Translations under genes and position numbers: made by a program
Part shown: positions 1 to 45,139 of the stretch, one piece after another
Layout of the letters: each line of letters opens with the position of its first letter
How positions within the stretch are numbered: the first letter of the stretch is position 1
The notes under the pieces: generated by a model
The model's input: the letters and a program-made list of their open reading frames with translations, nothing else
What the model was told of the DNA's origin: nothing
The model's database searches: none
Source of the DNA: a virus
Reading direction: 5' to 3' (one strand)
Length of the DNA: 45,139 bases
Virus record (IMG/VR): IMGVR_UViG_3300030329_003224
Span: 1 to 45,139 of that record

Positions 1-1383
1 TTTTGGAAAGACTTTGCAATGCTATTTAATTCTGACATGTTAAAACAAAGACGTAAAGGATTAAAAACTGATGTTAACCACGCTGAATTAACAGAGGCCG
101 TTGGTAGATCTAAAAACCCAGCTATGGCTGCTTTAAATTATTTATTACAAAAAGGTTTTTTACCTACACAATTAGCGGATAGTTTTGCTATTGCCTCTGG
201 TGGTGCTACTTTTATTAGAAATAGAATAAATACTTATTTAAAAGATGGTTTAAGCAAAAAAGAGGCTGAAACAAAAGCTTTTGAAGATTTTCAAGAAATA
301 GCAGAAGCAACACAGCAGTCATCTAGACCAGATTTTATATCACAACAGCAAGCATCTCCACTTGGTAGATTAATACTAGCTTTTGCTAATACACCTATGC
401 AGTACGCAAGGTTAACCAAAAGAGCTATACAAGATTTAGCCGCTGGAAGAGGTGATGCTAAAACCCATATATCTAAAATAATATATTATGGCGCTGTGCA
501 AAATCTTATATTTGGAGCACTCCAATCAGCATTGTTCGCTTTAGCGTTTGATGACGACGAAGATGATAAAGAAAAAGATGCAGATGCTGAAAAGAAAAAA
601 ATGAGAGTACTTAATGGTATGCTAGATAGTATATTAAGAGGTATAGGTGTTGGTGGTGCCGTAGTTTCTACTATAAAAAATATGTTGATTAAGCTTGGGG
701 AAGAAAACAAAAAAGATTGGAATAAAGATTATGACAATGTTGTGATTGAAGGATTACAGGTATCACCACCTATAGGTTCTAAAGTTAGAAAACTTATAAG
801 TGCTGGAGATACTTATGATTATAACGAAGAAGTTATTCCAAGAATGAAAACGTTTGATGTTGATAATCCAATTTGGGAGGTTATTGGTAATGTTGTTTCT
901 GCAGTTACAAACGTCCCATTAGATAGACTTGTTAAGAAAACTAAAAATATTAAAGATTCTTTAGATGATCAGAATGAAACTTGGCAAAGAATAGCTTTAA
1001 TGCTTGGTTGGAATAGATGGGATTTAAGAATGGATAAACCTGAAGAGGTTGAGAGAATCAAAGAAGAAATCAAAAAAGAAAAAGCAGAAGCTAGAAAAGA
1101 AAAATATAGAATTGAAAAAGAACAAAGAGAAAAAGAAAAAGAAAAACAAAAAATAGAAGAGGGTAAAAAGAAACAAGCAAAAGAAAAAGAAGAGGGTAAA
1201 GAATTAACTTGTCTTAAATGTAAAAATCCTGTTGTGGCTGGTAAAAAATATTGTACAGTACACGAAAAAGCAGAACAAAGAGCTGATGGAAAAAAATCTC
1301 AATGTAAAAAGATTAAAAGTAATGGCAAACGATGTGGTATGCAAACAAGTAGTAAAAGTGGATATTGTTACTATCATGATTAA
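1..1383 (+). CDS. Large virion-associated protein, C-terminal part (5' truncated)
   Basis: The frame is open from base 1, so the ATG at 19 is probably internal and this is the end of a longer protein. About 460 residues are visible. A helical part with a hydrophobic stretch (near residues 160-185) is followed by an acidic run, then a long Lys/Glu-rich coiled coil (about residues 345-400). The tail carries two Cys/His clusters, CLKCKNP...KKYCTVH and CKKIKSNGKRC...GYCYYH, which look like zinc-binding knuckles; the second resembles the DUF5763 pattern. The helical body resembles the ends of very large polyvalent proteins that phages inject or carry inside the virion. That role is inferred from similarity of style and from its place before structural genes. 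Confidence 0.7.
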   Translation, partial: FWKDFAMLFNSDMLKQRRKGLKTDVNHAELTEAVGRSKNPAMAALNYLLQKGFLPTQLADSFAIASGGATFIRNRINTYLKDGLSKKEAETKAFEDFQEIAEATQQSSRPDFISQQQASPLGRLILAFANTPMQYARLTKRAIQDLAAGRGDAKTHISKIIYYGAVQNLIFGALQSALFALAFDDDEDDKEKDADAEKKKMRVLNGMLDSILRGIGVGGAVVSTIKNMLIKLGEENKKDWNKDYDNVVIEGLQVSPPIGSKVRKLISAGDTYDYNEEVIPRMKTFDVDNPIWEVIGNVVSAVTNVPLDRLVKKTKNIKDSLDDQNETWQRIALMLGWNRWDLRMDKPEEVERIKEEIKKEKAEARKEKYRIEKEQREKEKEKQKIEEGKKKQAKEKEEGKELTCLKCKNPVVAGKKYCTVHEKAEQRADGKKSQCKKIKSNGKRCGMQTSSKSGYCYYHD

Positions 1384-1432
1384 AAAATAACAAAAACAAG
1401 TGATTTTACATAAAAGGAAAAATATTTAAACA

Positions 1433-2524
1433 ATGAAAAGATTAATAATATTATTAATAACTATTTTAATAGCCTGTTCGGCACCTAAAAAATGTTGTGC
1501 ACAAGGAGAAATAGACTTTAAAAAGTTATTAAAATTTTCAACATTTTACACTGCTGTAAATGGTGGTACTTCATTATCTGATGTTAATGTTTTTTCTGTA
1601 GATAACGGATTATCGACTCAAACCATTTCAACTCCTTATGATTACAATTTTACTATAGGTTTACGTAAAATAGCGAGATTTGGATATGAGAATAAAGCAC
1701 AAACTTTTTACGATGGAACCGAATCAAATTATAGTGATGCAGCCACTGTAGGTAAAGTTAAAGGAGTTGAATATTTATTTGAAGTAGATTACAAAAGACA
1801 AGAAGGTGTAAACTATATGGATCAACACCATTTTATTAGATATAGTTCTGATGACGGTTGTCCTAGTGGTTTATGCGTAAACTTTTTTGCTTTAAAATTA
1901 GAATATTTAGAAGATGGTTTCGCTGATATAAAATACTTTGAAGCGTCGGAAAGATATAGACATCGCAAATCTAAAAATCTATCTTGGAACATTGGCTTTG
2001 TTCATAGATTAGCAGAACCTTATGGATATAATCCTTTAGATGAGTGGATGTTGTCGAACGGTAATTTACATTATACTTATTTAGCATTACAAGAAGGTTA
2101 TACTGTAGATGTCGCTAACAGTGAATATTATAATCCAAATGGAGAGCTAGTTGCCACTAGCGCTGAGGTTTGGGAAGCGGTAGTTATACCAGAAGTATTA
2201 TCTGATTATACTGAGAAAAAAAGAAACGAATTAGAAAATATAATACAACACTCATTAGTTATAGGATTTGATTATTATAAATATACAAAACAAACGTGGT
2301 TACACGCTTGGGGAAGTTTAATGCCTTGGCATTATAACGATGGTAAAGAGTTTTCATATCATAATTATATAGAAGATAAACAATGGAATGATTATTCTAT
2401 GGGGTTAATTTATGGTATAAAAGTTAATAAACACTTAGGATATTTCGTAGAAGGAAAATACAATAAGTATTGGAACAGAGAGTGGTACGACTTTAAATTA
2501 GGATTAAATTATACAATATTTTAA
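1433..2524 (+). CDS. Exported outer-membrane beta-barrel-like protein
   Basis: 363 residues. The N-terminus is a signal peptide with a possible lipobox (LIAC, Cys15) and a second possible cut before Gln24 (CCAQ), so it could be a lipoprotein or a signal-peptidase-I substrate. The body has many alternating aromatic strands (for example LSWNIGFVHRL, YSMGLIYGIKV, YDFKLGLNYTIF) and ends in Phe, typical of outer-membrane barrels. No family was recognised. It starts the exported cargo block and is followed after one base by the next gene. It may alter the surface of the infected host; this is an inference. Confidence 0.65.
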   Translation: MKRLIILLITILIACSAPKKCCAQGEIDFKKLLKFSTFYTAVNGGTSLSDVNVFSVDNGLSTQTISTPYDYNFTIGLRKIARFGYENKAQTFYDGTESNYSDAATVGKVKGVEYLFEVDYKRQEGVNYMDQHHFIRYSSDDGCPSGLCVNFFALKLEYLEDGFADIKYFEASERYRHRKSKNLSWNIGFVHRLAEPYGYNPLDEWMLSNGNLHYTYLALQEGYTVDVANSEYYNPNGELVATSAEVWEAVVIPEVLSDYTEKKRNELENIIQHSLVIGFDYYKYTKQTWLHAWGSLMPWHYNDGKEFSYHNYIEDKQWNDYSMGLIYGIKVNKHLGYFVEGKYNKYWNREWYDFKLGLNYTIF

Positions 2525-2525
2525 C

Positions 2526-2840
2526 ATGACATATACACCGTTTAAAATGAAAGGACCGAGTTTATATAGAAATTCACCAGCTAAACAAAAAAAAGATCAA
2601 GTAAAAATAGTTGGAGAACAAACCGGTGAAATCAAGAAAGATAAGAAAGGACAAAAATATGTATTGCAAGATTACGACACGGAGAGTGGTGTAATGAAAG
2701 GTGATACTATACAGTTGTCTGGTGATTTTCCTAAAGTAGATAATTATTTAATGGGAGGTGATTACCACGGTAAAGAAACAAAACAAAGCAAGAAAAGAAA
2801 AAAGGGACCCAAAACTTACAATATAAGAACAGAAAAATAA
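2526..2840 (+). CDS. Small basic protein with PFKMKG tag and SPAK motif
   Basis: 104 residues, Lys-rich. The N-terminus holds the PFKMKG tag (residues 5-10) followed by NSPAKQKK. The same tag and SPxK motif occur in at least six other genes here (around 27.3-30.1 kb and 34.1-36.0 kb). The middle has an ordinary mixed composition (GQKYVLQDYDTESG), and the tail is basic. No enzyme motif is visible. Its stop overlaps the next start by one base. A role as a DNA-binding or internal virion protein is inferred from the shared tag only. Confidence 0.7.
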   Translation: MTYTPFKMKGPSLYRNSPAKQKKDQVKIVGEQTGEIKKDKKGQKYVLQDYDTESGVMKGDTIQLSGDFPKVDNYLMGGDYHGKETKQSKKRKKGPKTYNIRTEK

Positions 2841-3121
2841 TGGCAAAAGAATTAAATGAAGACACAGGTTTTGTACTAAGTATAAAAACAATGATAGCTA
2901 TAGGCTTCGCAATGGCAACTTTAATAAGTATGTGGTTTATGCTTCAAGCAGATATCGCAGAAGCAAAAGAATTACCAGCTCCAGTACCTGATGAGGTTAC
3001 TAGAATGGAGTTTAACATGAAGGATCAAATGATTCGTAATACTATTATGGACACGCAGAAGGATGTACAAGAAATTAAAGCGTCTATTGAGAAAATAGAA
3101 GATAAACTATATAACAGATAA
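2840..3121 (+). CDS. Small single-pass membrane protein with coiled coil
   Basis: 93 residues: a short polar N-terminus, one transmembrane helix (about residues 16-36, MIAIGFAMATLISMWFML), then a charged helix-forming tail with heptad character (residues 55-92). The topology would suit a spanin-like, holin-accessory or envelope-anchored protein, but no family was recognised. Start and stop are tightly coupled with both neighbours. Confidence 0.65.
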   Translation: MAKELNEDTGFVLSIKTMIAIGFAMATLISMWFMLQADIAEAKELPAPVPDEVTRMEFNMKDQMIRNTIMDTQKDVQEIKASIEKIEDKLYNR

Positions 3122-3126
3122 ATTAA

Positions 3127-3450
3127 ATGGAAAAAGTATTATTATTACTATTGCTACCTATATTTAGCTTTAGCCAAATAAAAGTAACACAGTTTAACGC
3201 GGGGTGGAATAGTGCTAACGACGTTAAATGGGTTCAAAGTTTAACCGATTGTAAAACTATTGCTTATACAGATATAGCTAAAGATACAGAAGCACAAACA
3301 AAATATAAAATAGCAGTTGTACCTACTATTATTATATTTAAAGACGGAGAAGAAGTTTATAGGTTTCAAGCTGATCTTAGTTTTAAAATGATAGCAACTA
3401 GAGAGGAAGTACAAGAAGAAATAGATAATCAATTAATGAGTGACTTTTAA
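3127..3450 (+). CDS. Exported thioredoxin-like protein without CxxC
   Basis: 107 residues with a leucine-rich signal peptide ending SFSQ, so the mature protein would begin with Gln17, as is usual in Bacteroidetes. The mature part has a thioredoxin-like core: KYKIAVVPTIIIFKDGEEVYRF gives the cis-Pro loop (VPT) and the following strands. The expected CxxC is missing; only one Cys (TDCKTI) remains, so redox activity is doubtful and a binding role is possible. The leader is nearly the same as that of the next gene, which abuts it directly. Confidence 0.65.
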   Translation: MEKVLLLLLLPIFSFSQIKVTQFNAGWNSANDVKWVQSLTDCKTIAYTDIAKDTEAQTKYKIAVVPTIIIFKDGEEVYRFQADLSFKMIATREEVQEEIDNQLMSDF

Positions 3451-6051
3451 ATGAAGAAAATATTACTACTATTATTATTACCAATAATAACTTTTGCGCA
3501 AAAAGAAGTTGTTATACATATAAAAACCGATACATATCCAGGAGAAACAAGATGGACGTTGTATAAAGATGCTTATCAAGGAGACACTATAGCATATGTT
3601 CCTTATGGTCATTATACTCAAGGTAACACCATGCATCGGGATACTATTTATATGGCTGATAGTATTACTAATATTTCTTGGGTTATATTTGATAGTTATG
3701 GCGATGGTATTAATAATGGAGAGTATTATGTTACTATATGTGGAGATACTGTTGTTAATTATCCTGTTAGTACGTTTACAACTGGTTTAATACATAATAG
3801 AACTGTTCCACAATGCATGCCTAATCCTCCTCCAGGAGTACCAGCTAAAGTTATTATTAATTTAGATCAATATCAAAGCGAAACTTCTTGGGATATAAAA
3901 GATACAAATGGTATTACTTACGCTTCAGGTGGAGGATATAATTCTCAACCTGATTATGCTACGGTAATAGAACACGTGCTTATACCTAAAGGAGATTTAG
4001 TATTTACTATATATGACACGTATGGAGACGGGTTAAATGGTGCTTTATGGCAAGGTCAAGATGGGTCTTATTACGTAACACAATGTAATGATACATTAAT
4101 ATATGGTATAGATCCGGCTTTTGGAAATGATACCTCTCATGTGTTTGTATCTGATTCTTGTCCTCCTATACTTGGCTGTACGGACGATGATTATGTAGAA
4201 TGGAATCCATTTGCAACAGTTGATGATGGAAGTTGTCAAACATTAAAAATTTTTGGATGTATAGATAGCACTATGTTTAACTATGATCCAAACGCAAACA
4301 CAATGGAACTAATTGACACTTGTGTTTACACATTAATATTACATGATTTAATGGGTAACGGTTGGGTAGGTTCACACTTAAAACTTATTCATCCAGATAC
4401 CACGTATCAATTTACTCACACTGGCGGTTTTAGTGATGTATATTATGTAGGATTAACAGCTCCAGATCCAATAACTTTTAGATTTCATATATCTACTCAA
4501 GCTAGTTTAACTACTATAGAGTGTGGGTTTACTCTGATTAACCCAGAAGGAGATACAATGATAAGTATACAGCCTCCTTTTATACAACCACTGTTTTCTT
4601 ACAATCTAATTACGAATTGTGGTAACACTTGCGAAGAAAAAGTATTTGGATGTTTAGATTCATTAGCAGTAAACCATGATACTTTAGCAAATACAGATGA
4701 TAGTAGTTGTTATTATATGCCGGGCTGTATGAACTCTTCTTATTTAGAATATTATACACAGGGGTTTGTGGCTGATCATGATAACGGTAGTTGTACTACT
4801 TTAGCTGTTTGGGGATGTATAGATAGCACAGCATTCAATTATGATCCGCTAGCTAACATAGACAATGGGGGTTGTTTACCAATAATAACAGGTTGTATGC
4901 AGCCTTTAGCATTTAATTACAATCCAAACGCTAATACACCAGACACTTGTATACCTGTTATATATGGCTGTACTTCACCTATAGCTTTTAATTATGATAG
5001 TTTAGCTAATACAGATGATGGTAGTTGTATAGGTATTAATTATGGGTGTACTGATTCTACAATGTGGAATTATTCTCCAAGCGCTAACGTAGATGATGGT
5101 AGTTGTGTTCCTTATATCTATGGGTGCATGGATCCAACCATGTGGAATTATGATCCATTAGCTAATACAGACAATGGTGCTTGTATAGAGTTTGCTTATG
5201 GGTGTACTGACTCAACAATGTTTAACTATGATCCTATAGCAAATACTGATAATGGTACCTGTATCCCGTTTATTTATGGGTGTACAAATCCTATAGCTCT
5301 TAATTATTGTGATTCTTGTAATACAGACGATTTTAGCTGTGTACTTCCAATATATGGATGTACTGATAGTACAATGTTTAATTATAATCCTTTAGCAAAT
5401 GTCGATAACAACACTTGTGTACCATTCGTTTATGGTTGCACTGATCCTAGCATGCTTAACTATAATGCTCAAGCCAATACTGAGGATTTTAGTTGTATCC
5501 CTTATATTTATGGCTGTACCGATAGTACTGCCCTTAATTATGATTCGTTGGCTAATACTGAAAACGGCTCTTGTATTACCATTATTGAAGGCTGTATGGA
5601 CCAATCGGCATATAATTATAATATCAATGCTAATGTTCATGATAGCATTTCTTGTCTTTTCGCTGCTCCTTGTGCCACTGGCCCTGGAAATCCATATTGG
5701 CTTAATGACCCTTGTTATGCGTGGGTAATATCAGTAGACGATTATTGTTGCGAGAACGAATGGGATACTATATGTCAAGCAACATATAATTATTGCGAAA
5801 ACTCTTGGGTAGGAGAAATACCAACTAGAATAACTTTAGAAGAAGCATTAATAATATATCCAAACCCAACAAGTGACAAAGTTAATATAAATAAAAATGT
5901 TGATATAAATGTATTTAATATTTTAGGGGATATGGTTATATCCAAAACAAATATAAATGTCTTAGATGTAACGATATTAAGTCCTGGAACGTATAATTTA
6001 CAAATAATATACAACGGAAAAATTATAAACAAAAGAATAATAAAAAAATAA
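3451..6051 (+). CDS. Secreted Cys-repeat protein with T9SS sorting domain
   Basis: 866 residues. A signal peptide ends TFAQ. Next come two related domains of about 100 residues with DSYGDG and DTYGDG loops (near residues 20-235) and a third, weaker one (near 295-385). Residues about 240-740 carry some 15 repeats of the form GCxDxxxxNYxxxANxDDGSC, each with two Cys and several Asp, likely disulphide-bonded and possibly calcium-binding. The last 65 residues (IYPNPTSDKVNI...GTYNLQIIYNGK...IIKK) match the type A T9SS sorting domain that carries proteins across the Bacteroidetes outer membrane. All parts are typical of flavobacterial surface proteins and unexpected in a phage. It was probably acquired from a host. 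Its function is unknown; surface display or release from infected cells is inferred. Confidence 0.8.
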   Translation: MKKILLLLLLPIITFAQKEVVIHIKTDTYPGETRWTLYKDAYQGDTIAYVPYGHYTQGNTMHRDTIYMADSITNISWVIFDSYGDGINNGEYYVTICGDTVVNYPVSTFTTGLIHNRTVPQCMPNPPPGVPAKVIINLDQYQSETSWDIKDTNGITYASGGGYNSQPDYATVIEHVLIPKGDLVFTIYDTYGDGLNGALWQGQDGSYYVTQCNDTLIYGIDPAFGNDTSHVFVSDSCPPILGCTDDDYVEWNPFATVDDGSCQTLKIFGCIDSTMFNYDPNANTMELIDTCVYTLILHDLMGNGWVGSHLKLIHPDTTYQFTHTGGFSDVYYVGLTAPDPITFRFHISTQASLTTIECGFTLINPEGDTMISIQPPFIQPLFSYNLITNCGNTCEEKVFGCLDSLAVNHDTLANTDDSSCYYMPGCMNSSYLEYYTQGFVADHDNGSCTTLAVWGCIDSTAFNYDPLANIDNGGCLPIITGCMQPLAFNYNPNANTPDTCIPVIYGCTSPIAFNYDSLANTDDGSCIGINYGCTDSTMWNYSPSANVDDGSCVPYIYGCMDPTMWNYDPLANTDNGACIEFAYGCTDSTMFNYDPIANTDNGTCIPFIYGCTNPIALNYCDSCNTDDFSCVLPIYGCTDSTMFNYNPLANVDNNTCVPFVYGCTDPSMLNYNAQANTEDFSCIPYIYGCTDSTALNYDSLANTENGSCITIIEGCMDQSAYNYNINANVHDSISCLFAAPCATGPGNPYWLNDPCYAWVISVDDYCCENEWDTICQATYNYCENSWVGEIPTRITLEEALIIYPNPTSDKVNINKNVDINVFNILGDMVISKTNINVLDVTILSPGTYNLQIIYNGKIINKRIIKK
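4171..5670 (+). repeat. Tandem Cys/Asp protein repeats coded within the T9SS protein
   Basis: About 15 tandem coding repeats of 20-25 codons with consensus GCTDSTMFNYDPLANTDDGS followed by Cys. DNA identity between copies is moderate (tgtactgattctaca, tatgggtgt and aatacagatgat recur), so the array is old enough to have diverged but keeps its Cys spacing. Arrays of this kind can change copy number by recombination. Confidence 0.75.
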
Positions 6052-6438
6052 ATGGCAACAATAACACCAAGAAAAATAGTAGAAGGAGGTTTAGCAGAGA
6101 GTTTATCTACTTGTGCTACCGGTGGAGATGAATTTTTAAATTCAGGAATTGAATTTTTACACATTGTAAATGACCACGCTAGTGTTCAATATACTATCAC
6201 GGTGACAGCTCAAACAACATCTATTAGACATCCTAGTTACGGAATTGTAACTAAAGCAAATCAAGAGATAAATGTCGCGGCTGGCGCTGAAGCTTTTATG
6301 GGTCCTTTTAAACAAGGCGCTTTTAACGACGCGAATAACAAGGTTCAAATTACATATAAAGTTACATCAGATAGTTCTGCTATTGGTAGTGGAGCTCATT
6401 TATTAAAAATAGAAGTATTATATTTAGATAATCAATAA
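6052..6438 (+). CDS. Putative small virion protein
   Basis: 128 residues, rich in beta strands and small residues, without signal peptide or membrane helix. It follows the T9SS protein stop without a gap and begins the run of small structural-type genes. The second half (NNKVQITYKVTSDSSAIGSGAHLLKIEVLYL) looks like a beta-sandwich edge. Composition and position suggest a virion decoration or fibre-associated protein; no family was recognised. Confidence 0.6.
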   Translation: MATITPRKIVEGGLAESLSTCATGGDEFLNSGIEFLHIVNDHASVQYTITVTAQTTSIRHPSYGIVTKANQEINVAAGAEAFMGPFKQGAFNDANNKVQITYKVTSDSSAIGSGAHLLKIEVLYLDNQ

Positions 6439-6449
6439 AAAATTAAAAT

Positions 6450-6857
6450 ATGGCAACAGTAACAGCAGCAATCACTTTATCTAGTGCAGCAGGTGATTTA
6501 ACAACAGATGCACTATCATTATCAGACTCTGTGTCTACAACAATAACAAATATGGCTACAACAGGTTTAGCTAGATCAAAAGTATCTGCTACAGCGGTTC
6601 ATGCTACAGCTACAGTATTATACACAGCAGATGATTATGCTGCTGGGCCACATTTGTATATTAAAAATACTGCGGCTTCAGCGTCAGAATATATTTGGGT
6701 ATACGATGATACAACGTCTGGTGATCCAGTTATATTAAAAATGGCAGGAGGTGATTGGGCGTTTATGCCTATAAAAGGTGATAAGACTTTAAAAGCTTAT
6801 GCACCAAGCGGTAACAATCCGTATATAGAATATATGGTATTTGGAACAGATCAATAA
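6450..6857 (+). CDS. Virion protein, paralogue 1 of a tandem set of three
   Basis: 135 residues, Ala/Thr-rich beta protein starting MATVTAAITLSSAAGDLTTD. It aligns with the next two genes along its length: an ITLxSA start, a central YIKNTAASASEYIWVYDD segment, then GGDWAFMPIKGD and a PYIEYMVFG end. Such small proteins are commonly capsid decoration or tail-surface proteins in marine phages; that role is inferred. Confidence 0.65.
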   Translation: MATVTAAITLSSAAGDLTTDALSLSDSVSTTITNMATTGLARSKVSATAVHATATVLYTADDYAAGPHLYIKNTAASASEYIWVYDDTTSGDPVILKMAGGDWAFMPIKGDKTLKAYAPSGNNPYIEYMVFGTDQ

Positions 6858-6886
6858 ATAATTAATTAATAACAAACAACAATAAT

Positions 6887-7312
6887 ATGCCTACAGCATC
6901 AATTACACTAACTAGCGCGGATATAGCGGGAGATCCAGTTAATGTGTCTAAAACGTCAACCTGCTACAAAGCAGATTCAACAACTCCCCTAGATCAAACT
7001 AATGGTTTGCAAAGATTAATTTTAACTACGAGTGCAGCTAAAGAAATATATTCAGCTGAAAACGCTTCGGCAACTCTTGGTTTAAATAAAAACGCTAAAA
7101 TATTTATTAGAAACGCTTCAACGGTTTCTACTGAGTATATTACTGTAACTATCAACGCAACGGTAATTGGAAAGCTATATGCTGGACAATGGTTGTTTAT
7201 GCCTTGGAGTCAAAACGATACTGCTGCTGATATTAAAGTAACAGCTTCTGCGGCCGGTAAAAACATGCCAGTTGAACACATGTTAATGCATGAGGGATAC
7301 TTTAACGCTTAA
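6887..7312 (+). CDS. Virion protein, paralogue 2 of a tandem set of three
   Basis: 141 residues. Shared landmarks with both neighbours are FIRNASTVSTEYITVTI, LYAGQWLFMPWSQND and MPVEHMLMHEG. The spacing of these blocks is the same in all three, pointing to tandem duplication followed by divergence. An A/T-rich leader of 29 bases separates it from the gene before it. Confidence 0.65.
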   Translation: MPTASITLTSADIAGDPVNVSKTSTCYKADSTTPLDQTNGLQRLILTTSAAKEIYSAENASATLGLNKNAKIFIRNASTVSTEYITVTINATVIGKLYAGQWLFMPWSQNDTAADIKVTASAAGKNMPVEHMLMHEGYFNA

Positions 7313-7340
7313 TAAATTATAAACTTAAAAAATAAAAAAA

Positions 7341-7766
7341 ATGCCAACAACAACAGCAACGATATCGCTAACGAACGATATATCATCTGTTCCGGTTAAT
7401 ATATCTGCTTCTTTTAATTTGTTAAAAGCTGGTAGCACGGAGGGGATGAATCAAATGACTTCGAAAAGAAAAATATACACTAGCACTGACCAGGTAGATA
7501 TGATACCTTTTGGTGATGCTGGTGGTGAAACACATAACTTTGTATATATATTCAACGCTTCTTCAACATCAACTGATTACATTACAGTAACACAAACTGA
7601 TTCACCAGGTGGATCAAGTACTGAGGTTATTGTAGAGCAAATAGGTAGATTGTATGCGGGTGATTGGATGTTTATTCCTTGGAACGCAGCAGACGCTACA
7701 CAAGATATAGCTATTAAACCTAGCACTGCTAATGAAATGCCTATTGAATATATACTAATAAGCTAA
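7341..7766 (+). CDS. Virion protein, paralogue 3 of a tandem set of three
   Basis: 141 residues, starting MPTTTATISLTNDISSVPVN. It carries YIFNASSTSTDYITVTQ, RLYAGDWMFIPWNAAD and MPIEYILIS, the same ordered landmarks as the two genes upstream. It has a longer loop between the YITVT strand and the LYAGDW motif. Its stop codon overlaps the next start by one base. Confidence 0.65.
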   Translation: MPTTTATISLTNDISSVPVNISASFNLLKAGSTEGMNQMTSKRKIYTSTDQVDMIPFGDAGGETHNFVYIFNASSTSTDYITVTQTDSPGGSSTEVIVEQIGRLYAGDWMFIPWNAADATQDIAIKPSTANEMPIEYILIS

Positions 7767-8230
7767 TGAAACTTCAAGTATTAAGATTCAACTCGCAATC
7801 TGATTCTACAAATGGTCTTTTATTTGATGTAACAAACGGAACAAAGTTTCTTTGTTATACATTAGAAGATGAAAAAAGAGAAGATAAGATTATGGGTGAA
7901 ACCCGTATTCCTGCGGGTACGTATAAGATATTACTTCGTAAAGAAGGAGGTTTTCACGCTCGTTATACCAAAAAATATGGTAGTATGCACAAAGGAATGT
8001 TACATGTGCAAGACGTTCCTAATTTTAAATGGATACTTATACATACTGGTAACACAGATGAGCACACGGCTGGATGTCTTATATTAGGTGATTCACAAGA
8101 GAATAATACTCTTGTTAAAGATGGTTTTATTGGTAGATCAACTCAGGCTTACAAAAGAGTTTATCCACCAATAGCCGAAGCTTTAGAAAGTGGAGAAGAA
8201 GTAACAATTGAATATATTGATTTAGATTAA
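7766..8230 (+). CDS. DUF5675 family protein
   Basis: 154 residues. It matches the DUF5675 plan: CYTLEDEKREDK near residue 31, GETRIPAGTYKI, a DVPNFKWILIHTGNTDEHTAGC block (about residues 83-104) and a short C-terminal helix. The IHxGNTxxxTxGC arrangement, with His and Cys close together, recalls L,D-transpeptidase folds, so peptidoglycan-related activity is possible but not shown. In phages this family often lies near lysis or tail genes. Confidence 0.7.
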   Translation: MKLQVLRFNSQSDSTNGLLFDVTNGTKFLCYTLEDEKREDKIMGETRIPAGTYKILLRKEGGFHARYTKKYGSMHKGMLHVQDVPNFKWILIHTGNTDEHTAGCLILGDSQENNTLVKDGFIGRSTQAYKRVYPPIAEALESGEEVTIEYIDLD

Positions 8231-8231
8231 C

Positions 8232-8831
8232 ATGGAAACATTTCTTTTATTCGCGAGTGGAGGAGGAGGTTCTGATCCTTTAAATTGGTCTCAGGATGAG
8301 GCTATTTTATTATCTAGTACAGATTTAATTAGTATTAGACCTACCAGCTCAAGAACTTTAGAAATGACATTTAATGAAGCAACCGTTATATTAACAGTGA
8401 AAAACGGTTCTCATGTAGCTGTTATGAAAGCTATTGCTGTTGGAATAAATTCACAACAAAAAGCAGTTACTATAGCTGATTTTGATGCAAATATGCTTAT
8501 ACATAGAGATATTCGTGCTGTAGAAATAAATCCTAGTGTAAATAATTATATACAACGTATAACAAACAATAGTAGAACAGAATTAACTGTACCTAGAGGT
8601 AAAATTAAAAACTGTATGATCGCTAATGTTGACGGTACTGATGCTGTGGCTTGTACTTTAGAATTATATGAAGGTACTGTTTATACCAAGCTTTTAGACC
8701 AACTTTCTATTCCAGCTAAATCAACACTTGTTTTAGAACCAAATGAGATATCATTTGACGATACAACTTATACTCTTCACGCTACATCTGGAGATGCTGC
8801 TGGAAAATTAACTTTTACATTTAACTACTAA
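8232..8831 (+). CDS. Virion protein with MxxFLxFA N-terminal module
   Basis: 199 residues. The first 75 residues (METFLLFASGGGG..., then LEMTFNEATVILTVKNGSHVAVMKAIA) align in layout with the N-termini of two later genes at 32385 and 33343. The rest is an unrelated beta-rich domain. It is therefore a shared module joined to a variable C-terminal part. It is coupled by a one-base overlap to the tail-fibre-like gene, which favours a structural role. Confidence 0.6.
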   Translation: METFLLFASGGGGSDPLNWSQDEAILLSSTDLISIRPTSSRTLEMTFNEATVILTVKNGSHVAVMKAIAVGINSQQKAVTIADFDANMLIHRDIRAVEINPSVNNYIQRITNNSRTELTVPRGKIKNCMIANVDGTDAVACTLELYEGTVYTKLLDQLSIPAKSTLVLEPNEISFDDTTYTLHATSGDAAGKLTFTFNY

Positions 8832-10870
8832 TGAAAATTATAGGAAGAGGTGATGATACTTTGTCTTTAGTCGATTTGGCTAACGAAGTCACTGGTTTAC
8901 TATCCTTGGCAAATTTAAATTTATCTACAAATGGCACTATTATTGTTGGTGGAGCTAATCCAGCAGCAGTAACCGGGGCTAGTCTCGCTGGACCTGGTTT
9001 AACCGCTACTGTCGGTGATGGTGCTTTAGCTTTGAATGTTATTGGGGGGACTGGTATTGATGTGGCAGCAGATGCTGTTTCTGTAGATGTTTCTGATTTT
9101 ATGACTAACGGTGTTGATGGTAGGATTGTTACCGCTACTGGTACAGATGCGATGGATGCTGAGGCTTATTTACAATTCTCTCATGATGCTGGTGAAACAA
9201 ATACTGCTACTTTTCAGATATATTCACCCGAAGATGCTGGTGATAAATGTACTATAGCGACTACAACTCACGGTGCTACTAAAATAGCAACTAATGACGA
9301 TGATGCTACTGCAGCTCATTTTGAAGTAGAAGCTGATGGTGATATTACTTTAGATGCTGCTGGGTCGATTTACAACGAAGCGGATGCTATTTACTTTACA
9401 TCGCCAAATGACAATGATCCTATACTTAATATTAAAAATACTCATTCTGGTGATTTAGGAGCTAGATTAAGATTTACAAAAGATAAAGGAGCTGCTGGTG
9501 CAGATGGTGATTTAATTGGTGATATACAATTTTACGCAGATAATACCAACCAAGAATTAACAAGTTTTGCTAGTATACAGAGTACGGTTTCTGAATCTCT
9601 TGATGGTGACGAGGCTGGTAAACTATCATTTTATGTTGCGGAAAGTAATAGTTCGTCTTCACAATTAACAGCTGGATTAGTACTAGAGGGTGAACACGCT
9701 ACAGACGGGGAGGTTGATGTAACCATAGGGGCTGGAACAGCTTCAACAACAACTATCGCTGGAACATTAACAATGGGAAGCACGGCGACTTTGAATAACA
9801 GTGGTCAATTAATGAACGGATTACAACCAAACATCTCAACGTTAAATGGGGTAACAAGTATTGGGGCTGGATCTACCGGTAGTACTCTTTCAGTTCATAA
9901 CACTGGTATTATTATGAGTCATTCATCTGGATCTTCTCCTGTTTTACAAATGACCAACACTACAAATGATATAAATGGCGCTAGTATTAGTTTAATAAAA
10001 GATAGAGGGGCTGGTCAAGATAATGATTTCTGTGGGCTGTTTAAGTTTATGAGCATGGACGATTCTGACGCGTTGCAAATATACGGGCAAATATATACAC
10101 AGGTTCATGATGCGACTGCTGGGGAAGAATCTGGAAAACTAATTTTACAAGTAGCGAATCATGATGGTGGTCAAGGTTCTGGCTTAATATTAACAGGTGG
10201 TAGTGAAAATAATGAAGTTGATGCTGTTATTGGGCTAGGTGCTAATTCATTAACTACTGTTTCTGGAGATTTATCAGTAACAACCGGTTTAATACTTGAT
10301 AGTGTAGACGTAACAGCTATACAAACATCTGGTGAATCATTTGCAGATAATGATACTAGTTTAATGACCTCTGCCGCAATTGATGATAGAATAAATAGAC
10401 CAACTAAATCAATACAAGTAATTTCTGCTAACTTTAAGGATAACCAAGGAACCACAGAGACTTTTATACCTTTATCTGCACAACCAGAAGAAAAAACAAG
10501 CTTTGGTAATGAACAATCACTTCTTTTAATGCCTACAAGTGGGTATGTTAGAGAAATAATAATTAGAGCTCATTACGGTACATATACATCTGAAAATATA
10601 GTATATAAAATATACAGAAGACCTAAAAATAAAAAGGTTAATGGTAGTACTCAAATTGGAAGTGATATAACTGTTGCTGCTCCATTGCAAAGCGTAGATG
10701 ACGATAACAACACTAGAAGTACTGGTGATTTAGGAACGACATATGGTTATAGTAAATGGGATATGTTAGGTATAAGCATGACACACCAAAGCACTGGACC
10801 AACATCCTCAACAGACAAAACCTATATAACCGTAGTTTTAGAAAATGATTTAACAGACCTTGGATATTAA
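8831..10870 (+). CDS. Tail fibre-like protein
   Basis: 679 residues, Gly/Ala/Asp/Thr-rich and repetitive, as in phage fibres. Two copies of a domain of about 140 residues are visible: one around residues 190-315 (PILNIKNTHSGDLGARLRF ... EAGKLSFYV ... SQLTAGLVLEG) and one around 360-480 (PVLQMTNTTNDINGASISL ... ESGKLILQV ... SGLILTGG). Each is followed by a VxIGxG(A/T) trimer-type segment. The C-terminal 150 residues form a separate domain, possibly the receptor-binding tip. No S74 chaperone domain is present at its end. Confidence 0.7.
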   Translation: MKIIGRGDDTLSLVDLANEVTGLLSLANLNLSTNGTIIVGGANPAAVTGASLAGPGLTATVGDGALALNVIGGTGIDVAADAVSVDVSDFMTNGVDGRIVTATGTDAMDAEAYLQFSHDAGETNTATFQIYSPEDAGDKCTIATTTHGATKIATNDDDATAAHFEVEADGDITLDAAGSIYNEADAIYFTSPNDNDPILNIKNTHSGDLGARLRFTKDKGAAGADGDLIGDIQFYADNTNQELTSFASIQSTVSESLDGDEAGKLSFYVAESNSSSSQLTAGLVLEGEHATDGEVDVTIGAGTASTTTIAGTLTMGSTATLNNSGQLMNGLQPNISTLNGVTSIGAGSTGSTLSVHNTGIIMSHSSGSSPVLQMTNTTNDINGASISLIKDRGAGQDNDFCGLFKFMSMDDSDALQIYGQIYTQVHDATAGEESGKLILQVANHDGGQGSGLILTGGSENNEVDAVIGLGANSLTTVSGDLSVTTGLILDSVDVTAIQTSGESFADNDTSLMTSAAIDDRINRPTKSIQVISANFKDNQGTTETFIPLSAQPEEKTSFGNEQSLLLMPTSGYVREIIIRAHYGTYTSENIVYKIYRRPKNKKVNGSTQIGSDITVAAPLQSVDDDNNTRSTGDLGTTYGYSKWDMLGISMTHQSTGPTSSTDKTYITVVLENDLTDLGY

Positions 10871-10882
10871 AAATAAATAATT

Positions 10883-11137
10883 ATGAAAATGAGAAACGCA
10901 CCATTAAGAGCATTTGCGAAAGATTCGCCAATGAAAAAGAAAAAAGCTTTTGATTTTAGTAAAAAAGCTGACTATTCTAAAGAAAAAACTTCAAAAACAT
11001 TAGGGGCTAAAGTAGCAAAAGCTTTTATACCTGATTTAAGCACGCCTACGAGCGCTGCAATGGAATTTTTACCTGTCGGTAAAGCTAAAAAATTATATAA
11101 AGTTGCGAAAGCAGCCTGGAAAGGAAGAAAATCATAA
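10883..11137 (+). CDS. Small very basic protein with SPMK motif
   Basis: 84 residues, about one quarter Lys. The N-terminus reads RNAPLRAFAKDSPMKKKK, a looser version of the PFKMKG plus SPxK arrangement seen in other small genes here. The rest is helical and Lys/Ala-rich. It is the last rightward gene before the terminator. It is likely a nucleic-acid-binding or internal virion protein, by analogy with the tagged family. Confidence 0.6.
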   Translation: MKMRNAPLRAFAKDSPMKKKKAFDFSKKADYSKEKTSKTLGAKVAKAFIPDLSTPTSAAMEFLPVGKAKKLYKVAKAAWKGRKS

Positions 11138-11141
11138 AAAA

Positions 11142-11165
11142 AAAGGGAGCCGTTAAGCTCCCTTT
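11142..11165. terminator. Bidirectional intrinsic terminator
   Basis: A perfect 9-bp stem (aaagggagc / gctcccttt) with a 6-base loop, with A residues before and T residues after it, lies exactly between convergent genes (ends at 11137 and 11182). It can stop transcription from both sides and marks the end of the leftward and rightward units. Confidence 0.85.
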
Positions 11166-11181
11166 ATTAATTTAAGATTAT

Positions 11182-11376
11182 TTAGAATTGCTTATTCTTT
11201 TGATCTTGAACTTCAATCCTAACTTCTTGAGCTAATGCTTTTACTTTTTGCATAGCTTTTCTTACCCGCGTTCCTGCGGAATTATTCCCTTCAACAAATT
11301 TAGTTACATCAGATTGACAGTCATTAACTGTATCTTGTAATTCATCGTATAAAGAATCTAATTTATTAAAACTCAT
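11182..11376 (-). CDS. Histone H1-like protein (Hc1 family)
   Basis: 64 residues. The pattern FVEGNNSAGTRVRKAMQK followed by VKALAQEVRIEVQDQKN is the signature of the small Hc1-type proteins widespread in Bacteroidetes (KxAGTRxRKAMQxIKxLAQExRxxV). These are DNA-associated proteins in the host cell. Being phage-coded, it may condense phage DNA, act on the host nucleoid, or modulate transcription. It is the last gene of the leftward unit, next to the terminator. Confidence 0.8.
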   Translation of the reverse strand: MSFNKLDSLYDELQDTVNDCQSDVTKFVEGNNSAGTRVRKAMQKVKALAQEVRIEVQDQKNKQF

Positions 11377-11407
11377 AATTTAATTTAATTTAAGTTACTA
11401 TATTTAA

Positions 11408-11662
11408 TTACTTTTTACAGTCTGTTGGAACACCACATCTTTCACATAAAAAGAAATACATGATAAATACTAGTGCTAATAAACCTACAAAACCAGCATT
11501 ACCTAACGCGTTTACCATTCCCATAAAGTTTCCTATTATGTCCATGTTAAATATTGTAGTTCCTGTTAATAGTGTCCATAGGATTGTTACTGGTACAATA
11601 GACATCATAATGCCTACTAATCCACTAAAAAATCCTGTAAAATAATTCATTACTTTTTCCAT
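11408..11662 (-). CDS. Small membrane protein with two helices and Cys-rich tail
   Basis: 84 residues. Two hydrophobic segments (about residues 8-34 and 48-72) are followed by a short tail CERCGVPTDCKK with three Cys that could bind metal. The size and topology would fit a holin-type or envelope protein, though the Cys tail is unusual for that. No family was recognised. Confidence 0.6.
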   Translation of the reverse strand: MEKVMNYFTGFFSGLVGIMMSIVPVTILWTLLTGTTIFNMDIIGNFMGMVNALGNAGFVGLLALVFIMYFFLCERCGVPTDCKK

Positions 11663-11686
11663 TTCGTTTTTGTTTTAGTTAATACT

Positions 11687-12106
11687 TTAAAATTTATAAG
11701 ATACACCTAATCTAAATTCTCCATCTCTTTCGCCATTTTCATCTTCTTTTAAAGACATAACATAGCTAGGATCAACATATAAATTTCTCCATACGTTGTA
11801 AGAATATCCAATACCTAGGTCTAACTTATCTTTTAATTCAGCTTCTGAATCTTTTTCGTAATTATATATACAAGTAGCCCAAAGACCGTGGTGTATATCA
11901 TAACGTCCAAGTAATTCATACTTATCTTCTCCGTCCATAGTAGCGGCAACCATCAATTTTTCGTTTACTTGATAACCGATACCAATCATGTCCGTAGCAT
12001 TCCAAGTTGAATCAGAACCCTCACTAAATGTTGTCAACGCTACAAATTGCGCCGAGGCAAAAGTAGTAACAAAAGCTAACATCATTGTTAAAAATAATTT
12101 GTTCAT
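11687..12106 (-). CDS. Small outer-membrane beta-barrel-like protein
   Basis: 139 residues with a signal peptide ending FASAQ (cut before Gln20). The mature part has alternating strands and turns (MIGIGYQVNEKLMVAATMDG, LDLGIGYSYNVWRNLYVDPSY) and ends GEFRLGVSYKF, with the terminal Phe typical of barrel insertion signals. It probably sits in the host outer membrane. A role in superinfection exclusion or uptake is only a guess. It lies just downstream of the ribonucleotide reductase in the same unit. Confidence 0.7.
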   Translation of the reverse strand: MNKLFLTMMLAFVTTFASAQFVALTTFSEGSDSTWNATDMIGIGYQVNEKLMVAATMDGEDKYELLGRYDIHHGLWATCIYNYEKDSEAELKDKLDLGIGYSYNVWRNLYVDPSYVMSLKEDENGERDGEFRLGVSYKF

Positions 12107-12120
12107 AATAATTGTTTTAG

Positions 12121-13992
12121 TTATAGGCTTGTAATTTCACAGACTCCACCGGCACAAGCCAATTCACCTGATAGATCTGTTTCGTCAGTCTCTTCAACAA
12201 CACGAGATAAATCAATATCGTTTAAAGACTTAACTCTTTTTTCAAACTCTTTTTTAGTTATATCTTCAAAAGGAGCTTGAGTATACGTTCCACCATCATA
12301 TGGTAGAACTGATAAACCATTATAACAGTCTCTGTTTTTCCACATCCATTCACCAGCTTTTTTCCAGTCGCCATCTTTTAAACTTATTGTTGCAGATACA
12401 TTGTGGGTATTAGATCCTTTTCTATGTCCAGGTTTAACCCATTCTGTAGCAACTTTTTTAACTCTTTTAAGTAAGTCAAAAGCAGACTCAGTTCTTAATA
12501 TTGAACCTTTTGGAGCTGATTGTGGTATTTCAATAACAGCAGTGTCGTGTGGTCTAAAATATTCATCTTTCACTAATTCTGGATGATTTATTTTTAAATA
12601 ACTATATATAGCCTCGTTCTTTCCTACACGAAGTCTTCTAATATAATAATCGTTGTGCCAAGCGTGAATACCTGAAGATGTACCAAGTACTAACGAAGTT
12701 GTTCCAGCGGGTTTAACACATGTTGTTCTTGCCGCTTTGTTTATTCCTATTAGTTTTGCTACTCTTGTATTCTCTCGTTTTACTGTACTTGCAGCTGCCT
12801 TCATATCCAGCTGGAGCACAGCGGCACTCCCTATTCCTGTCATTGACACACCTATAAGCGCGTCTTTCTCTGTTGTTTCTTGCCATATTTCTCTTAGATA
12901 GTGGAATTCCGTATAACCCGCTTGAAGCGTGCCAATGAATGCAGCGGCTTTAACGCGAGCGTTAAGGTCTTCTTGGCTTGTGACGTCACTTACATTAACT
13001 TCACACAAGTTACAGAACTGATAGGGCCTTAAAGCTATCTCACAACAAGGATTGGTTCCCCAATCTTTATCATGATTAAAATATATTCCTGGCTCTCCAG
13101 CTCCGGATAATTCAATACGTTTCCACAAATCTAAGAAAAATTCCTTTGTTATTTTATGTCTCATTAAAACCGCTGAGTTATTAGCTCTACCTCTTTGTGG
13201 ATTCTTTTCCCACCAAGATCCAGATTTACATGATATCATTTCTTCATCATAAGCTGAAAATAAACTTATTAATGCTGCTCGTCTGATTCCGCCAGCGAGT
13301 ACAGCGTCAGCAATATGACAAATAATATCATGGACTTCAAGAGTAGATAACTGTGTTCCATCTTCTTTCGATTCTAATATTCCTTTTATTTTTACAATAC
13401 ATTCTTTTAATGGTTGTGGTCCTGGGGCTTTTCCCCCTGAGGTCACGAGACGTGCTCCCTTAGGCCTAATATCAGAATAATCAAACTTTATCTTAGATGA
13501 TCTCTTAGAGCCTAAATAAGACTTAATTAAAACCTTAATACTATCAGACCAACCCTCTATTGAATCCCCTATAACAAATCTTCTGGTTCTACCTTCAAAT
13601 GGTTTTGTTATGTGTGGAAGAGAAATGATATGATGCTTTTGAACACTATAACCAACGCCACAACCAGATAGTAAAAGAAACATACACTCACTAAAACTAT
13701 CAACATGATCGATAGGGAGGTAGCTGCAGTTGTACAGGCGGTTCGGACTGATTTCAATAGGTTTGCCACTAAACTGAAGCGAGCGCATACTTGGTAAAAC
13801 TTTTTTCTTGTAAACATATCTATAAACTTCTTCTATTTGATTATATAATTCTGGGTATCTTTTTTGGTGCATTTCTTTATTCCTTGTTACCAATTCCTCC
13901 CAGCTTTCTCTTTTATTTGTTTCTGGTATATATTTAGCATATTTCATATGCACTGTAATATCAGAAAGTATTTTATTATTTAATTTTGTCAT
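12121..13992 (-). CDS. nrdJ: Class II (B12-dependent) ribonucleotide reductase, monomeric type
   Basis: 623 residues; reduces ribonucleotides to deoxyribonucleotides using adenosylcobalamin. Landmarks match the Lactobacillus RTPR type: NCSY (Cys89, equal to Cys119), SGCGVGYSVQ (109-118), NPCCE with Cys316 and QFCNL with Cys327. The 11-residue gap equals that between Cys408 (thiyl radical) and Cys419 (reductant). The C-terminus has the CAGGVC pair that recycles the disulphide. It is shorter than the 739-residue reference, so some peripheral parts are reduced. The start overlaps the stop of the small gene upstream by one base. Confidence 0.92.
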   Translation of the reverse strand: MTKLNNKILSDITVHMKYAKYIPETNKRESWEELVTRNKEMHQKRYPELYNQIEEVYRYVYKKKVLPSMRSLQFSGKPIEISPNRLYNCSYLPIDHVDSFSECMFLLLSGCGVGYSVQKHHIISLPHITKPFEGRTRRFVIGDSIEGWSDSIKVLIKSYLGSKRSSKIKFDYSDIRPKGARLVTSGGKAPGPQPLKECIVKIKGILESKEDGTQLSTLEVHDIICHIADAVLAGGIRRAALISLFSAYDEEMISCKSGSWWEKNPQRGRANNSAVLMRHKITKEFFLDLWKRIELSGAGEPGIYFNHDKDWGTNPCCEIALRPYQFCNLCEVNVSDVTSQEDLNARVKAAAFIGTLQAGYTEFHYLREIWQETTEKDALIGVSMTGIGSAAVLQLDMKAAASTVKRENTRVAKLIGINKAARTTCVKPAGTTSLVLGTSSGIHAWHNDYYIRRLRVGKNEAIYSYLKINHPELVKDEYFRPHDTAVIEIPQSAPKGSILRTESAFDLLKRVKKVATEWVKPGHRKGSNTHNVSATISLKDGDWKKAGEWMWKNRDCYNGLSVLPYDGGTYTQAPFEDITKKEFEKRVKSLNDIDLSRVVEETDETDLSGELACAGGVCEITSL

Positions 13993-14135
13993 TATTTAAT
14001 TTTATATATAGTTAAGCAAATATCTATGAATAATAAATAAACTACGTGATTTGTTTTTGATTTTTCAACGTAAGACCTTACGCCTAATAATAAGCCAGGA
14101 AAAGTTCCGAAGCTTAATTCCCAATTATTTTTCAT
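13992..14135 (-). CDS. Small conserved-looking hypothetical protein (47 aa)
   Basis: 47 codons between the endonuclease and the reductase: MKNNWELSFGTFPGLLLG then VRSYVEKSKTNHVVYLLFID and a short end. The start lies 11 bases inside the endonuclease gene and the TAA stop shares its last A with the reductase ATG, so it is translationally coupled on both sides. Short proteins of the style W-x-SFGxxPGLLxGVRSY occur in marine phages to my knowledge; the function is unknown. Confidence 0.7.
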   Translation of the reverse strand: MKNNWELSFGTFPGLLLGVRSYVEKSKTNHVVYLLFIDICLTIYKIK

Positions 14136-14589
14136 TTCTTAGATTTTTGGTTATTAATTTAATTACTTCGTCACATTCTTTTTGGTTCTGAGGTTTATAT
14201 AAAGTTACATGTTTTAAGTTACAATTAACATATTTTTTAAACATTTTCCAGCGAATTGGAAAACTTTCATTTGCCCTACCTTTGCATTCAATTATAAATG
14301 AATCACTTACAAAATCAGGAGTATATTTGATATTTAAAATCTTTTTTTGACCTCTATTAACCATATCTCCTTTGCCGTTACTTTGTCTTTCATAAGAATC
14401 AACATTAAATTGAAATGCTTCTTGTAGCACATATGTTTCTCCTTCGTATTTAGCTTTTATTTTAGCTTTTTTTAAGGCTACATACATATACTTTTCTAGA
14501 CCTGAAGCAAATTGAATCCCGTCGAATGTGACTTTCTTAGATCTAACAGGACCCTTTTTTCTTTTATATCGTTTCTTGAATGTCGTCAT
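14125..14589 (-). CDS. PDDEXK endonuclease (T7 endonuclease I / DUF1064-like)
   Basis: 154 residues. It has a very basic N-terminus, then FASGLEKYMY (Glu32), IKYTPDF (Asp92) and FIIECKG (Glu101, Lys103), the catalytic set of PDDEXK nucleases, in the spacing seen in DUF1064 and T7 endonuclease I. It probably resolves branched DNA made by recombination and replication. It overlaps both neighbours and shares the operon with the RecE-like exonuclease and ERF protein. Confidence 0.8.
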   Translation of the reverse strand: MTTFKKRYKRKKGPVRSKKVTFDGIQFASGLEKYMYVALKKAKIKAKYEGETYVLQEAFQFNVDSYERQSNGKGDMVNRGQKKILNIKYTPDFVSDSFIIECKGRANESFPIRWKMFKKYVNCNLKHVTLYKPQNQKECDEVIKLITKNLRNEK

Positions 14590-14881
14590 CTATACATCTT
14601 TGAATTAAACTTTCTTCAGATAAGTCTCGAAGTTCTTCTCGTGCTGTTTGTATATACAATATAGCATCCATTAATTCTTCTTGTATATCATTTAAATAAC
14701 CCTGAAGATCTTTCATTTTAAGTCTACGTTCATCATCTAATGTTGATCCATATTTTGAATAACCAGTATTTGATCTTTCAATAAATTTATCAACCACGTT
14801 TTTAACTACTGGATCTCTAAACCCATAAGACTTTCTTTCTACGATACCGTCCATACCGTCATATATTTCTCTACTACTCAT
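14564..14881 (-). CDS. Hypothetical protein, possible MazG-like helical fold
   Basis: 105 residues, helical. FIERSNTGYSKYGSTLDDER is followed by LQGYLNDIQEELMDAILYIQ. The EELMDA segment recalls the EExxD metal-binding motif of all-alpha NTP pyrophosphatases, and the neighbour upstream carries a clear MazG-like domain. Assignment as a nucleotide pyrophosphohydrolase is tentative. Its 3' end overlaps the endonuclease by 26 bases. Confidence 0.65.
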   Translation of the reverse strand: MSSREIYDGMDGIVERKSYGFRDPVVKNVVDKFIERSNTGYSKYGSTLDDERRLKMKDLQGYLNDIQEELMDAILYIQTAREELRDLSEESLIQRCIDDDIQETI

Positions 14882-14883
14882 AA

Positions 14884-15717
14884 TTAATCTTTTTTAAATG
14901 TTCCGTTACTCATTTTACCTGTTCTATTTTTAATCTCGTTATATGCAGCTTCAATACATTCTTCGATAGTTGTGTCAGCTAGTTTAGCTAGATTTGTTAA
15001 TACAACCACACAATCGCCAATACCATCTATAATTTCAGCTTTGTCATCTTTAAGTACAGCTCTACATATTTCACCGGCTTCTTCCATTAACTTTAATGTT
15101 TGCGTTTTAGGATCGCCTTTGTCATATAATCCTCTCTCTTGAGCCCACATTCTAATCAAATCAAAGTGAGAAATATATGTTCCTGGGTTTTTTACTTCTT
15201 TTTCAAGCCTATGATCTGCTCCAACTGGAAACAATCCACCAGTTGTGGTTTTACCATTATATGGGTCGTTATTATCAAAATATCTAGCAAAAGCTTTGTT
15301 ATACACATAACAACGCTCTTCATTATACATAGAGGTTTTTACATTTTTCATAATCCATGATATTGAGCTATCTGTAATTATACATTTACCAAATTCTGTT
15401 TCCCATGTCATACCTTTATTGTCCATAAGCTGTCCTTTTAACTTATTTACTGGACATGGAAACGTTGTTGTTTGTTCTGTTACGTTTATTTTCATATTTT
15501 TATTAAATTTAAGTTCATTATAAGGTACTTCGTCTACTTTGTATCCGTAGCACTTTTGCATTATTTGTTCACCTATTGATATAAAATCTATATCATCAGA
15601 TGTTTCTATTATTTCGTATTCACCTGGATAATATCCTTGTTGCTTATGAACACGTTCTTCAAGGTTAGTTGTTACACCAACCTTTTTTCCTGGTATGTGA
15701 TATAAGTAATATGTCAT
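14884..15717 (-). CDS. Fusion of a GIY-YIG-like domain and a MazG-like NTP pyrophosphohydrolase
   Basis: 277 residues. The N-terminus (YYLYHIPGKKVGVTTNLEER...) resembles a GIY-YIG nuclease core, with YLY and KVG in place of GIY and YIG and the Arg after NLEE. The middle (about 75-185) is unassigned. The C-terminal third (LKLMEEAGEICRAVLKDD ... EIIDGIGDCVVVLTNLAKL) has the EExxE and ExxD motifs of MazG-like enzymes that hydrolyse (d)NTPs. Whether the nuclease part is active is unclear. It starts in an ATGA overlap with the ThyA-like gene. Confidence 0.75.
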   Translation of the reverse strand: MTYYLYHIPGKKVGVTTNLEERVHKQQGYYPGEYEIIETSDDIDFISIGEQIMQKCYGYKVDEVPYNELKFNKNMKINVTEQTTTFPCPVNKLKGQLMDNKGMTWETEFGKCIITDSSISWIMKNVKTSMYNEERCYVYNKAFARYFDNNDPYNGKTTTGGLFPVGADHRLEKEVKNPGTYISHFDLIRMWAQERGLYDKGDPKTQTLKLMEEAGEICRAVLKDDKAEIIDGIGDCVVVLTNLAKLADTTIEECIEAAYNEIKNRTGKMSNGTFKKD

Positions 15718-16370
15718 ATTTTATCATTATATAAGTGCATATTATGTGCAAAATGATAATATACACCGGTTTCAATATTTAACTTTTTAGAGACCATTTC
15801 TTGCAGTTTAGAGAATTGATATTGATCATTACAAAAACCATACCAAAGATCGTTAGATCGCATCGTAACACACATGTCAAGCCTACCATGTAATATTGTA
15901 AACTGTATAGCGTAAGTACAAGGTGTATCATAACTATAATCGTCAATTTCTTTACCATCATATATGGATATACAAGCTTGTCTAGTACTAGGATTAGCCT
16001 TTAACATGGTAAATACTTTGTTTAATTGGGTATTACGTTGCCACTGATAACCATAGTTAGAATTAACATAACCCTTTTTATCCGCCATGCGTTTCCATAT
16101 TTCAGGTATCTTGCCATATATTTCGCCTAACGTACCTATGTGTGGGTCGCCTGATAAATACCACTTCCATTCAGCTTCAGCATAATCTTCTGACCATTTA
16201 CGTTCTTTGTTTATTATCTTTCTATCTTTAGGATCTGTTATATAGAACCCAACATTAAAAAGAGCTTTAGTATCTCCAAAATCTACACCGTCTTGTAATA
16301 TACGATCGTGTAAGTACTCATATGCTTCATTTGCGTTTCTAAAGACTTTGTTGTTTATTGTGTTTATCAT
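15714..16370 (-). CDS. ThyA-fold pyrimidine enzyme, probable dCMP hydroxymethylase type
   Basis: 218 residues from the chosen ATG at 16370 (an upstream in-frame ATG at 16451 would add 27 hydrophobic residues that look non-native). The fold is that of thymidylate synthase: catalytic Cys151 in DTPCTYAIQF, RSND (171-174), and the HLY motif (His212, Tyr214). At the position of Asn177 of E. coli ThyA, which reads uracil, this protein has Asp182 (GFCND). T4 dCMP hydroxymethylase also has Asp there. The enzyme therefore likely acts on dCMP rather than dUMP, making a modified cytosine nucleotide. The substrate call is inferred from this one residue. Confidence 0.8.
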   Translation of the reverse strand: MINTINNKVFRNANEAYEYLHDRILQDGVDFGDTKALFNVGFYITDPKDRKIINKERKWSEDYAEAEWKWYLSGDPHIGTLGEIYGKIPEIWKRMADKKGYVNSNYGYQWQRNTQLNKVFTMLKANPSTRQACISIYDGKEIDDYSYDTPCTYAIQFTILHGRLDMCVTMRSNDLWYGFCNDQYQFSKLQEMVSKKLNIETGVYYHFAHNMHLYNDKI

Positions 16371-16620
16371 AATAATATTTATAATATTCGTTAACTTTGT
16401 TATAAACAGTGTCGTTGTCATATCTTTTAGGATCTGTATGTACACTACCATTTATATTTATTTCAATTTGCCATCTATTCATATCGTCTTTCCAATCTGG
16501 GCTTATACCTATACCTATGTTTTTATTTAAACACCAGCCTATAATTTTCATTTCAGTTTTACTCCAACTTCTTTCAGGAGGTCTTCTACTAGGTGATTTT
16601 TGCCATTTCCTAAAAGCCAT
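16339..16620 (-). CDS. Hypothetical Trp-rich small protein
   Basis: 93 residues from the ATG at 16620, whose A is shared with the stop of the primase-helicase; another ATG 12 bases earlier is less likely. It has a basic N-terminus (MAFRKWQKSPSRRPPERSWS), then a compact part with WCLNKN and WQIEININGSVH. It could bind nucleic acid, but no family was recognised. It overlaps the ThyA-like gene by 32 bases. Confidence 0.65.
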   Translation of the reverse strand: MAFRKWQKSPSRRPPERSWSKTEMKIIGWCLNKNIGIGISPDWKDDMNRWQIEININGSVHTDPKRYDNDTVYNKVNEYYKYYYDKHNKQQSL

Positions 16621-18332
16621 TATGATTCCCAAGGCATTTGTCCATCATCTACAATAGATTCTTGCGGTACGAAACTGCCAGACTTAGGCTCCCAAGTAAA
16701 GTAAGACTCAGCCCCATTTTCACCCAAGTTTTGAAACTTAACTTTGAGCACCTTAACCTTAGTATTTTTAGCTTCGTAATCTCTATGGACCAAGAGACCG
16801 TGGTAAGATGCGTCGTACCATTCACCACCTCCCTTGATGTTATACATAGTAGGTTCTTCAATTTTTCCATCATTTCCTTTATACATTTTAGTTGGGTGTG
16901 CTACAATAAATACTAACACATCATACTTTTTAGCAAACATTTCTATTTTAGTTAAATATTCCATTGTATAACGATTAACATCCTCTGTTTTACAATCTAT
17001 ATCTCTAACTTTATTATAAGGATCAATAACTAAACATTTAATACCTTTACGTTTTACTAACTCTGCTCCTTTACGTAATACAGATTCTAAAGTATATCTA
17101 TCCATATCTATAAAGAAATAATTATCATTAACTTTGTCTGCTACTTGTTTCCACTTGTTTCCCCCTATGTCCCCTACACCTGGCATGCCTTGCCATGTCT
17201 TACGCATTAATTTGTGAGCGTGAAGATATGTCGGTTGATTTTCTGGACTAGCAAAAGCAGTTTTCCAGCCATATAAGTTGTTATATCCCACAACCATTTG
17301 ATCAACGAAATCAGACTTACCACTACTAGGAATACCAGTGACAGTAATAAACTGACCAGTATATGTACTAAATATTTTATCAAAGTTAGAAAGCCCAACT
17401 TGATATCCTGGTTTAAAACCGTTTTTAACAAATTCTTTAACTTCATCTTGTATATCATTTAATGTTGTTACTCCTTCTAATGGTACTTGAGTTGCTGTAT
17501 TTATAACATTTCGCAATGCTTCGTGCCCGTGTTCTATTAAATATTCATTCGCATCTTTTTCTCCATTAAAATCTACTAAGTAGCAAACTTCAGCACCAAG
17601 TCTTCTAACAAACTCTTGTTTAAGAGCTTGACCCGGTTCATCAGCATCTACCGCTAATATTATCTTAGTTTTATCTTCAAGATAATCAATACAATTATCT
17701 AAATAATCTAAGTTATTTGAATTCAATGTAGCTCCGTTAGGAACTGATATCGCATTCTTAATACCTGCTTCGTGCAAGGCTAATACATCCATTTCACCTT
17801 CTACAATAACACACCAATCATAACCTACAATACTATTAATATTATAAAATACTTTTTCTGCGCCTTTGTATAATTTGAAATTCTTTCTACCATCTCTATA
17901 TTTCACGTTAATCAATTGATCACCCATGAAATAATTAAATTGAATAGTGTTTTCCGATTTGCCTGTTTGAGGCATGAATTCTTTACCCTCTGTTACTCGT
18001 AAATCTCGCAACGTTTTCTTAGAAATTCCCCTTGTACCAAACCATGTTTCAACATTCGTACTTACCTCGTTAAAGTTGGCGGGTTCATCAGGTCTAATAT
18101 AAACCTTCTCACTTGCGCCCTTGCGTTGATAAGTATGAAGTTGAAATGTTGTATCACAGTTATGACAAGTCCCGAGACCACGTTCCCAATCATATGAAGC
18201 ACACTTAGCTTTTTGATTTTTGGGTTTCCTATCAGATGAACACAGGGGACAAATCCCCTGCGTTGCACCTTCTTTTAGGTTATGTTGATTGAATTTATCA
18301 ACCAAGAATCCATTGATCTCTTCTACACTCAT
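16620..18332 (-). CDS. Primase-helicase (T7 gp4 / Twinkle-like)
   Basis: 570 residues. A zinc-ribbon (Cys28, Cys31, Cys56, Cys59) opens the protein. The TOPRIM primase core follows, with VIVEGEMDVLALHEAG (about residue 170) and AVDADEPGQ (about 228). The C-terminal RecA-like DnaB-type helicase has Walker A GIPSSGKSDF (near 335) and Walker B CLVIDPYNK (near 437). It unwinds the fork and probably primes DNA synthesis. SSB lies directly upstream. No polymerase is seen beside it, unlike in T7. Confidence 0.92.
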   Translation of the reverse strand: MSVEEINGFLVDKFNQHNLKEGATQGICPLCSSDRKPKNQKAKCASYDWERGLGTCHNCDTTFQLHTYQRKGASEKVYIRPDEPANFNEVSTNVETWFGTRGISKKTLRDLRVTEGKEFMPQTGKSENTIQFNYFMGDQLINVKYRDGRKNFKLYKGAEKVFYNINSIVGYDWCVIVEGEMDVLALHEAGIKNAISVPNGATLNSNNLDYLDNCIDYLEDKTKIILAVDADEPGQALKQEFVRRLGAEVCYLVDFNGEKDANEYLIEHGHEALRNVINTATQVPLEGVTTLNDIQDEVKEFVKNGFKPGYQVGLSNFDKIFSTYTGQFITVTGIPSSGKSDFVDQMVVGYNNLYGWKTAFASPENQPTYLHAHKLMRKTWQGMPGVGDIGGNKWKQVADKVNDNYFFIDMDRYTLESVLRKGAELVKRKGIKCLVIDPYNKVRDIDCKTEDVNRYTMEYLTKIEMFAKKYDVLVFIVAHPTKMYKGNDGKIEEPTMYNIKGGGEWYDASYHGLLVHRDYEAKNTKVKVLKVKFQNLGENGAESYFTWEPKSGSFVPQESIVDDGQMPWES

Positions 18333-18641
18333 CTAAAATGGTAGGTCTTCTTCAGCAGCGGCAGGAGCAGGTGCTGGAGCTGAGTTATTATCTCTTGGAG
18401 CGGTGTCAACATTTTGACCGTTAGTCCAAACCACTTTTACATTACCAAGGTAAGTTTTAGGTGCTTTAGCATCTCTTTCTTCCTTAGTTTGTTCTACAAC
18501 TACAGGTCCTTGATTACCAAACTGATCTGTTTCGTCGTTCAAAGTAATTGTAATTGGTAAGTATTTACCTTTTTTACCTACAAAGATTTTATCTTTAGGT
18601 ATATTATTTAGATTAATACTTGTTTTAATAATACTTGCCAT
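18333..18641 (-). CDS. Single-stranded DNA-binding-like protein
   Basis: 102 residues. A short beta-rich domain is followed by an Ala/Pro linker and an acidic end EEDLPF, which resembles the DDIPF tail that bacterial and phage SSBs use to recruit partners. Its place immediately upstream of the primase-helicase supports this. The OB fold cannot be shown from the sequence alone. Confidence 0.7.
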   Translation of the reverse strand: MASIIKTSINLNNIPKDKIFVGKKGKYLPITITLNDETDQFGNQGPVVVEQTKEERDAKAPKTYLGNVKVVWTNGQNVDTAPRDNNSAPAPAPAAAEEDLPF

Positions 18642-18643
18642 AA

Positions 18644-18811
18644 TTAATAATTATTTATTTGGTTAAACATTCTTGTTAATTGCTCTTTGGTAGCACCAGT
18701 ATTTCTTCTAATATTATCTACAGCTTTTACATGGTTTTGATTTGCGTAAAAATTATTAACACTAGTTTTTAATCCTGTTACCGAGCATACTCTTGATTTA
18801 GTTTTTGCCAT
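18644..18811 (-). CDS. Small basic hypothetical protein (55 aa)
   Basis: 55 codons starting MAKTKSRVCSVTGLK and ending RMFNQINNY, filling the space between the exonuclease and SSB genes. It is basic with a helical C-terminal half (NTGATKEQLTRMFNQ) and keeps one Cys. The leader is A-rich like its neighbours. A DNA-binding or regulatory role is possible. Confidence 0.65.
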   Translation of the reverse strand: MAKTKSRVCSVTGLKTSVNNFYANQNHVKAVDNIRRNTGATKEQLTRMFNQINNY

Positions 18812-18820
18812 AATTTTGGT

Positions 18821-19552
18821 TTAAAGGGTTTTACTTATGAAATACTGTTTAGGATCAAAGTCCTTGGTCTTATAAAACAAGTCATAAGCTTCACTTGCTC
18901 TACGCACCTTATCTTCTCCACGTTCATAAAATTGTGGTGAACAATCAAACACACCTAATTGATGTGTTGTTTTATCAATAACTATAAACAACATCTCATA
19001 TCCAAATAATTTACTATAAATATAAGCTTGTGAATCATAGTTAAATTTAGTCGCTGACCATTTAAACTTCTCAATGTCTGCTGTTGTTTTTAAATCAATA
19101 ATTAACTTTTCATCATGATTAACAATATCTGCTTTGCCTTTCCACTTGTTACTAAACAATTCTGTAATCATTGGAACTTCATATTCTACATTACCTAACG
19201 TAATAAGATCTTTACATATATCGTTAGCCATAACTTTCTCTCTCATCAATTCAATTGCGTCTACTTCGTGTTGTAGTAAACACAGTTCACCACCTGATAT
19301 ATCTTTATATTCTTTAGTATTTCTTGTGGTTGACTTAACAACTTTATACTTGTCTATTTTATTTGGTTCTAATATACAAGTGTGGAAATACCCACCAACT
19401 AAAAACGCTGGAGATGGTTTACTTGGTTTGAAGACATTTAACGGATCTTTTAATAATCTACCAACATGGGAGTTAGATAGGAACTGATTACCAAATTCAC
19501 CATAATAGTCTTCATCATTTTGTAGCTTTTGTAATATCTTTTCTTTGTTCAT
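18821..19552 (-). CDS. RecE-like PDDEXK exonuclease
   Basis: 243 residues from the ATG at 19552 (an ATG 24 bases earlier is also in frame). Catalytic landmarks: GGYFHTCILEP (His57), NVEYEVP (Glu123), KGKADIV (Asp142), LIIDLKTT (Asp153, Lys155) and YDSQAYIY, as in exodeoxyribonuclease VIII/DUF3799 proteins. It resects DNA ends for annealing by the ERF protein, whose gene overlaps its start by 38 bases. Confidence 0.83.
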   Translation of the reverse strand: MNKEKILQKLQNDEDYYGEFGNQFLSNSHVGRLLKDPLNVFKPSKPSPAFLVGGYFHTCILEPNKIDKYKVVKSTTRNTKEYKDISGGELCLLQHEVDAIELMREKVMANDICKDLITLGNVEYEVPMITELFSNKWKGKADIVNHDEKLIIDLKTTADIEKFKWSATKFNYDSQAYIYSKLFGYEMLFIVIDKTTHQLGVFDCSPQFYERGEDKVRRASEAYDLFYKTKDFDPKQYFISKTL

Positions 19553-20069
19553 TTGTAAGTTTATATTTAGATTCAATAGCTTCTATCTTACCACCAGCAG
19601 CTACATATTCTCTAGCTTTTTGTAGTTGTTCAGCTGTTATATTTGGTTTAGCAGCTTGTTTAATTTTATCTACAGCTTTAGATGGTTTTTGAGAATCCGC
19701 ATCTTCGGTATCGTCAATAAGTAATAGGTTACCCAAGGCATATTTCTTACCGTAAGTTGATGCCGCACCAAACTGTTGAGCGGTTTGCATACCTTTTTGA
19801 TTAAGGTCTACACCTACTAGAGCGGTCGCGTGTATAGCATTTTCGCCATCTGATATAGTTGCTGTTGATTGAATTGTTGGAACAGGGTCTGTACCAATGA
19901 TCTCTTCATTGATTGTAACAGTGACGCCTTGTTCGATTAAGAAAGGCTTTATAGCCTCGAGGATATCCTCTGATTTACGGAAGTAATACTTACCGAACGA
20001 GTTGTAACTCGATTTTTTTGCTTTTAGCTTAGTCTGTATGACTGCTAGTTTTTGGTTTAATTCTTTCAT
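19515..20069 (-). CDS. erf: ERF-family single-strand annealing protein
   Basis: 184 residues. The ERF signature is visible: SYNSFGKYYFRKSEDILEAI (about 20-39), then QFGAASTYGKKYALGNLLLI (about 98-117). The C-terminal 60 residues form a basic helical tail. These proteins anneal complementary strands, and the pair with the RecE-like exonuclease forms a phage recombination module. Confidence 0.88.
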   Translation of the reverse strand: MKELNQKLAVIQTKLKAKKSSYNSFGKYYFRKSEDILEAIKPFLIEQGVTVTINEEIIGTDPVPTIQSTATISDGENAIHATALVGVDLNQKGMQTAQQFGAASTYGKKYALGNLLLIDDTEDADSQKPSKAVDKIKQAAKPNITAEQLQKAREYVAAGGKIEAIESKYKLTNEQRKDITKATK

Positions 20070-20140
20070 AATTTGGTCTTTTGGTGTGTATATATAATTA
20101 CACGTTTTTTATTAAATTTACATTTTTCACTTGTTCTAAC

Positions 20141-20896
20141 TTACAGATAATCAATCACTTGTGAGTGGTCTACATTCTCTATAAGTTTTTGTACTGCTTG
20201 CTTTTTTAATTGCGAAACTCTTACATAAGCAGCTGATCCTTCTATATCTAAATATTTAGCTATTTCATTCGCAGAATGCTTATCACAATCTAAACCGTAA
20301 CTCAGTCTTAACACGTGAAATTCTTTATCATTTAAATGTTGTTTTAATAAAGAGGTTAAATACATATTTAAAAACTCTTGATTATATGGTTCTGATTTAT
20401 CTTCAATTTGATAAAGAGTATCATCTTCATCTCTTACGGCATCAATACTTAAAAATATACTATTAAAAAACATTGCTACAGCTTTTTTATCTTTACCAAA
20501 GTTTTTACGTATGCTATTTGTTACGTGTTCTGGCAATCTCATTTGTCCTCTATTTATATCTATAGCTCTTCGTATTCCTCCTTTAATTCTTTTAGATAGA
20601 AATGATTTCATTGTTTTTTCTTTATCGTCAGAATCATTTATCATATCCCAATCGATGCGATCTGTTGCTTTTATTAAGTTTAAACTTCCTTCTTGTATTA
20701 AATCTGTTATAGCCATAACTCCTGATGCTTGTTGAGATGTTGCAAATTTTCTAGCTATATTTTCTACTAAAGGTAAAAACGTAGTTACTAATTCATCTCT
20801 AGTATATTCATGATAGTCTTTTTTCTTTAATCTTTTTAATGTGGCTTCAAGATCTTCTTTATATCTTATATAGTTTTGTATATTATAGTGTTTCAT
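20141..20896 (-). CDS. RNA polymerase sigma-70 family factor
   Basis: 251 residues. Region 2 is seen as FLPLVENIARKFA ... ITDLIQEGSLNLIKATDRID and FLSKRIKGGIRRAI; region 4 as LRLSYGLDCDKHSANEIAKYL with a helix-turn-helix ending in RVSQLKKQAVQKL. It should redirect host RNA polymerase to phage promoters. The five-copy 31-bp element at 24.2-26.8 kb is a candidate target, though this is only inferred. It is preceded by an HTH gene two bases away. Confidence 0.88.
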   Translation of the reverse strand: MKHYNIQNYIRYKEDLEATLKRLKKKDYHEYTRDELVTTFLPLVENIARKFATSQQASGVMAITDLIQEGSLNLIKATDRIDWDMINDSDDKEKTMKSFLSKRIKGGIRRAIDINRGQMRLPEHVTNSIRKNFGKDKKAVAMFFNSIFLSIDAVRDEDDTLYQIEDKSEPYNQEFLNMYLTSLLKQHLNDKEFHVLRLSYGLDCDKHSANEIAKYLDIEGSAAYVRVSQLKKQAVQKLIENVDHSQVIDYL

Positions 20897-20898
20897 TT

Positions 20899-21519
20899 TT
20901 ATAGTTGTTGGTTTAATAATTCTTTTTCTCGTTTTAATTCTTCACACATATTTCTATGTATGGTTCTACTTGAACAGTTTAACAAACCTGCTATTTTTCC
21001 TATAGTAATTTTCTTACCCCAATCATTTAAATCTAACATGCATTGATATATGTCGTCTGCGTGTATGCGTTTTGATCTACCTATTAACTCACCCACAATA
21101 CGTAATTTTTCTTCTTTACTCATACGGTTATTTGGTTTAAATATAACTTTACGTAGTTTATTTTTAGGTGGTTCATCTAAATCTAACATTGATACTTCAT
21201 ATACTATTTTACGTAACAACTCATCATGTATGTTAAAACTAATAAATCCATTTGCTTTGTGACATATAATTTCTGCTAATCTTAAAAAATCGTCTTGATC
21301 TAGTTTTGGATTAAGATACCAAAGCACAAGCAAATGCCACTTAAGAGATTTATACGTAGTTATTTTAGCGGAAGATCTAAATAGTTCATAACATTCATAT
21401 GTACCATTTAAATAAAACATATATACTTCATTCTCTTGATCTGGTATATCTGTTATTGGTTTTCTACGGTATACGATGCGGTGATCGTTTAAATACTTAA
21501 GGTTTCTCTTGTGTGACAT
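20899..21519 (-). CDS. Putative helix-turn-helix protein
   Basis: 206 residues. The body is mostly helical with no recognised family. The C-terminus holds a likely helix-turn-helix: ITIGKIAGLLNCSSRTIHRNM (about 171-191). It lies just upstream of the sigma factor and may regulate early genes or act with it. It could also be a replication initiator. Confidence 0.7.
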   Translation of the reverse strand: MSHKRNLKYLNDHRIVYRRKPITDIPDQENEVYMFYLNGTYECYELFRSSAKITTYKSLKWHLLVLWYLNPKLDQDDFLRLAEIICHKANGFISFNIHDELLRKIVYEVSMLDLDEPPKNKLRKVIFKPNNRMSKEEKLRIVGELIGRSKRIHADDIYQCMLDLNDWGKKITIGKIAGLLNCSSRTIHRNMCEELKREKELLNQQL

Positions 21520-21526
21520 TAGCTTA

Positions 21527-21661
21527 TTACTCTTTTATATTAGGGGCTGTTGTCACAGTCCCCTGTGGTTTTAATGTTGTAAAAACAATTCTTGTTTCGT
21601 TATCATTAGGATATTTTATTTCATTCCATATTCTAATTCTTTCTTTTAATTCTTTATTCAT
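21527..21661 (-). CDS. Small hypothetical protein (44 aa)
   Basis: 44 codons from the ATG at 21661, which overlaps the end of the ligase gene by 8 bases. It begins MNKELKERIRIWNEIKYP and ends LKPQGTVTTAPNIKE. An earlier in-frame ATG at 21718 lies deep within the ligase and is less likely. The function is unknown. Confidence 0.6.
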   Translation of the reverse strand: MNKELKERIRIWNEIKYPNDNETRIVFTTLKPQGTVTTAPNIKE

Positions 21662-22511
21662 AATCTCTAATACATTTAAATAATGGGTGTCTATAACTAC
21701 CAGCGTTAGTTCGTTCAAAGTATGTGAACGTAGCTGTTTTACCTACATATCCTTTCATTACTTCAAAATTATCTTGAAGATATTTGAACTTATCCATAAC
21801 TGGCATACCAAATATATTACCTTCAAAATCTTGAGCCATAAATTTACCTATAGTACCTTTACGTTTACCTTTACCCTCAACCCAATCAAGTAATAAGGCT
21901 TCAGTATCATGAAAGTCTTTAAACTTACGTAGATTCCATGATCTACCACATTTATACGTGTCATTAGTACGCAAAATAGAACCTTCGTAACCAGCTGATA
22001 AATGACTTTTGTGAAAAGCCTTAGCATCGTCATCACTAGCACAGTATACAGTAGGCACGTGTTTTACACAGTGATTGCGAGGTACAGCTTGTGTGATAAA
22101 AGTTTTACGTTCTTCAAATGTTTTAGTTTCATCGATTGTATCATAACAATGAAATTGTACCATCTTAGATGATTCTAAACGGTCCTCGTCTGTTGGTTTT
22201 GTTTTTCTGACTAACGATATAATCTTTTCAAAATTGTCTTTTAGATCATGATTATACAATTCACCATCTAATATAGCATTAGGGTTAAGAGCAAACCAAG
22301 GTTTAAGATTAAATAGTATATGATCTATATTTTTCCATTGTTTACCTGTTCGTGAATATGCTACAACATCATAACCCATATCAAATGGTAGTTTTTCAGC
22401 TTGTATTAAACACCTAACACCATCAAGTTTTGGTTGCATAAATATTTTATCATTATAGTTAATTGGTTTGTCGCTTACTGGATAAGCTAGCATTGGTTTC
22501 TTTTTCATCAT
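21654..22511 (-). CDS. ATP-dependent DNA ligase
   Basis: 285 residues. The nucleotidyl transferase motifs are in order: I QPKLDGVR (Lys28 is the adenylated residue), III ILDGELY (near 101), IV YEGSILR (near 177) and V LRKFKDF (near 193). A short OB-type domain follows (near 205-285). It is a compact ligase that seals nicks after replication and recombination. Confidence 0.9.
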   Translation of the reverse strand: MMKKKPMLAYPVSDKPINYNDKIFMQPKLDGVRCLIQAEKLPFDMGYDVVAYSRTGKQWKNIDHILFNLKPWFALNPNAILDGELYNHDLKDNFEKIISLVRKTKPTDEDRLESSKMVQFHCYDTIDETKTFEERKTFITQAVPRNHCVKHVPTVYCASDDDAKAFHKSHLSAGYEGSILRTNDTYKCGRSWNLRKFKDFHDTEALLLDWVEGKGKRKGTIGKFMAQDFEGNIFGMPVMDKFKYLQDNFEVMKGYVGKTATFTYFERTNAGSYRHPLFKCIRDYE

Positions 22512-22852
22512 TTGTTTTTCTTTTTTAATATTCTATTTACCTCGTTCATTCTGTCTTTAATGATAGCACATTTTTCATACTCTTCATTCTCTTGAAATAT
22601 ATTCATAAGCGTCATTAATTTAGCTGCTTCACCTAAAGCATCTTCTTCTTCGGTTAACTCTAAATCCTTATAAGCTAATCCCCAAGCTAAGTTTGATTGA
22701 CTAGCGTGATTAAACCAATCTTCCATAGATTTTAATTTAACCATTCTACTTACTACTTTGATAGCCAATGCGTTAAGCTCAGCATCATTCATTCTTAATT
22801 CTTTTAATACCTCAAGTATTTGTTTGTTTGTTACCCTTTTATTATCCGTCAT
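22508..22852 (-). CDS. Hypothetical helical protein with UVR-like motif
   Basis: 114 residues, nearly all helical. The end (ENEEYEKCAIIKDRMNEVNR, about residues 89-108) resembles the UVR motif by which UvrB, UvrC and related proteins pair. No nuclease or ATPase motif is present. It could be an adaptor that binds a host UVR-motif protein; this is a weak inference. Confidence 0.65.
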   Translation of the reverse strand: MTDNKRVTNKQILEVLKELRMNDAELNALAIKVVSRMVKLKSMEDWFNHASQSNLAWGLAYKDLELTEEEDALGEAAKLMTLMNIFQENEEYEKCAIIKDRMNEVNRILKKKNK

Positions 22853-23207
22853 AGTCTGTATTTTGTTTGTATTTACCTATTAATTTATCTGCTCTTCCTA
22901 CGAATATACATTCACCAATTTGATCTACAAATGGTCGTACTTCAAATATACTTATCCAAGCTTCTGCTTGTGGTTTCTGCCATATATAATATATATATTC
23001 TAAATCACTGTGTTTAGTGTCTAAATGTTCTATTTCCCAATTAGTTATTTTAGTTGAATCTAATAATGACTCAGCTATATCTACTCCTAATCCTTCAGGA
23101 TAACCATCGCTATGTTTATAAAATTGTGCGTGGATTTGTTTTGGATGCTCGTTAAACGTTACTCCTTCTTCACGTGTAGCGAATCTAATTTGTGCTCTTG
23201 TACTCAT
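22842..23207 (-). CDS. Conserved phage protein of MSTRAQIxF type
   Basis: 121 residues starting MSTRAQIRFATREEG and containing FYKHSDGYPEGLG, a combination found in many phage and some plasmid proteins of unknown function. It overlaps the next gene by 11 bases. The domain is small and mixed alpha/beta. Confidence 0.75.
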   Translation of the reverse strand: MSTRAQIRFATREEGVTFNEHPKQIHAQFYKHSDGYPEGLGVDIAESLLDSTKITNWEIEHLDTKHSDLEYIYYIWQKPQAEAWISIFEVRPFVDQIGECIFVGRADKLIGKYKQNTDYDG

Positions 23208-23210
23208 AAT

Positions 23211-23474
23211 TTAATCTAATAATACCATATAAGCTTCAGCGTTATGCTTTCTAAACCAATCAAGACCTTTTCTAAGTTCTTGTATATGATGTGGTGTGTT
23301 AAATATACCCATTTCAGCAACCATAGTTGCGCCTATTATAAAGTCATACATAGATAACTCTATATTGTTTAGCTCATATTCTTCTCCGGAAAATCTGTTC
23401 CGTACAGTACCTCCTTCTTTATATAGTTCACCATTGAACCATTTAGGTAATTTTTGTTTAATCTTTATGTTCAT
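23211..23474 (-). CDS. Hypothetical protein (87 aa)
   Basis: 87 residues. A basic start (MNIKIKQKLPKWFNGELY) is followed by a helical C-terminal half (LRKGLDWFRKHNAEAYMVLLD). No membrane helix or catalytic motif is visible. Its start lies within the 3' end of the small gene upstream, so the two are coupled. Confidence 0.7.
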   Translation of the reverse strand: MNIKIKQKLPKWFNGELYKEGGTVRNRFSGEEYELNNIELSMYDFIIGATMVAEMGIFNTPHHIQELRKGLDWFRKHNAEAYMVLLD

Positions 23475-23592
23475 CTTTTTTCTTTTTTAGTTTTTTAAAT
23501 TCTTTATCATATGGTATTTGTGTGAAAATTACTTCAAATAAACATATAAATATAATACCTAGGAATATTCCTGCAAATAATTCTACTGTCAT
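23458..23592 (-). CDS. Small membrane protein (44 aa)
   Basis: 44 codons: MTVELFAGIFLGIIFICLFE gives one transmembrane helix, followed by a Lys-rich tail (FKKLKKKKDEHKD). Its ATG overlaps the stop of the gene before it (ATGA) and its 3' end overlaps the next gene by 17 bases, both strong signs of real coding. It is probably an inner-membrane peptide of unknown function. Confidence 0.65.
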   Translation of the reverse strand: MTVELFAGIFLGIIFICLFEVIFTQIPYDKEFKKLKKKKDEHKD

Positions 23593-23864
23593 ATCTCTAA
23601 ATTATAATATTTATGATAATATTCCACTGTTGTATTTATAATATTTCTACCTGTTGCGGTATGAAATCCATAATTATGTGTGTGTAATGATGGTATTGGG
23701 TCGTTAAAACATAGTAGTTTTAAGAAATCTAAAGCGTTTTTGTGACTAAATCTTCTAACTGCATCATTACAAGCACAAGCTAAGCAATCAGGACAATGTC
23801 TTAATTTTTCATCTGTTCGTGAAGCAAAATAATCTTTTACTTTTTGTTTATTGATTTGTCTCAT
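23589..23864 (-). CDS. Hypothetical Cys-rich protein (91 aa)
   Basis: 91 residues. CPDCLACACNDAV (about residues 24-36) places four Cys in a short stretch, and more His and Cys follow, so metal binding is likely. The family is unknown. It overlaps both neighbours. Confidence 0.7.
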   Translation of the reverse strand: MRQINKQKVKDYFASRTDEKLRHCPDCLACACNDAVRRFSHKNALDFLKLLCFNDPIPSLHTHNYGFHTATGRNIINTTVEYYHKYYNLEI

Positions 23865-24189
23865 CTTCTATTACTTTAAATTGTTTTTCAATATTTTTTA
23901 CTATTGCTTCTACTAATTCATATGTATCAGTGAAAGTTAAACTACTAAGTTCTATTTTGTTGTCATAATCTAAGTTAAACTCATAATCAAACATACCACA
24001 ATCAAGGTCATAATTACCTAATGCGCTATCAACCGCATCGTTTACAATATCTAATTGTAACGCTGTTATTTCTGGTTTATTAACATCTTCTAATTCTTGT
24101 TGTTTAGCTTTTAAGTCCATATTTAATTGACTTATTTTCTCTTGTAAGCCTTTTACTGTAGCTTCTAACAGTTCTTTGTTTTCTGACAT
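23848..24189 (-). CDS. Hypothetical protein with N-terminal coiled coil
   Basis: 113 residues. Residues 1-40 form a heptad-rich coiled coil, followed by an acidic mixed domain (ALGNYDLDCGMFDYEFNLDY). It is the first gene after promoter copy P1 and thus may start the long leftward operon running to 11182. The function is unknown. Confidence 0.7.
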   Translation of the reverse strand: MSENKELLEATVKGLQEKISQLNMDLKAKQQELEDVNKPEITALQLDIVNDAVDSALGNYDLDCGMFDYEFNLDYDNKIELSSLTFTDTYELVEAIVKNIEKQFKVIEDETNQ

Positions 24190-24212
24190 ATTATTTAATT
24201 TTATTTGTTATT

Positions 24213-24243
24213 ATTATCCAATTCTTGTCGTATTTAGTTTGTA
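24213..24243 (-). promoter_or_regulatory. Phage promoter copy P1
   Basis: The leftward strand reads TACAAA-N2-AAATAC-N9-TGGATAAT, the same 31-base layout as four other copies. It lies 24 bases upstream of the ATG at 24189 and just downstream of a GC-rich structured island. It probably drives the long replication operon. Confidence 0.75.
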
Positions 24244-24248
24244 ATAAA

Positions 24249-24373
24249 ACGAGGTCGGGCAGGTGTGGTTCTTCTCCGAGTTTCGGTGAGCCGAGTTTCG
24301 GAACTTGCTTTATCCCGCCGTTTGTATCGTGGTATTTTAAATTGTACCTAATACGTTACCACCCTCACCTCGT
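24249..24373 (-). ncRNA. GC-rich structured island 1 (possible terminator or RNA)
   Basis: The outer arms ACGAGGT and ACCTCGT pair perfectly. Within lie GGTGGT/ACCAC-type pairs and two direct copies of ccgagtttcgg (24276-24286 and 24291-24301), each able to form a 4-bp hairpin. No frame is open through it. On the leftward strand the arm is followed by TTTTATT and then promoter P1, as a terminator-promoter pair would be. Whether it is a terminator, a processed RNA or a structured leader cannot be decided here. Confidence 0.45.
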
Positions 24374-24374
24374 A

Positions 24375-24515
24375 TTAATTTTCATACCAAACACCATATA
24401 CTTTAACGCCTTTAGTCTCGCAATATAGTATTTTTTTCTTTATTGGTTTTTCGTTTAACTGGCTTTTGTCCCAGTATTTTGGATTTTTGCTGTTCAATTT
24501 TCTCTTTTTTGGCAT
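24375..24515 (-). CDS. Small basic hypothetical protein (46 aa)
   Basis: 46 codons beginning MPKKRKLNSKNPKYWDK and ending TKGVKVYGVWYEN. The composition (Trp, Tyr and Cys well placed) looks protein-like. It overlaps the 55-codon frame at 24412-24579 by about 100 bases in a different frame. Its stop is two bases from the arm of the structured island. Confidence 0.5.
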   Translation of the reverse strand: MPKKRKLNSKNPKYWDKSQLNEKPIKKKILYCETKGVKVYGVWYEN

Positions 24516-24579
24516 ATTCTTCTAAGTTTTTTTCTAATTTATTATTATCTCTTATAAAAAATTCTATTATTTTTCTCAT
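24412..24579 (-). CDS. Small Lys/Glu-rich hypothetical protein (55 aa)
   Basis: 55 codons starting MRKIIEFFIRDNNKLEKNLE, with an ATGA overlap to the gene upstream that supports this start. The first half looks like a genuine helix. The second half is low-complexity and shares its DNA with the 24375-24515 gene in another frame. Either both are translated or a frameshift joins the two halves. Confidence 0.5.
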   Translation of the reverse strand: MRKIIEFFIRDNNKLEKNLEEYAKKEKIEQQKSKILGQKPVKRKTNKEKNTILRD

Positions 24580-25094
24580 ATTACTTCATATCTTTGTCCA
24601 TCTATTATTATATCTATTTCAGGTGCTTTACGATTGTTCTCACACTCATTACATTTCTGCTCATATCTCCATTTAGGTATATATTCACCATCTACTACTT
24701 GATTAGCTCGTTTTATGTAATAGTTTTTGAGACAATAGCTTATTAAGTATTCTAATCTATCTATTTCTATTGGTATTAGTACACGCTCTTTGCCTACATA
24801 TTTTCTATAATCACCGTTAGATAGTTTATAATATCTTGGTTCACCATCAACCTGTTTGTTTAATTGGTAATTACTATATCCACTATTTTGATTACGTACA
24901 TAACCAGTTTTAAAACTAGCTACTTCAATAAGTTTTCCACCCCACTCATTTTTGATTGGTAATCGCCATACTATTGTACCGTTTTTATCTTGTCTATAAG
25001 TTGTAATATCTTCAATACCAAGTAGTTGCATTTGCTCTAATACTTTCTCGTATCTTGTATCACCTATGTATTTGTCTTCGTTTAATTTACTCAT
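24576..25094 (-). CDS. Hypothetical protein (172 aa)
   Basis: 172 residues, soluble, mixed charge. Recognisable pieces are a helical N-terminus (TRYEKVLEQMQLLGIEDITTY), a Tyr-rich middle (YSNYQLNKQ...PRYYKLSNGDYRKY), and a CNEC pair with another Cys upstream, which may bind zinc. No family was recognised. It belongs to the unit driven by promoter copy P2. Confidence 0.7.
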   Translation of the reverse strand: MSKLNEDKYIGDTRYEKVLEQMQLLGIEDITTYRQDKNGTIVWRLPIKNEWGGKLIEVASFKTGYVRNQNSGYSNYQLNKQVDGEPRYYKLSNGDYRKYVGKERVLIPIEIDRLEYLISYCLKNYYIKRANQVVDGEYIPKWRYEQKCNECENNRKAPEIDIIIDGQRYEVI

Positions 25095-25098
25095 AATT

Positions 25099-25248
25099 TT
25101 ATTCTGCTATGTAAGTATATCCTTTATAATTTATCCAATCAAGTATTTCTATTCCAAAACTAGATGGTAATTCACATATTTTATATGGTTTATATACTAT
25201 ACCGTTTAACTCTATTTTATCTTCTTTTAAATGTTTTATTGTGTTCAT
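25099..25248 (-). CDS. Small hypothetical protein (49 aa)
   Basis: 49 codons starting MNTIKHLKEDKIELNGIVYK and ending DWINYKGYTYIAE. It has an A/T-rich leader and is the first gene after promoter copy P2 (25268-25298). It sits four bases from the 172-residue gene downstream. Confidence 0.65.
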   Translation of the reverse strand: MNTIKHLKEDKIELNGIVYKPYKICELPSSFGIEILDWINYKGYTYIAE

Positions 25249-25267
25249 ATTTTATTTATTTAATATT

Positions 25268-25298
25268 ATTATCCATTAGTGATTGTATTTGGTTTGTA
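25268..25298 (-). promoter_or_regulatory. Phage promoter copy P2
   Basis: TACAAA-N2-AAATAC-N9-TGGATAAT on the leftward strand, 20 bases upstream of the ATG at 25248. Spacing is identical to the other four copies. Confidence 0.75.
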
Positions 25299-25334
25299 TT
25301 TTTATGTTTATTTTTTCTTGTATATTTCTTTTTA

Positions 25335-25420
25335 TTAACAAACACAGAGGAGCCGGGTGGTCTCACACCTTGCTCGAGATCTACTCGCCTTTTGACTCCT
25401 CTTTTTTGTTTGTTTGTTAA
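25335..25420. ncRNA. GC-rich structured island 2 (probable terminator or RNA)
   Basis: Nested arms: TTAACAAAC with GTTTGTTAA (9 bp, perfect), then GAGGAG with CTCCTC. Inside are two small hairpins, GGTG/CACC and CGAG/CTCG, so it folds as a three-way junction. On the rightward strand a run of six T follows CTCCTC. The surrounding DNA is very A/T-rich. It sits between a 22-codon frame and promoter P2, matching the layout at island 1. Confidence 0.5.
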
Positions 25421-25421
25421 T

Positions 25422-25490
25422 TTATTCACTATCTCGTATGTATTTTATCATAGTTAACACTATCATTCCTATTACCATCCACCCAAACAT
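25422..25490 (-). CDS. Possible membrane peptide (22 aa)
   Basis: A 22-codon frame, MFGWMVIGMIVLTMIKYIRD then SE, gives a single hydrophobic helix with a charged end. It lies three bases below another short frame in the same unit. The length is too small for confidence, but tiny membrane peptides recur in this region. Confidence 0.4.
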   Translation of the reverse strand: MFGWMVIGMIVLTMIKYIRDSE

Positions 25491-25493
25491 AAT

Positions 25494-25577
25494 TTAATAA
25501 TTTGTAGTTCCATTTTTTTTAATAAGTTTTTCCATCCACTCATCAAATTCTGTCCAATCTTTCTCTATTTTATTCAT
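25494..25577 (-). CDS. Possible small protein (27 aa)
   Basis: A 27-codon frame, MNKIEKDWTEFDEWMEKLIK and seven further residues, amphipathic helix in character. It starts five bases after the stop of the 84-residue gene upstream and is preceded by an A/T-rich leader. Confidence 0.45.
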   Translation of the reverse strand: MNKIEKDWTEFDEWMEKLIKKNGTTNY

Positions 25578-25582
25578 ATTTA

Positions 25583-25837
25583 TTAATCTAATAGTGGTTC
25601 TTTACCACGTTCTTCGTCTATTTTTACACATTCTGCTATTGCTTTGTCAAGTGAAGATACTTCTCGTTCCACTTCATTTGCCCAAATATCACACGCTTGT
25701 TGCTCAATTTTAGCTAAAATACTATTATCTAATTTATGCTCATAACCAATATGATGCTCTTGATTGTACTTATCTACTATATGAATACTATAATGAGTAT
25801 TACCTTCGTATTTATTTATTATTATTTTTCTTGACAT
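25583..25837 (-). CDS. Hypothetical protein (84 aa)
   Basis: 84 residues with a beta-hairpin-like N-terminus (KIIINKYEGNTHYSIHIVDK) and a helical C-terminal half (KIEQQACDIWANEVEREVSS). Soluble, acidic at the end. No family was recognised. It belongs to the leftward run of small genes. Confidence 0.65.
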   Translation of the reverse strand: MSRKIIINKYEGNTHYSIHIVDKYNQEHHIGYEHKLDNSILAKIEQQACDIWANEVEREVSSLDKAIAECVKIDEERGKEPLLD

Positions 25838-25845
25838 AATTATAT

Positions 25846-25986
25846 TTATATTATAAAATTACCATTCTCATCTCTGTATGGAGATTTACTTATCACTTTA
25901 ATACCTTTATTTAATAAAGATTTTTCTATTGATTTTATAACTTTACTAGTAACGTCTTTACCAGTTTTTTTACAGATTACTTTCAT
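25846..25986 (-). CDS. Small basic hypothetical protein (46 aa)
   Basis: 46 codons starting MKVICKKTGKDVTSKVIKSI and ending RDENGNFII. The start MKVxCxxTGK resembles small phage proteins. It has an A/T leader and is spaced eight bases from the 84-residue gene. Confidence 0.6.
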   Translation of the reverse strand: MKVICKKTGKDVTSKVIKSIEKSLLNKGIKVISKSPYRDENGNFII

Positions 25987-26014
25987 AATTTTATATTTTA
26001 ATTGTTAAACATTT

Positions 26015-26125
26015 TAGTAGTAGTGTGAGAATCGAACTCACCAAACTCCAAGACTACCATAACCGCTTGCTCGCATTTTTTATAAGACGCTAAGGCGATA
26101 ACTCAACTACGTCTCGAGACACTAC
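26015..26125 (-). tRNA. tRNA-like element (degenerate or unusual)
   Basis: The leftward strand holds a canonical T-arm, GTGAG-TTCGATT-CTCAC (26025-26041), at its 3' end. A D-arm-like segment (GTAGTTGAGTTATCGC) occurs near the 5' end. GTAGTGT at the 5' end pairs perfectly with ACACTAC, but that 3' arm overlaps the T-stem by two bases. The anticodon arm would be GCGT/ATGC with an oversized loop around TTATAA. At about 109 bases it is too long for a normal tRNA and no CCA is coded. It may be a decayed tRNA, a type with a very long variable arm, or a tRNA mimic. Confidence 0.35.
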
Positions 26126-26176
26126 ACGCTAATCAGCACTTCACGCATAGTTAAAACTTCTCAATTTTATTAATAA

Positions 26177-26398
26177 TTATTCACAGATTTCTCTCGCAAT
26201 TACTGGAACATTATTACTTGCAGTATAACTTTTATACTTTTGGAAACATGGCATTTGCTCAAGTTTACTTTTCATTACTTCAAATACTTTATCGTGATTA
26301 TAAGTAGCAGATTTACCATTTTTGAAGTTTACTGTTATTACTGCGTTTTTACCTATTAGTGATTTTCTTATCACAAATCTTTTAGAATTTAATTTCAT
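26177..26398 (-). CDS. Small basic hypothetical protein (73 aa)
   Basis: 73 residues, basic, with strand-like segments (RFVIRKSLIGKNAVITVNFK) and a helix (VFEVMKSKLEQMPCF). It is the first gene after promoter copy P3. No family was recognised. Confidence 0.65.
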   Translation of the reverse strand: MKLNSKRFVIRKSLIGKNAVITVNFKNGKSATYNHDKVFEVMKSKLEQMPCFQKYKSYTASNNVPVIAREICE

Positions 26399-26437
26399 TT
26401 TATTATTTATTTAAGTTATTATTTATTTTCTATTTAT

Positions 26438-26468
26438 ATTATCCATTTAGTGTTGTATTTGCTTTGTA
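26438..26468 (-). promoter_or_regulatory. Phage promoter copy P3
   Basis: TACAAA-N2-AAATAC-N9-TGGATAAT on the leftward strand, 39 bases upstream of the ATG at 26398. A GC-rich stretch (26507-26531) lies upstream of it, echoing islands 1 and 2. Confidence 0.75.
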
Positions 26469-26543
26469 TAAAAGTATATACTTTGTTTATTCATTAGTTT
26501 AGCCACCACTGCCACTGCCCGCACTCGCCAATTCATCAATTCA

Positions 26544-26654
26544 TTAATGATTAATTGCAGTTATTATTGTGAATGTGAATATTGCTAAAAATCCTACTAT
26601 ATATATTCCACTTGCTACTAATTCCATAATGTTTGTGTGTTTAAATTTTCTCAT
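26544..26654 (-). CDS. Small membrane protein (36 aa)
   Basis: 36 codons: a short basic start (MRKFKHTN), then one hydrophobic helix (about residues 10-33) ending TAINH. It is the first frame after promoter copy P4, which supports it being expressed. It is possibly an early host-takeover peptide; this is an inference. Confidence 0.55.
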   Translation of the reverse strand: MRKFKHTNIMELVASGIYIVGFLAIFTFTIITAINH

Positions 26655-26693
26655 GTTAAATGTTTTATTTATTTATTTATTTCTTACATTATT

Positions 26694-26724
26694 ATTATCC
26701 AAATGTATATGTATTTGCATTGTA
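26694..26724 (-). promoter_or_regulatory. Phage promoter copy P4 (leftward)
   Basis: TACAAT-N2-AAATAC-N9-TGGATAAT on the leftward strand, 39 bases upstream of the 36-codon membrane gene. It is divergent to P5, with only eight bases between the two cores, making a near-palindromic control region. Confidence 0.75.
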
Positions 26725-26732
26725 AAAATAAA

Positions 26733-26763
26733 TACAATATAAATACGGAAAGCAATGGATAAT
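26733..26763 (+). promoter_or_regulatory. Phage promoter copy P5 (rightward)
   Basis: TACAAT-N2-AAATAC-N9-TGGATAAT on the rightward strand. It is the only rightward copy. No sizeable frame follows within 250 bases; the first product would be the GC-rich non-coding stretch. Confidence 0.7.
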
Positions 26764-26769
26764 ATGATT

Positions 26770-26911
26770 GTAACGAAAACGACAATGAAAATGTCGGTAA
26801 ATCGTGAAAAATAGGCAGGGGCCATTGAAATAATGCGGTTTTCCCAGGAGGGGGGAGCCGCCCTGGAGGGGGGAGCTACACTTTACCCCAAAATTTATAA
26901 TACTTTTTTTA
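26770..26911 (+). ncRNA. Candidate non-coding RNA downstream of P5
   Basis: The stretch begins at the expected start point of P5 and contains the most GC-rich DNA of the area (about 26815-26880). GCGGTTTTCCC can pair with GGGGAGCCGC, CCC with GGG across TGGA, and GGGG with CCCC near 26869-26887. It ends in a run of seven T (about 26904-26910). No convincing protein is coded. Transcription and ends are inferred from the promoter copy and the T run. Confidence 0.4.
26847..26876. repeat. Direct repeat ggaggggggagc, two copies
   Basis: Identical 12-mers at 26847-26858 and 26865-26876, 18 bases apart, each with a run of six G. Together with aggggcc just upstream they give three G-runs, so a quadruplex is conceivable. 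Such repeats near divergent promoters can be protein-binding sites or part of a replication origin. Confidence 0.6.
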
Positions 26912-27002
26912 TATGACAATAGGTAGTTAATATATACCTAGTAGCAAGCTAATGTCACAATTAGCAATTTGTTAATACTATATTTATTAAATGTACTTTT
27001 TC

Positions 27003-27020
27003 ACCTCGTGATTATGAGGT
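27003..27020 (+). promoter_or_regulatory. Hairpin directly before a small frame
   Basis: ACCTC pairs with GAGGT across an 8-base loop, ending one base before the ATG at 27022. The right arm also contains GAGG, a Shine-Dalgarno-like string, so folding could hide the start. Confidence 0.35.
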
Positions 27021-27021
27021 T

Positions 27022-27099
27022 ATGGAATCAAAAAGAATAGATATATCACCAATCATATATATAGCAATTTTAATTATCGTATTTTTGCTCTCTATCTAA
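27022..27099 (+). CDS. Possible membrane peptide (25 aa)
   Basis: 25 codons: MESKRIDISP then a hydrophobic helix IIYIAILIIVFLLSI. It resembles the other one-helix peptides in this region. It is preceded by the hairpin at 27003-27020 and followed at once by a perfect 8-bp hairpin. Confidence 0.4.
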   Translation: MESKRIDISPIIYIAILIIVFLLSI

Positions 27100-27100
27100 G

Positions 27101-27120
27101 GATATTACTAGCGTAATATC
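27101..27120. promoter_or_regulatory. Perfect inverted repeat
   Basis: GATATTAC-TAGC-GTAATATC: 8-bp arms around a 4-base loop. Further out, TCTCTA and TAGAGA can extend the pairing. No T run follows, so it is more likely an operator or RNA stability element than a simple terminator. It lies 64 bases upstream of the host-type promoter. Confidence 0.45.
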
Positions 27121-27183
27121 TAGGGGTAGAGATAGGTTATTAGAGATAAGAGTAATAGGCAATTGTCACGCTTTGTGATATTT

Positions 27184-27214
27184 TTTGCTATTCACTTGTA
27201 AAAACCTACTTTTG
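27184..27214 (+). promoter_or_regulatory. Host-type (Bacteroidetes) promoter for the rightward module
   Basis: TTTG at 27184-27187, 19 bases, then TACTTTTG at 27207-27214, matching the Bacteroidetes -33/-7 consensus (TTTG and TAnnTTTG, spacing 19-21). It faces the gene at 27259, with an expected start point near 27220. It is unlike the five-copy phage promoter, so the rightward genes may be read by the host holoenzyme. Confidence 0.65.
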
Positions 27215-27258
27215 CATGTGATAATAGAAATTATGAGCAATATATAAAAAGAATAATT

Positions 27259-28032
27259 ATGCCACAAGGAAAAGGAACATACGGATCACAGGTTGGGAGA
27301 CCACCTAAAAAGAACTCACCAATGGGATATTCCCCATTTAGAATGAAAGCAAAGGACTACGGTAACTCACCAATGAAGAAAAATTACGGAGAATTTGGAG
27401 TAGGATATCCAGAAGCACCGAAAAAACCAACGGCTGATGTTAAATCACCAGCTAAGTTTTTTGGAGCAATAGGAAGAATGGGTGGAGCAGCTGGTGGAGG
27501 TTTTTTAACTGGAATAATGGGACGTAATCCAAAAGTGAAGGCTATGATAGAGAAAATAAGAGCTAGAAAAGCAGAAAAAGCAGCAGAAGCAGCAGCACCA
27601 GAAGAAGATGCAACAGCAGAAGACGCAGCAGCAGAAGATGCGGCAGCAGCAGCTGAAGGGGCTGAAGCAGGGGCTGAAGAAACAGCAGGAGCTGTTCCTA
27701 AGCATGGTCCTGAATCTCACACTAGACCTAAACTTGGAAAATTAGGAAAATTCTTTGCAAAAGGTAGAGTTAGACCTGGAGGACCTGGAGGTATGATACG
27801 AGGTTTATTCTCTGATGTAAGGCTTAAAGAAAAAATACAAAAAACAGGAGTTTCACCATCTGGAATTCCAATATATGAATTTAATTATATAGGTAGTAAT
27901 AATAGATACAGTGGCGCGATGGCGCAGGATCTATTAGAAATTAACCCTAGTGCAGTAACAATGGACTCATCGGGTTATTATAAAGTGAATTATAACGACA
28001 TCGATGTAGACATGCATCAAATAAATAATTAA
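27259..28032 (+). CDS. Tagged basic protein with C-terminal S74-like chaperone domain
   Basis: 257 residues. The N-terminus has NSPMGYSPFRMKAKDYGNSP and later KSPAKFFG (the tag plus three SPxK-type motifs). A Gly-rich patch and an Ala/Glu-rich low-complexity part (about 98-145) follow. The C-terminus (from SDVRLKEKI at about 185 to the end, with IPIYEFNYIG and SGAMAQDLLEI) is a Peptidase_S74-type intramolecular chaperone domain, which normally trims tail fibres after trimerisation. Here it sits on a non-fibre, DNA-binding-style body, which is unusual. It is the first gene after the host-type promoter. Confidence 0.75.
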   Translation: MPQGKGTYGSQVGRPPKKNSPMGYSPFRMKAKDYGNSPMKKNYGEFGVGYPEAPKKPTADVKSPAKFFGAIGRMGGAAGGGFLTGIMGRNPKVKAMIEKIRARKAEKAAEAAAPEEDATAEDAAAEDAAAAAEGAEAGAEETAGAVPKHGPESHTRPKLGKLGKFFAKGRVRPGGPGGMIRGLFSDVRLKEKIQKTGVSPSGIPIYEFNYIGSNNRYSGAMAQDLLEINPSAVTMDSSGYYKVNYNDIDVDMHQINN

Positions 28033-28034
28033 TT

Positions 28035-28877
28035 ATGGGATTTAAAATGAAAGGTAGTCCTGCCAAATTAGGGACAATACAAGGAACATCTGGTCATAGA
28101 TCAGCGTTAAAAATGGCTGAAGAAGCACAAAACTCACCAGTTCCAATTATAGGAGCTGTTTCAAAAATAGCTAAAGGTGTAGGTAAAGTAGCTGGTAAAG
28201 TAAAAGGAGCTGTTGACAAAGTAAAAGGTGCATTTTCTGAAGGTAAAGCAGAAGGAATAGCAGGACCAGCAAAACCAGAGTCTCCAGCTAAACTTGATAC
28301 TAAATCAGGAAGAGCGCCAAGAAAGACAGAATGGCAGAAGAAAGAAGAAGCGAAGAAAAAGTTTCAAGCTATAGAAGGAGGAGGAAAATGGGAAGGTGAA
28401 GGCGGTGGTCTTAAAGTTGATAAGAAGAGACGTAAACCTTCTAAAGAAGCTAATATCAAAAAAACCCAAATGATGAAACGAGGCACAGGTCTTAAAAAAC
28501 AATCTTTAGAAGAACTTGCTAAACAACAAGCTAAAAGAAAATCAGAAAGAATGACTAAAGCTATAACAGGAGAAGGTAAATCTACTGGAAGAGGTGGTCT
28601 TAAAAAGCAATCTTTAGAAGAACTTGCCGCTCAAAAGGCTAAAAGAGAAGCAATGAGAAAAGCAAAAAGAAAATTTAAAGCTATAACGGGAGAAGGCAAG
28701 TACGAAGGTAAAGGAGGAGGTCTTAAAGTAGATAAAAAAGGAACTCCAAATAAATGGTTACTAACTGCTGCAAAAGCTGTTGGTAAAGGTTTAATGGGAA
28801 GATCTAAACAAAAAGATGCAAGAGACGCTGAGATTCATAAAGGTGTTTCAAGCGCAATGGGTAGACCAATTCAGTAA
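28035..28877 (+). CDS. Lys-rich protein with FKMKG tag and internal repeats
   Basis: 280 residues, strongly basic. It starts MGFKMKGSPAKLG; a second SPAK (ESPAKLD) follows near residue 83. Internal repeats: GLKKQSLEELA twice, and a KAITGEGK-type block three times (FQAIEGGGKWEG, KAITGEGKSTG, KAITGEGKYEG). No enzyme motif is present. It is likely an internal or DNA-associated virion protein. Confidence 0.7.
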   Translation: MGFKMKGSPAKLGTIQGTSGHRSALKMAEEAQNSPVPIIGAVSKIAKGVGKVAGKVKGAVDKVKGAFSEGKAEGIAGPAKPESPAKLDTKSGRAPRKTEWQKKEEAKKKFQAIEGGGKWEGEGGGLKVDKKRRKPSKEANIKKTQMMKRGTGLKKQSLEELAKQQAKRKSERMTKAITGEGKSTGRGGLKKQSLEELAAQKAKREAMRKAKRKFKAITGEGKYEGKGGGLKVDKKGTPNKWLLTAAKAVGKGLMGRSKQKDARDAEIHKGVSSAMGRPIQ

Positions 28878-28895
28878 TCATTAATATATATAGAT

Positions 28896-29855
28896 ATGGG
28901 ATTTAAAATGAAAGGGCCATCTATACATGATGGTACGGATGCTCACAGAAGAGCACAGCACGAGGCTTTTAAGAAAAGAGCTGCGGAAGCAAATAAAAAA
29001 CAACAAGCTAAAGATCGTGTAGGCGAAGGTTTTATGCGTCCACCTTATAAAGATACTGTTAAAGCTCAAAAAGACGGTACTCCTTATGCAAAAAGACAAG
29101 GTTATCATGGATATAAAAACTTTGATTCTAATATAGAGAAGCAAGAAGATGCTCAAGGTAAAGATACAAATATCAAAACACCTAAAGTAATGAAGGATGG
29201 TGCTAAAAATAGAATGCACTTCCACAAAAGTTCTCCAAATAAAATGCATGCTAAAGGGCATAAAAAAACCAAAGAAGATTATATTAGTGAAGGTTTTACC
29301 CCAGCTGATGCTGATAGAATGATGAAAGATGGTGCTACAACTGGTGAATATAATCCAAAGAAAAAGAAGAAGAAGAAAGAGGCTAAAAAATCTACAACAT
29401 CTGCACACGGTCAATTAGAAGATGCGCAAGCTGAATACGAAGTAGATAAAAAAATATTAGCTAAAAAGAAATCAAAACGAGGTGACGCTGGGCAAATGAA
29501 GCTACCTAAAAAAGCTAAAAAACCATCTAGACCTAAGCCGTTAAAACCTGAAAGACGAGAGCCTACTTGGGAAGGAACTGATGAGTTTAGAAAACCAGAA
29601 GATATTCCAGCTAGTGAATATGAAGAAAGAGGTATGAAAAAACCTAAGAAAAAATCTCCAAATAAACTTGATCTTAAAAGAATTAAAGCTGGAGTAAAAG
29701 GAGCGGTTAAAGGTGCGTTATCTACTAAAGGAGAAGCTTTTCCAGGAAAGAAGTGGGACAAAAGATATCCTGGAGTAGACATAATTCATGGCTATAAAGG
29801 CGCGGTTGCGATGCACGATAAAAAGAAAAAATCAAAGAAAATAGCAAAAAAATAA
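28896..29855 (+). CDS. Lys-rich protein with FKMKG tag and SPNK motifs
   Basis: 319 residues, strongly basic with long Lys runs (NPKKKKKKKEAKK). It starts MGFKMKGPSIHDGTDAHRR and has SSPNKMHAKGHKK (near 109) and KSPNKLDLK (near 252). It shares the start MGFKMKGPS with the gene at 34145. It is probably disordered in large part and DNA-binding, as judged from composition. Confidence 0.7.
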   Translation: MGFKMKGPSIHDGTDAHRRAQHEAFKKRAAEANKKQQAKDRVGEGFMRPPYKDTVKAQKDGTPYAKRQGYHGYKNFDSNIEKQEDAQGKDTNIKTPKVMKDGAKNRMHFHKSSPNKMHAKGHKKTKEDYISEGFTPADADRMMKDGATTGEYNPKKKKKKKEAKKSTTSAHGQLEDAQAEYEVDKKILAKKKSKRGDAGQMKLPKKAKKPSRPKPLKPERREPTWEGTDEFRKPEDIPASEYEERGMKKPKKKSPNKLDLKRIKAGVKGAVKGALSTKGEAFPGKKWDKRYPGVDIIHGYKGAVAMHDKKKKSKKIAKK

Positions 29856-29860
29856 ATATT

Positions 29861-30127
29861 ATGAGCGATTATACTCCGTTTAAAATGAAAGGATTCTCAG
29901 GATTTGGAAATGAGAAGCCTTCTCCAGCAAAAAAACTTAGAGACTTACCAGACATGCCGGATTGGTTTTATAAGTACCACCCAGGATTTGCAGCTGGTAG
30001 GTTAATTAAAAAAGGAATTAAAGCATCAATTGCTGGAAGAAAAAAGAGTGGTGGTAAAGTACATAAAGACCAAAAGTCTTTTATGGCGGATGCTAAGAAA
30101 AATACAAAATCTATTTTTAAAAAATAA
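29861..30127 (+). CDS. Small basic protein with PFKMKGFSGFGN tag
   Basis: 88 residues. The tag (residues 6-17, PFKMKGFSGFGN) is identical at protein level to that in the gene at 35570 although the codons differ, and it is followed by PSPAKKL. The rest is basic. A role with DNA or the particle interior is inferred. Confidence 0.7.
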   Translation: MSDYTPFKMKGFSGFGNEKPSPAKKLRDLPDMPDWFYKYHPGFAAGRLIKKGIKASIAGRKKSGGKVHKDQKSFMADAKKNTKSIFKK

Positions 30128-30180
30128 AAACATAGGGAAACACCCTAGAACCAAGTTATTAACCAAAAAAAACCAAAAAA

Positions 30181-30474
30181 ATGACTTATTTATACTACAA
30201 GACTAGTACTTATACTAGCAACCAAAAACCGAATGAAAAAACTATTAACCAGTGGACACATCTAGCTGACAAAAAGAACTGGAGAATCACACAATTACCG
30301 AACGGATTTTACCAAACGGAGTGTTCTGATCCAGAAAATCCGAAAAATTGGCACGATGTTACACGAAGAGAGACCATAGAAGGCGCTGAAGCAGCAATTG
30401 ACGGAAGCGTTGACCATTTCTTGAAGAAATTAGAGGCTACAAAAGGCCCAAAAGTTGTAAAAACATTCGAATAG
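30181..30474 (+). CDS. Hypothetical protein (97 aa)
   Basis: 97 residues, soluble, without the tag of its neighbours. It contains WTHLADKKNWRITQLPNGFY and a helical end. It has an A-rich leader (ccaaaaaaaaccaaaaaa). It is placed between the tagged cluster and groEL; function unknown. Confidence 0.65.
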   Translation: MTYLYYKTSTYTSNQKPNEKTINQWTHLADKKNWRITQLPNGFYQTECSDPENPKNWHDVTRRETIEGAEAAIDGSVDHFLKKLEATKGPKVVKTFE

Positions 30475-30503
30475 AAGTACAATTTAATCAAATTTAATTT
30501 AAT

Positions 30504-32072
30504 ATGGAATACAATCAACCTAGTTTGATCGTTAAAGACGTGAGCTTTGGCGATAACGCAAAAAATAAAGTAATTGTAGGTGTAGAAAAACTTGCAAAAG
30601 CGGTAAAATCCACCTTAGGAGCATCTGGTAAATGTGTAATTTACGAAGATGCAAGAGGCAACCCGGTTATAACAAAAGACGGCGTTACAGTAGCAGAATC
30701 TGTAGTCTTATTCGACCCGGTTGAAAATATGGGCGCTACTTTAATTAAAGAAGCAGCCCGAAACACAGTAAGAGAAGCGGGTGACGGTACTACAACAGCT
30801 ACTGTCCTCGCTGAATCTTTATTAAAAGAAGTTAATAGTTGTGAAAAAGACGCAACTATTAGAGAGATAAAAGATGGAATACAATCTGGTCTCGTTAAAA
30901 TAAATAATTACCTCAATGAAGTTTCTGTAAAGATCGAGGGCGATATGCTGGAATCTGTTAGTTCAATAAGTTGTAATAATGATGCGGAACTAGGAAAGAT
31001 TATAGCGGAAGCTTATACTAAAGTAGGTAAAGACGGTGTGGTATTAATGGAAGAGTCTCCAACTGAAGAAACATACGTTGAGGTTGTTGATGGCGTGCAG
31101 ATAGATTCAGGACTCACATCTCCACATTTCGTTACCGATAAGGACAAGCATATTTGTGAGCTTGATAACCCATTAGTATTAATTATTACTTCAGAAGTAC
31201 CAAATATAAGAAAAGTACAAGATATACTCGAGCATGTTATAAAAAATAACAGATCTTTATTGATTGTAGCGCCTATAGCTGAACAAGTTAAAGCTGCTCT
31301 TATTATGAACAAGGTAAAAGGTAATATTAAAGTTAATGTTGTTAACTTACCTGGTTTTGGCCCTACTAAACAAGATACATGTGAAGATTTAGCGTTTTTA
31401 GTTGGTGCAACTATTATGAACGAAAACTTAGGTGATGATTTAGATTTATTAGATGTAGGATGTTTAGGTGAAGTACATACCGCGATAACTGATGAAAACA
31501 ATACAGTATTAACTATTGATCCACCAGAAGAAAAATTAAAAGAAAGAATTAACAATATACAAAAGTTAATTGATAAAGAGGATAAAAATCCATTTATAAA
31601 GAAAAAACATCAACAAAGATTAGCAATGTTGTCAGGGAGTATAGGTATGGTGAAAGTAGGTGCTAATTCTAAAGTTGAGATGAAAGAAAAGAAAGACAGG
31701 GTAGAGGATGCCATCTATGCTACCAAAGCCGCGTTAAAAGAAGGGATCGTCCCTGGTGGCGGGGTCGCCCTTTTGAACGCCGCTCAAAAGATTGAACCTA
31801 CAAATGTAGGTGAAGAAGTTCTTTTAAAATCTATAAAAGCTCCTTTTCATACTATATTAGCAAACGCTGGTTTAGAACAGGTAGGATTAAGACCTGAAAA
31901 AGGATTAGGTGTAGATGTAGTAACTGGAGAATCAGTTGATATGATTGATTCAGGAATTATAGATCCAGTACTTGTAACTAAATCAGCACTTAAAAATGCT
32001 GCCAGTGTAGTATCAACAATTATATCAGCTGATTGTGTAATTTCAAATATGAGAATGAATGAAAGCAGTTAA
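30504..32072 (+). CDS. groEL: GroEL-type chaperonin
   Basis: 522 residues, close to the usual 545. Landmarks: KSTLGASGK near residue 33, EAGDGTTTATVLAE (near 90, ATP hydrolysis), VKVGANSKVEMKEKKDR (near 380), EGIVPGGGVALL (near 413). The Gly/Met tail of bacterial GroEL is missing. It folds proteins in a ring with GroES; a phage copy probably helps fold capsid proteins or replaces the host system late in infection. The groES gene overlaps its end by 14 bases. Confidence 0.93.
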   Translation: MEYNQPSLIVKDVSFGDNAKNKVIVGVEKLAKAVKSTLGASGKCVIYEDARGNPVITKDGVTVAESVVLFDPVENMGATLIKEAARNTVREAGDGTTTATVLAESLLKEVNSCEKDATIREIKDGIQSGLVKINNYLNEVSVKIEGDMLESVSSISCNNDAELGKIIAEAYTKVGKDGVVLMEESPTEETYVEVVDGVQIDSGLTSPHFVTDKDKHICELDNPLVLIITSEVPNIRKVQDILEHVIKNNRSLLIVAPIAEQVKAALIMNKVKGNIKVNVVNLPGFGPTKQDTCEDLAFLVGATIMNENLGDDLDLLDVGCLGEVHTAITDENNTVLTIDPPEEKLKERINNIQKLIDKEDKNPFIKKKHQQRLAMLSGSIGMVKVGANSKVEMKEKKDRVEDAIYATKAALKEGIVPGGGVALLNAAQKIEPTNVGEEVLLKSIKAPFHTILANAGLEQVGLRPEKGLGVDVVTGESVDMIDSGIIDPVLVTKSALKNAASVVSTIISADCVISNMRMNESS

Positions 32073-32319
32073 TCACTATATAATCGTAAAAAACATAAAA
32101 ACAGGACCTAAAAAGGTTGGTGGTCTAATTGTAACAGATGATACAGATGTTGACAATAGATATATAAAAGCCGATGTTATTTCAATAGGTAACCTAGTTG
32201 AAGGAATAAAAGAAAAAGACATTGTATATTATGATAAACACGCTGGACATGATATACAACACAAAAGTATATTATACCGCGTTATTCGCTCAGGCGACGT
32301 GGTATTAATTGATACCTAA
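32059..32319 (+). CDS. groES: GroES-type co-chaperonin
   Basis: 86 residues. It has the mobile-loop motif VGGLIV (residues 20-25, like GGIVL in GroES), then DVISIGN, EKDIVYYDKHAG and VIRSGDVVLI, the order of a GroES barrel. It caps the GroEL ring. It is a little shorter than the bacterial protein (about 97), as in T4 gp31-like minimal versions. It overlaps groEL. Confidence 0.88.
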   Translation: MKAVNHYIIVKNIKTGPKKVGGLIVTDDTDVDNRYIKADVISIGNLVEGIKEKDIVYYDKHAGHDIQHKSILYRVIRSGDVVLIDT

Positions 32320-32384
32320 ACCAAGACCATCAAACCTTAAACTTAAAAACAAAACAAATTATTAATTAAACAAAAACAAAAATT

Positions 32385-33317
32385 ATGGAAAATTTCTTGT
32401 ATTTTGCAGAAGCAGTAGTAGAAACTGGTGACGATGGAACATCAGAAGCACTATGCGTGCCTGCAAGTAGTTTTATTGGGGCAGATCCTATGTCAGGTGC
32501 AACTGAATTTAAATTTAGAGATGCATCAGGTGAAGGTGCTCATCGAGTAAAATTTACTCATACAGCTGGAAAGCAAAAAGATGTAATGAGAGCTTTTATG
32601 GCTTGTGTAAACGCAAATCCTCAAGAAGGACAATTTATTAGAGTATTTGATGGTGAAACAGGTACAGCTACAACAAAAGACGAATTTATTAACCCAGTTT
32701 TTAATGGTCTTGGAGTTAGTGCTGTTACAATTAAAGAAGTTTCAGGAGAAACTGGAGCTATCACTGGTGTTTCAGGTGGAACAACTTTATCTACTAGCTA
32801 TGGTGCAGGTATGGTGTCTACTGGAACTGGTGCACCTGGAGCACCACAATATTCTAGAACTATGGTTGCAGACACTATAGTAACGACGGTTAAAATTGAT
32901 TTAACAGGACTTGGAGGTGTTAGTGATGCTGATGATGTTATTGGTATTGCTTCTGGAACTCCAGACGCATACTTTCTTAAACACGTGGTTAATGAAATGG
33001 GTGTTCTTTATGAAGTAGAAATGACATGTCTTGAATTACCTGCTTCGGATTCTAATAATCTTACTGATATTAACTTAGCTTGTACTTCGGCTTCAACTGG
33101 AGGCTATAACGACGATGGTAATGGTTATACTCAATTATTAGACGCTGGTACTTGGACAGCTGGAGAAACACAAATATTAACTACCGCTGCTGTTCAAACT
33201 ATAAGTGGTGGTGATTACTTCTATTTGTTAGAAGGCGCAACTCATACAGGTGCTAATACTTGGACGGCTGGAGCGTTTATGCTAACGTTTAAAGGTGCTA
33301 AATTACCAGTAGCATAA
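32385..33317 (+). CDS. Virion protein with MxxFLxFA N-terminal module
   Basis: 310 residues. The N-terminal module (MENFLYFAEAVV ... HRVKFTHTAGKQKDVMRAFM) matches in layout those at 8232 and 33343. The C-terminal 200 residues are Gly/Thr/Ala-rich and beta-rich, as in capsid or tail surface proteins. A 65-base A-rich leader precedes it. The role is inferred. Confidence 0.65.
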   Translation: MENFLYFAEAVVETGDDGTSEALCVPASSFIGADPMSGATEFKFRDASGEGAHRVKFTHTAGKQKDVMRAFMACVNANPQEGQFIRVFDGETGTATTKDEFINPVFNGLGVSAVTIKEVSGETGAITGVSGGTTLSTSYGAGMVSTGTGAPGAPQYSRTMVADTIVTTVKIDLTGLGGVSDADDVIGIASGTPDAYFLKHVVNEMGVLYEVEMTCLELPASDSNNLTDINLACTSASTGGYNDDGNGYTQLLDAGTWTAGETQILTTAAVQTISGGDYFYLLEGATHTGANTWTAGAFMLTFKGAKLPVA

Positions 33318-33342
33318 TTACTAACTTTTAAAAAATAAAAAA

Positions 33343-33699
33343 ATGAAAAAATTCTTATATTTTGCAGATGGTAATGGAGCTAACGCCACGGGCGAGTCAG
33401 TTGCTGTTTTAGCAGAAAACATAAAAAGTATCGTTCCTGTAACTGTTACTACAACAGCTATGTACTATGCGGATCTTAGTGGTTCAATAGATAAAATAGT
33501 ATTTACACATGACGATAAAACAACAACTTCTGGACACAGAGTAAGAGAAATAGCTAAGGCTATAGCTGAATGCGCTAACGCTACTGCTCATATAAATGGT
33601 ATGACAGACGTTGTTGATTTAGATAACTCGATATACTACGGTAATCTTAGTTTTATTACTGCTTTAGCTATATCATTAGGTACATCTTTAGACTTTTAA
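33343..33699 (+). CDS. Virion protein, stand-alone MxxFLxFA module
   Basis: 118 residues starting MKKFLYFADGNGA. IVFTHDDKTTTSGHRVREIA parallels VKFTHTAGKQKDVMRAF of the gene before it, so this is the same module with almost no extra domain. It is likely to have arisen by duplication within the phage. Confidence 0.65.
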   Translation: MKKFLYFADGNGANATGESVAVLAENIKSIVPVTVTTTAMYYADLSGSIDKIVFTHDDKTTTSGHRVREIAKAIAECANATAHINGMTDVVDLDNSIYYGNLSFITALAISLGTSLDF

Positions 33700-33715
33700 T
33701 AGTTGAGATTATCCG

Positions 33716-33728
33716 CGCAGAATCTGCG
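33716..33728. promoter_or_regulatory. Palindrome CGCAGA-A-TCTGCG before a regulator-like gene
   Basis: Perfect 6-bp arms around one base, four bases upstream of the ATG at 33733. It is GC-rich against its surroundings. It would suit an operator for the winged-helix-like protein coded directly downstream, or a small hairpin at its ribosome-binding region. Confidence 0.4.
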
Positions 33729-33732
33729 TGAA

Positions 33733-34143
33733 ATGAATATCCTTAAGTATTACAGGCTCACTAGAAAGTGGGTCTGTAAAACTTACGGGTTAAAAGATGC
33801 AGATTTAGAATTATTAATTTATTTAGATTGTAAAGAAAGATTTACACGAAAAGATTTTATGGATGGAGTTTATACTTATTCATGGGACAAAAACAGATGG
33901 GAGAGATTAAGAAGAGATGGTTGGATAGAAACTTGGAGACACCGCAATAGAACCACTATCACATACTCTATATTTAAAACTTCGTTTAAATGCTCTCAAA
34001 TGATAACTAGAATTTATAGAATACTTTTAGGTGAAGAAGATTTACCAACATCAGAAAGAAGTATATTTTACAATAACAAATCATATACAGATAAAGTTTA
34101 TAATAAAGCTATAGATGATATGATTAAAGACAAAGACCGATAA
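33733..34143 (+). CDS. Putative winged-helix (MarR-like) DNA-binding protein
   Basis: 136 residues from ATG 33733; a TTG at 33703 would add ten residues but reads through the palindrome. MNILKYYRLTRKWVCKTYGL is followed by DADLELLIYLDCKERFTRKDF, then a basic wing-like part (WERLRRDGWIETWRHRNRTT). The plan is that of MarR-type regulators, found in marine phages near structural genes. It may control late genes. Confidence 0.65.
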   Translation: MNILKYYRLTRKWVCKTYGLKDADLELLIYLDCKERFTRKDFMDGVYTYSWDKNRWERLRRDGWIETWRHRNRTTITYSIFKTSFKCSQMITRIYRILLGEEDLPTSERSIFYNNKSYTDKVYNKAIDDMIKDKDR

Positions 34144-34144
34144 T

Positions 34145-35185
34145 ATGGGATTCAAAATGAAAGGCCCTTCAACTCACAAGGGAACATTAAGACATAAACT
34201 AGAAACAGAGCAACATCACGAACAAATAAGACTTAATAGAAGTATGGATCAAACTAGTCTTCCAGATGGTAGACCTGGAGTATCTCCATTTCAATATAAA
34301 GGATTTGATATTGATTTAAGCGGAAAATCTAAAGATAGTGGGTCAAGTTTAGTAGATTATGCTAGAAAAAAACGAGAAGAAAAATCTAAACTTTCTTTAA
34401 CTCCAAAAAAAGAAAAAAAGAAAGAACCAACTAGAGAAGAAAAAAGAGCTAAAAGAAAAGCAGATAGAAAAGCAAAGCAAGAAGCTAGAGATTTAGAAAG
34501 AGCAGAGAAAAGAGGAAAGAAAAGCGCTTATAAAGAAAGTTTAAAATCTGCAAAAGATATAGCTAAAAAAGAAAATAAAAGAATAAAAGAAGAAAGAAAA
34601 GCTAAAGAGAAACAAGATAAAGCGGATAAACTTGAAAAGAAAAGAGCGGACAAAGTAACTAAAGCTTTAATGAAAAGAGACAAGCCAGGAACTGTTGTTT
34701 CTAGAACTGCTAAAAAAATTGGTTCAAAATTAAATCCTTGGTCTAAAGAAAATAAAGAAAAAAGAGCTAAAAGAAAAGCAGCTGAAGCAGCTGATCCAGA
34801 AGGAACATTAGCAAAGAAAAAAGCTAGAAGTACTAAAATAGCTGATTCTATAGAATACTTGTTTATGGATGGCGCAAGGCCAGATGATAGAGCTGCAGCT
34901 CGTAAAGCTACAGAAATGGCAAATCGAAAAGCTGAACTTAAGTTGAAAAAGTATGAAGAGAAACAAAACAAACATACTGACGATGCTAAGGATACAGAAA
35001 AAGAAGAACAGAAAATATACGATCACAAAAAAGCAAAAAAAATATGGGATCCAAAAAACCCAGATACTAACATGAAGGATTTTGCTATAGGATCAGAAGG
35101 AAGAAAAGCTGAATACGATAGAAGAAAGTGGAAATACGATGAAACTATAAAAGGTTATAATAGAGACGGTACTAAAAAGAGATAA
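34145..35185 (+). CDS. Long Lys/Arg-rich protein with FKMKG tag
   Basis: 346 residues; Lys, Arg, Ala and Glu dominate. It starts MGFKMKGPSTHKGT and has GVSPFQYKGF (near 41), a second tag-like string. The rest is a long charged helix with few breaks. It is the largest member of the tagged family and is probably bound to DNA or to the capsid interior. Confidence 0.7.
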   Translation: MGFKMKGPSTHKGTLRHKLETEQHHEQIRLNRSMDQTSLPDGRPGVSPFQYKGFDIDLSGKSKDSGSSLVDYARKKREEKSKLSLTPKKEKKKEPTREEKRAKRKADRKAKQEARDLERAEKRGKKSAYKESLKSAKDIAKKENKRIKEERKAKEKQDKADKLEKKRADKVTKALMKRDKPGTVVSRTAKKIGSKLNPWSKENKEKRAKRKAAEAADPEGTLAKKKARSTKIADSIEYLFMDGARPDDRAAARKATEMANRKAELKLKKYEEKQNKHTDDAKDTEKEEQKIYDHKKAKKIWDPKNPDTNMKDFAIGSEGRKAEYDRRKWKYDETIKGYNRDGTKKR

Positions 35186-35186
35186 T

Positions 35187-35558
35187 ATGGCATTTAAATT
35201 AGGAAGCGAACATAGAAAGTTAAACTATAACGATGCTAAGAATCGTTTTAAAAAAGATCAAGCATCTGTACCGGGTACACCTGTTATAAGAAAGAAATTA
35301 AATGGTGTTAAAGCTGAAGCTAATATAGATGGTAGTATATTTTTAGATGAATCAGTTGTTCCTGGAAGTGACGAAGAAAGAGCTATACTCATGCATGAAA
35401 TGAAACATATAGTAGATATGAAGACTGGAAAACTATCTTATGATGACGATAGTATTACTTGGATGGGAGAAAGACATGAAAGAAAAGACGGTAAAATAAA
35501 TTATAATGGTAAGTGGCACCAAGAAGGTGATTACACTTTACCTTGGGAAAAACATTAA
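35187..35558 (+). CDS. Small putative zinc metallopeptidase (HEMKH)
   Basis: 123 residues starting MAFKLGSEHRKL. ILMHEMKHIVDMKTGKLSYDD (about 68-88) contains HExxH with a following acidic stretch, as in small zincins. The end (WHQEGDYTLPWEKH) is aromatic-rich. Its position among the tagged Lys-rich genes suggests it could process them or scaffold proteins; this is an inference, and activity is not shown. Confidence 0.65.
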   Translation: MAFKLGSEHRKLNYNDAKNRFKKDQASVPGTPVIRKKLNGVKAEANIDGSIFLDESVVPGSDEERAILMHEMKHIVDMKTGKLSYDDDSITWMGERHERKDGKINYNGKWHQEGDYTLPWEKH

Positions 35559-35569
35559 AAACAAAAACT

Positions 35570-35977
35570 ATGCCAGAATTTGACAAAAACAAAGGGTTTA
35601 AAATAGAACCAGGCTACGCGCCGTTCAAAATGAAAGGATTTAGCGGGTTTGGAAACGCTTCTCCAGCAAAATCACATAAAAAAGGACATAAAGATCAACA
35701 AGGTCCAATTCCTGAAAAAAACCAACCTTTACGTAAAAGCGAAATGAAAGGTACTTATGTATATCCAGGTAAAGGAACAAAAGATCCATTTGTTACAAGT
35801 GAAAGAATTACTGATTACGAAGATAGAGCAGAATTCGCTAGATATGATGCAGAATCAGCTGAAGGGAAGAAAAAGAAAGAACATGAAAAAACAGCTAAGC
35901 ATTTAGAAAGAGAGGCTCAGATAATAAGAGATAGAAAAAGAAATCAGAACAAGAAGCCACCATTTAAACAAAAATAA
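35570..35977 (+). CDS. Basic protein with PFKMKGFSGFGN tag and SPAK
   Basis: 135 residues from ATG 35570, which has an A-rich leader; an ATG at 35543 lies inside the preceding gene. After a short start (MPEFDKNKGFKIEPGYA) comes PFKMKGFSGFGN and then ASPAKSHKKGHKD. The remainder is charged and helical. The 12-residue tag is shared exactly with the gene at 29861. Confidence 0.7.
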   Translation: MPEFDKNKGFKIEPGYAPFKMKGFSGFGNASPAKSHKKGHKDQQGPIPEKNQPLRKSEMKGTYVYPGKGTKDPFVTSERITDYEDRAEFARYDAESAEGKKKKEHEKTAKHLEREAQIIRDRKRNQNKKPPFKQK

Positions 35978-35980
35978 ATC

Positions 35981-36367
35981 ATGTTAAATAAAATATTATC
36001 AGCAGGAGCTGGAGAGTTAATAAAAAATGTAGGTGGAGTTATAGATAATCTACATACATCAGCGGAAGAAAAATTAGAAGCTGAGCAAAAAATAAAACAA
36101 CTCATTTCTAACTATGAAGTAGAAATGGAAAAACAAATAACTGAGCGTTGGAAAATGGATATGACGTCTGATTCTTGGTTAAGTAAAAACATAAGACCAC
36201 TAGTTTTAATATTCCTAGTAGTATCTACAGTATTGTTAGTTTTTATCGATGCTGGAGTTATTGCGTTTGAAGTTAAAGCTTCATGGGTGGATTTATTACA
36301 ACTAGTATTAATAACTGTGATCGGTGCCTATTTTGGTGGTAGATCACTAGAAAAAGTAAAAAAATAA
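35981..36367 (+). CDS. Putative holin (GTA 3TM-holin-like)
   Basis: 128 residues. A helical N-terminus is followed by ERWKMDMTSDSWLSKNIRPL and two to three membrane segments (about 69-92 and 98-118), ending GGRSLEKVKK. This order matches the 3TM holin family first seen in gene transfer agents (RWxxDMxSxSWLxxxxRPL). It would permeabilise the inner membrane at lysis. No endolysin is obvious nearby. Confidence 0.75.
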   Translation: MLNKILSAGAGELIKNVGGVIDNLHTSAEEKLEAEQKIKQLISNYEVEMEKQITERWKMDMTSDSWLSKNIRPLVLIFLVVSTVLLVFIDAGVIAFEVKASWVDLLQLVLITVIGAYFGGRSLEKVKK

Positions 36368-36371
36368 AATT

Positions 36372-37181
36372 ATGATTAAAGGAACTTATCACAAAGTAAC
36401 TGTAAAACCAAATATAGATACTGCTTGCGCTACAACTTATACTATAGCAGATTTATTATTCGATTGGACAGCTTTTGAAATACCAAGAGGCGCTTGTTTA
36501 CTTCATTCAATACAAGCTATTATGGCTGGGACAGATGGAGCGGATGGTAATGTATTAGATTTTGACCTATTGTTTGCTACATCTTATAACGCTGGAGATG
36601 GTAACGGAAAAGTTGCACCACCTTCATTAGGTACTGTTAATGGTGCTATAGGGGCTAGAAATGCTATTTTAGCTAAAAACCATCTAACAGGTTATAAATT
36701 CATGGATGGAGACAAAATGTCAGACGCTGGTGGAGACTTAGTATCATATAATGTATGGAGCAATACAGCTGGTAATACAATATATCATGAAACAAATTTA
36801 GTGTTAGAAGGTGACCCAACTTTCCCGGGTGATGATACGTATAGTAAAACAACTTCAGGATATCAAACTTTATGGGTAGCAGGTATTGCTCAAGGAGCTT
36901 TTAATTTCGGTACTGCTATGGAGATTGATGCTGGATCTGGATATGCAGCTGGAGATACAGCAACATTAAATTGTGACGGTACAGCTGGAGATATATTATT
37001 CGCTCCTGGCGACGAGTTAATCGCTGCTGATGGCGCTTTAATTGGTAAAGTAAAAACAATAAGCGATGATGGATCACACACAACAGTAGTTTTGCAAGAT
37101 AATGTAACAGCTACATTAGCTGACGATGATGAAGTATGTTATAGACAACCTATAACACTTCATTTAGGATTTGAATATTAA
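36372..37181 (+). CDS. Putative virion structural protein
   Basis: 269 residues, Ala/Gly/Asp/Thr-rich with many short strands and no signal or membrane helix. IPRGACLLHSIQAIMAG and a GDELIAADGALIGKVKTI segment are visible. It lies before the packaging genes. It is likely a capsid or head-tail component; no family was recognised. Confidence 0.65.
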   Translation: MIKGTYHKVTVKPNIDTACATTYTIADLLFDWTAFEIPRGACLLHSIQAIMAGTDGADGNVLDFDLLFATSYNAGDGNGKVAPPSLGTVNGAIGARNAILAKNHLTGYKFMDGDKMSDAGGDLVSYNVWSNTAGNTIYHETNLVLEGDPTFPGDDTYSKTTSGYQTLWVAGIAQGAFNFGTAMEIDAGSGYAAGDTATLNCDGTAGDILFAPGDELIAADGALIGKVKTISDDGSHTTVVLQDNVTATLADDDEVCYRQPITLHLGFEY

Positions 37182-37210
37182 AATAAATAATTAACTTAAA
37201 TTAAATAAAA

Positions 37211-37501
37211 ATGGCAAAAAAAGAAGAAGTCGTAGACTTAAAACCTAAAGCAGAAAAGGTAACAGAAGAACAATTACAAAAAATCCAAAACGTAGTGGAT
37301 AAAATTAACCAAACTCAAATGAATATTGGTCAATTAGAAGCTAGAAAACATCAAGCACTGCATTATTTAGCTGGTGTAAATGATGAATTAGGACTAGTAC
37401 AAAGTGAAATAATGGACGCTTATGGTACTAATGATATTAACATTCACGATGGTACTATAAATTACCCAAAAGAAAATGGCGAAACTAATAAGAAAAATTA
37501 G
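37211..37501 (+). CDS. Small coiled-coil protein
   Basis: 96 residues. Residues 15-72 form a helical coiled coil (EEQLQKIQNVVDKINQTQMN and beyond), followed by a short strand (DINIHDGTINY). It overlaps the next gene by 26 bases. Possibly a head-assembly helper; function unknown. Confidence 0.65.
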   Translation: MAKKEEVVDLKPKAEKVTEEQLQKIQNVVDKINQTQMNIGQLEARKHQALHYLAGVNDELGLVQSEIMDAYGTNDINIHDGTINYPKENGETNKKN

Positions 37502-37697
37502 TATTGGTAAAGACTATAAGAACGACGCCATGCACTACGCTGTAGGACAAGAGGTTTATGGAGGTCACACAATCTCAGATATTATAGAAGAAAAAGATAA
37601 GTATTCTGTATATATTAGAAAAAACAAAGATGTGTTACCTTGGAAAGATTTCAATAAAAATATGGCTGTTTCTGTAGAATATAATCTAGAATACTAA
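37476..37697 (+). CDS. Hypothetical protein (73 aa)
   Basis: 73 residues, mixed alpha/beta, with VGQEVYGGHTISDIIEEKDK in the middle. It overlaps the genes on both sides (26 bases upstream, one base downstream). Unknown function. Confidence 0.65.
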   Translation: MAKLIRKISIGKDYKNDAMHYAVGQEVYGGHTISDIIEEKDKYSVYIRKNKDVLPWKDFNKNMAVSVEYNLEY

Positions 37698-38287
37698 TGA
37701 AAAGTGTTTACAACTTTGTTGTAACACCAAAAGGAAAAAGATATAATAATAAAAAGAAAATTGGTAATAAAGAGTTAATCTTAAATACTGATATTTCAAA
37801 TCACTTATATGTAAATAGAGAAGCTATTGTTATATCAACGCCTATTATTGGTGATACAAATATAAAACCTGGAGACACAGTTATAGTGCACCATAATGTT
37901 TTTCGTAGATGGCACAATCAATATGGTATCGAAAAGAATAGTAAGAGTTTTTTTAATGAAAACACTTATTTAATAACAGAAGATCAAATCTTTTTGTACA
38001 AAACAGATAAAGATTGGAAACCAATAAAAGGATATTGTTTTGTAAAGCCATTAAAAGCTATTGACAAATTTAATATAGAATCAGAAAAACCATTAACAGG
38101 TATTATAAAGTATTCAGATGGATCTTTTAATATTAATGATCTTATTGGTTTTACACCTAATAGTGAATATGAATTCGTTATAGACGGTGAGAAATTATAT
38201 AGAGTTTACACTAAATTTATTACAATTAAATATGAATATCAAGGAGACGAAGAAGCGTATAATCCAAGCTGGGCACAAAGCAGTTGA
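37697..38287 (+). CDS. Hypothetical protein, possible GroES-like barrel
   Basis: 196 residues, beta-rich. AIVISTPIIGDTNIKPGDTV followed by IVHHNVFRRWHN recalls the strand-loop pattern of GroES-like barrels (a GDxV turn followed by His-rich strand). Similarity is weak, and a head protein is equally possible. One-base overlap with the gene before it. Confidence 0.55.
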   Translation: MKSVYNFVVTPKGKRYNNKKKIGNKELILNTDISNHLYVNREAIVISTPIIGDTNIKPGDTVIVHHNVFRRWHNQYGIEKNSKSFFNENTYLITEDQIFLYKTDKDWKPIKGYCFVKPLKAIDKFNIESEKPLTGIIKYSDGSFNINDLIGFTPNSEYEFVIDGEKLYRVYTKFITIKYEYQGDEEAYNPSWAQSS

Positions 38288-38507
38288 TGAGCTTATCAAA
38301 GTTGCGAAAGAAGCTATCGTTGATAGCGGAGATGATATTACTGCAGACAGACTTAAGAATGCTGCCGCTACCAAAAAACTCGCCATATTTGATGCTTTTG
38401 AAATACTTAATAGAATCCAAGAAGAAGAGAATATTCTCGAAGGCAAAGAACCTGAAGAGAAAAAAGAAAGAGTGTTTAAAGGATTTGCAGAAGGAAGATC
38501 AAGATGA
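38232..38507 (+). CDS. Candidate small terminase subunit
   Basis: 91 residues from ATG 38232 (an earlier in-frame ATG at 38187 lies inside the previous gene). Helical throughout: TKKRIIQAGHKAVDELIKVA and AATKKLAIFDAFEILNRIQE. It overlaps the large terminase start by four bases. Position and size fit a small terminase, but no DNA-binding motif is clear. Confidence 0.5.
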   Translation: MNIKETKKRIIQAGHKAVDELIKVAKEAIVDSGDDITADRLKNAAATKKLAIFDAFEILNRIQEEENILEGKEPEEKKERVFKGFAEGRSR

Positions 38508-40726
38508 GTTACGAACAAGAATTATTAAAAATAATTGAACCTATAAAACGTACGACTATAAGTCGTATGAATAAAGGTAAAAAATGGAAATATGGATACA
38601 ATAAAGAACATGATGTTATCGTTATATCAAAAACTGGTAAAATTGGGCAAATATATGAAATCCAAAATTTACGAATTGCTTTGCCATTGGAGCCTATGCA
38701 AGGAGTGTACTTGCGGAAAGAAAACAAATGGGTAAAACAAGAACAACCTAAGGATTTATCTAGGTTAAAAAATATATTTGATTGGAGAAATTATCCAGAT
38801 GAATCAAAAGATCAATGGTTTGATTACATAGATGAAGAGTTTAAAAGAAGAGATGAAGGGTTTTGGTTTTACAATAATGGAAAACCAACTTATATAACGG
38901 GTACACATTATATGTATCTACAATGGAGTAAAATTGATGTTGGAGCTCCAGATTTTAGAGAGGCTAATAGATTGTTTTATATATTTTGGGAAGCTTGTAA
39001 AGCTGACAAAAGATGTTATGGAATGTGTTATCTTAAAAACCGTCGTTCTGGATTCTCTTTTATGTCTTCAGCTGAAACTGTTAATTTAGCTACATTAGCA
39101 AGTGATAGTAGATATGGTATATTATCTAAAACAGGTGCAGACGCTAAAAAAATGTTTACAGATAAAGTTGTACCTATTAGTATTAATTATCCATTCTTTT
39201 TTAAACCGATTCAAGATGGTATGGATCGACCTAAAACAGAATTAGCATATAGAGTACCCGCAAGTAAATTTACTAGAAAAAAAATAACAGCTAACGAAAA
39301 GTTAGAAGATTTACAAGGATTAGATACGACTATAGATTGGAAAAATACTGGAGATAATAGTTATGATGGTGAAAAACTTAATCTACTAGTTCATGATGAA
39401 AGCGGTAAATGGGAAAGACCCGATAATATTTTAAATAACTGGAGAGTTACAAAAACATGTTTACGACTAGGTAGTAGAATAGTTGGTAAATGTATGATGG
39501 GCTCAACTTCAAACGCATTAGATAAAGGTGGAGATAACTTTAAAAGATTATATAACGCATCCGATGTCACTCAAAGAAATAGAAACGGTCAGACAAAATC
39601 TGGTTTATACTCTTTGTTTATCCCAATGGAATGGAACTACGAAGGATTTATTGACGAGTACGGATTTCCTGTATTTGATACTCCTGACACAGATGTCCTC
39701 GGGCCAGATGGTGAACTAATAGATATAGGAATTATAGAGCATTGGCAAAACGAAGCTGATGGCTTGAAATCAGATCACGATGCGTTAAATGAGTTTTATA
39801 GACAATTTCCTAAAACTACAGAACACGCGTTTAGAGATGAGGCTTTTGGAAGTATATTTAACTTAGTAAAAATATACGAACAGATAGATTATAACGAGGA
39901 AATGGGAAGGAGTATAGGTATAACTCAAGGTAATTTCCAATGGATCAACGGAATTAAAGATACAAATGTTATATTTTATCCAGATCAAAAAGGTAGATTT
40001 AAAATATCTTGGACACCGCCTGTTAATTTACAAAATAGAGTATTAATAAAAAATGGTGTTAAATATCCAGGAAACGAACATATGGGTGCTTTTGGATGTG
40101 ATAGTTACGATATATCAGGAACAGTAGATGGAAGAGGTTCAAAAGGAGCATTACACGGATTAACAAAGTTTTCTATGGAAGATTGTCCTCCAAATCAATT
40201 TTTCTTAGAATACGTTGCTAGACCACAAACTGCTGAGATATTTTTTGAAGACGTTTTAATGGCATGTGTATTTTACGGCATGCCAATACTTGCAGAAAAT
40301 AATAAACCTCGATTATTATATTATTTTAGAAGAAGAGGTTATAGAGGTTTTAGCATGAATAGACCAGATAAAGTGTGGAATAAATTATCTGTAGCTGAAA
40401 AAGAGATAGGTGGAATACCAAACACAAGTGAGGATATAAAACAAGCTCATGCAGCGGCGATAGAAATGTATATACAAAATCACGTTGGAATGAATTCAGA
40501 TGGTGGCTTTGGAAATATGTATTTTAATACTACTTTAAATGATTGGTCTAGATTTGATATAACAAAAAGAACGAAATTTGACGCGTCTATTAGTTCTGGT
40601 TTAGCTATTATGGCTAACAACAAGCATTTATATGTTCCAAATGCTAAGATAGAGAAAAAACAAGTGGATTTAAATTTTGCTAAATATAATCAAAAAGGTA
40701 GCATGAGTAGAATAATTAAAAATTAA
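38504..40726 (+). CDS. Terminase large subunit
   Basis: 740 residues; powers DNA packaging and cuts the concatemer. ATPase: a Walker-A-like KNRRSGFSF (178-186), Walker B LNLLVHDE (293-300) and a coupling motif GSTSNA (333-338). C-terminal RNase H-like nuclease: GAFGCDSYDISG (near 528) supplies the first catalytic Asp, with later acidic residues. It is longer than many terminases, with an N-terminal extension of about 120 residues. The portal gene follows at three bases. Confidence 0.9.
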   Translation: MSYEQELLKIIEPIKRTTISRMNKGKKWKYGYNKEHDVIVISKTGKIGQIYEIQNLRIALPLEPMQGVYLRKENKWVKQEQPKDLSRLKNIFDWRNYPDESKDQWFDYIDEEFKRRDEGFWFYNNGKPTYITGTHYMYLQWSKIDVGAPDFREANRLFYIFWEACKADKRCYGMCYLKNRRSGFSFMSSAETVNLATLASDSRYGILSKTGADAKKMFTDKVVPISINYPFFFKPIQDGMDRPKTELAYRVPASKFTRKKITANEKLEDLQGLDTTIDWKNTGDNSYDGEKLNLLVHDESGKWERPDNILNNWRVTKTCLRLGSRIVGKCMMGSTSNALDKGGDNFKRLYNASDVTQRNRNGQTKSGLYSLFIPMEWNYEGFIDEYGFPVFDTPDTDVLGPDGELIDIGIIEHWQNEADGLKSDHDALNEFYRQFPKTTEHAFRDEAFGSIFNLVKIYEQIDYNEEMGRSIGITQGNFQWINGIKDTNVIFYPDQKGRFKISWTPPVNLQNRVLIKNGVKYPGNEHMGAFGCDSYDISGTVDGRGSKGALHGLTKFSMEDCPPNQFFLEYVARPQTAEIFFEDVLMACVFYGMPILAENNKPRLLYYFRRRGYRGFSMNRPDKVWNKLSVAEKEIGGIPNTSEDIKQAHAAAIEMYIQNHVGMNSDGGFGNMYFNTTLNDWSRFDITKRTKFDASISSGLAIMANNKHLYVPNAKIEKKQVDLNFAKYNQKGSMSRIIKN

Positions 40727-40728
40727 GT

Positions 40729-43131
40729 ATGGCCGAATCAGTTATAAATAGACATTTTCCTAGCCAAGTGGTTAGTGATTTAGAAAAGATGAGTTACGAT
40801 TATGGACTCAAAGTTGCAAAAGCAATCCAACACGAATGGTTCTCTAAATCATACGGTGCTAGTGGTAGATTTCGTAGCAATATATCTAAATTTCATAAGT
40901 TACGTCTTTATGCTAGAGGCGAACAATCAGTACAAAAATATAAGGACGAATTATCTATAAATGGTGATTTGTCCTATCTTAATTTAGATTGGACGCCTGT
41001 TCCAATTATTCCTAAATTTGTAGACATAGTCGTAAATGGTATAGCTGAAAGATTATACAAAATAAAAGCATATTCTCAAGATCCTTATGGAGTTGTAAGA
41101 AGAACAGAGTATATGCAAGATATTGCAAAAGATATGAAAATGAAAGAATTTCATGATTTTTGTAACGAAAACTTCCAAATTCCTTTAGAATCAACTCCAA
41201 CCGAAACTTTACCCACCAGCGAAGAGGAATTCAAATTACACATGCAACTTAATTACAAACAAGAAATTGAATTAGCTGAAGAACAAGCTATAGAAACTTT
41301 ATTCCGCGGAAATAGATTTGATTTAATAAAAAGAAGATATTATCAAGATTTAACAGTTCTTGGAATTGCTGCTGTAAAAACAGGTTTTAATACTTCTGAA
41401 GGTGTTACCATAGATTATGTAGATCCTGCAAGTCTTGTATATTCATATACTGATTCTCCATACTTTGAAGATCTTTATTATGTTGGAGAAGTAAAATCTA
41501 TACCTATTAACGAGCTTAAAAAACAATTTCCTTATTTAGATCACACTGAGTTAGAAAAAATAGCTAAAAAAAGTACTAGTAGTTTTAATAACTTTTATGG
41601 TAAATCTTCTTCTGAAGAAAACGATAATAATAAAGTTGATATTCTTTACTTTAATTATAAAACTTATATGAATGAAGTTTATAAAGTTAAAGAAAACTCC
41701 ATGGGAGGTAAAAAAATTGTAAAAAAAGATGATAGTTTTAATCCTCCAAAAAGTTTAGAAGGAAAATATGATAAGTTATCAAAATCTGTAGAATGTTTAT
41801 ATGAAGGAGCTTTAATATTAGGTACTGATAAATTAATTAAATGGGAAAGAGCTCAAAACATGATGAGACTTAAAAGTGATTATACTAAAGTTAAAATGAA
41901 TTATAGTATAGTTGCTCCTAGAATGTATGAAGGTCGTATAGAATCTCTTGTGAGTAGAATAACTGGTTTTGCTGACATGATACAACTTACTCATTTAAAA
42001 ATCCAACAGGTATTATCTAGACTAACTCCAGATGGTGTATTTTTAGATGTAGACGGTTTAGCAGAAGTTGATTTAGGCAATGGAACAAATTACAATCCAC
42101 AAGAAGCGCTAAACATGTTCTTCCAAACAGGTAGTATCGTTGGTAGATCGCAAACTATAGATGGCGAAGGAAATCCAGGTAAAATACCTATTCAAGAAAT
42201 AAATAATGGTGCTGGTAGTAACAAAATGCAACAATTAATAGGTACATACAATTATTACTTACAAATGATAAGAGACGTAACCGGTCTTAATGAGGCTAGT
42301 GATGCCTCAACACCAGCAGAAAGATCTTTAGTTGGTGTTCAAAAATTAGCAGCAGCAAACTCTAACACAGCAACTAGACATATATTAAATTCTGGATTAT
42401 TTATAGTAGCTGATGTAGCCGAGCAATTATCTCTTAGAATATCTGATATTATAGAGTATTCTCCAACTAAAAAAGCTTTTATTGAAGCTATAGGCGCTCA
42501 CAATATAGCAACGTTAGAAGAAATGGCTAATTTACATCTTTATGATTTTGGTATATTTTTAGAATTAGAACCAGATGAAGAAGAGAAACAAATGCTTGAA
42601 AACAATATACAAGCCGCGTTAGGACAACAAGGTATTAATTTAGAAGATGCTATTGATTTAAGACAAATTAAAAATGTTAAACTTGCAAATCAATTATTAA
42701 AACTTAGAAGACAACAAAAAGCAGCCGAAGATCAAGCTAATCAACTACAACAAACAGAAGCTCAAGGTAGAGCTCAAGAAAAAGCGGCGGCAGCGCAAGC
42801 TAAAGCTGAAGTAGACAAAGGTAAGGCTGCTATTGAAAACGAAATTAAACTTGAAAGCATTAAATTAGATGGTAAATCTAAATTACTTCAAGAGGAAGCA
42901 TCTATTAAAGAGAGATTAATGGCTTTAGAGTTTCAACATAATATGCAATTAAAGCAATTAGAGGCTAGAACAAAAACAGAAGCTCAATTATTAGCTGAAA
43001 ACCGTAAAGATACAAGAACAAAAATGCAAGCAACACAACAATCAGAAATGATTGACCAAAAAAATAACCAAACACCGCCTAAAAACTTTGAAACTAGAGA
43101 TGATCAACCTTTAGGAAGTTTCCAAGCGTAA
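40729..43131 (+). CDS. Portal protein
   Basis: 800 residues, immediately after the large terminase. The body is typical of long portals (RFRSNISKFHKLRLYARGEQ, VDIVVNGIAERLYKI, YVDPASLVYSY, DVTGLNEASD with a following AERS). A long Gln/Ala/Glu-rich coiled coil makes up the last 130 residues. Twelve copies should form the DNA entry channel at one capsid vertex. Confidence 0.88.
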   Translation: MAESVINRHFPSQVVSDLEKMSYDYGLKVAKAIQHEWFSKSYGASGRFRSNISKFHKLRLYARGEQSVQKYKDELSINGDLSYLNLDWTPVPIIPKFVDIVVNGIAERLYKIKAYSQDPYGVVRRTEYMQDIAKDMKMKEFHDFCNENFQIPLESTPTETLPTSEEEFKLHMQLNYKQEIELAEEQAIETLFRGNRFDLIKRRYYQDLTVLGIAAVKTGFNTSEGVTIDYVDPASLVYSYTDSPYFEDLYYVGEVKSIPINELKKQFPYLDHTELEKIAKKSTSSFNNFYGKSSSEENDNNKVDILYFNYKTYMNEVYKVKENSMGGKKIVKKDDSFNPPKSLEGKYDKLSKSVECLYEGALILGTDKLIKWERAQNMMRLKSDYTKVKMNYSIVAPRMYEGRIESLVSRITGFADMIQLTHLKIQQVLSRLTPDGVFLDVDGLAEVDLGNGTNYNPQEALNMFFQTGSIVGRSQTIDGEGNPGKIPIQEINNGAGSNKMQQLIGTYNYYLQMIRDVTGLNEASDASTPAERSLVGVQKLAAANSNTATRHILNSGLFIVADVAEQLSLRISDIIEYSPTKKAFIEAIGAHNIATLEEMANLHLYDFGIFLELEPDEEEKQMLENNIQAALGQQGINLEDAIDLRQIKNVKLANQLLKLRRQQKAAEDQANQLQQTEAQGRAQEKAAAAQAKAEVDKGKAAIENEIKLESIKLDGKSKLLQEEASIKERLMALEFQHNMQLKQLEARTKTEAQLLAENRKDTRTKMQATQQSEMIDQKNNQTPPKNFETRDDQPLGSFQA

Positions 43132-43158
43132 ATTTATTAACTATTATTATATTATATT

Positions 43159-44373
43159 ATGGCAAAAAAGAAAAAAGAAGAACCAATCGTAGATAACGAA
43201 ATTGGTAAAATAAAAGTAAAAGAAAAAAAAGAAAAACAACCAGATGGTAACAAAACAAAAGGAAATGTTACTGAGGTTAAAGAAAAAATGACAATGAAAC
43301 CTGAGGTTGTAGGTGAAACTGTAACCAAGGTTAATTTAAACAAACCACCAAAAACAGAAGAAGAAGTAAAACCAGAAACAACAGACACTACTAAAGAGGT
43401 TATTACTGAAAAACCTGTTGAAGAAGTTGTTCCTGAACAAGTTTCAGAAGAAGTTATTGAAAAACCTGTAGTAGAGGAAATAACAAATGAAGAAAAGATA
43501 GAAAAAGTAGCTGATAAATTAGAACAAGCTATTGATGTTGCGGAACAAACAGGAACACCATTACCAGAAGGTATACAAAAGGTTGTAGATTTCATAAATG
43601 AAACTGGTGGAGATCTTAATGATTATGTAAAACTTAATCAAGATTATTCAGAAATGGATAATCAAACGGTTTTAGAAGAATATTACAGACAGACTAAACC
43701 TCATTTGTCAGCAGAAGAAAGAAGTTTTTTAATGGACGATCAATTCGCTTATGATGAAGAGGAGAATACTGAAAAAGAAATTAAAAGAAAAAAATTAGCG
43801 TTAAAAGAGCAAGTTGCCAGCGCTAGAGCTCACTTGGACGAGCAAAAGTCCAAATACTACGAAGAAATTAAAGGTGGATCAAAACTCACTGATGAGCAAA
43901 GAGAAGCAGTTAATTTCTACAACGAAGCACAGCAGAAAGCAAAATTTGAAGAGGATGTTACTAATAAATTTTTAAACAAAACAAATAGATTTTTTGGAGA
44001 TCAATTCAAAGGTTTTGAATATAATATCGGAGATAAAAAATTTAGAGTTAATATTAGTGATGCAGAAAAAGTAAAAAAATCTCAAAGTGACATAAATAAT
44101 TTTATCTCAAAGTTTGTAGATAAAGATTATAACATGACAGATCCAGATGGATATCACAAGGGATTATATACAGCTATGAATCCTGATCAAATTGCTAATC
44201 ATTTTTACGAGCAAGGTAAGGCCGATGCGTTAAAACAAAGTATTGAAGAGGCTAAGAACGTAAATATGAATCCTAGACAAACTATGGATCCAGCTAACAA
44301 TAGTGGGGTTAAAGTTAGAGTTATAGGTGAATCTGCTAATGACTTCAAATTTAAAATTAAGAATAAAAATTAA
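43159..44373 (+). CDS. Putative scaffolding protein
   Basis: 404 residues between portal and capsid genes. The first 120 residues are a low-complexity Glu/Val/Lys/Pro tract (for example TEKPVEEVVPEQVSEEVIEK). A helical body follows (about 180-260), and the C-terminus is more compact. An acidic, helical, coiled-coil protein in this place is the usual form of a capsid scaffold. No protease domain is visible. Confidence 0.65.
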   Translation: MAKKKKEEPIVDNEIGKIKVKEKKEKQPDGNKTKGNVTEVKEKMTMKPEVVGETVTKVNLNKPPKTEEEVKPETTDTTKEVITEKPVEEVVPEQVSEEVIEKPVVEEITNEEKIEKVADKLEQAIDVAEQTGTPLPEGIQKVVDFINETGGDLNDYVKLNQDYSEMDNQTVLEEYYRQTKPHLSAEERSFLMDDQFAYDEEENTEKEIKRKKLALKEQVASARAHLDEQKSKYYEEIKGGSKLTDEQREAVNFYNEAQQKAKFEEDVTNKFLNKTNRFFGDQFKGFEYNIGDKKFRVNISDAEKVKKSQSDINNFISKFVDKDYNMTDPDGYHKGLYTAMNPDQIANHFYEQGKADALKQSIEEAKNVNMNPRQTMDPANNSGVKVRVIGESANDFKFKIKNKN

Positions 44374-44393
44374 CAATTTAAAAATTTAAAATT

Positions 44394-45139
44394 ATGGCAA
44401 TTACTGCAGGAGATAATTTGAATAGTGTACCTGCTCCAAGGCAACAAACACTATCTACAAATTACTTAGACCTTAACAGCACGTCTGGATGGGGTCAACA
44501 ATATGTTCCAGATCTAATGGAGAAAGAAGCTGAAGTTTTCGGACCGAGAACTATTTCAGGTTTCTTATCGCAAGTTGGAGCTGAAGAAGCGATGGCTGCT
44601 GACCAAGTTGTTTGGTCTGAGCAAGGTCGTTTACACTTGTCTTATTTAGGACACATTGAGAATGCTACAGGTGGTACTGCTTCTGGTGGTCAAATCGAAA
44701 TTGAAACAGATATCGATGGAAACGACATAGGTGCAAATCACGGTATTAGAGTTAACGATACGGTTATCGTTGCAAACTCTGAAGGTGTTGTAAGATGTTT
44801 AGTAGAAGCTGTTGATACAGGTTCTATGATCGACGTTTTACCTTACGACTTCGCATCATTAAATACTGCGAATATTACAACTACTGGTGGAACTAGAGAT
44901 ACAACTATATTAGTTTATGGTTCTGAATACGGTAAAGGGGATAGCTATAACAACGCTGCCAACGATGCCGCTACTGATTCAAGAGGTGGTAACGAGCCTT
45001 CTTTCCAAACTTTTACTAACAAACCGATTATCATGAAAGATTACTACGAAGTATCAGGTTCTGATACAGCTAGAGTTGGTTGGGTTGAAGTTACTGGAGA
45101 AATGGGTCAATCAGGTTACTTATGGTACTTAAAAGCTGA
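44394..45139 (+). CDS. Major capsid protein, N-terminal part (3' truncated)
   Basis: 248 codons are present before the window ends; the frame stays open. It starts MAITAGDNLNSVPAPRQQTL, then SGWGQQYVPDLMEKEAEVFG and WSEQGRLHLSYLGHIENATG. The order terminase-portal-scaffold-this gene and the style of the N-terminal arm support major capsid protein. Its DNA is less A/T-rich and uses more C-ending codons than its neighbours, as expected for a very highly expressed gene. Confidence 0.8.
   Translation, partial: MAITAGDNLNSVPAPRQQTLSTNYLDLNSTSGWGQQYVPDLMEKEAEVFGPRTISGFLSQVGAEEAMAADQVVWSEQGRLHLSYLGHIENATGGTASGGQIEIETDIDGNDIGANHGIRVNDTVIVANSEGVVRCLVEAVDTGSMIDVLPYDFASLNTANITTTGGTRDTTILVYGSEYGKGDSYNNAANDAATDSRGGNEPSFQTFTNKPIIMKDYYEVSGSDTARVGWVEVTGEMGQSGYLWYLKA

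Follow-up and report, generated by a model that had tools for sequence, protein, structure and literature searches.

A Short Terminal Tag on Unrelated Late Proteins of Marine crAss-like Phages, a Candidate Head-Targeting Signal

A crAss-like Phage Fragment and Its Tagged Genes

The window, a stretch of 45,139 nucleotides (IMG/VR record IMGVR_UViG_3300030329_003224), represents part of the genome of a marine, uncultured member of the crAss-like phages and so of a relative of the gut phage crAssphage. It encodes a crAss-type terminase, portal and major capsid protein (MCP) in the conserved order. The terminase shares 46-65% identity with those of Flavobacterium elemo phages and MW202828, and the portal corresponds to phrog_6547. 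The MCP gene (44394..45137, + strand), which is cut by the window end, corresponds to phrog_13704 (E=7e-26), is matched to crAss-like phages by tblastn and resembles the MCP of phi38:1. At the opposite end lies what is probably the C-terminal part of a gp101-like giant internal protein (19..1383, +), whose start falls outside the window and whose end carries a zinc-knuckle motif.

Exactly six copies of the pentapeptide FKMKG (TTYAARATGAARGG) occur in the window (2541, 28041, 28902, 29879, 34151 and 35624), all on the + strand, in frame and close to the N-termini of the open reading frames starting at 2526, 28035, 28896, 29861, 34145 and 35570. The same six genes had been singled out for this tag in a first-pass annotation, which is borne out by the comparison with 100 dinucleotide shuffles of the window (0 matches). 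The gene at 2526..2840 (+; 104 aa, MTYTPFKMKGPSLYRNSPAK) lies downstream of those encoding the giant internal protein and an OMP-like protein and has a syntenic tagged counterpart in contig G014 (MAFKMKKFGGFGNSPIK). Two lysine-rich proteins follow at 28035..28877 (+; 280 aa, MGFKMKGSPAKLGTIQGTSGH) and 28896..29855 (+; 319 aa, MGFKMKGPSIHDGT, with two SPNK motifs), and two further tagged proteins at 29861..30127 (+; 88 aa, MSDYTPFKMKGFSGFGNEKPSPAK) and 34145..35185 (+; 346 aa, MGFKMKGPSTHKGT). The N-terminus of 28035 is repeated in related contigs (L016, G006), as is that of 34145 (G006, L295). In the last of the six genes (35570..35977, +; GYAPFKMKGFSGFGNASPAK) the tag is present, not at the start as annotated but at about residue 19 counted from the ATG at 35570, within a longer open reading frame that begins with TTG at 35543. 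None of the six proteins (2526, 28035, 28896, 29861, 34145, 35543) has a PHROG match.

Most of the tags in the window are followed by an SPxK motif, as the annotation had stated; 34145 has no SPxK directly after its tag, although it does contain SPFQYKG. Of the looser forms listed at the same time, SPFRMKA in the 257-aa protein of 27259..28032 (+) is real, located at around residue 25 and not at the very start, and is accompanied by SPMK and SPAK. The C-terminal S74 intramolecular-chaperone domain of this protein is below the cut-off in Pfam (S74, E=1e-3) and closest to a virion structural family (phrog_6121, E=2.5e-17) and a DNA ejection protein (phrog_4287, E=3e-9). The 84-aa protein of 10883..11137 (+; RNAPLRAFAKDSPMKKKK) has only SPMK in common with the others and no FK[ML]K, and its inclusion was not upheld. 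The third looser form, MAFKLGSE at the start of a small predicted zinc metallopeptidase (35187..35558, +), is a genuine member; exact FKMKG is found in 22 of its 117 unique homologs.

Distribution of the Tag in Related Viral Contigs

Among related viral contigs, the tag was found on 217 unique proteins with dozens of unrelated bodies, including metallopeptidase, S74-chaperone, LysM and Gly-zipper proteins. Clustering of 218 tag-bearing genes by their bodies gave 119 clusters, in agreement with the earlier claim that the tag is kept while the bodies differ. The same annotation had named an ordinary part of one known folded domain as the reading that would undo its proposal; this was ruled out, as the bodies are unrelated and the 35187 model lacks structure at the end that carries the tag.

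The motif is terminal. In the sampled related contigs, which were partly selected by the tag and are hence enriched in it, it is no more than 15 residues away from the N-terminus in 205 cases, equally close to the C-terminus in 4 and internal in 18, with 0.1 expected from shuffled N-termini. Contigs selected by terminase gave 7 N-terminal occurrences and 1 internal (0.04 expected), and those selected by gp99 gave none. C-terminal copies are found in proteins ending, directly before the stop, in APFKMKGFLGYKK and PFKMKGFSGFNKY. Furthermore, the tagged genes of whole contigs, 67 in number, are without exception on the structural strand, compared with 463 untagged genes on that strand and 172 on the other (p=5e-9). 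A set of 65 tags attached to unrelated bodies combines conserved amino acids with synonymous codon variation roughly as in the genomes.

Strict FKMKG is, on the sequences sampled, restricted to a subset of the lineage: it occurs in 5 of the 80 contigs selected by terminase, a set in which many sequences do not extend over the locus. The search of phage proteins that had been recommended found the tag in related viral contigs; the cultured relatives have no FKMKG tag, and a 23-aa consensus tag gave no tblastn match in 50,697 phage records. PFKMKGFxGF was absent from 84,980 prokaryotic genomes, and no mention of FKMKG was found in the open-access literature searched. One further match, in a 50-aa open reading frame of a contig (L310) with no crAss-like genes, was taken as chance.

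A Tag-Like Tail on the Probable Scaffold and Links to Virion Proteins

Between the portal and MCP genes, a gp92-like acidic protein (43159..44373, +) ends in the tag-like tail NDFKFKIKNKN. Its gene position and net charge (body -36, tail +4) make it the probable scaffold. It is acidic, helical, encoded next to the MCP and equipped with a basic C-terminal tail, as are P22-type scaffolds. In the AF2 model the core is helical, and both the N-terminus and the tail are of low confidence; no PHROG match was detected, nor any Foldseek match with E<=0.001. The ortholog is present in phi40:1 virions by MS/MS. The tail has phi-K-phi-K (phi, hydrophobic) in 68 of 70 homologs and F[KR]x[KR] in 56. Its FKFKIK is similar to the tag and therefore suggests that the tag mimics a coat-binding tail, the resemblance being, at the level of sequence, a four-residue pattern. 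Informative contigs are too few to demonstrate co-variation of the gp92 tail with tag use.

In addition, tag-type N-termini occur on ejection-type proteins and on orthologs of virion proteins. In phi40:1, gp80 and gp99-101 are virion proteins by MS/MS. Orthologs of gp80 carry FKLK-type tags such as MKGTPFKLKQKL and MKSSPIRLKQKL, and SPxK N-termini were found in 9 of 38 clusters of gp99-type ejection proteins vs 3 of 203 in shell and tail families (p=4e-6). The internal group gp99-101 as a whole has 14 of 130 (p=4e-4), and MCP N-termini have SPxK in 2 of 8 clusters. The PHROG links of tagged families are likewise to ejection and internal virion proteins. Since only 9 of 38 gp99 clusters and few gp100 and gp101 proteins are tagged, and with SPxK rather than FKMKG, cargo can be packed without the tag. 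The link between FKMKG and SPxK is suggested by their co-occurrence in the same N-termini. Two further phi38:1 proteins whose phi40:1 orthologs are in virions by MS/MS, gp69 and gp77, have no homologs in the tagged contigs.

A Proposed Head-Targeting Signal

In the reading favored here, with a probability of roughly 60%, FKMKG, with or without a following SPxK, acts as a brief, portable signal that targets proteins to the head as internal cargo of the virion. The first-pass annotation had suggested a sorting or packaging signal, perhaps for DNA-condensing proteins. Sorting or packaging is the part best supported, by the unrelated bodies, the amino acids kept under varying codons, the use of either terminus, the confinement to late genes, and the tag-type N-termini on gp99 and on orthologs of phi40:1 virion proteins; DNA condensation found no support as the common function (see below). 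Late-expressed accessory proteins bearing the tag at the N-terminus, rarely at the C-terminus, would be taken up as cargo while the procapsid assembles and would probably leave the particle together with the DNA. Recruitment would most likely proceed by mimicry: the tag would stand in for the FKFKIK tail at the C-terminus of gp92 and, we infer, occupy that tail's binding site on the inner face of the coat. More tentatively, this lineage may have made a transferable address label out of its scaffold's coat-binding tail (F-K-phi-K, in many cases with SPxK), and any new late gene that gained it would then yield capsid cargo.

If the proposal is true, it would amount to open-ended, lineage-specific cargo loading and protein delivery to the bacterial host. 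Should the tag indeed address proteins to the capsid interior, sequence alone would reveal which proteins are internal to the virion across a large group of uncultured marine phages. Two predictions follow: tag and gp92 tail would compete for the coat, and the tag (e.g., FKMKGFSGFGNSPVK) should load foreign proteins into particles, like the T4 signal.

Alternative Readings

The metallopeptidase of 35187 offers another, unlikely explanation, namely that the tag serves this co-encoded enzyme as a recognition site or pro-peptide, by way of which the enzyme would trim or activate tagged proteins, possibly in combination with head targeting. The protein belongs to a conserved family (peptM) and displays HEMKH and PWE, that is, the HExxH and further conserved acidic residue from which a zincin metallopeptidase is predicted; H70, E71 and H74 are invariant in the alignment and PWE nearly so. 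The core of its AF2 model is confident (pLDDT 85-92), residues 1-27 are mostly of low confidence with no secondary structure, and fold matches to minigluzincin/IrrE/SprT-like proteins are weak (Z up to 5). The gene lies at most four genes from 73 of the 217 tagged genes, it was not found in the untagged relatives searched, and zincin peptidases have been predicted to process injected proteins in work on polyvalent proteins (PMC5512222). Moreover, its own start is MxFK[LM] in 100 of the 117 unique homologs; F3 and K4 hardly vary, alongside the invariant HExxH. A tagged protease is, however, equally explicable as cargo, shared ancestry confounds the co-occurrence, and one contig (G004) has peptM without FKMKG.

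Somewhat more doubtful is the idea that the tagged proteins bind or condense DNA, FKMKG/SPxK being a nucleic-acid-binding motif and head entry occurring via genome binding. Tagged bodies are indeed lysine-rich on average (median net charge per residue +0.10 vs -0.02 for untagged late genes), but 13% of them are acidic; therefore, DNA condensation is not required. The tag also sits on metallopeptidase, S74, LysM and Gly-zipper proteins, and a DNA-binding motif has no need of terminal placement. The earlier comparison of SPxK with motifs of minor-groove-binding proteins was likewise not sustained: the SPKK motif has S/T-P followed by two basic residues, and the window has SPAK, SPMK and SPNK, with no SPKK or SPRK.

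It is quite improbable that the tag directs proteins within the infected cell (to a phage chaperonin, the membrane or the nucleoid) and never into the particle. GroEL genes do lie at most four genes from 56 of the 217 tagged genes, but untagged cultured relatives have them too, and the late-strand restriction and the kinship to virion and ejection proteins favor the particle. Least credible of all is a nucleotide-level translation element or a remnant of recent start-cassette duplication, as the tag's usual position, 2-6 residues away from the start Met, and a preference for TTT/AAA slightly above genome usage are set against varying synonymous codons and offsets, unrelated bodies and C-terminal copies.

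Comparison with Known Systems

As a head-targeting signal, the tag is closest in kind to the capsid-targeting sequence of T4, likewise a short N-terminal peptide common to several otherwise different phage proteins, which brings nearly any protein joined to it into the prohead (PMC7697877). It differs from it in sequence, in being sometimes C-terminal, and in the far larger number of bodies tagged within the lineage; head entry is known for T4, whereas the FKMKG system is known from sequence only. No T4-type (S77) or HK97-type (S78) prohead protease was matched in 14 records, possibly incomplete, with the T4 control detected for S77. As no T4-type protease was found, FKMKG would work like the T4 sequence and yet not be a member of that system.

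The P22 scaffolding protein resembles gp92 in being mostly helical with a basic C-terminal region, which in P22 binds the coat, and P22 VLPs take up cargo joined to the C-terminal part of this scaffold (PMC9962691). For gp92, in contrast, neither a family nor a fold match could be detected, and the tag would be natural and mostly N-terminal. The signal peptides of eCIS/PVC effectors are also disordered N-terminal leaders that bring diverse payloads into a phage-like particle (PMC11495950), but they measure 50-70 aa and operate with an AAA ATPase and a contractile tube, in contrast to the 5-15 aa motif of a podovirus-like phage considered here.

Within the crAss-like phages, the capsid and tail of crAss001 hold several MDa of cargo proteins (PMC10172136). 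Its gp45-gp50 and the gp99-gp101 of phi40:1 are virion proteins by MS; unlike the present system, no FKMKG tag occurs in these cultured relatives, and gp99-101 show no significant sequence match to the crAss001 cargo. Both sets are nevertheless encoded at the same genome position, after a muzzle-like protein, and the gp97-like proteins match crAss001 gp44.

Recurrence and Position of the Tag

The N-terminal FKMKG tag is real and strongly non-random. A DNA pattern search of the window returned six matches, all on the plus strand, in frame and near ORF starts (genes at 2526, 28035, 28896, 29861, 34145, and 35570), while shuffled window sequence gave none, bearing out the first-pass annotation for these six genes. 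The SPxK motif that it ascribed to most tagged genes occurs in five of the six, the exception being 34145. Two looser cases also hold, namely 27259 (SPFRMKA, plus SPMK and SPAK) and 35187 (MAFKLGSE), which encodes the small zinc metallopeptidase peptM and whose homologs start with MxFK[LM] in 100 of 117 cases and carry exact FKMKG in 22; the third, 10883, has SPMK only.

Across pooled contigs, a sample enriched by tag-based scans, FKMKG lies within the first 15 residues 205 times, within the last 15 four times, and elsewhere 18 times, with 0.1 expected from shuffled N-termini. Terminase-selected contigs gave seven N-terminal matches versus one internal (0.04 expected), and gp99-selected contigs gave none. 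Across 65 tags attached to distinct bodies, the five residues hardly vary, codon variation roughly follows genome usage, and F stands two to six residues after Met in 59. C-terminal copies occur, for example on a metallopeptidase (locus L044) and on a 47-aa ORF present in five contigs. The tagged bodies form many unrelated clusters, and in whole contigs the tagged genes of either type, FKMKG or SPxK, number 67 and lie without exception on the structural strand (p = 5e-9).

Further short motifs recur on differing late accessory proteins, sometimes together with the tag: CK...KFKVWPSAYASGWGVRC, CWKGYExxG...NCVP, and AQRKAVHASKA (viral loci L096:1287–1925, G002:49865, G001:56584, L036:6872–7126, and G004:52777).

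Tagged Proteins as Probable Virion Cargo

Targeting of cargo is the best reading of the tag, with a probability of roughly 0.6. DNA condensation, initially raised as a possibility, is not supported as the common function, given tagged proteins as varied as an S74-chaperone protein, LysM and Gly-zipper proteins, and the small zincin peptM. The S74-chaperone protein is 27259, whose nearest families are virion structural and DNA-ejection proteins. Its S74 domain is tied to ejection proteins by a gp99-type protein of a related contig (G014:30915–32588), which combines an SPLKHYEG N-terminus with a C-terminal S74 chaperone domain. Another tagged protein weakly matches phrog_6056, an internal virion protein family. 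In peptM, HExxH is invariant and tag residues F3 and K4 are nearly as strict; the predicted structure has a confident core, a low-confidence N-terminal end, and weak fold matches to small zincins. The peptM HMM found no match in phi38:1, phi40:1 (37–72.5 kb searched), phi18:3, elemoE, Panino, MW202828, or the crAss001 stretch. Polyvalent proteins provide a precedent for injected proteins bearing zincin domains (PMC5512222).

The structural module is syntenic with that of cultured phages, and by homology and synteny the tag would be connected to the virion interior. In families numbered after Cellulophaga phages, SPxK-type N-termini occur in 9/38 gp99 clusters (MKKYQGESPLKLAP, MSNSPAKLFP, MSKSPFKILP) versus 3/203 shell and tail proteins (p = 4e-6), as well as in some gp101 giants (MRKPSPLKHKE), and gp80 orthologs start with PFKLK or SPIRLK types. 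One such gp99 protein weakly matches P22 gp7. In phi40:1, gp80 and gp99–101 were found in virions by MS/MS (GenBank notes). The crAss001 capsid and tail store several MDa of cargo proteins (PMC10172136), to which gp99–101 showed no sequence match.

The gp101 giants end in a conserved double zinc-knuckle, CxxxKSNGKRCxMxTxxKSGxCYYHD, with weak zf-TRM13/DUF5763 matches (window 1204–1383; C-termini in contigs G001, G003, G006, G007, G011, and G012).

A Possible Mechanism

The nearest functional parallel is the T4 capsid-targeting sequence (PMC7697877); a T4-type protease was not found in 14 records, which may be incomplete, and the tag system is therefore not classed with it. In P22, coat is bound by the basic scaffold C-terminus, and cargo fused to that C-terminus becomes encapsidated (PMC9962691). 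The gene for gp92 lies between the portal and major capsid protein genes, and its product is highly acidic, with a median net charge of −36 in the body, and ends in the basic tail DFKFKIKNK. The structure model is helical, low-confidence at both ends, and without a fold match, so that we infer a scaffold from position and charge. Among 70 full-length homologs, phi-K-phi-K falls within the last 20 residues in 68 and F[KR]x[KR] within the last 15 in 56; elsewhere in gp92 these patterns occupy about 1% of windows. Related tails are present in phi38:1, elemo, Panino, and MW202828 and absent from phi18:3 and crAss001. Judging from its short resemblance to the gp92 tail, the tag might imitate that tail, a plausible but rather doubtful step.

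Distribution and Origin of the Window

As far as sampled, the tag is confined to a marine crAss-like lineage. A PFKMKGF scan of IMG/VR gave 62 stretches, most of them with at least one tagged ORF and a few of them chance matches. An M[AG]FKMKG scan gave at least 120 matches; among the 116 loci analyzed from the matches listed, 106 carry one or more genes from the crAss-like reference families, and L310 is the only one with no match to the reference genomes. PFKMKGFxGF had no match across 84,980 prokaryotic genomes, and no mention of FKMKG was found in the open-access papers searched. The tag was not found in the annotated relatives phi38:1, phi18:3, elemoE, Panino, and MW202828; the two other search-pattern matches there fell in short phi18:3 ORFs and are not N-terminal tags. 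Strict FKMKG is not universal among the 13 genomes pulled as contigs, being absent from G004 and only C-terminal in G002, both of which have SPxK.

The window's terminase shares 65% identity with MW202828 and 46% with Flavobacterium elemo phages, and its portal and capsid genes are crAss-type. The window is a fragment, because it ends inside the capsid gene and, on the other side, opens in a sequence that probably encodes the C-terminal portion of a giant internal protein. The 866-aa protein at 3451–6051 has many GCTDSTMFNYDPxANTDDGSC repeats and, at its C-terminus, a T9SS sorting domain (Por_Secre_tail, E = 4.5e-8), which points to a Bacteroidota host and suggests a late protein secreted via the host's own type IX system.

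Also in the late region, three neighboring small proteins of 135–141 aa (6450–7766) resemble tandem paralogs. The minus strand encodes a class II (B12-dependent) ribonucleotide reductase (12121–13992), adjoining nucleotide-metabolism genes, and, within the genome's replication half, a phage-encoded sigma-70-like factor with regions 2 and 4 (20141–20896).
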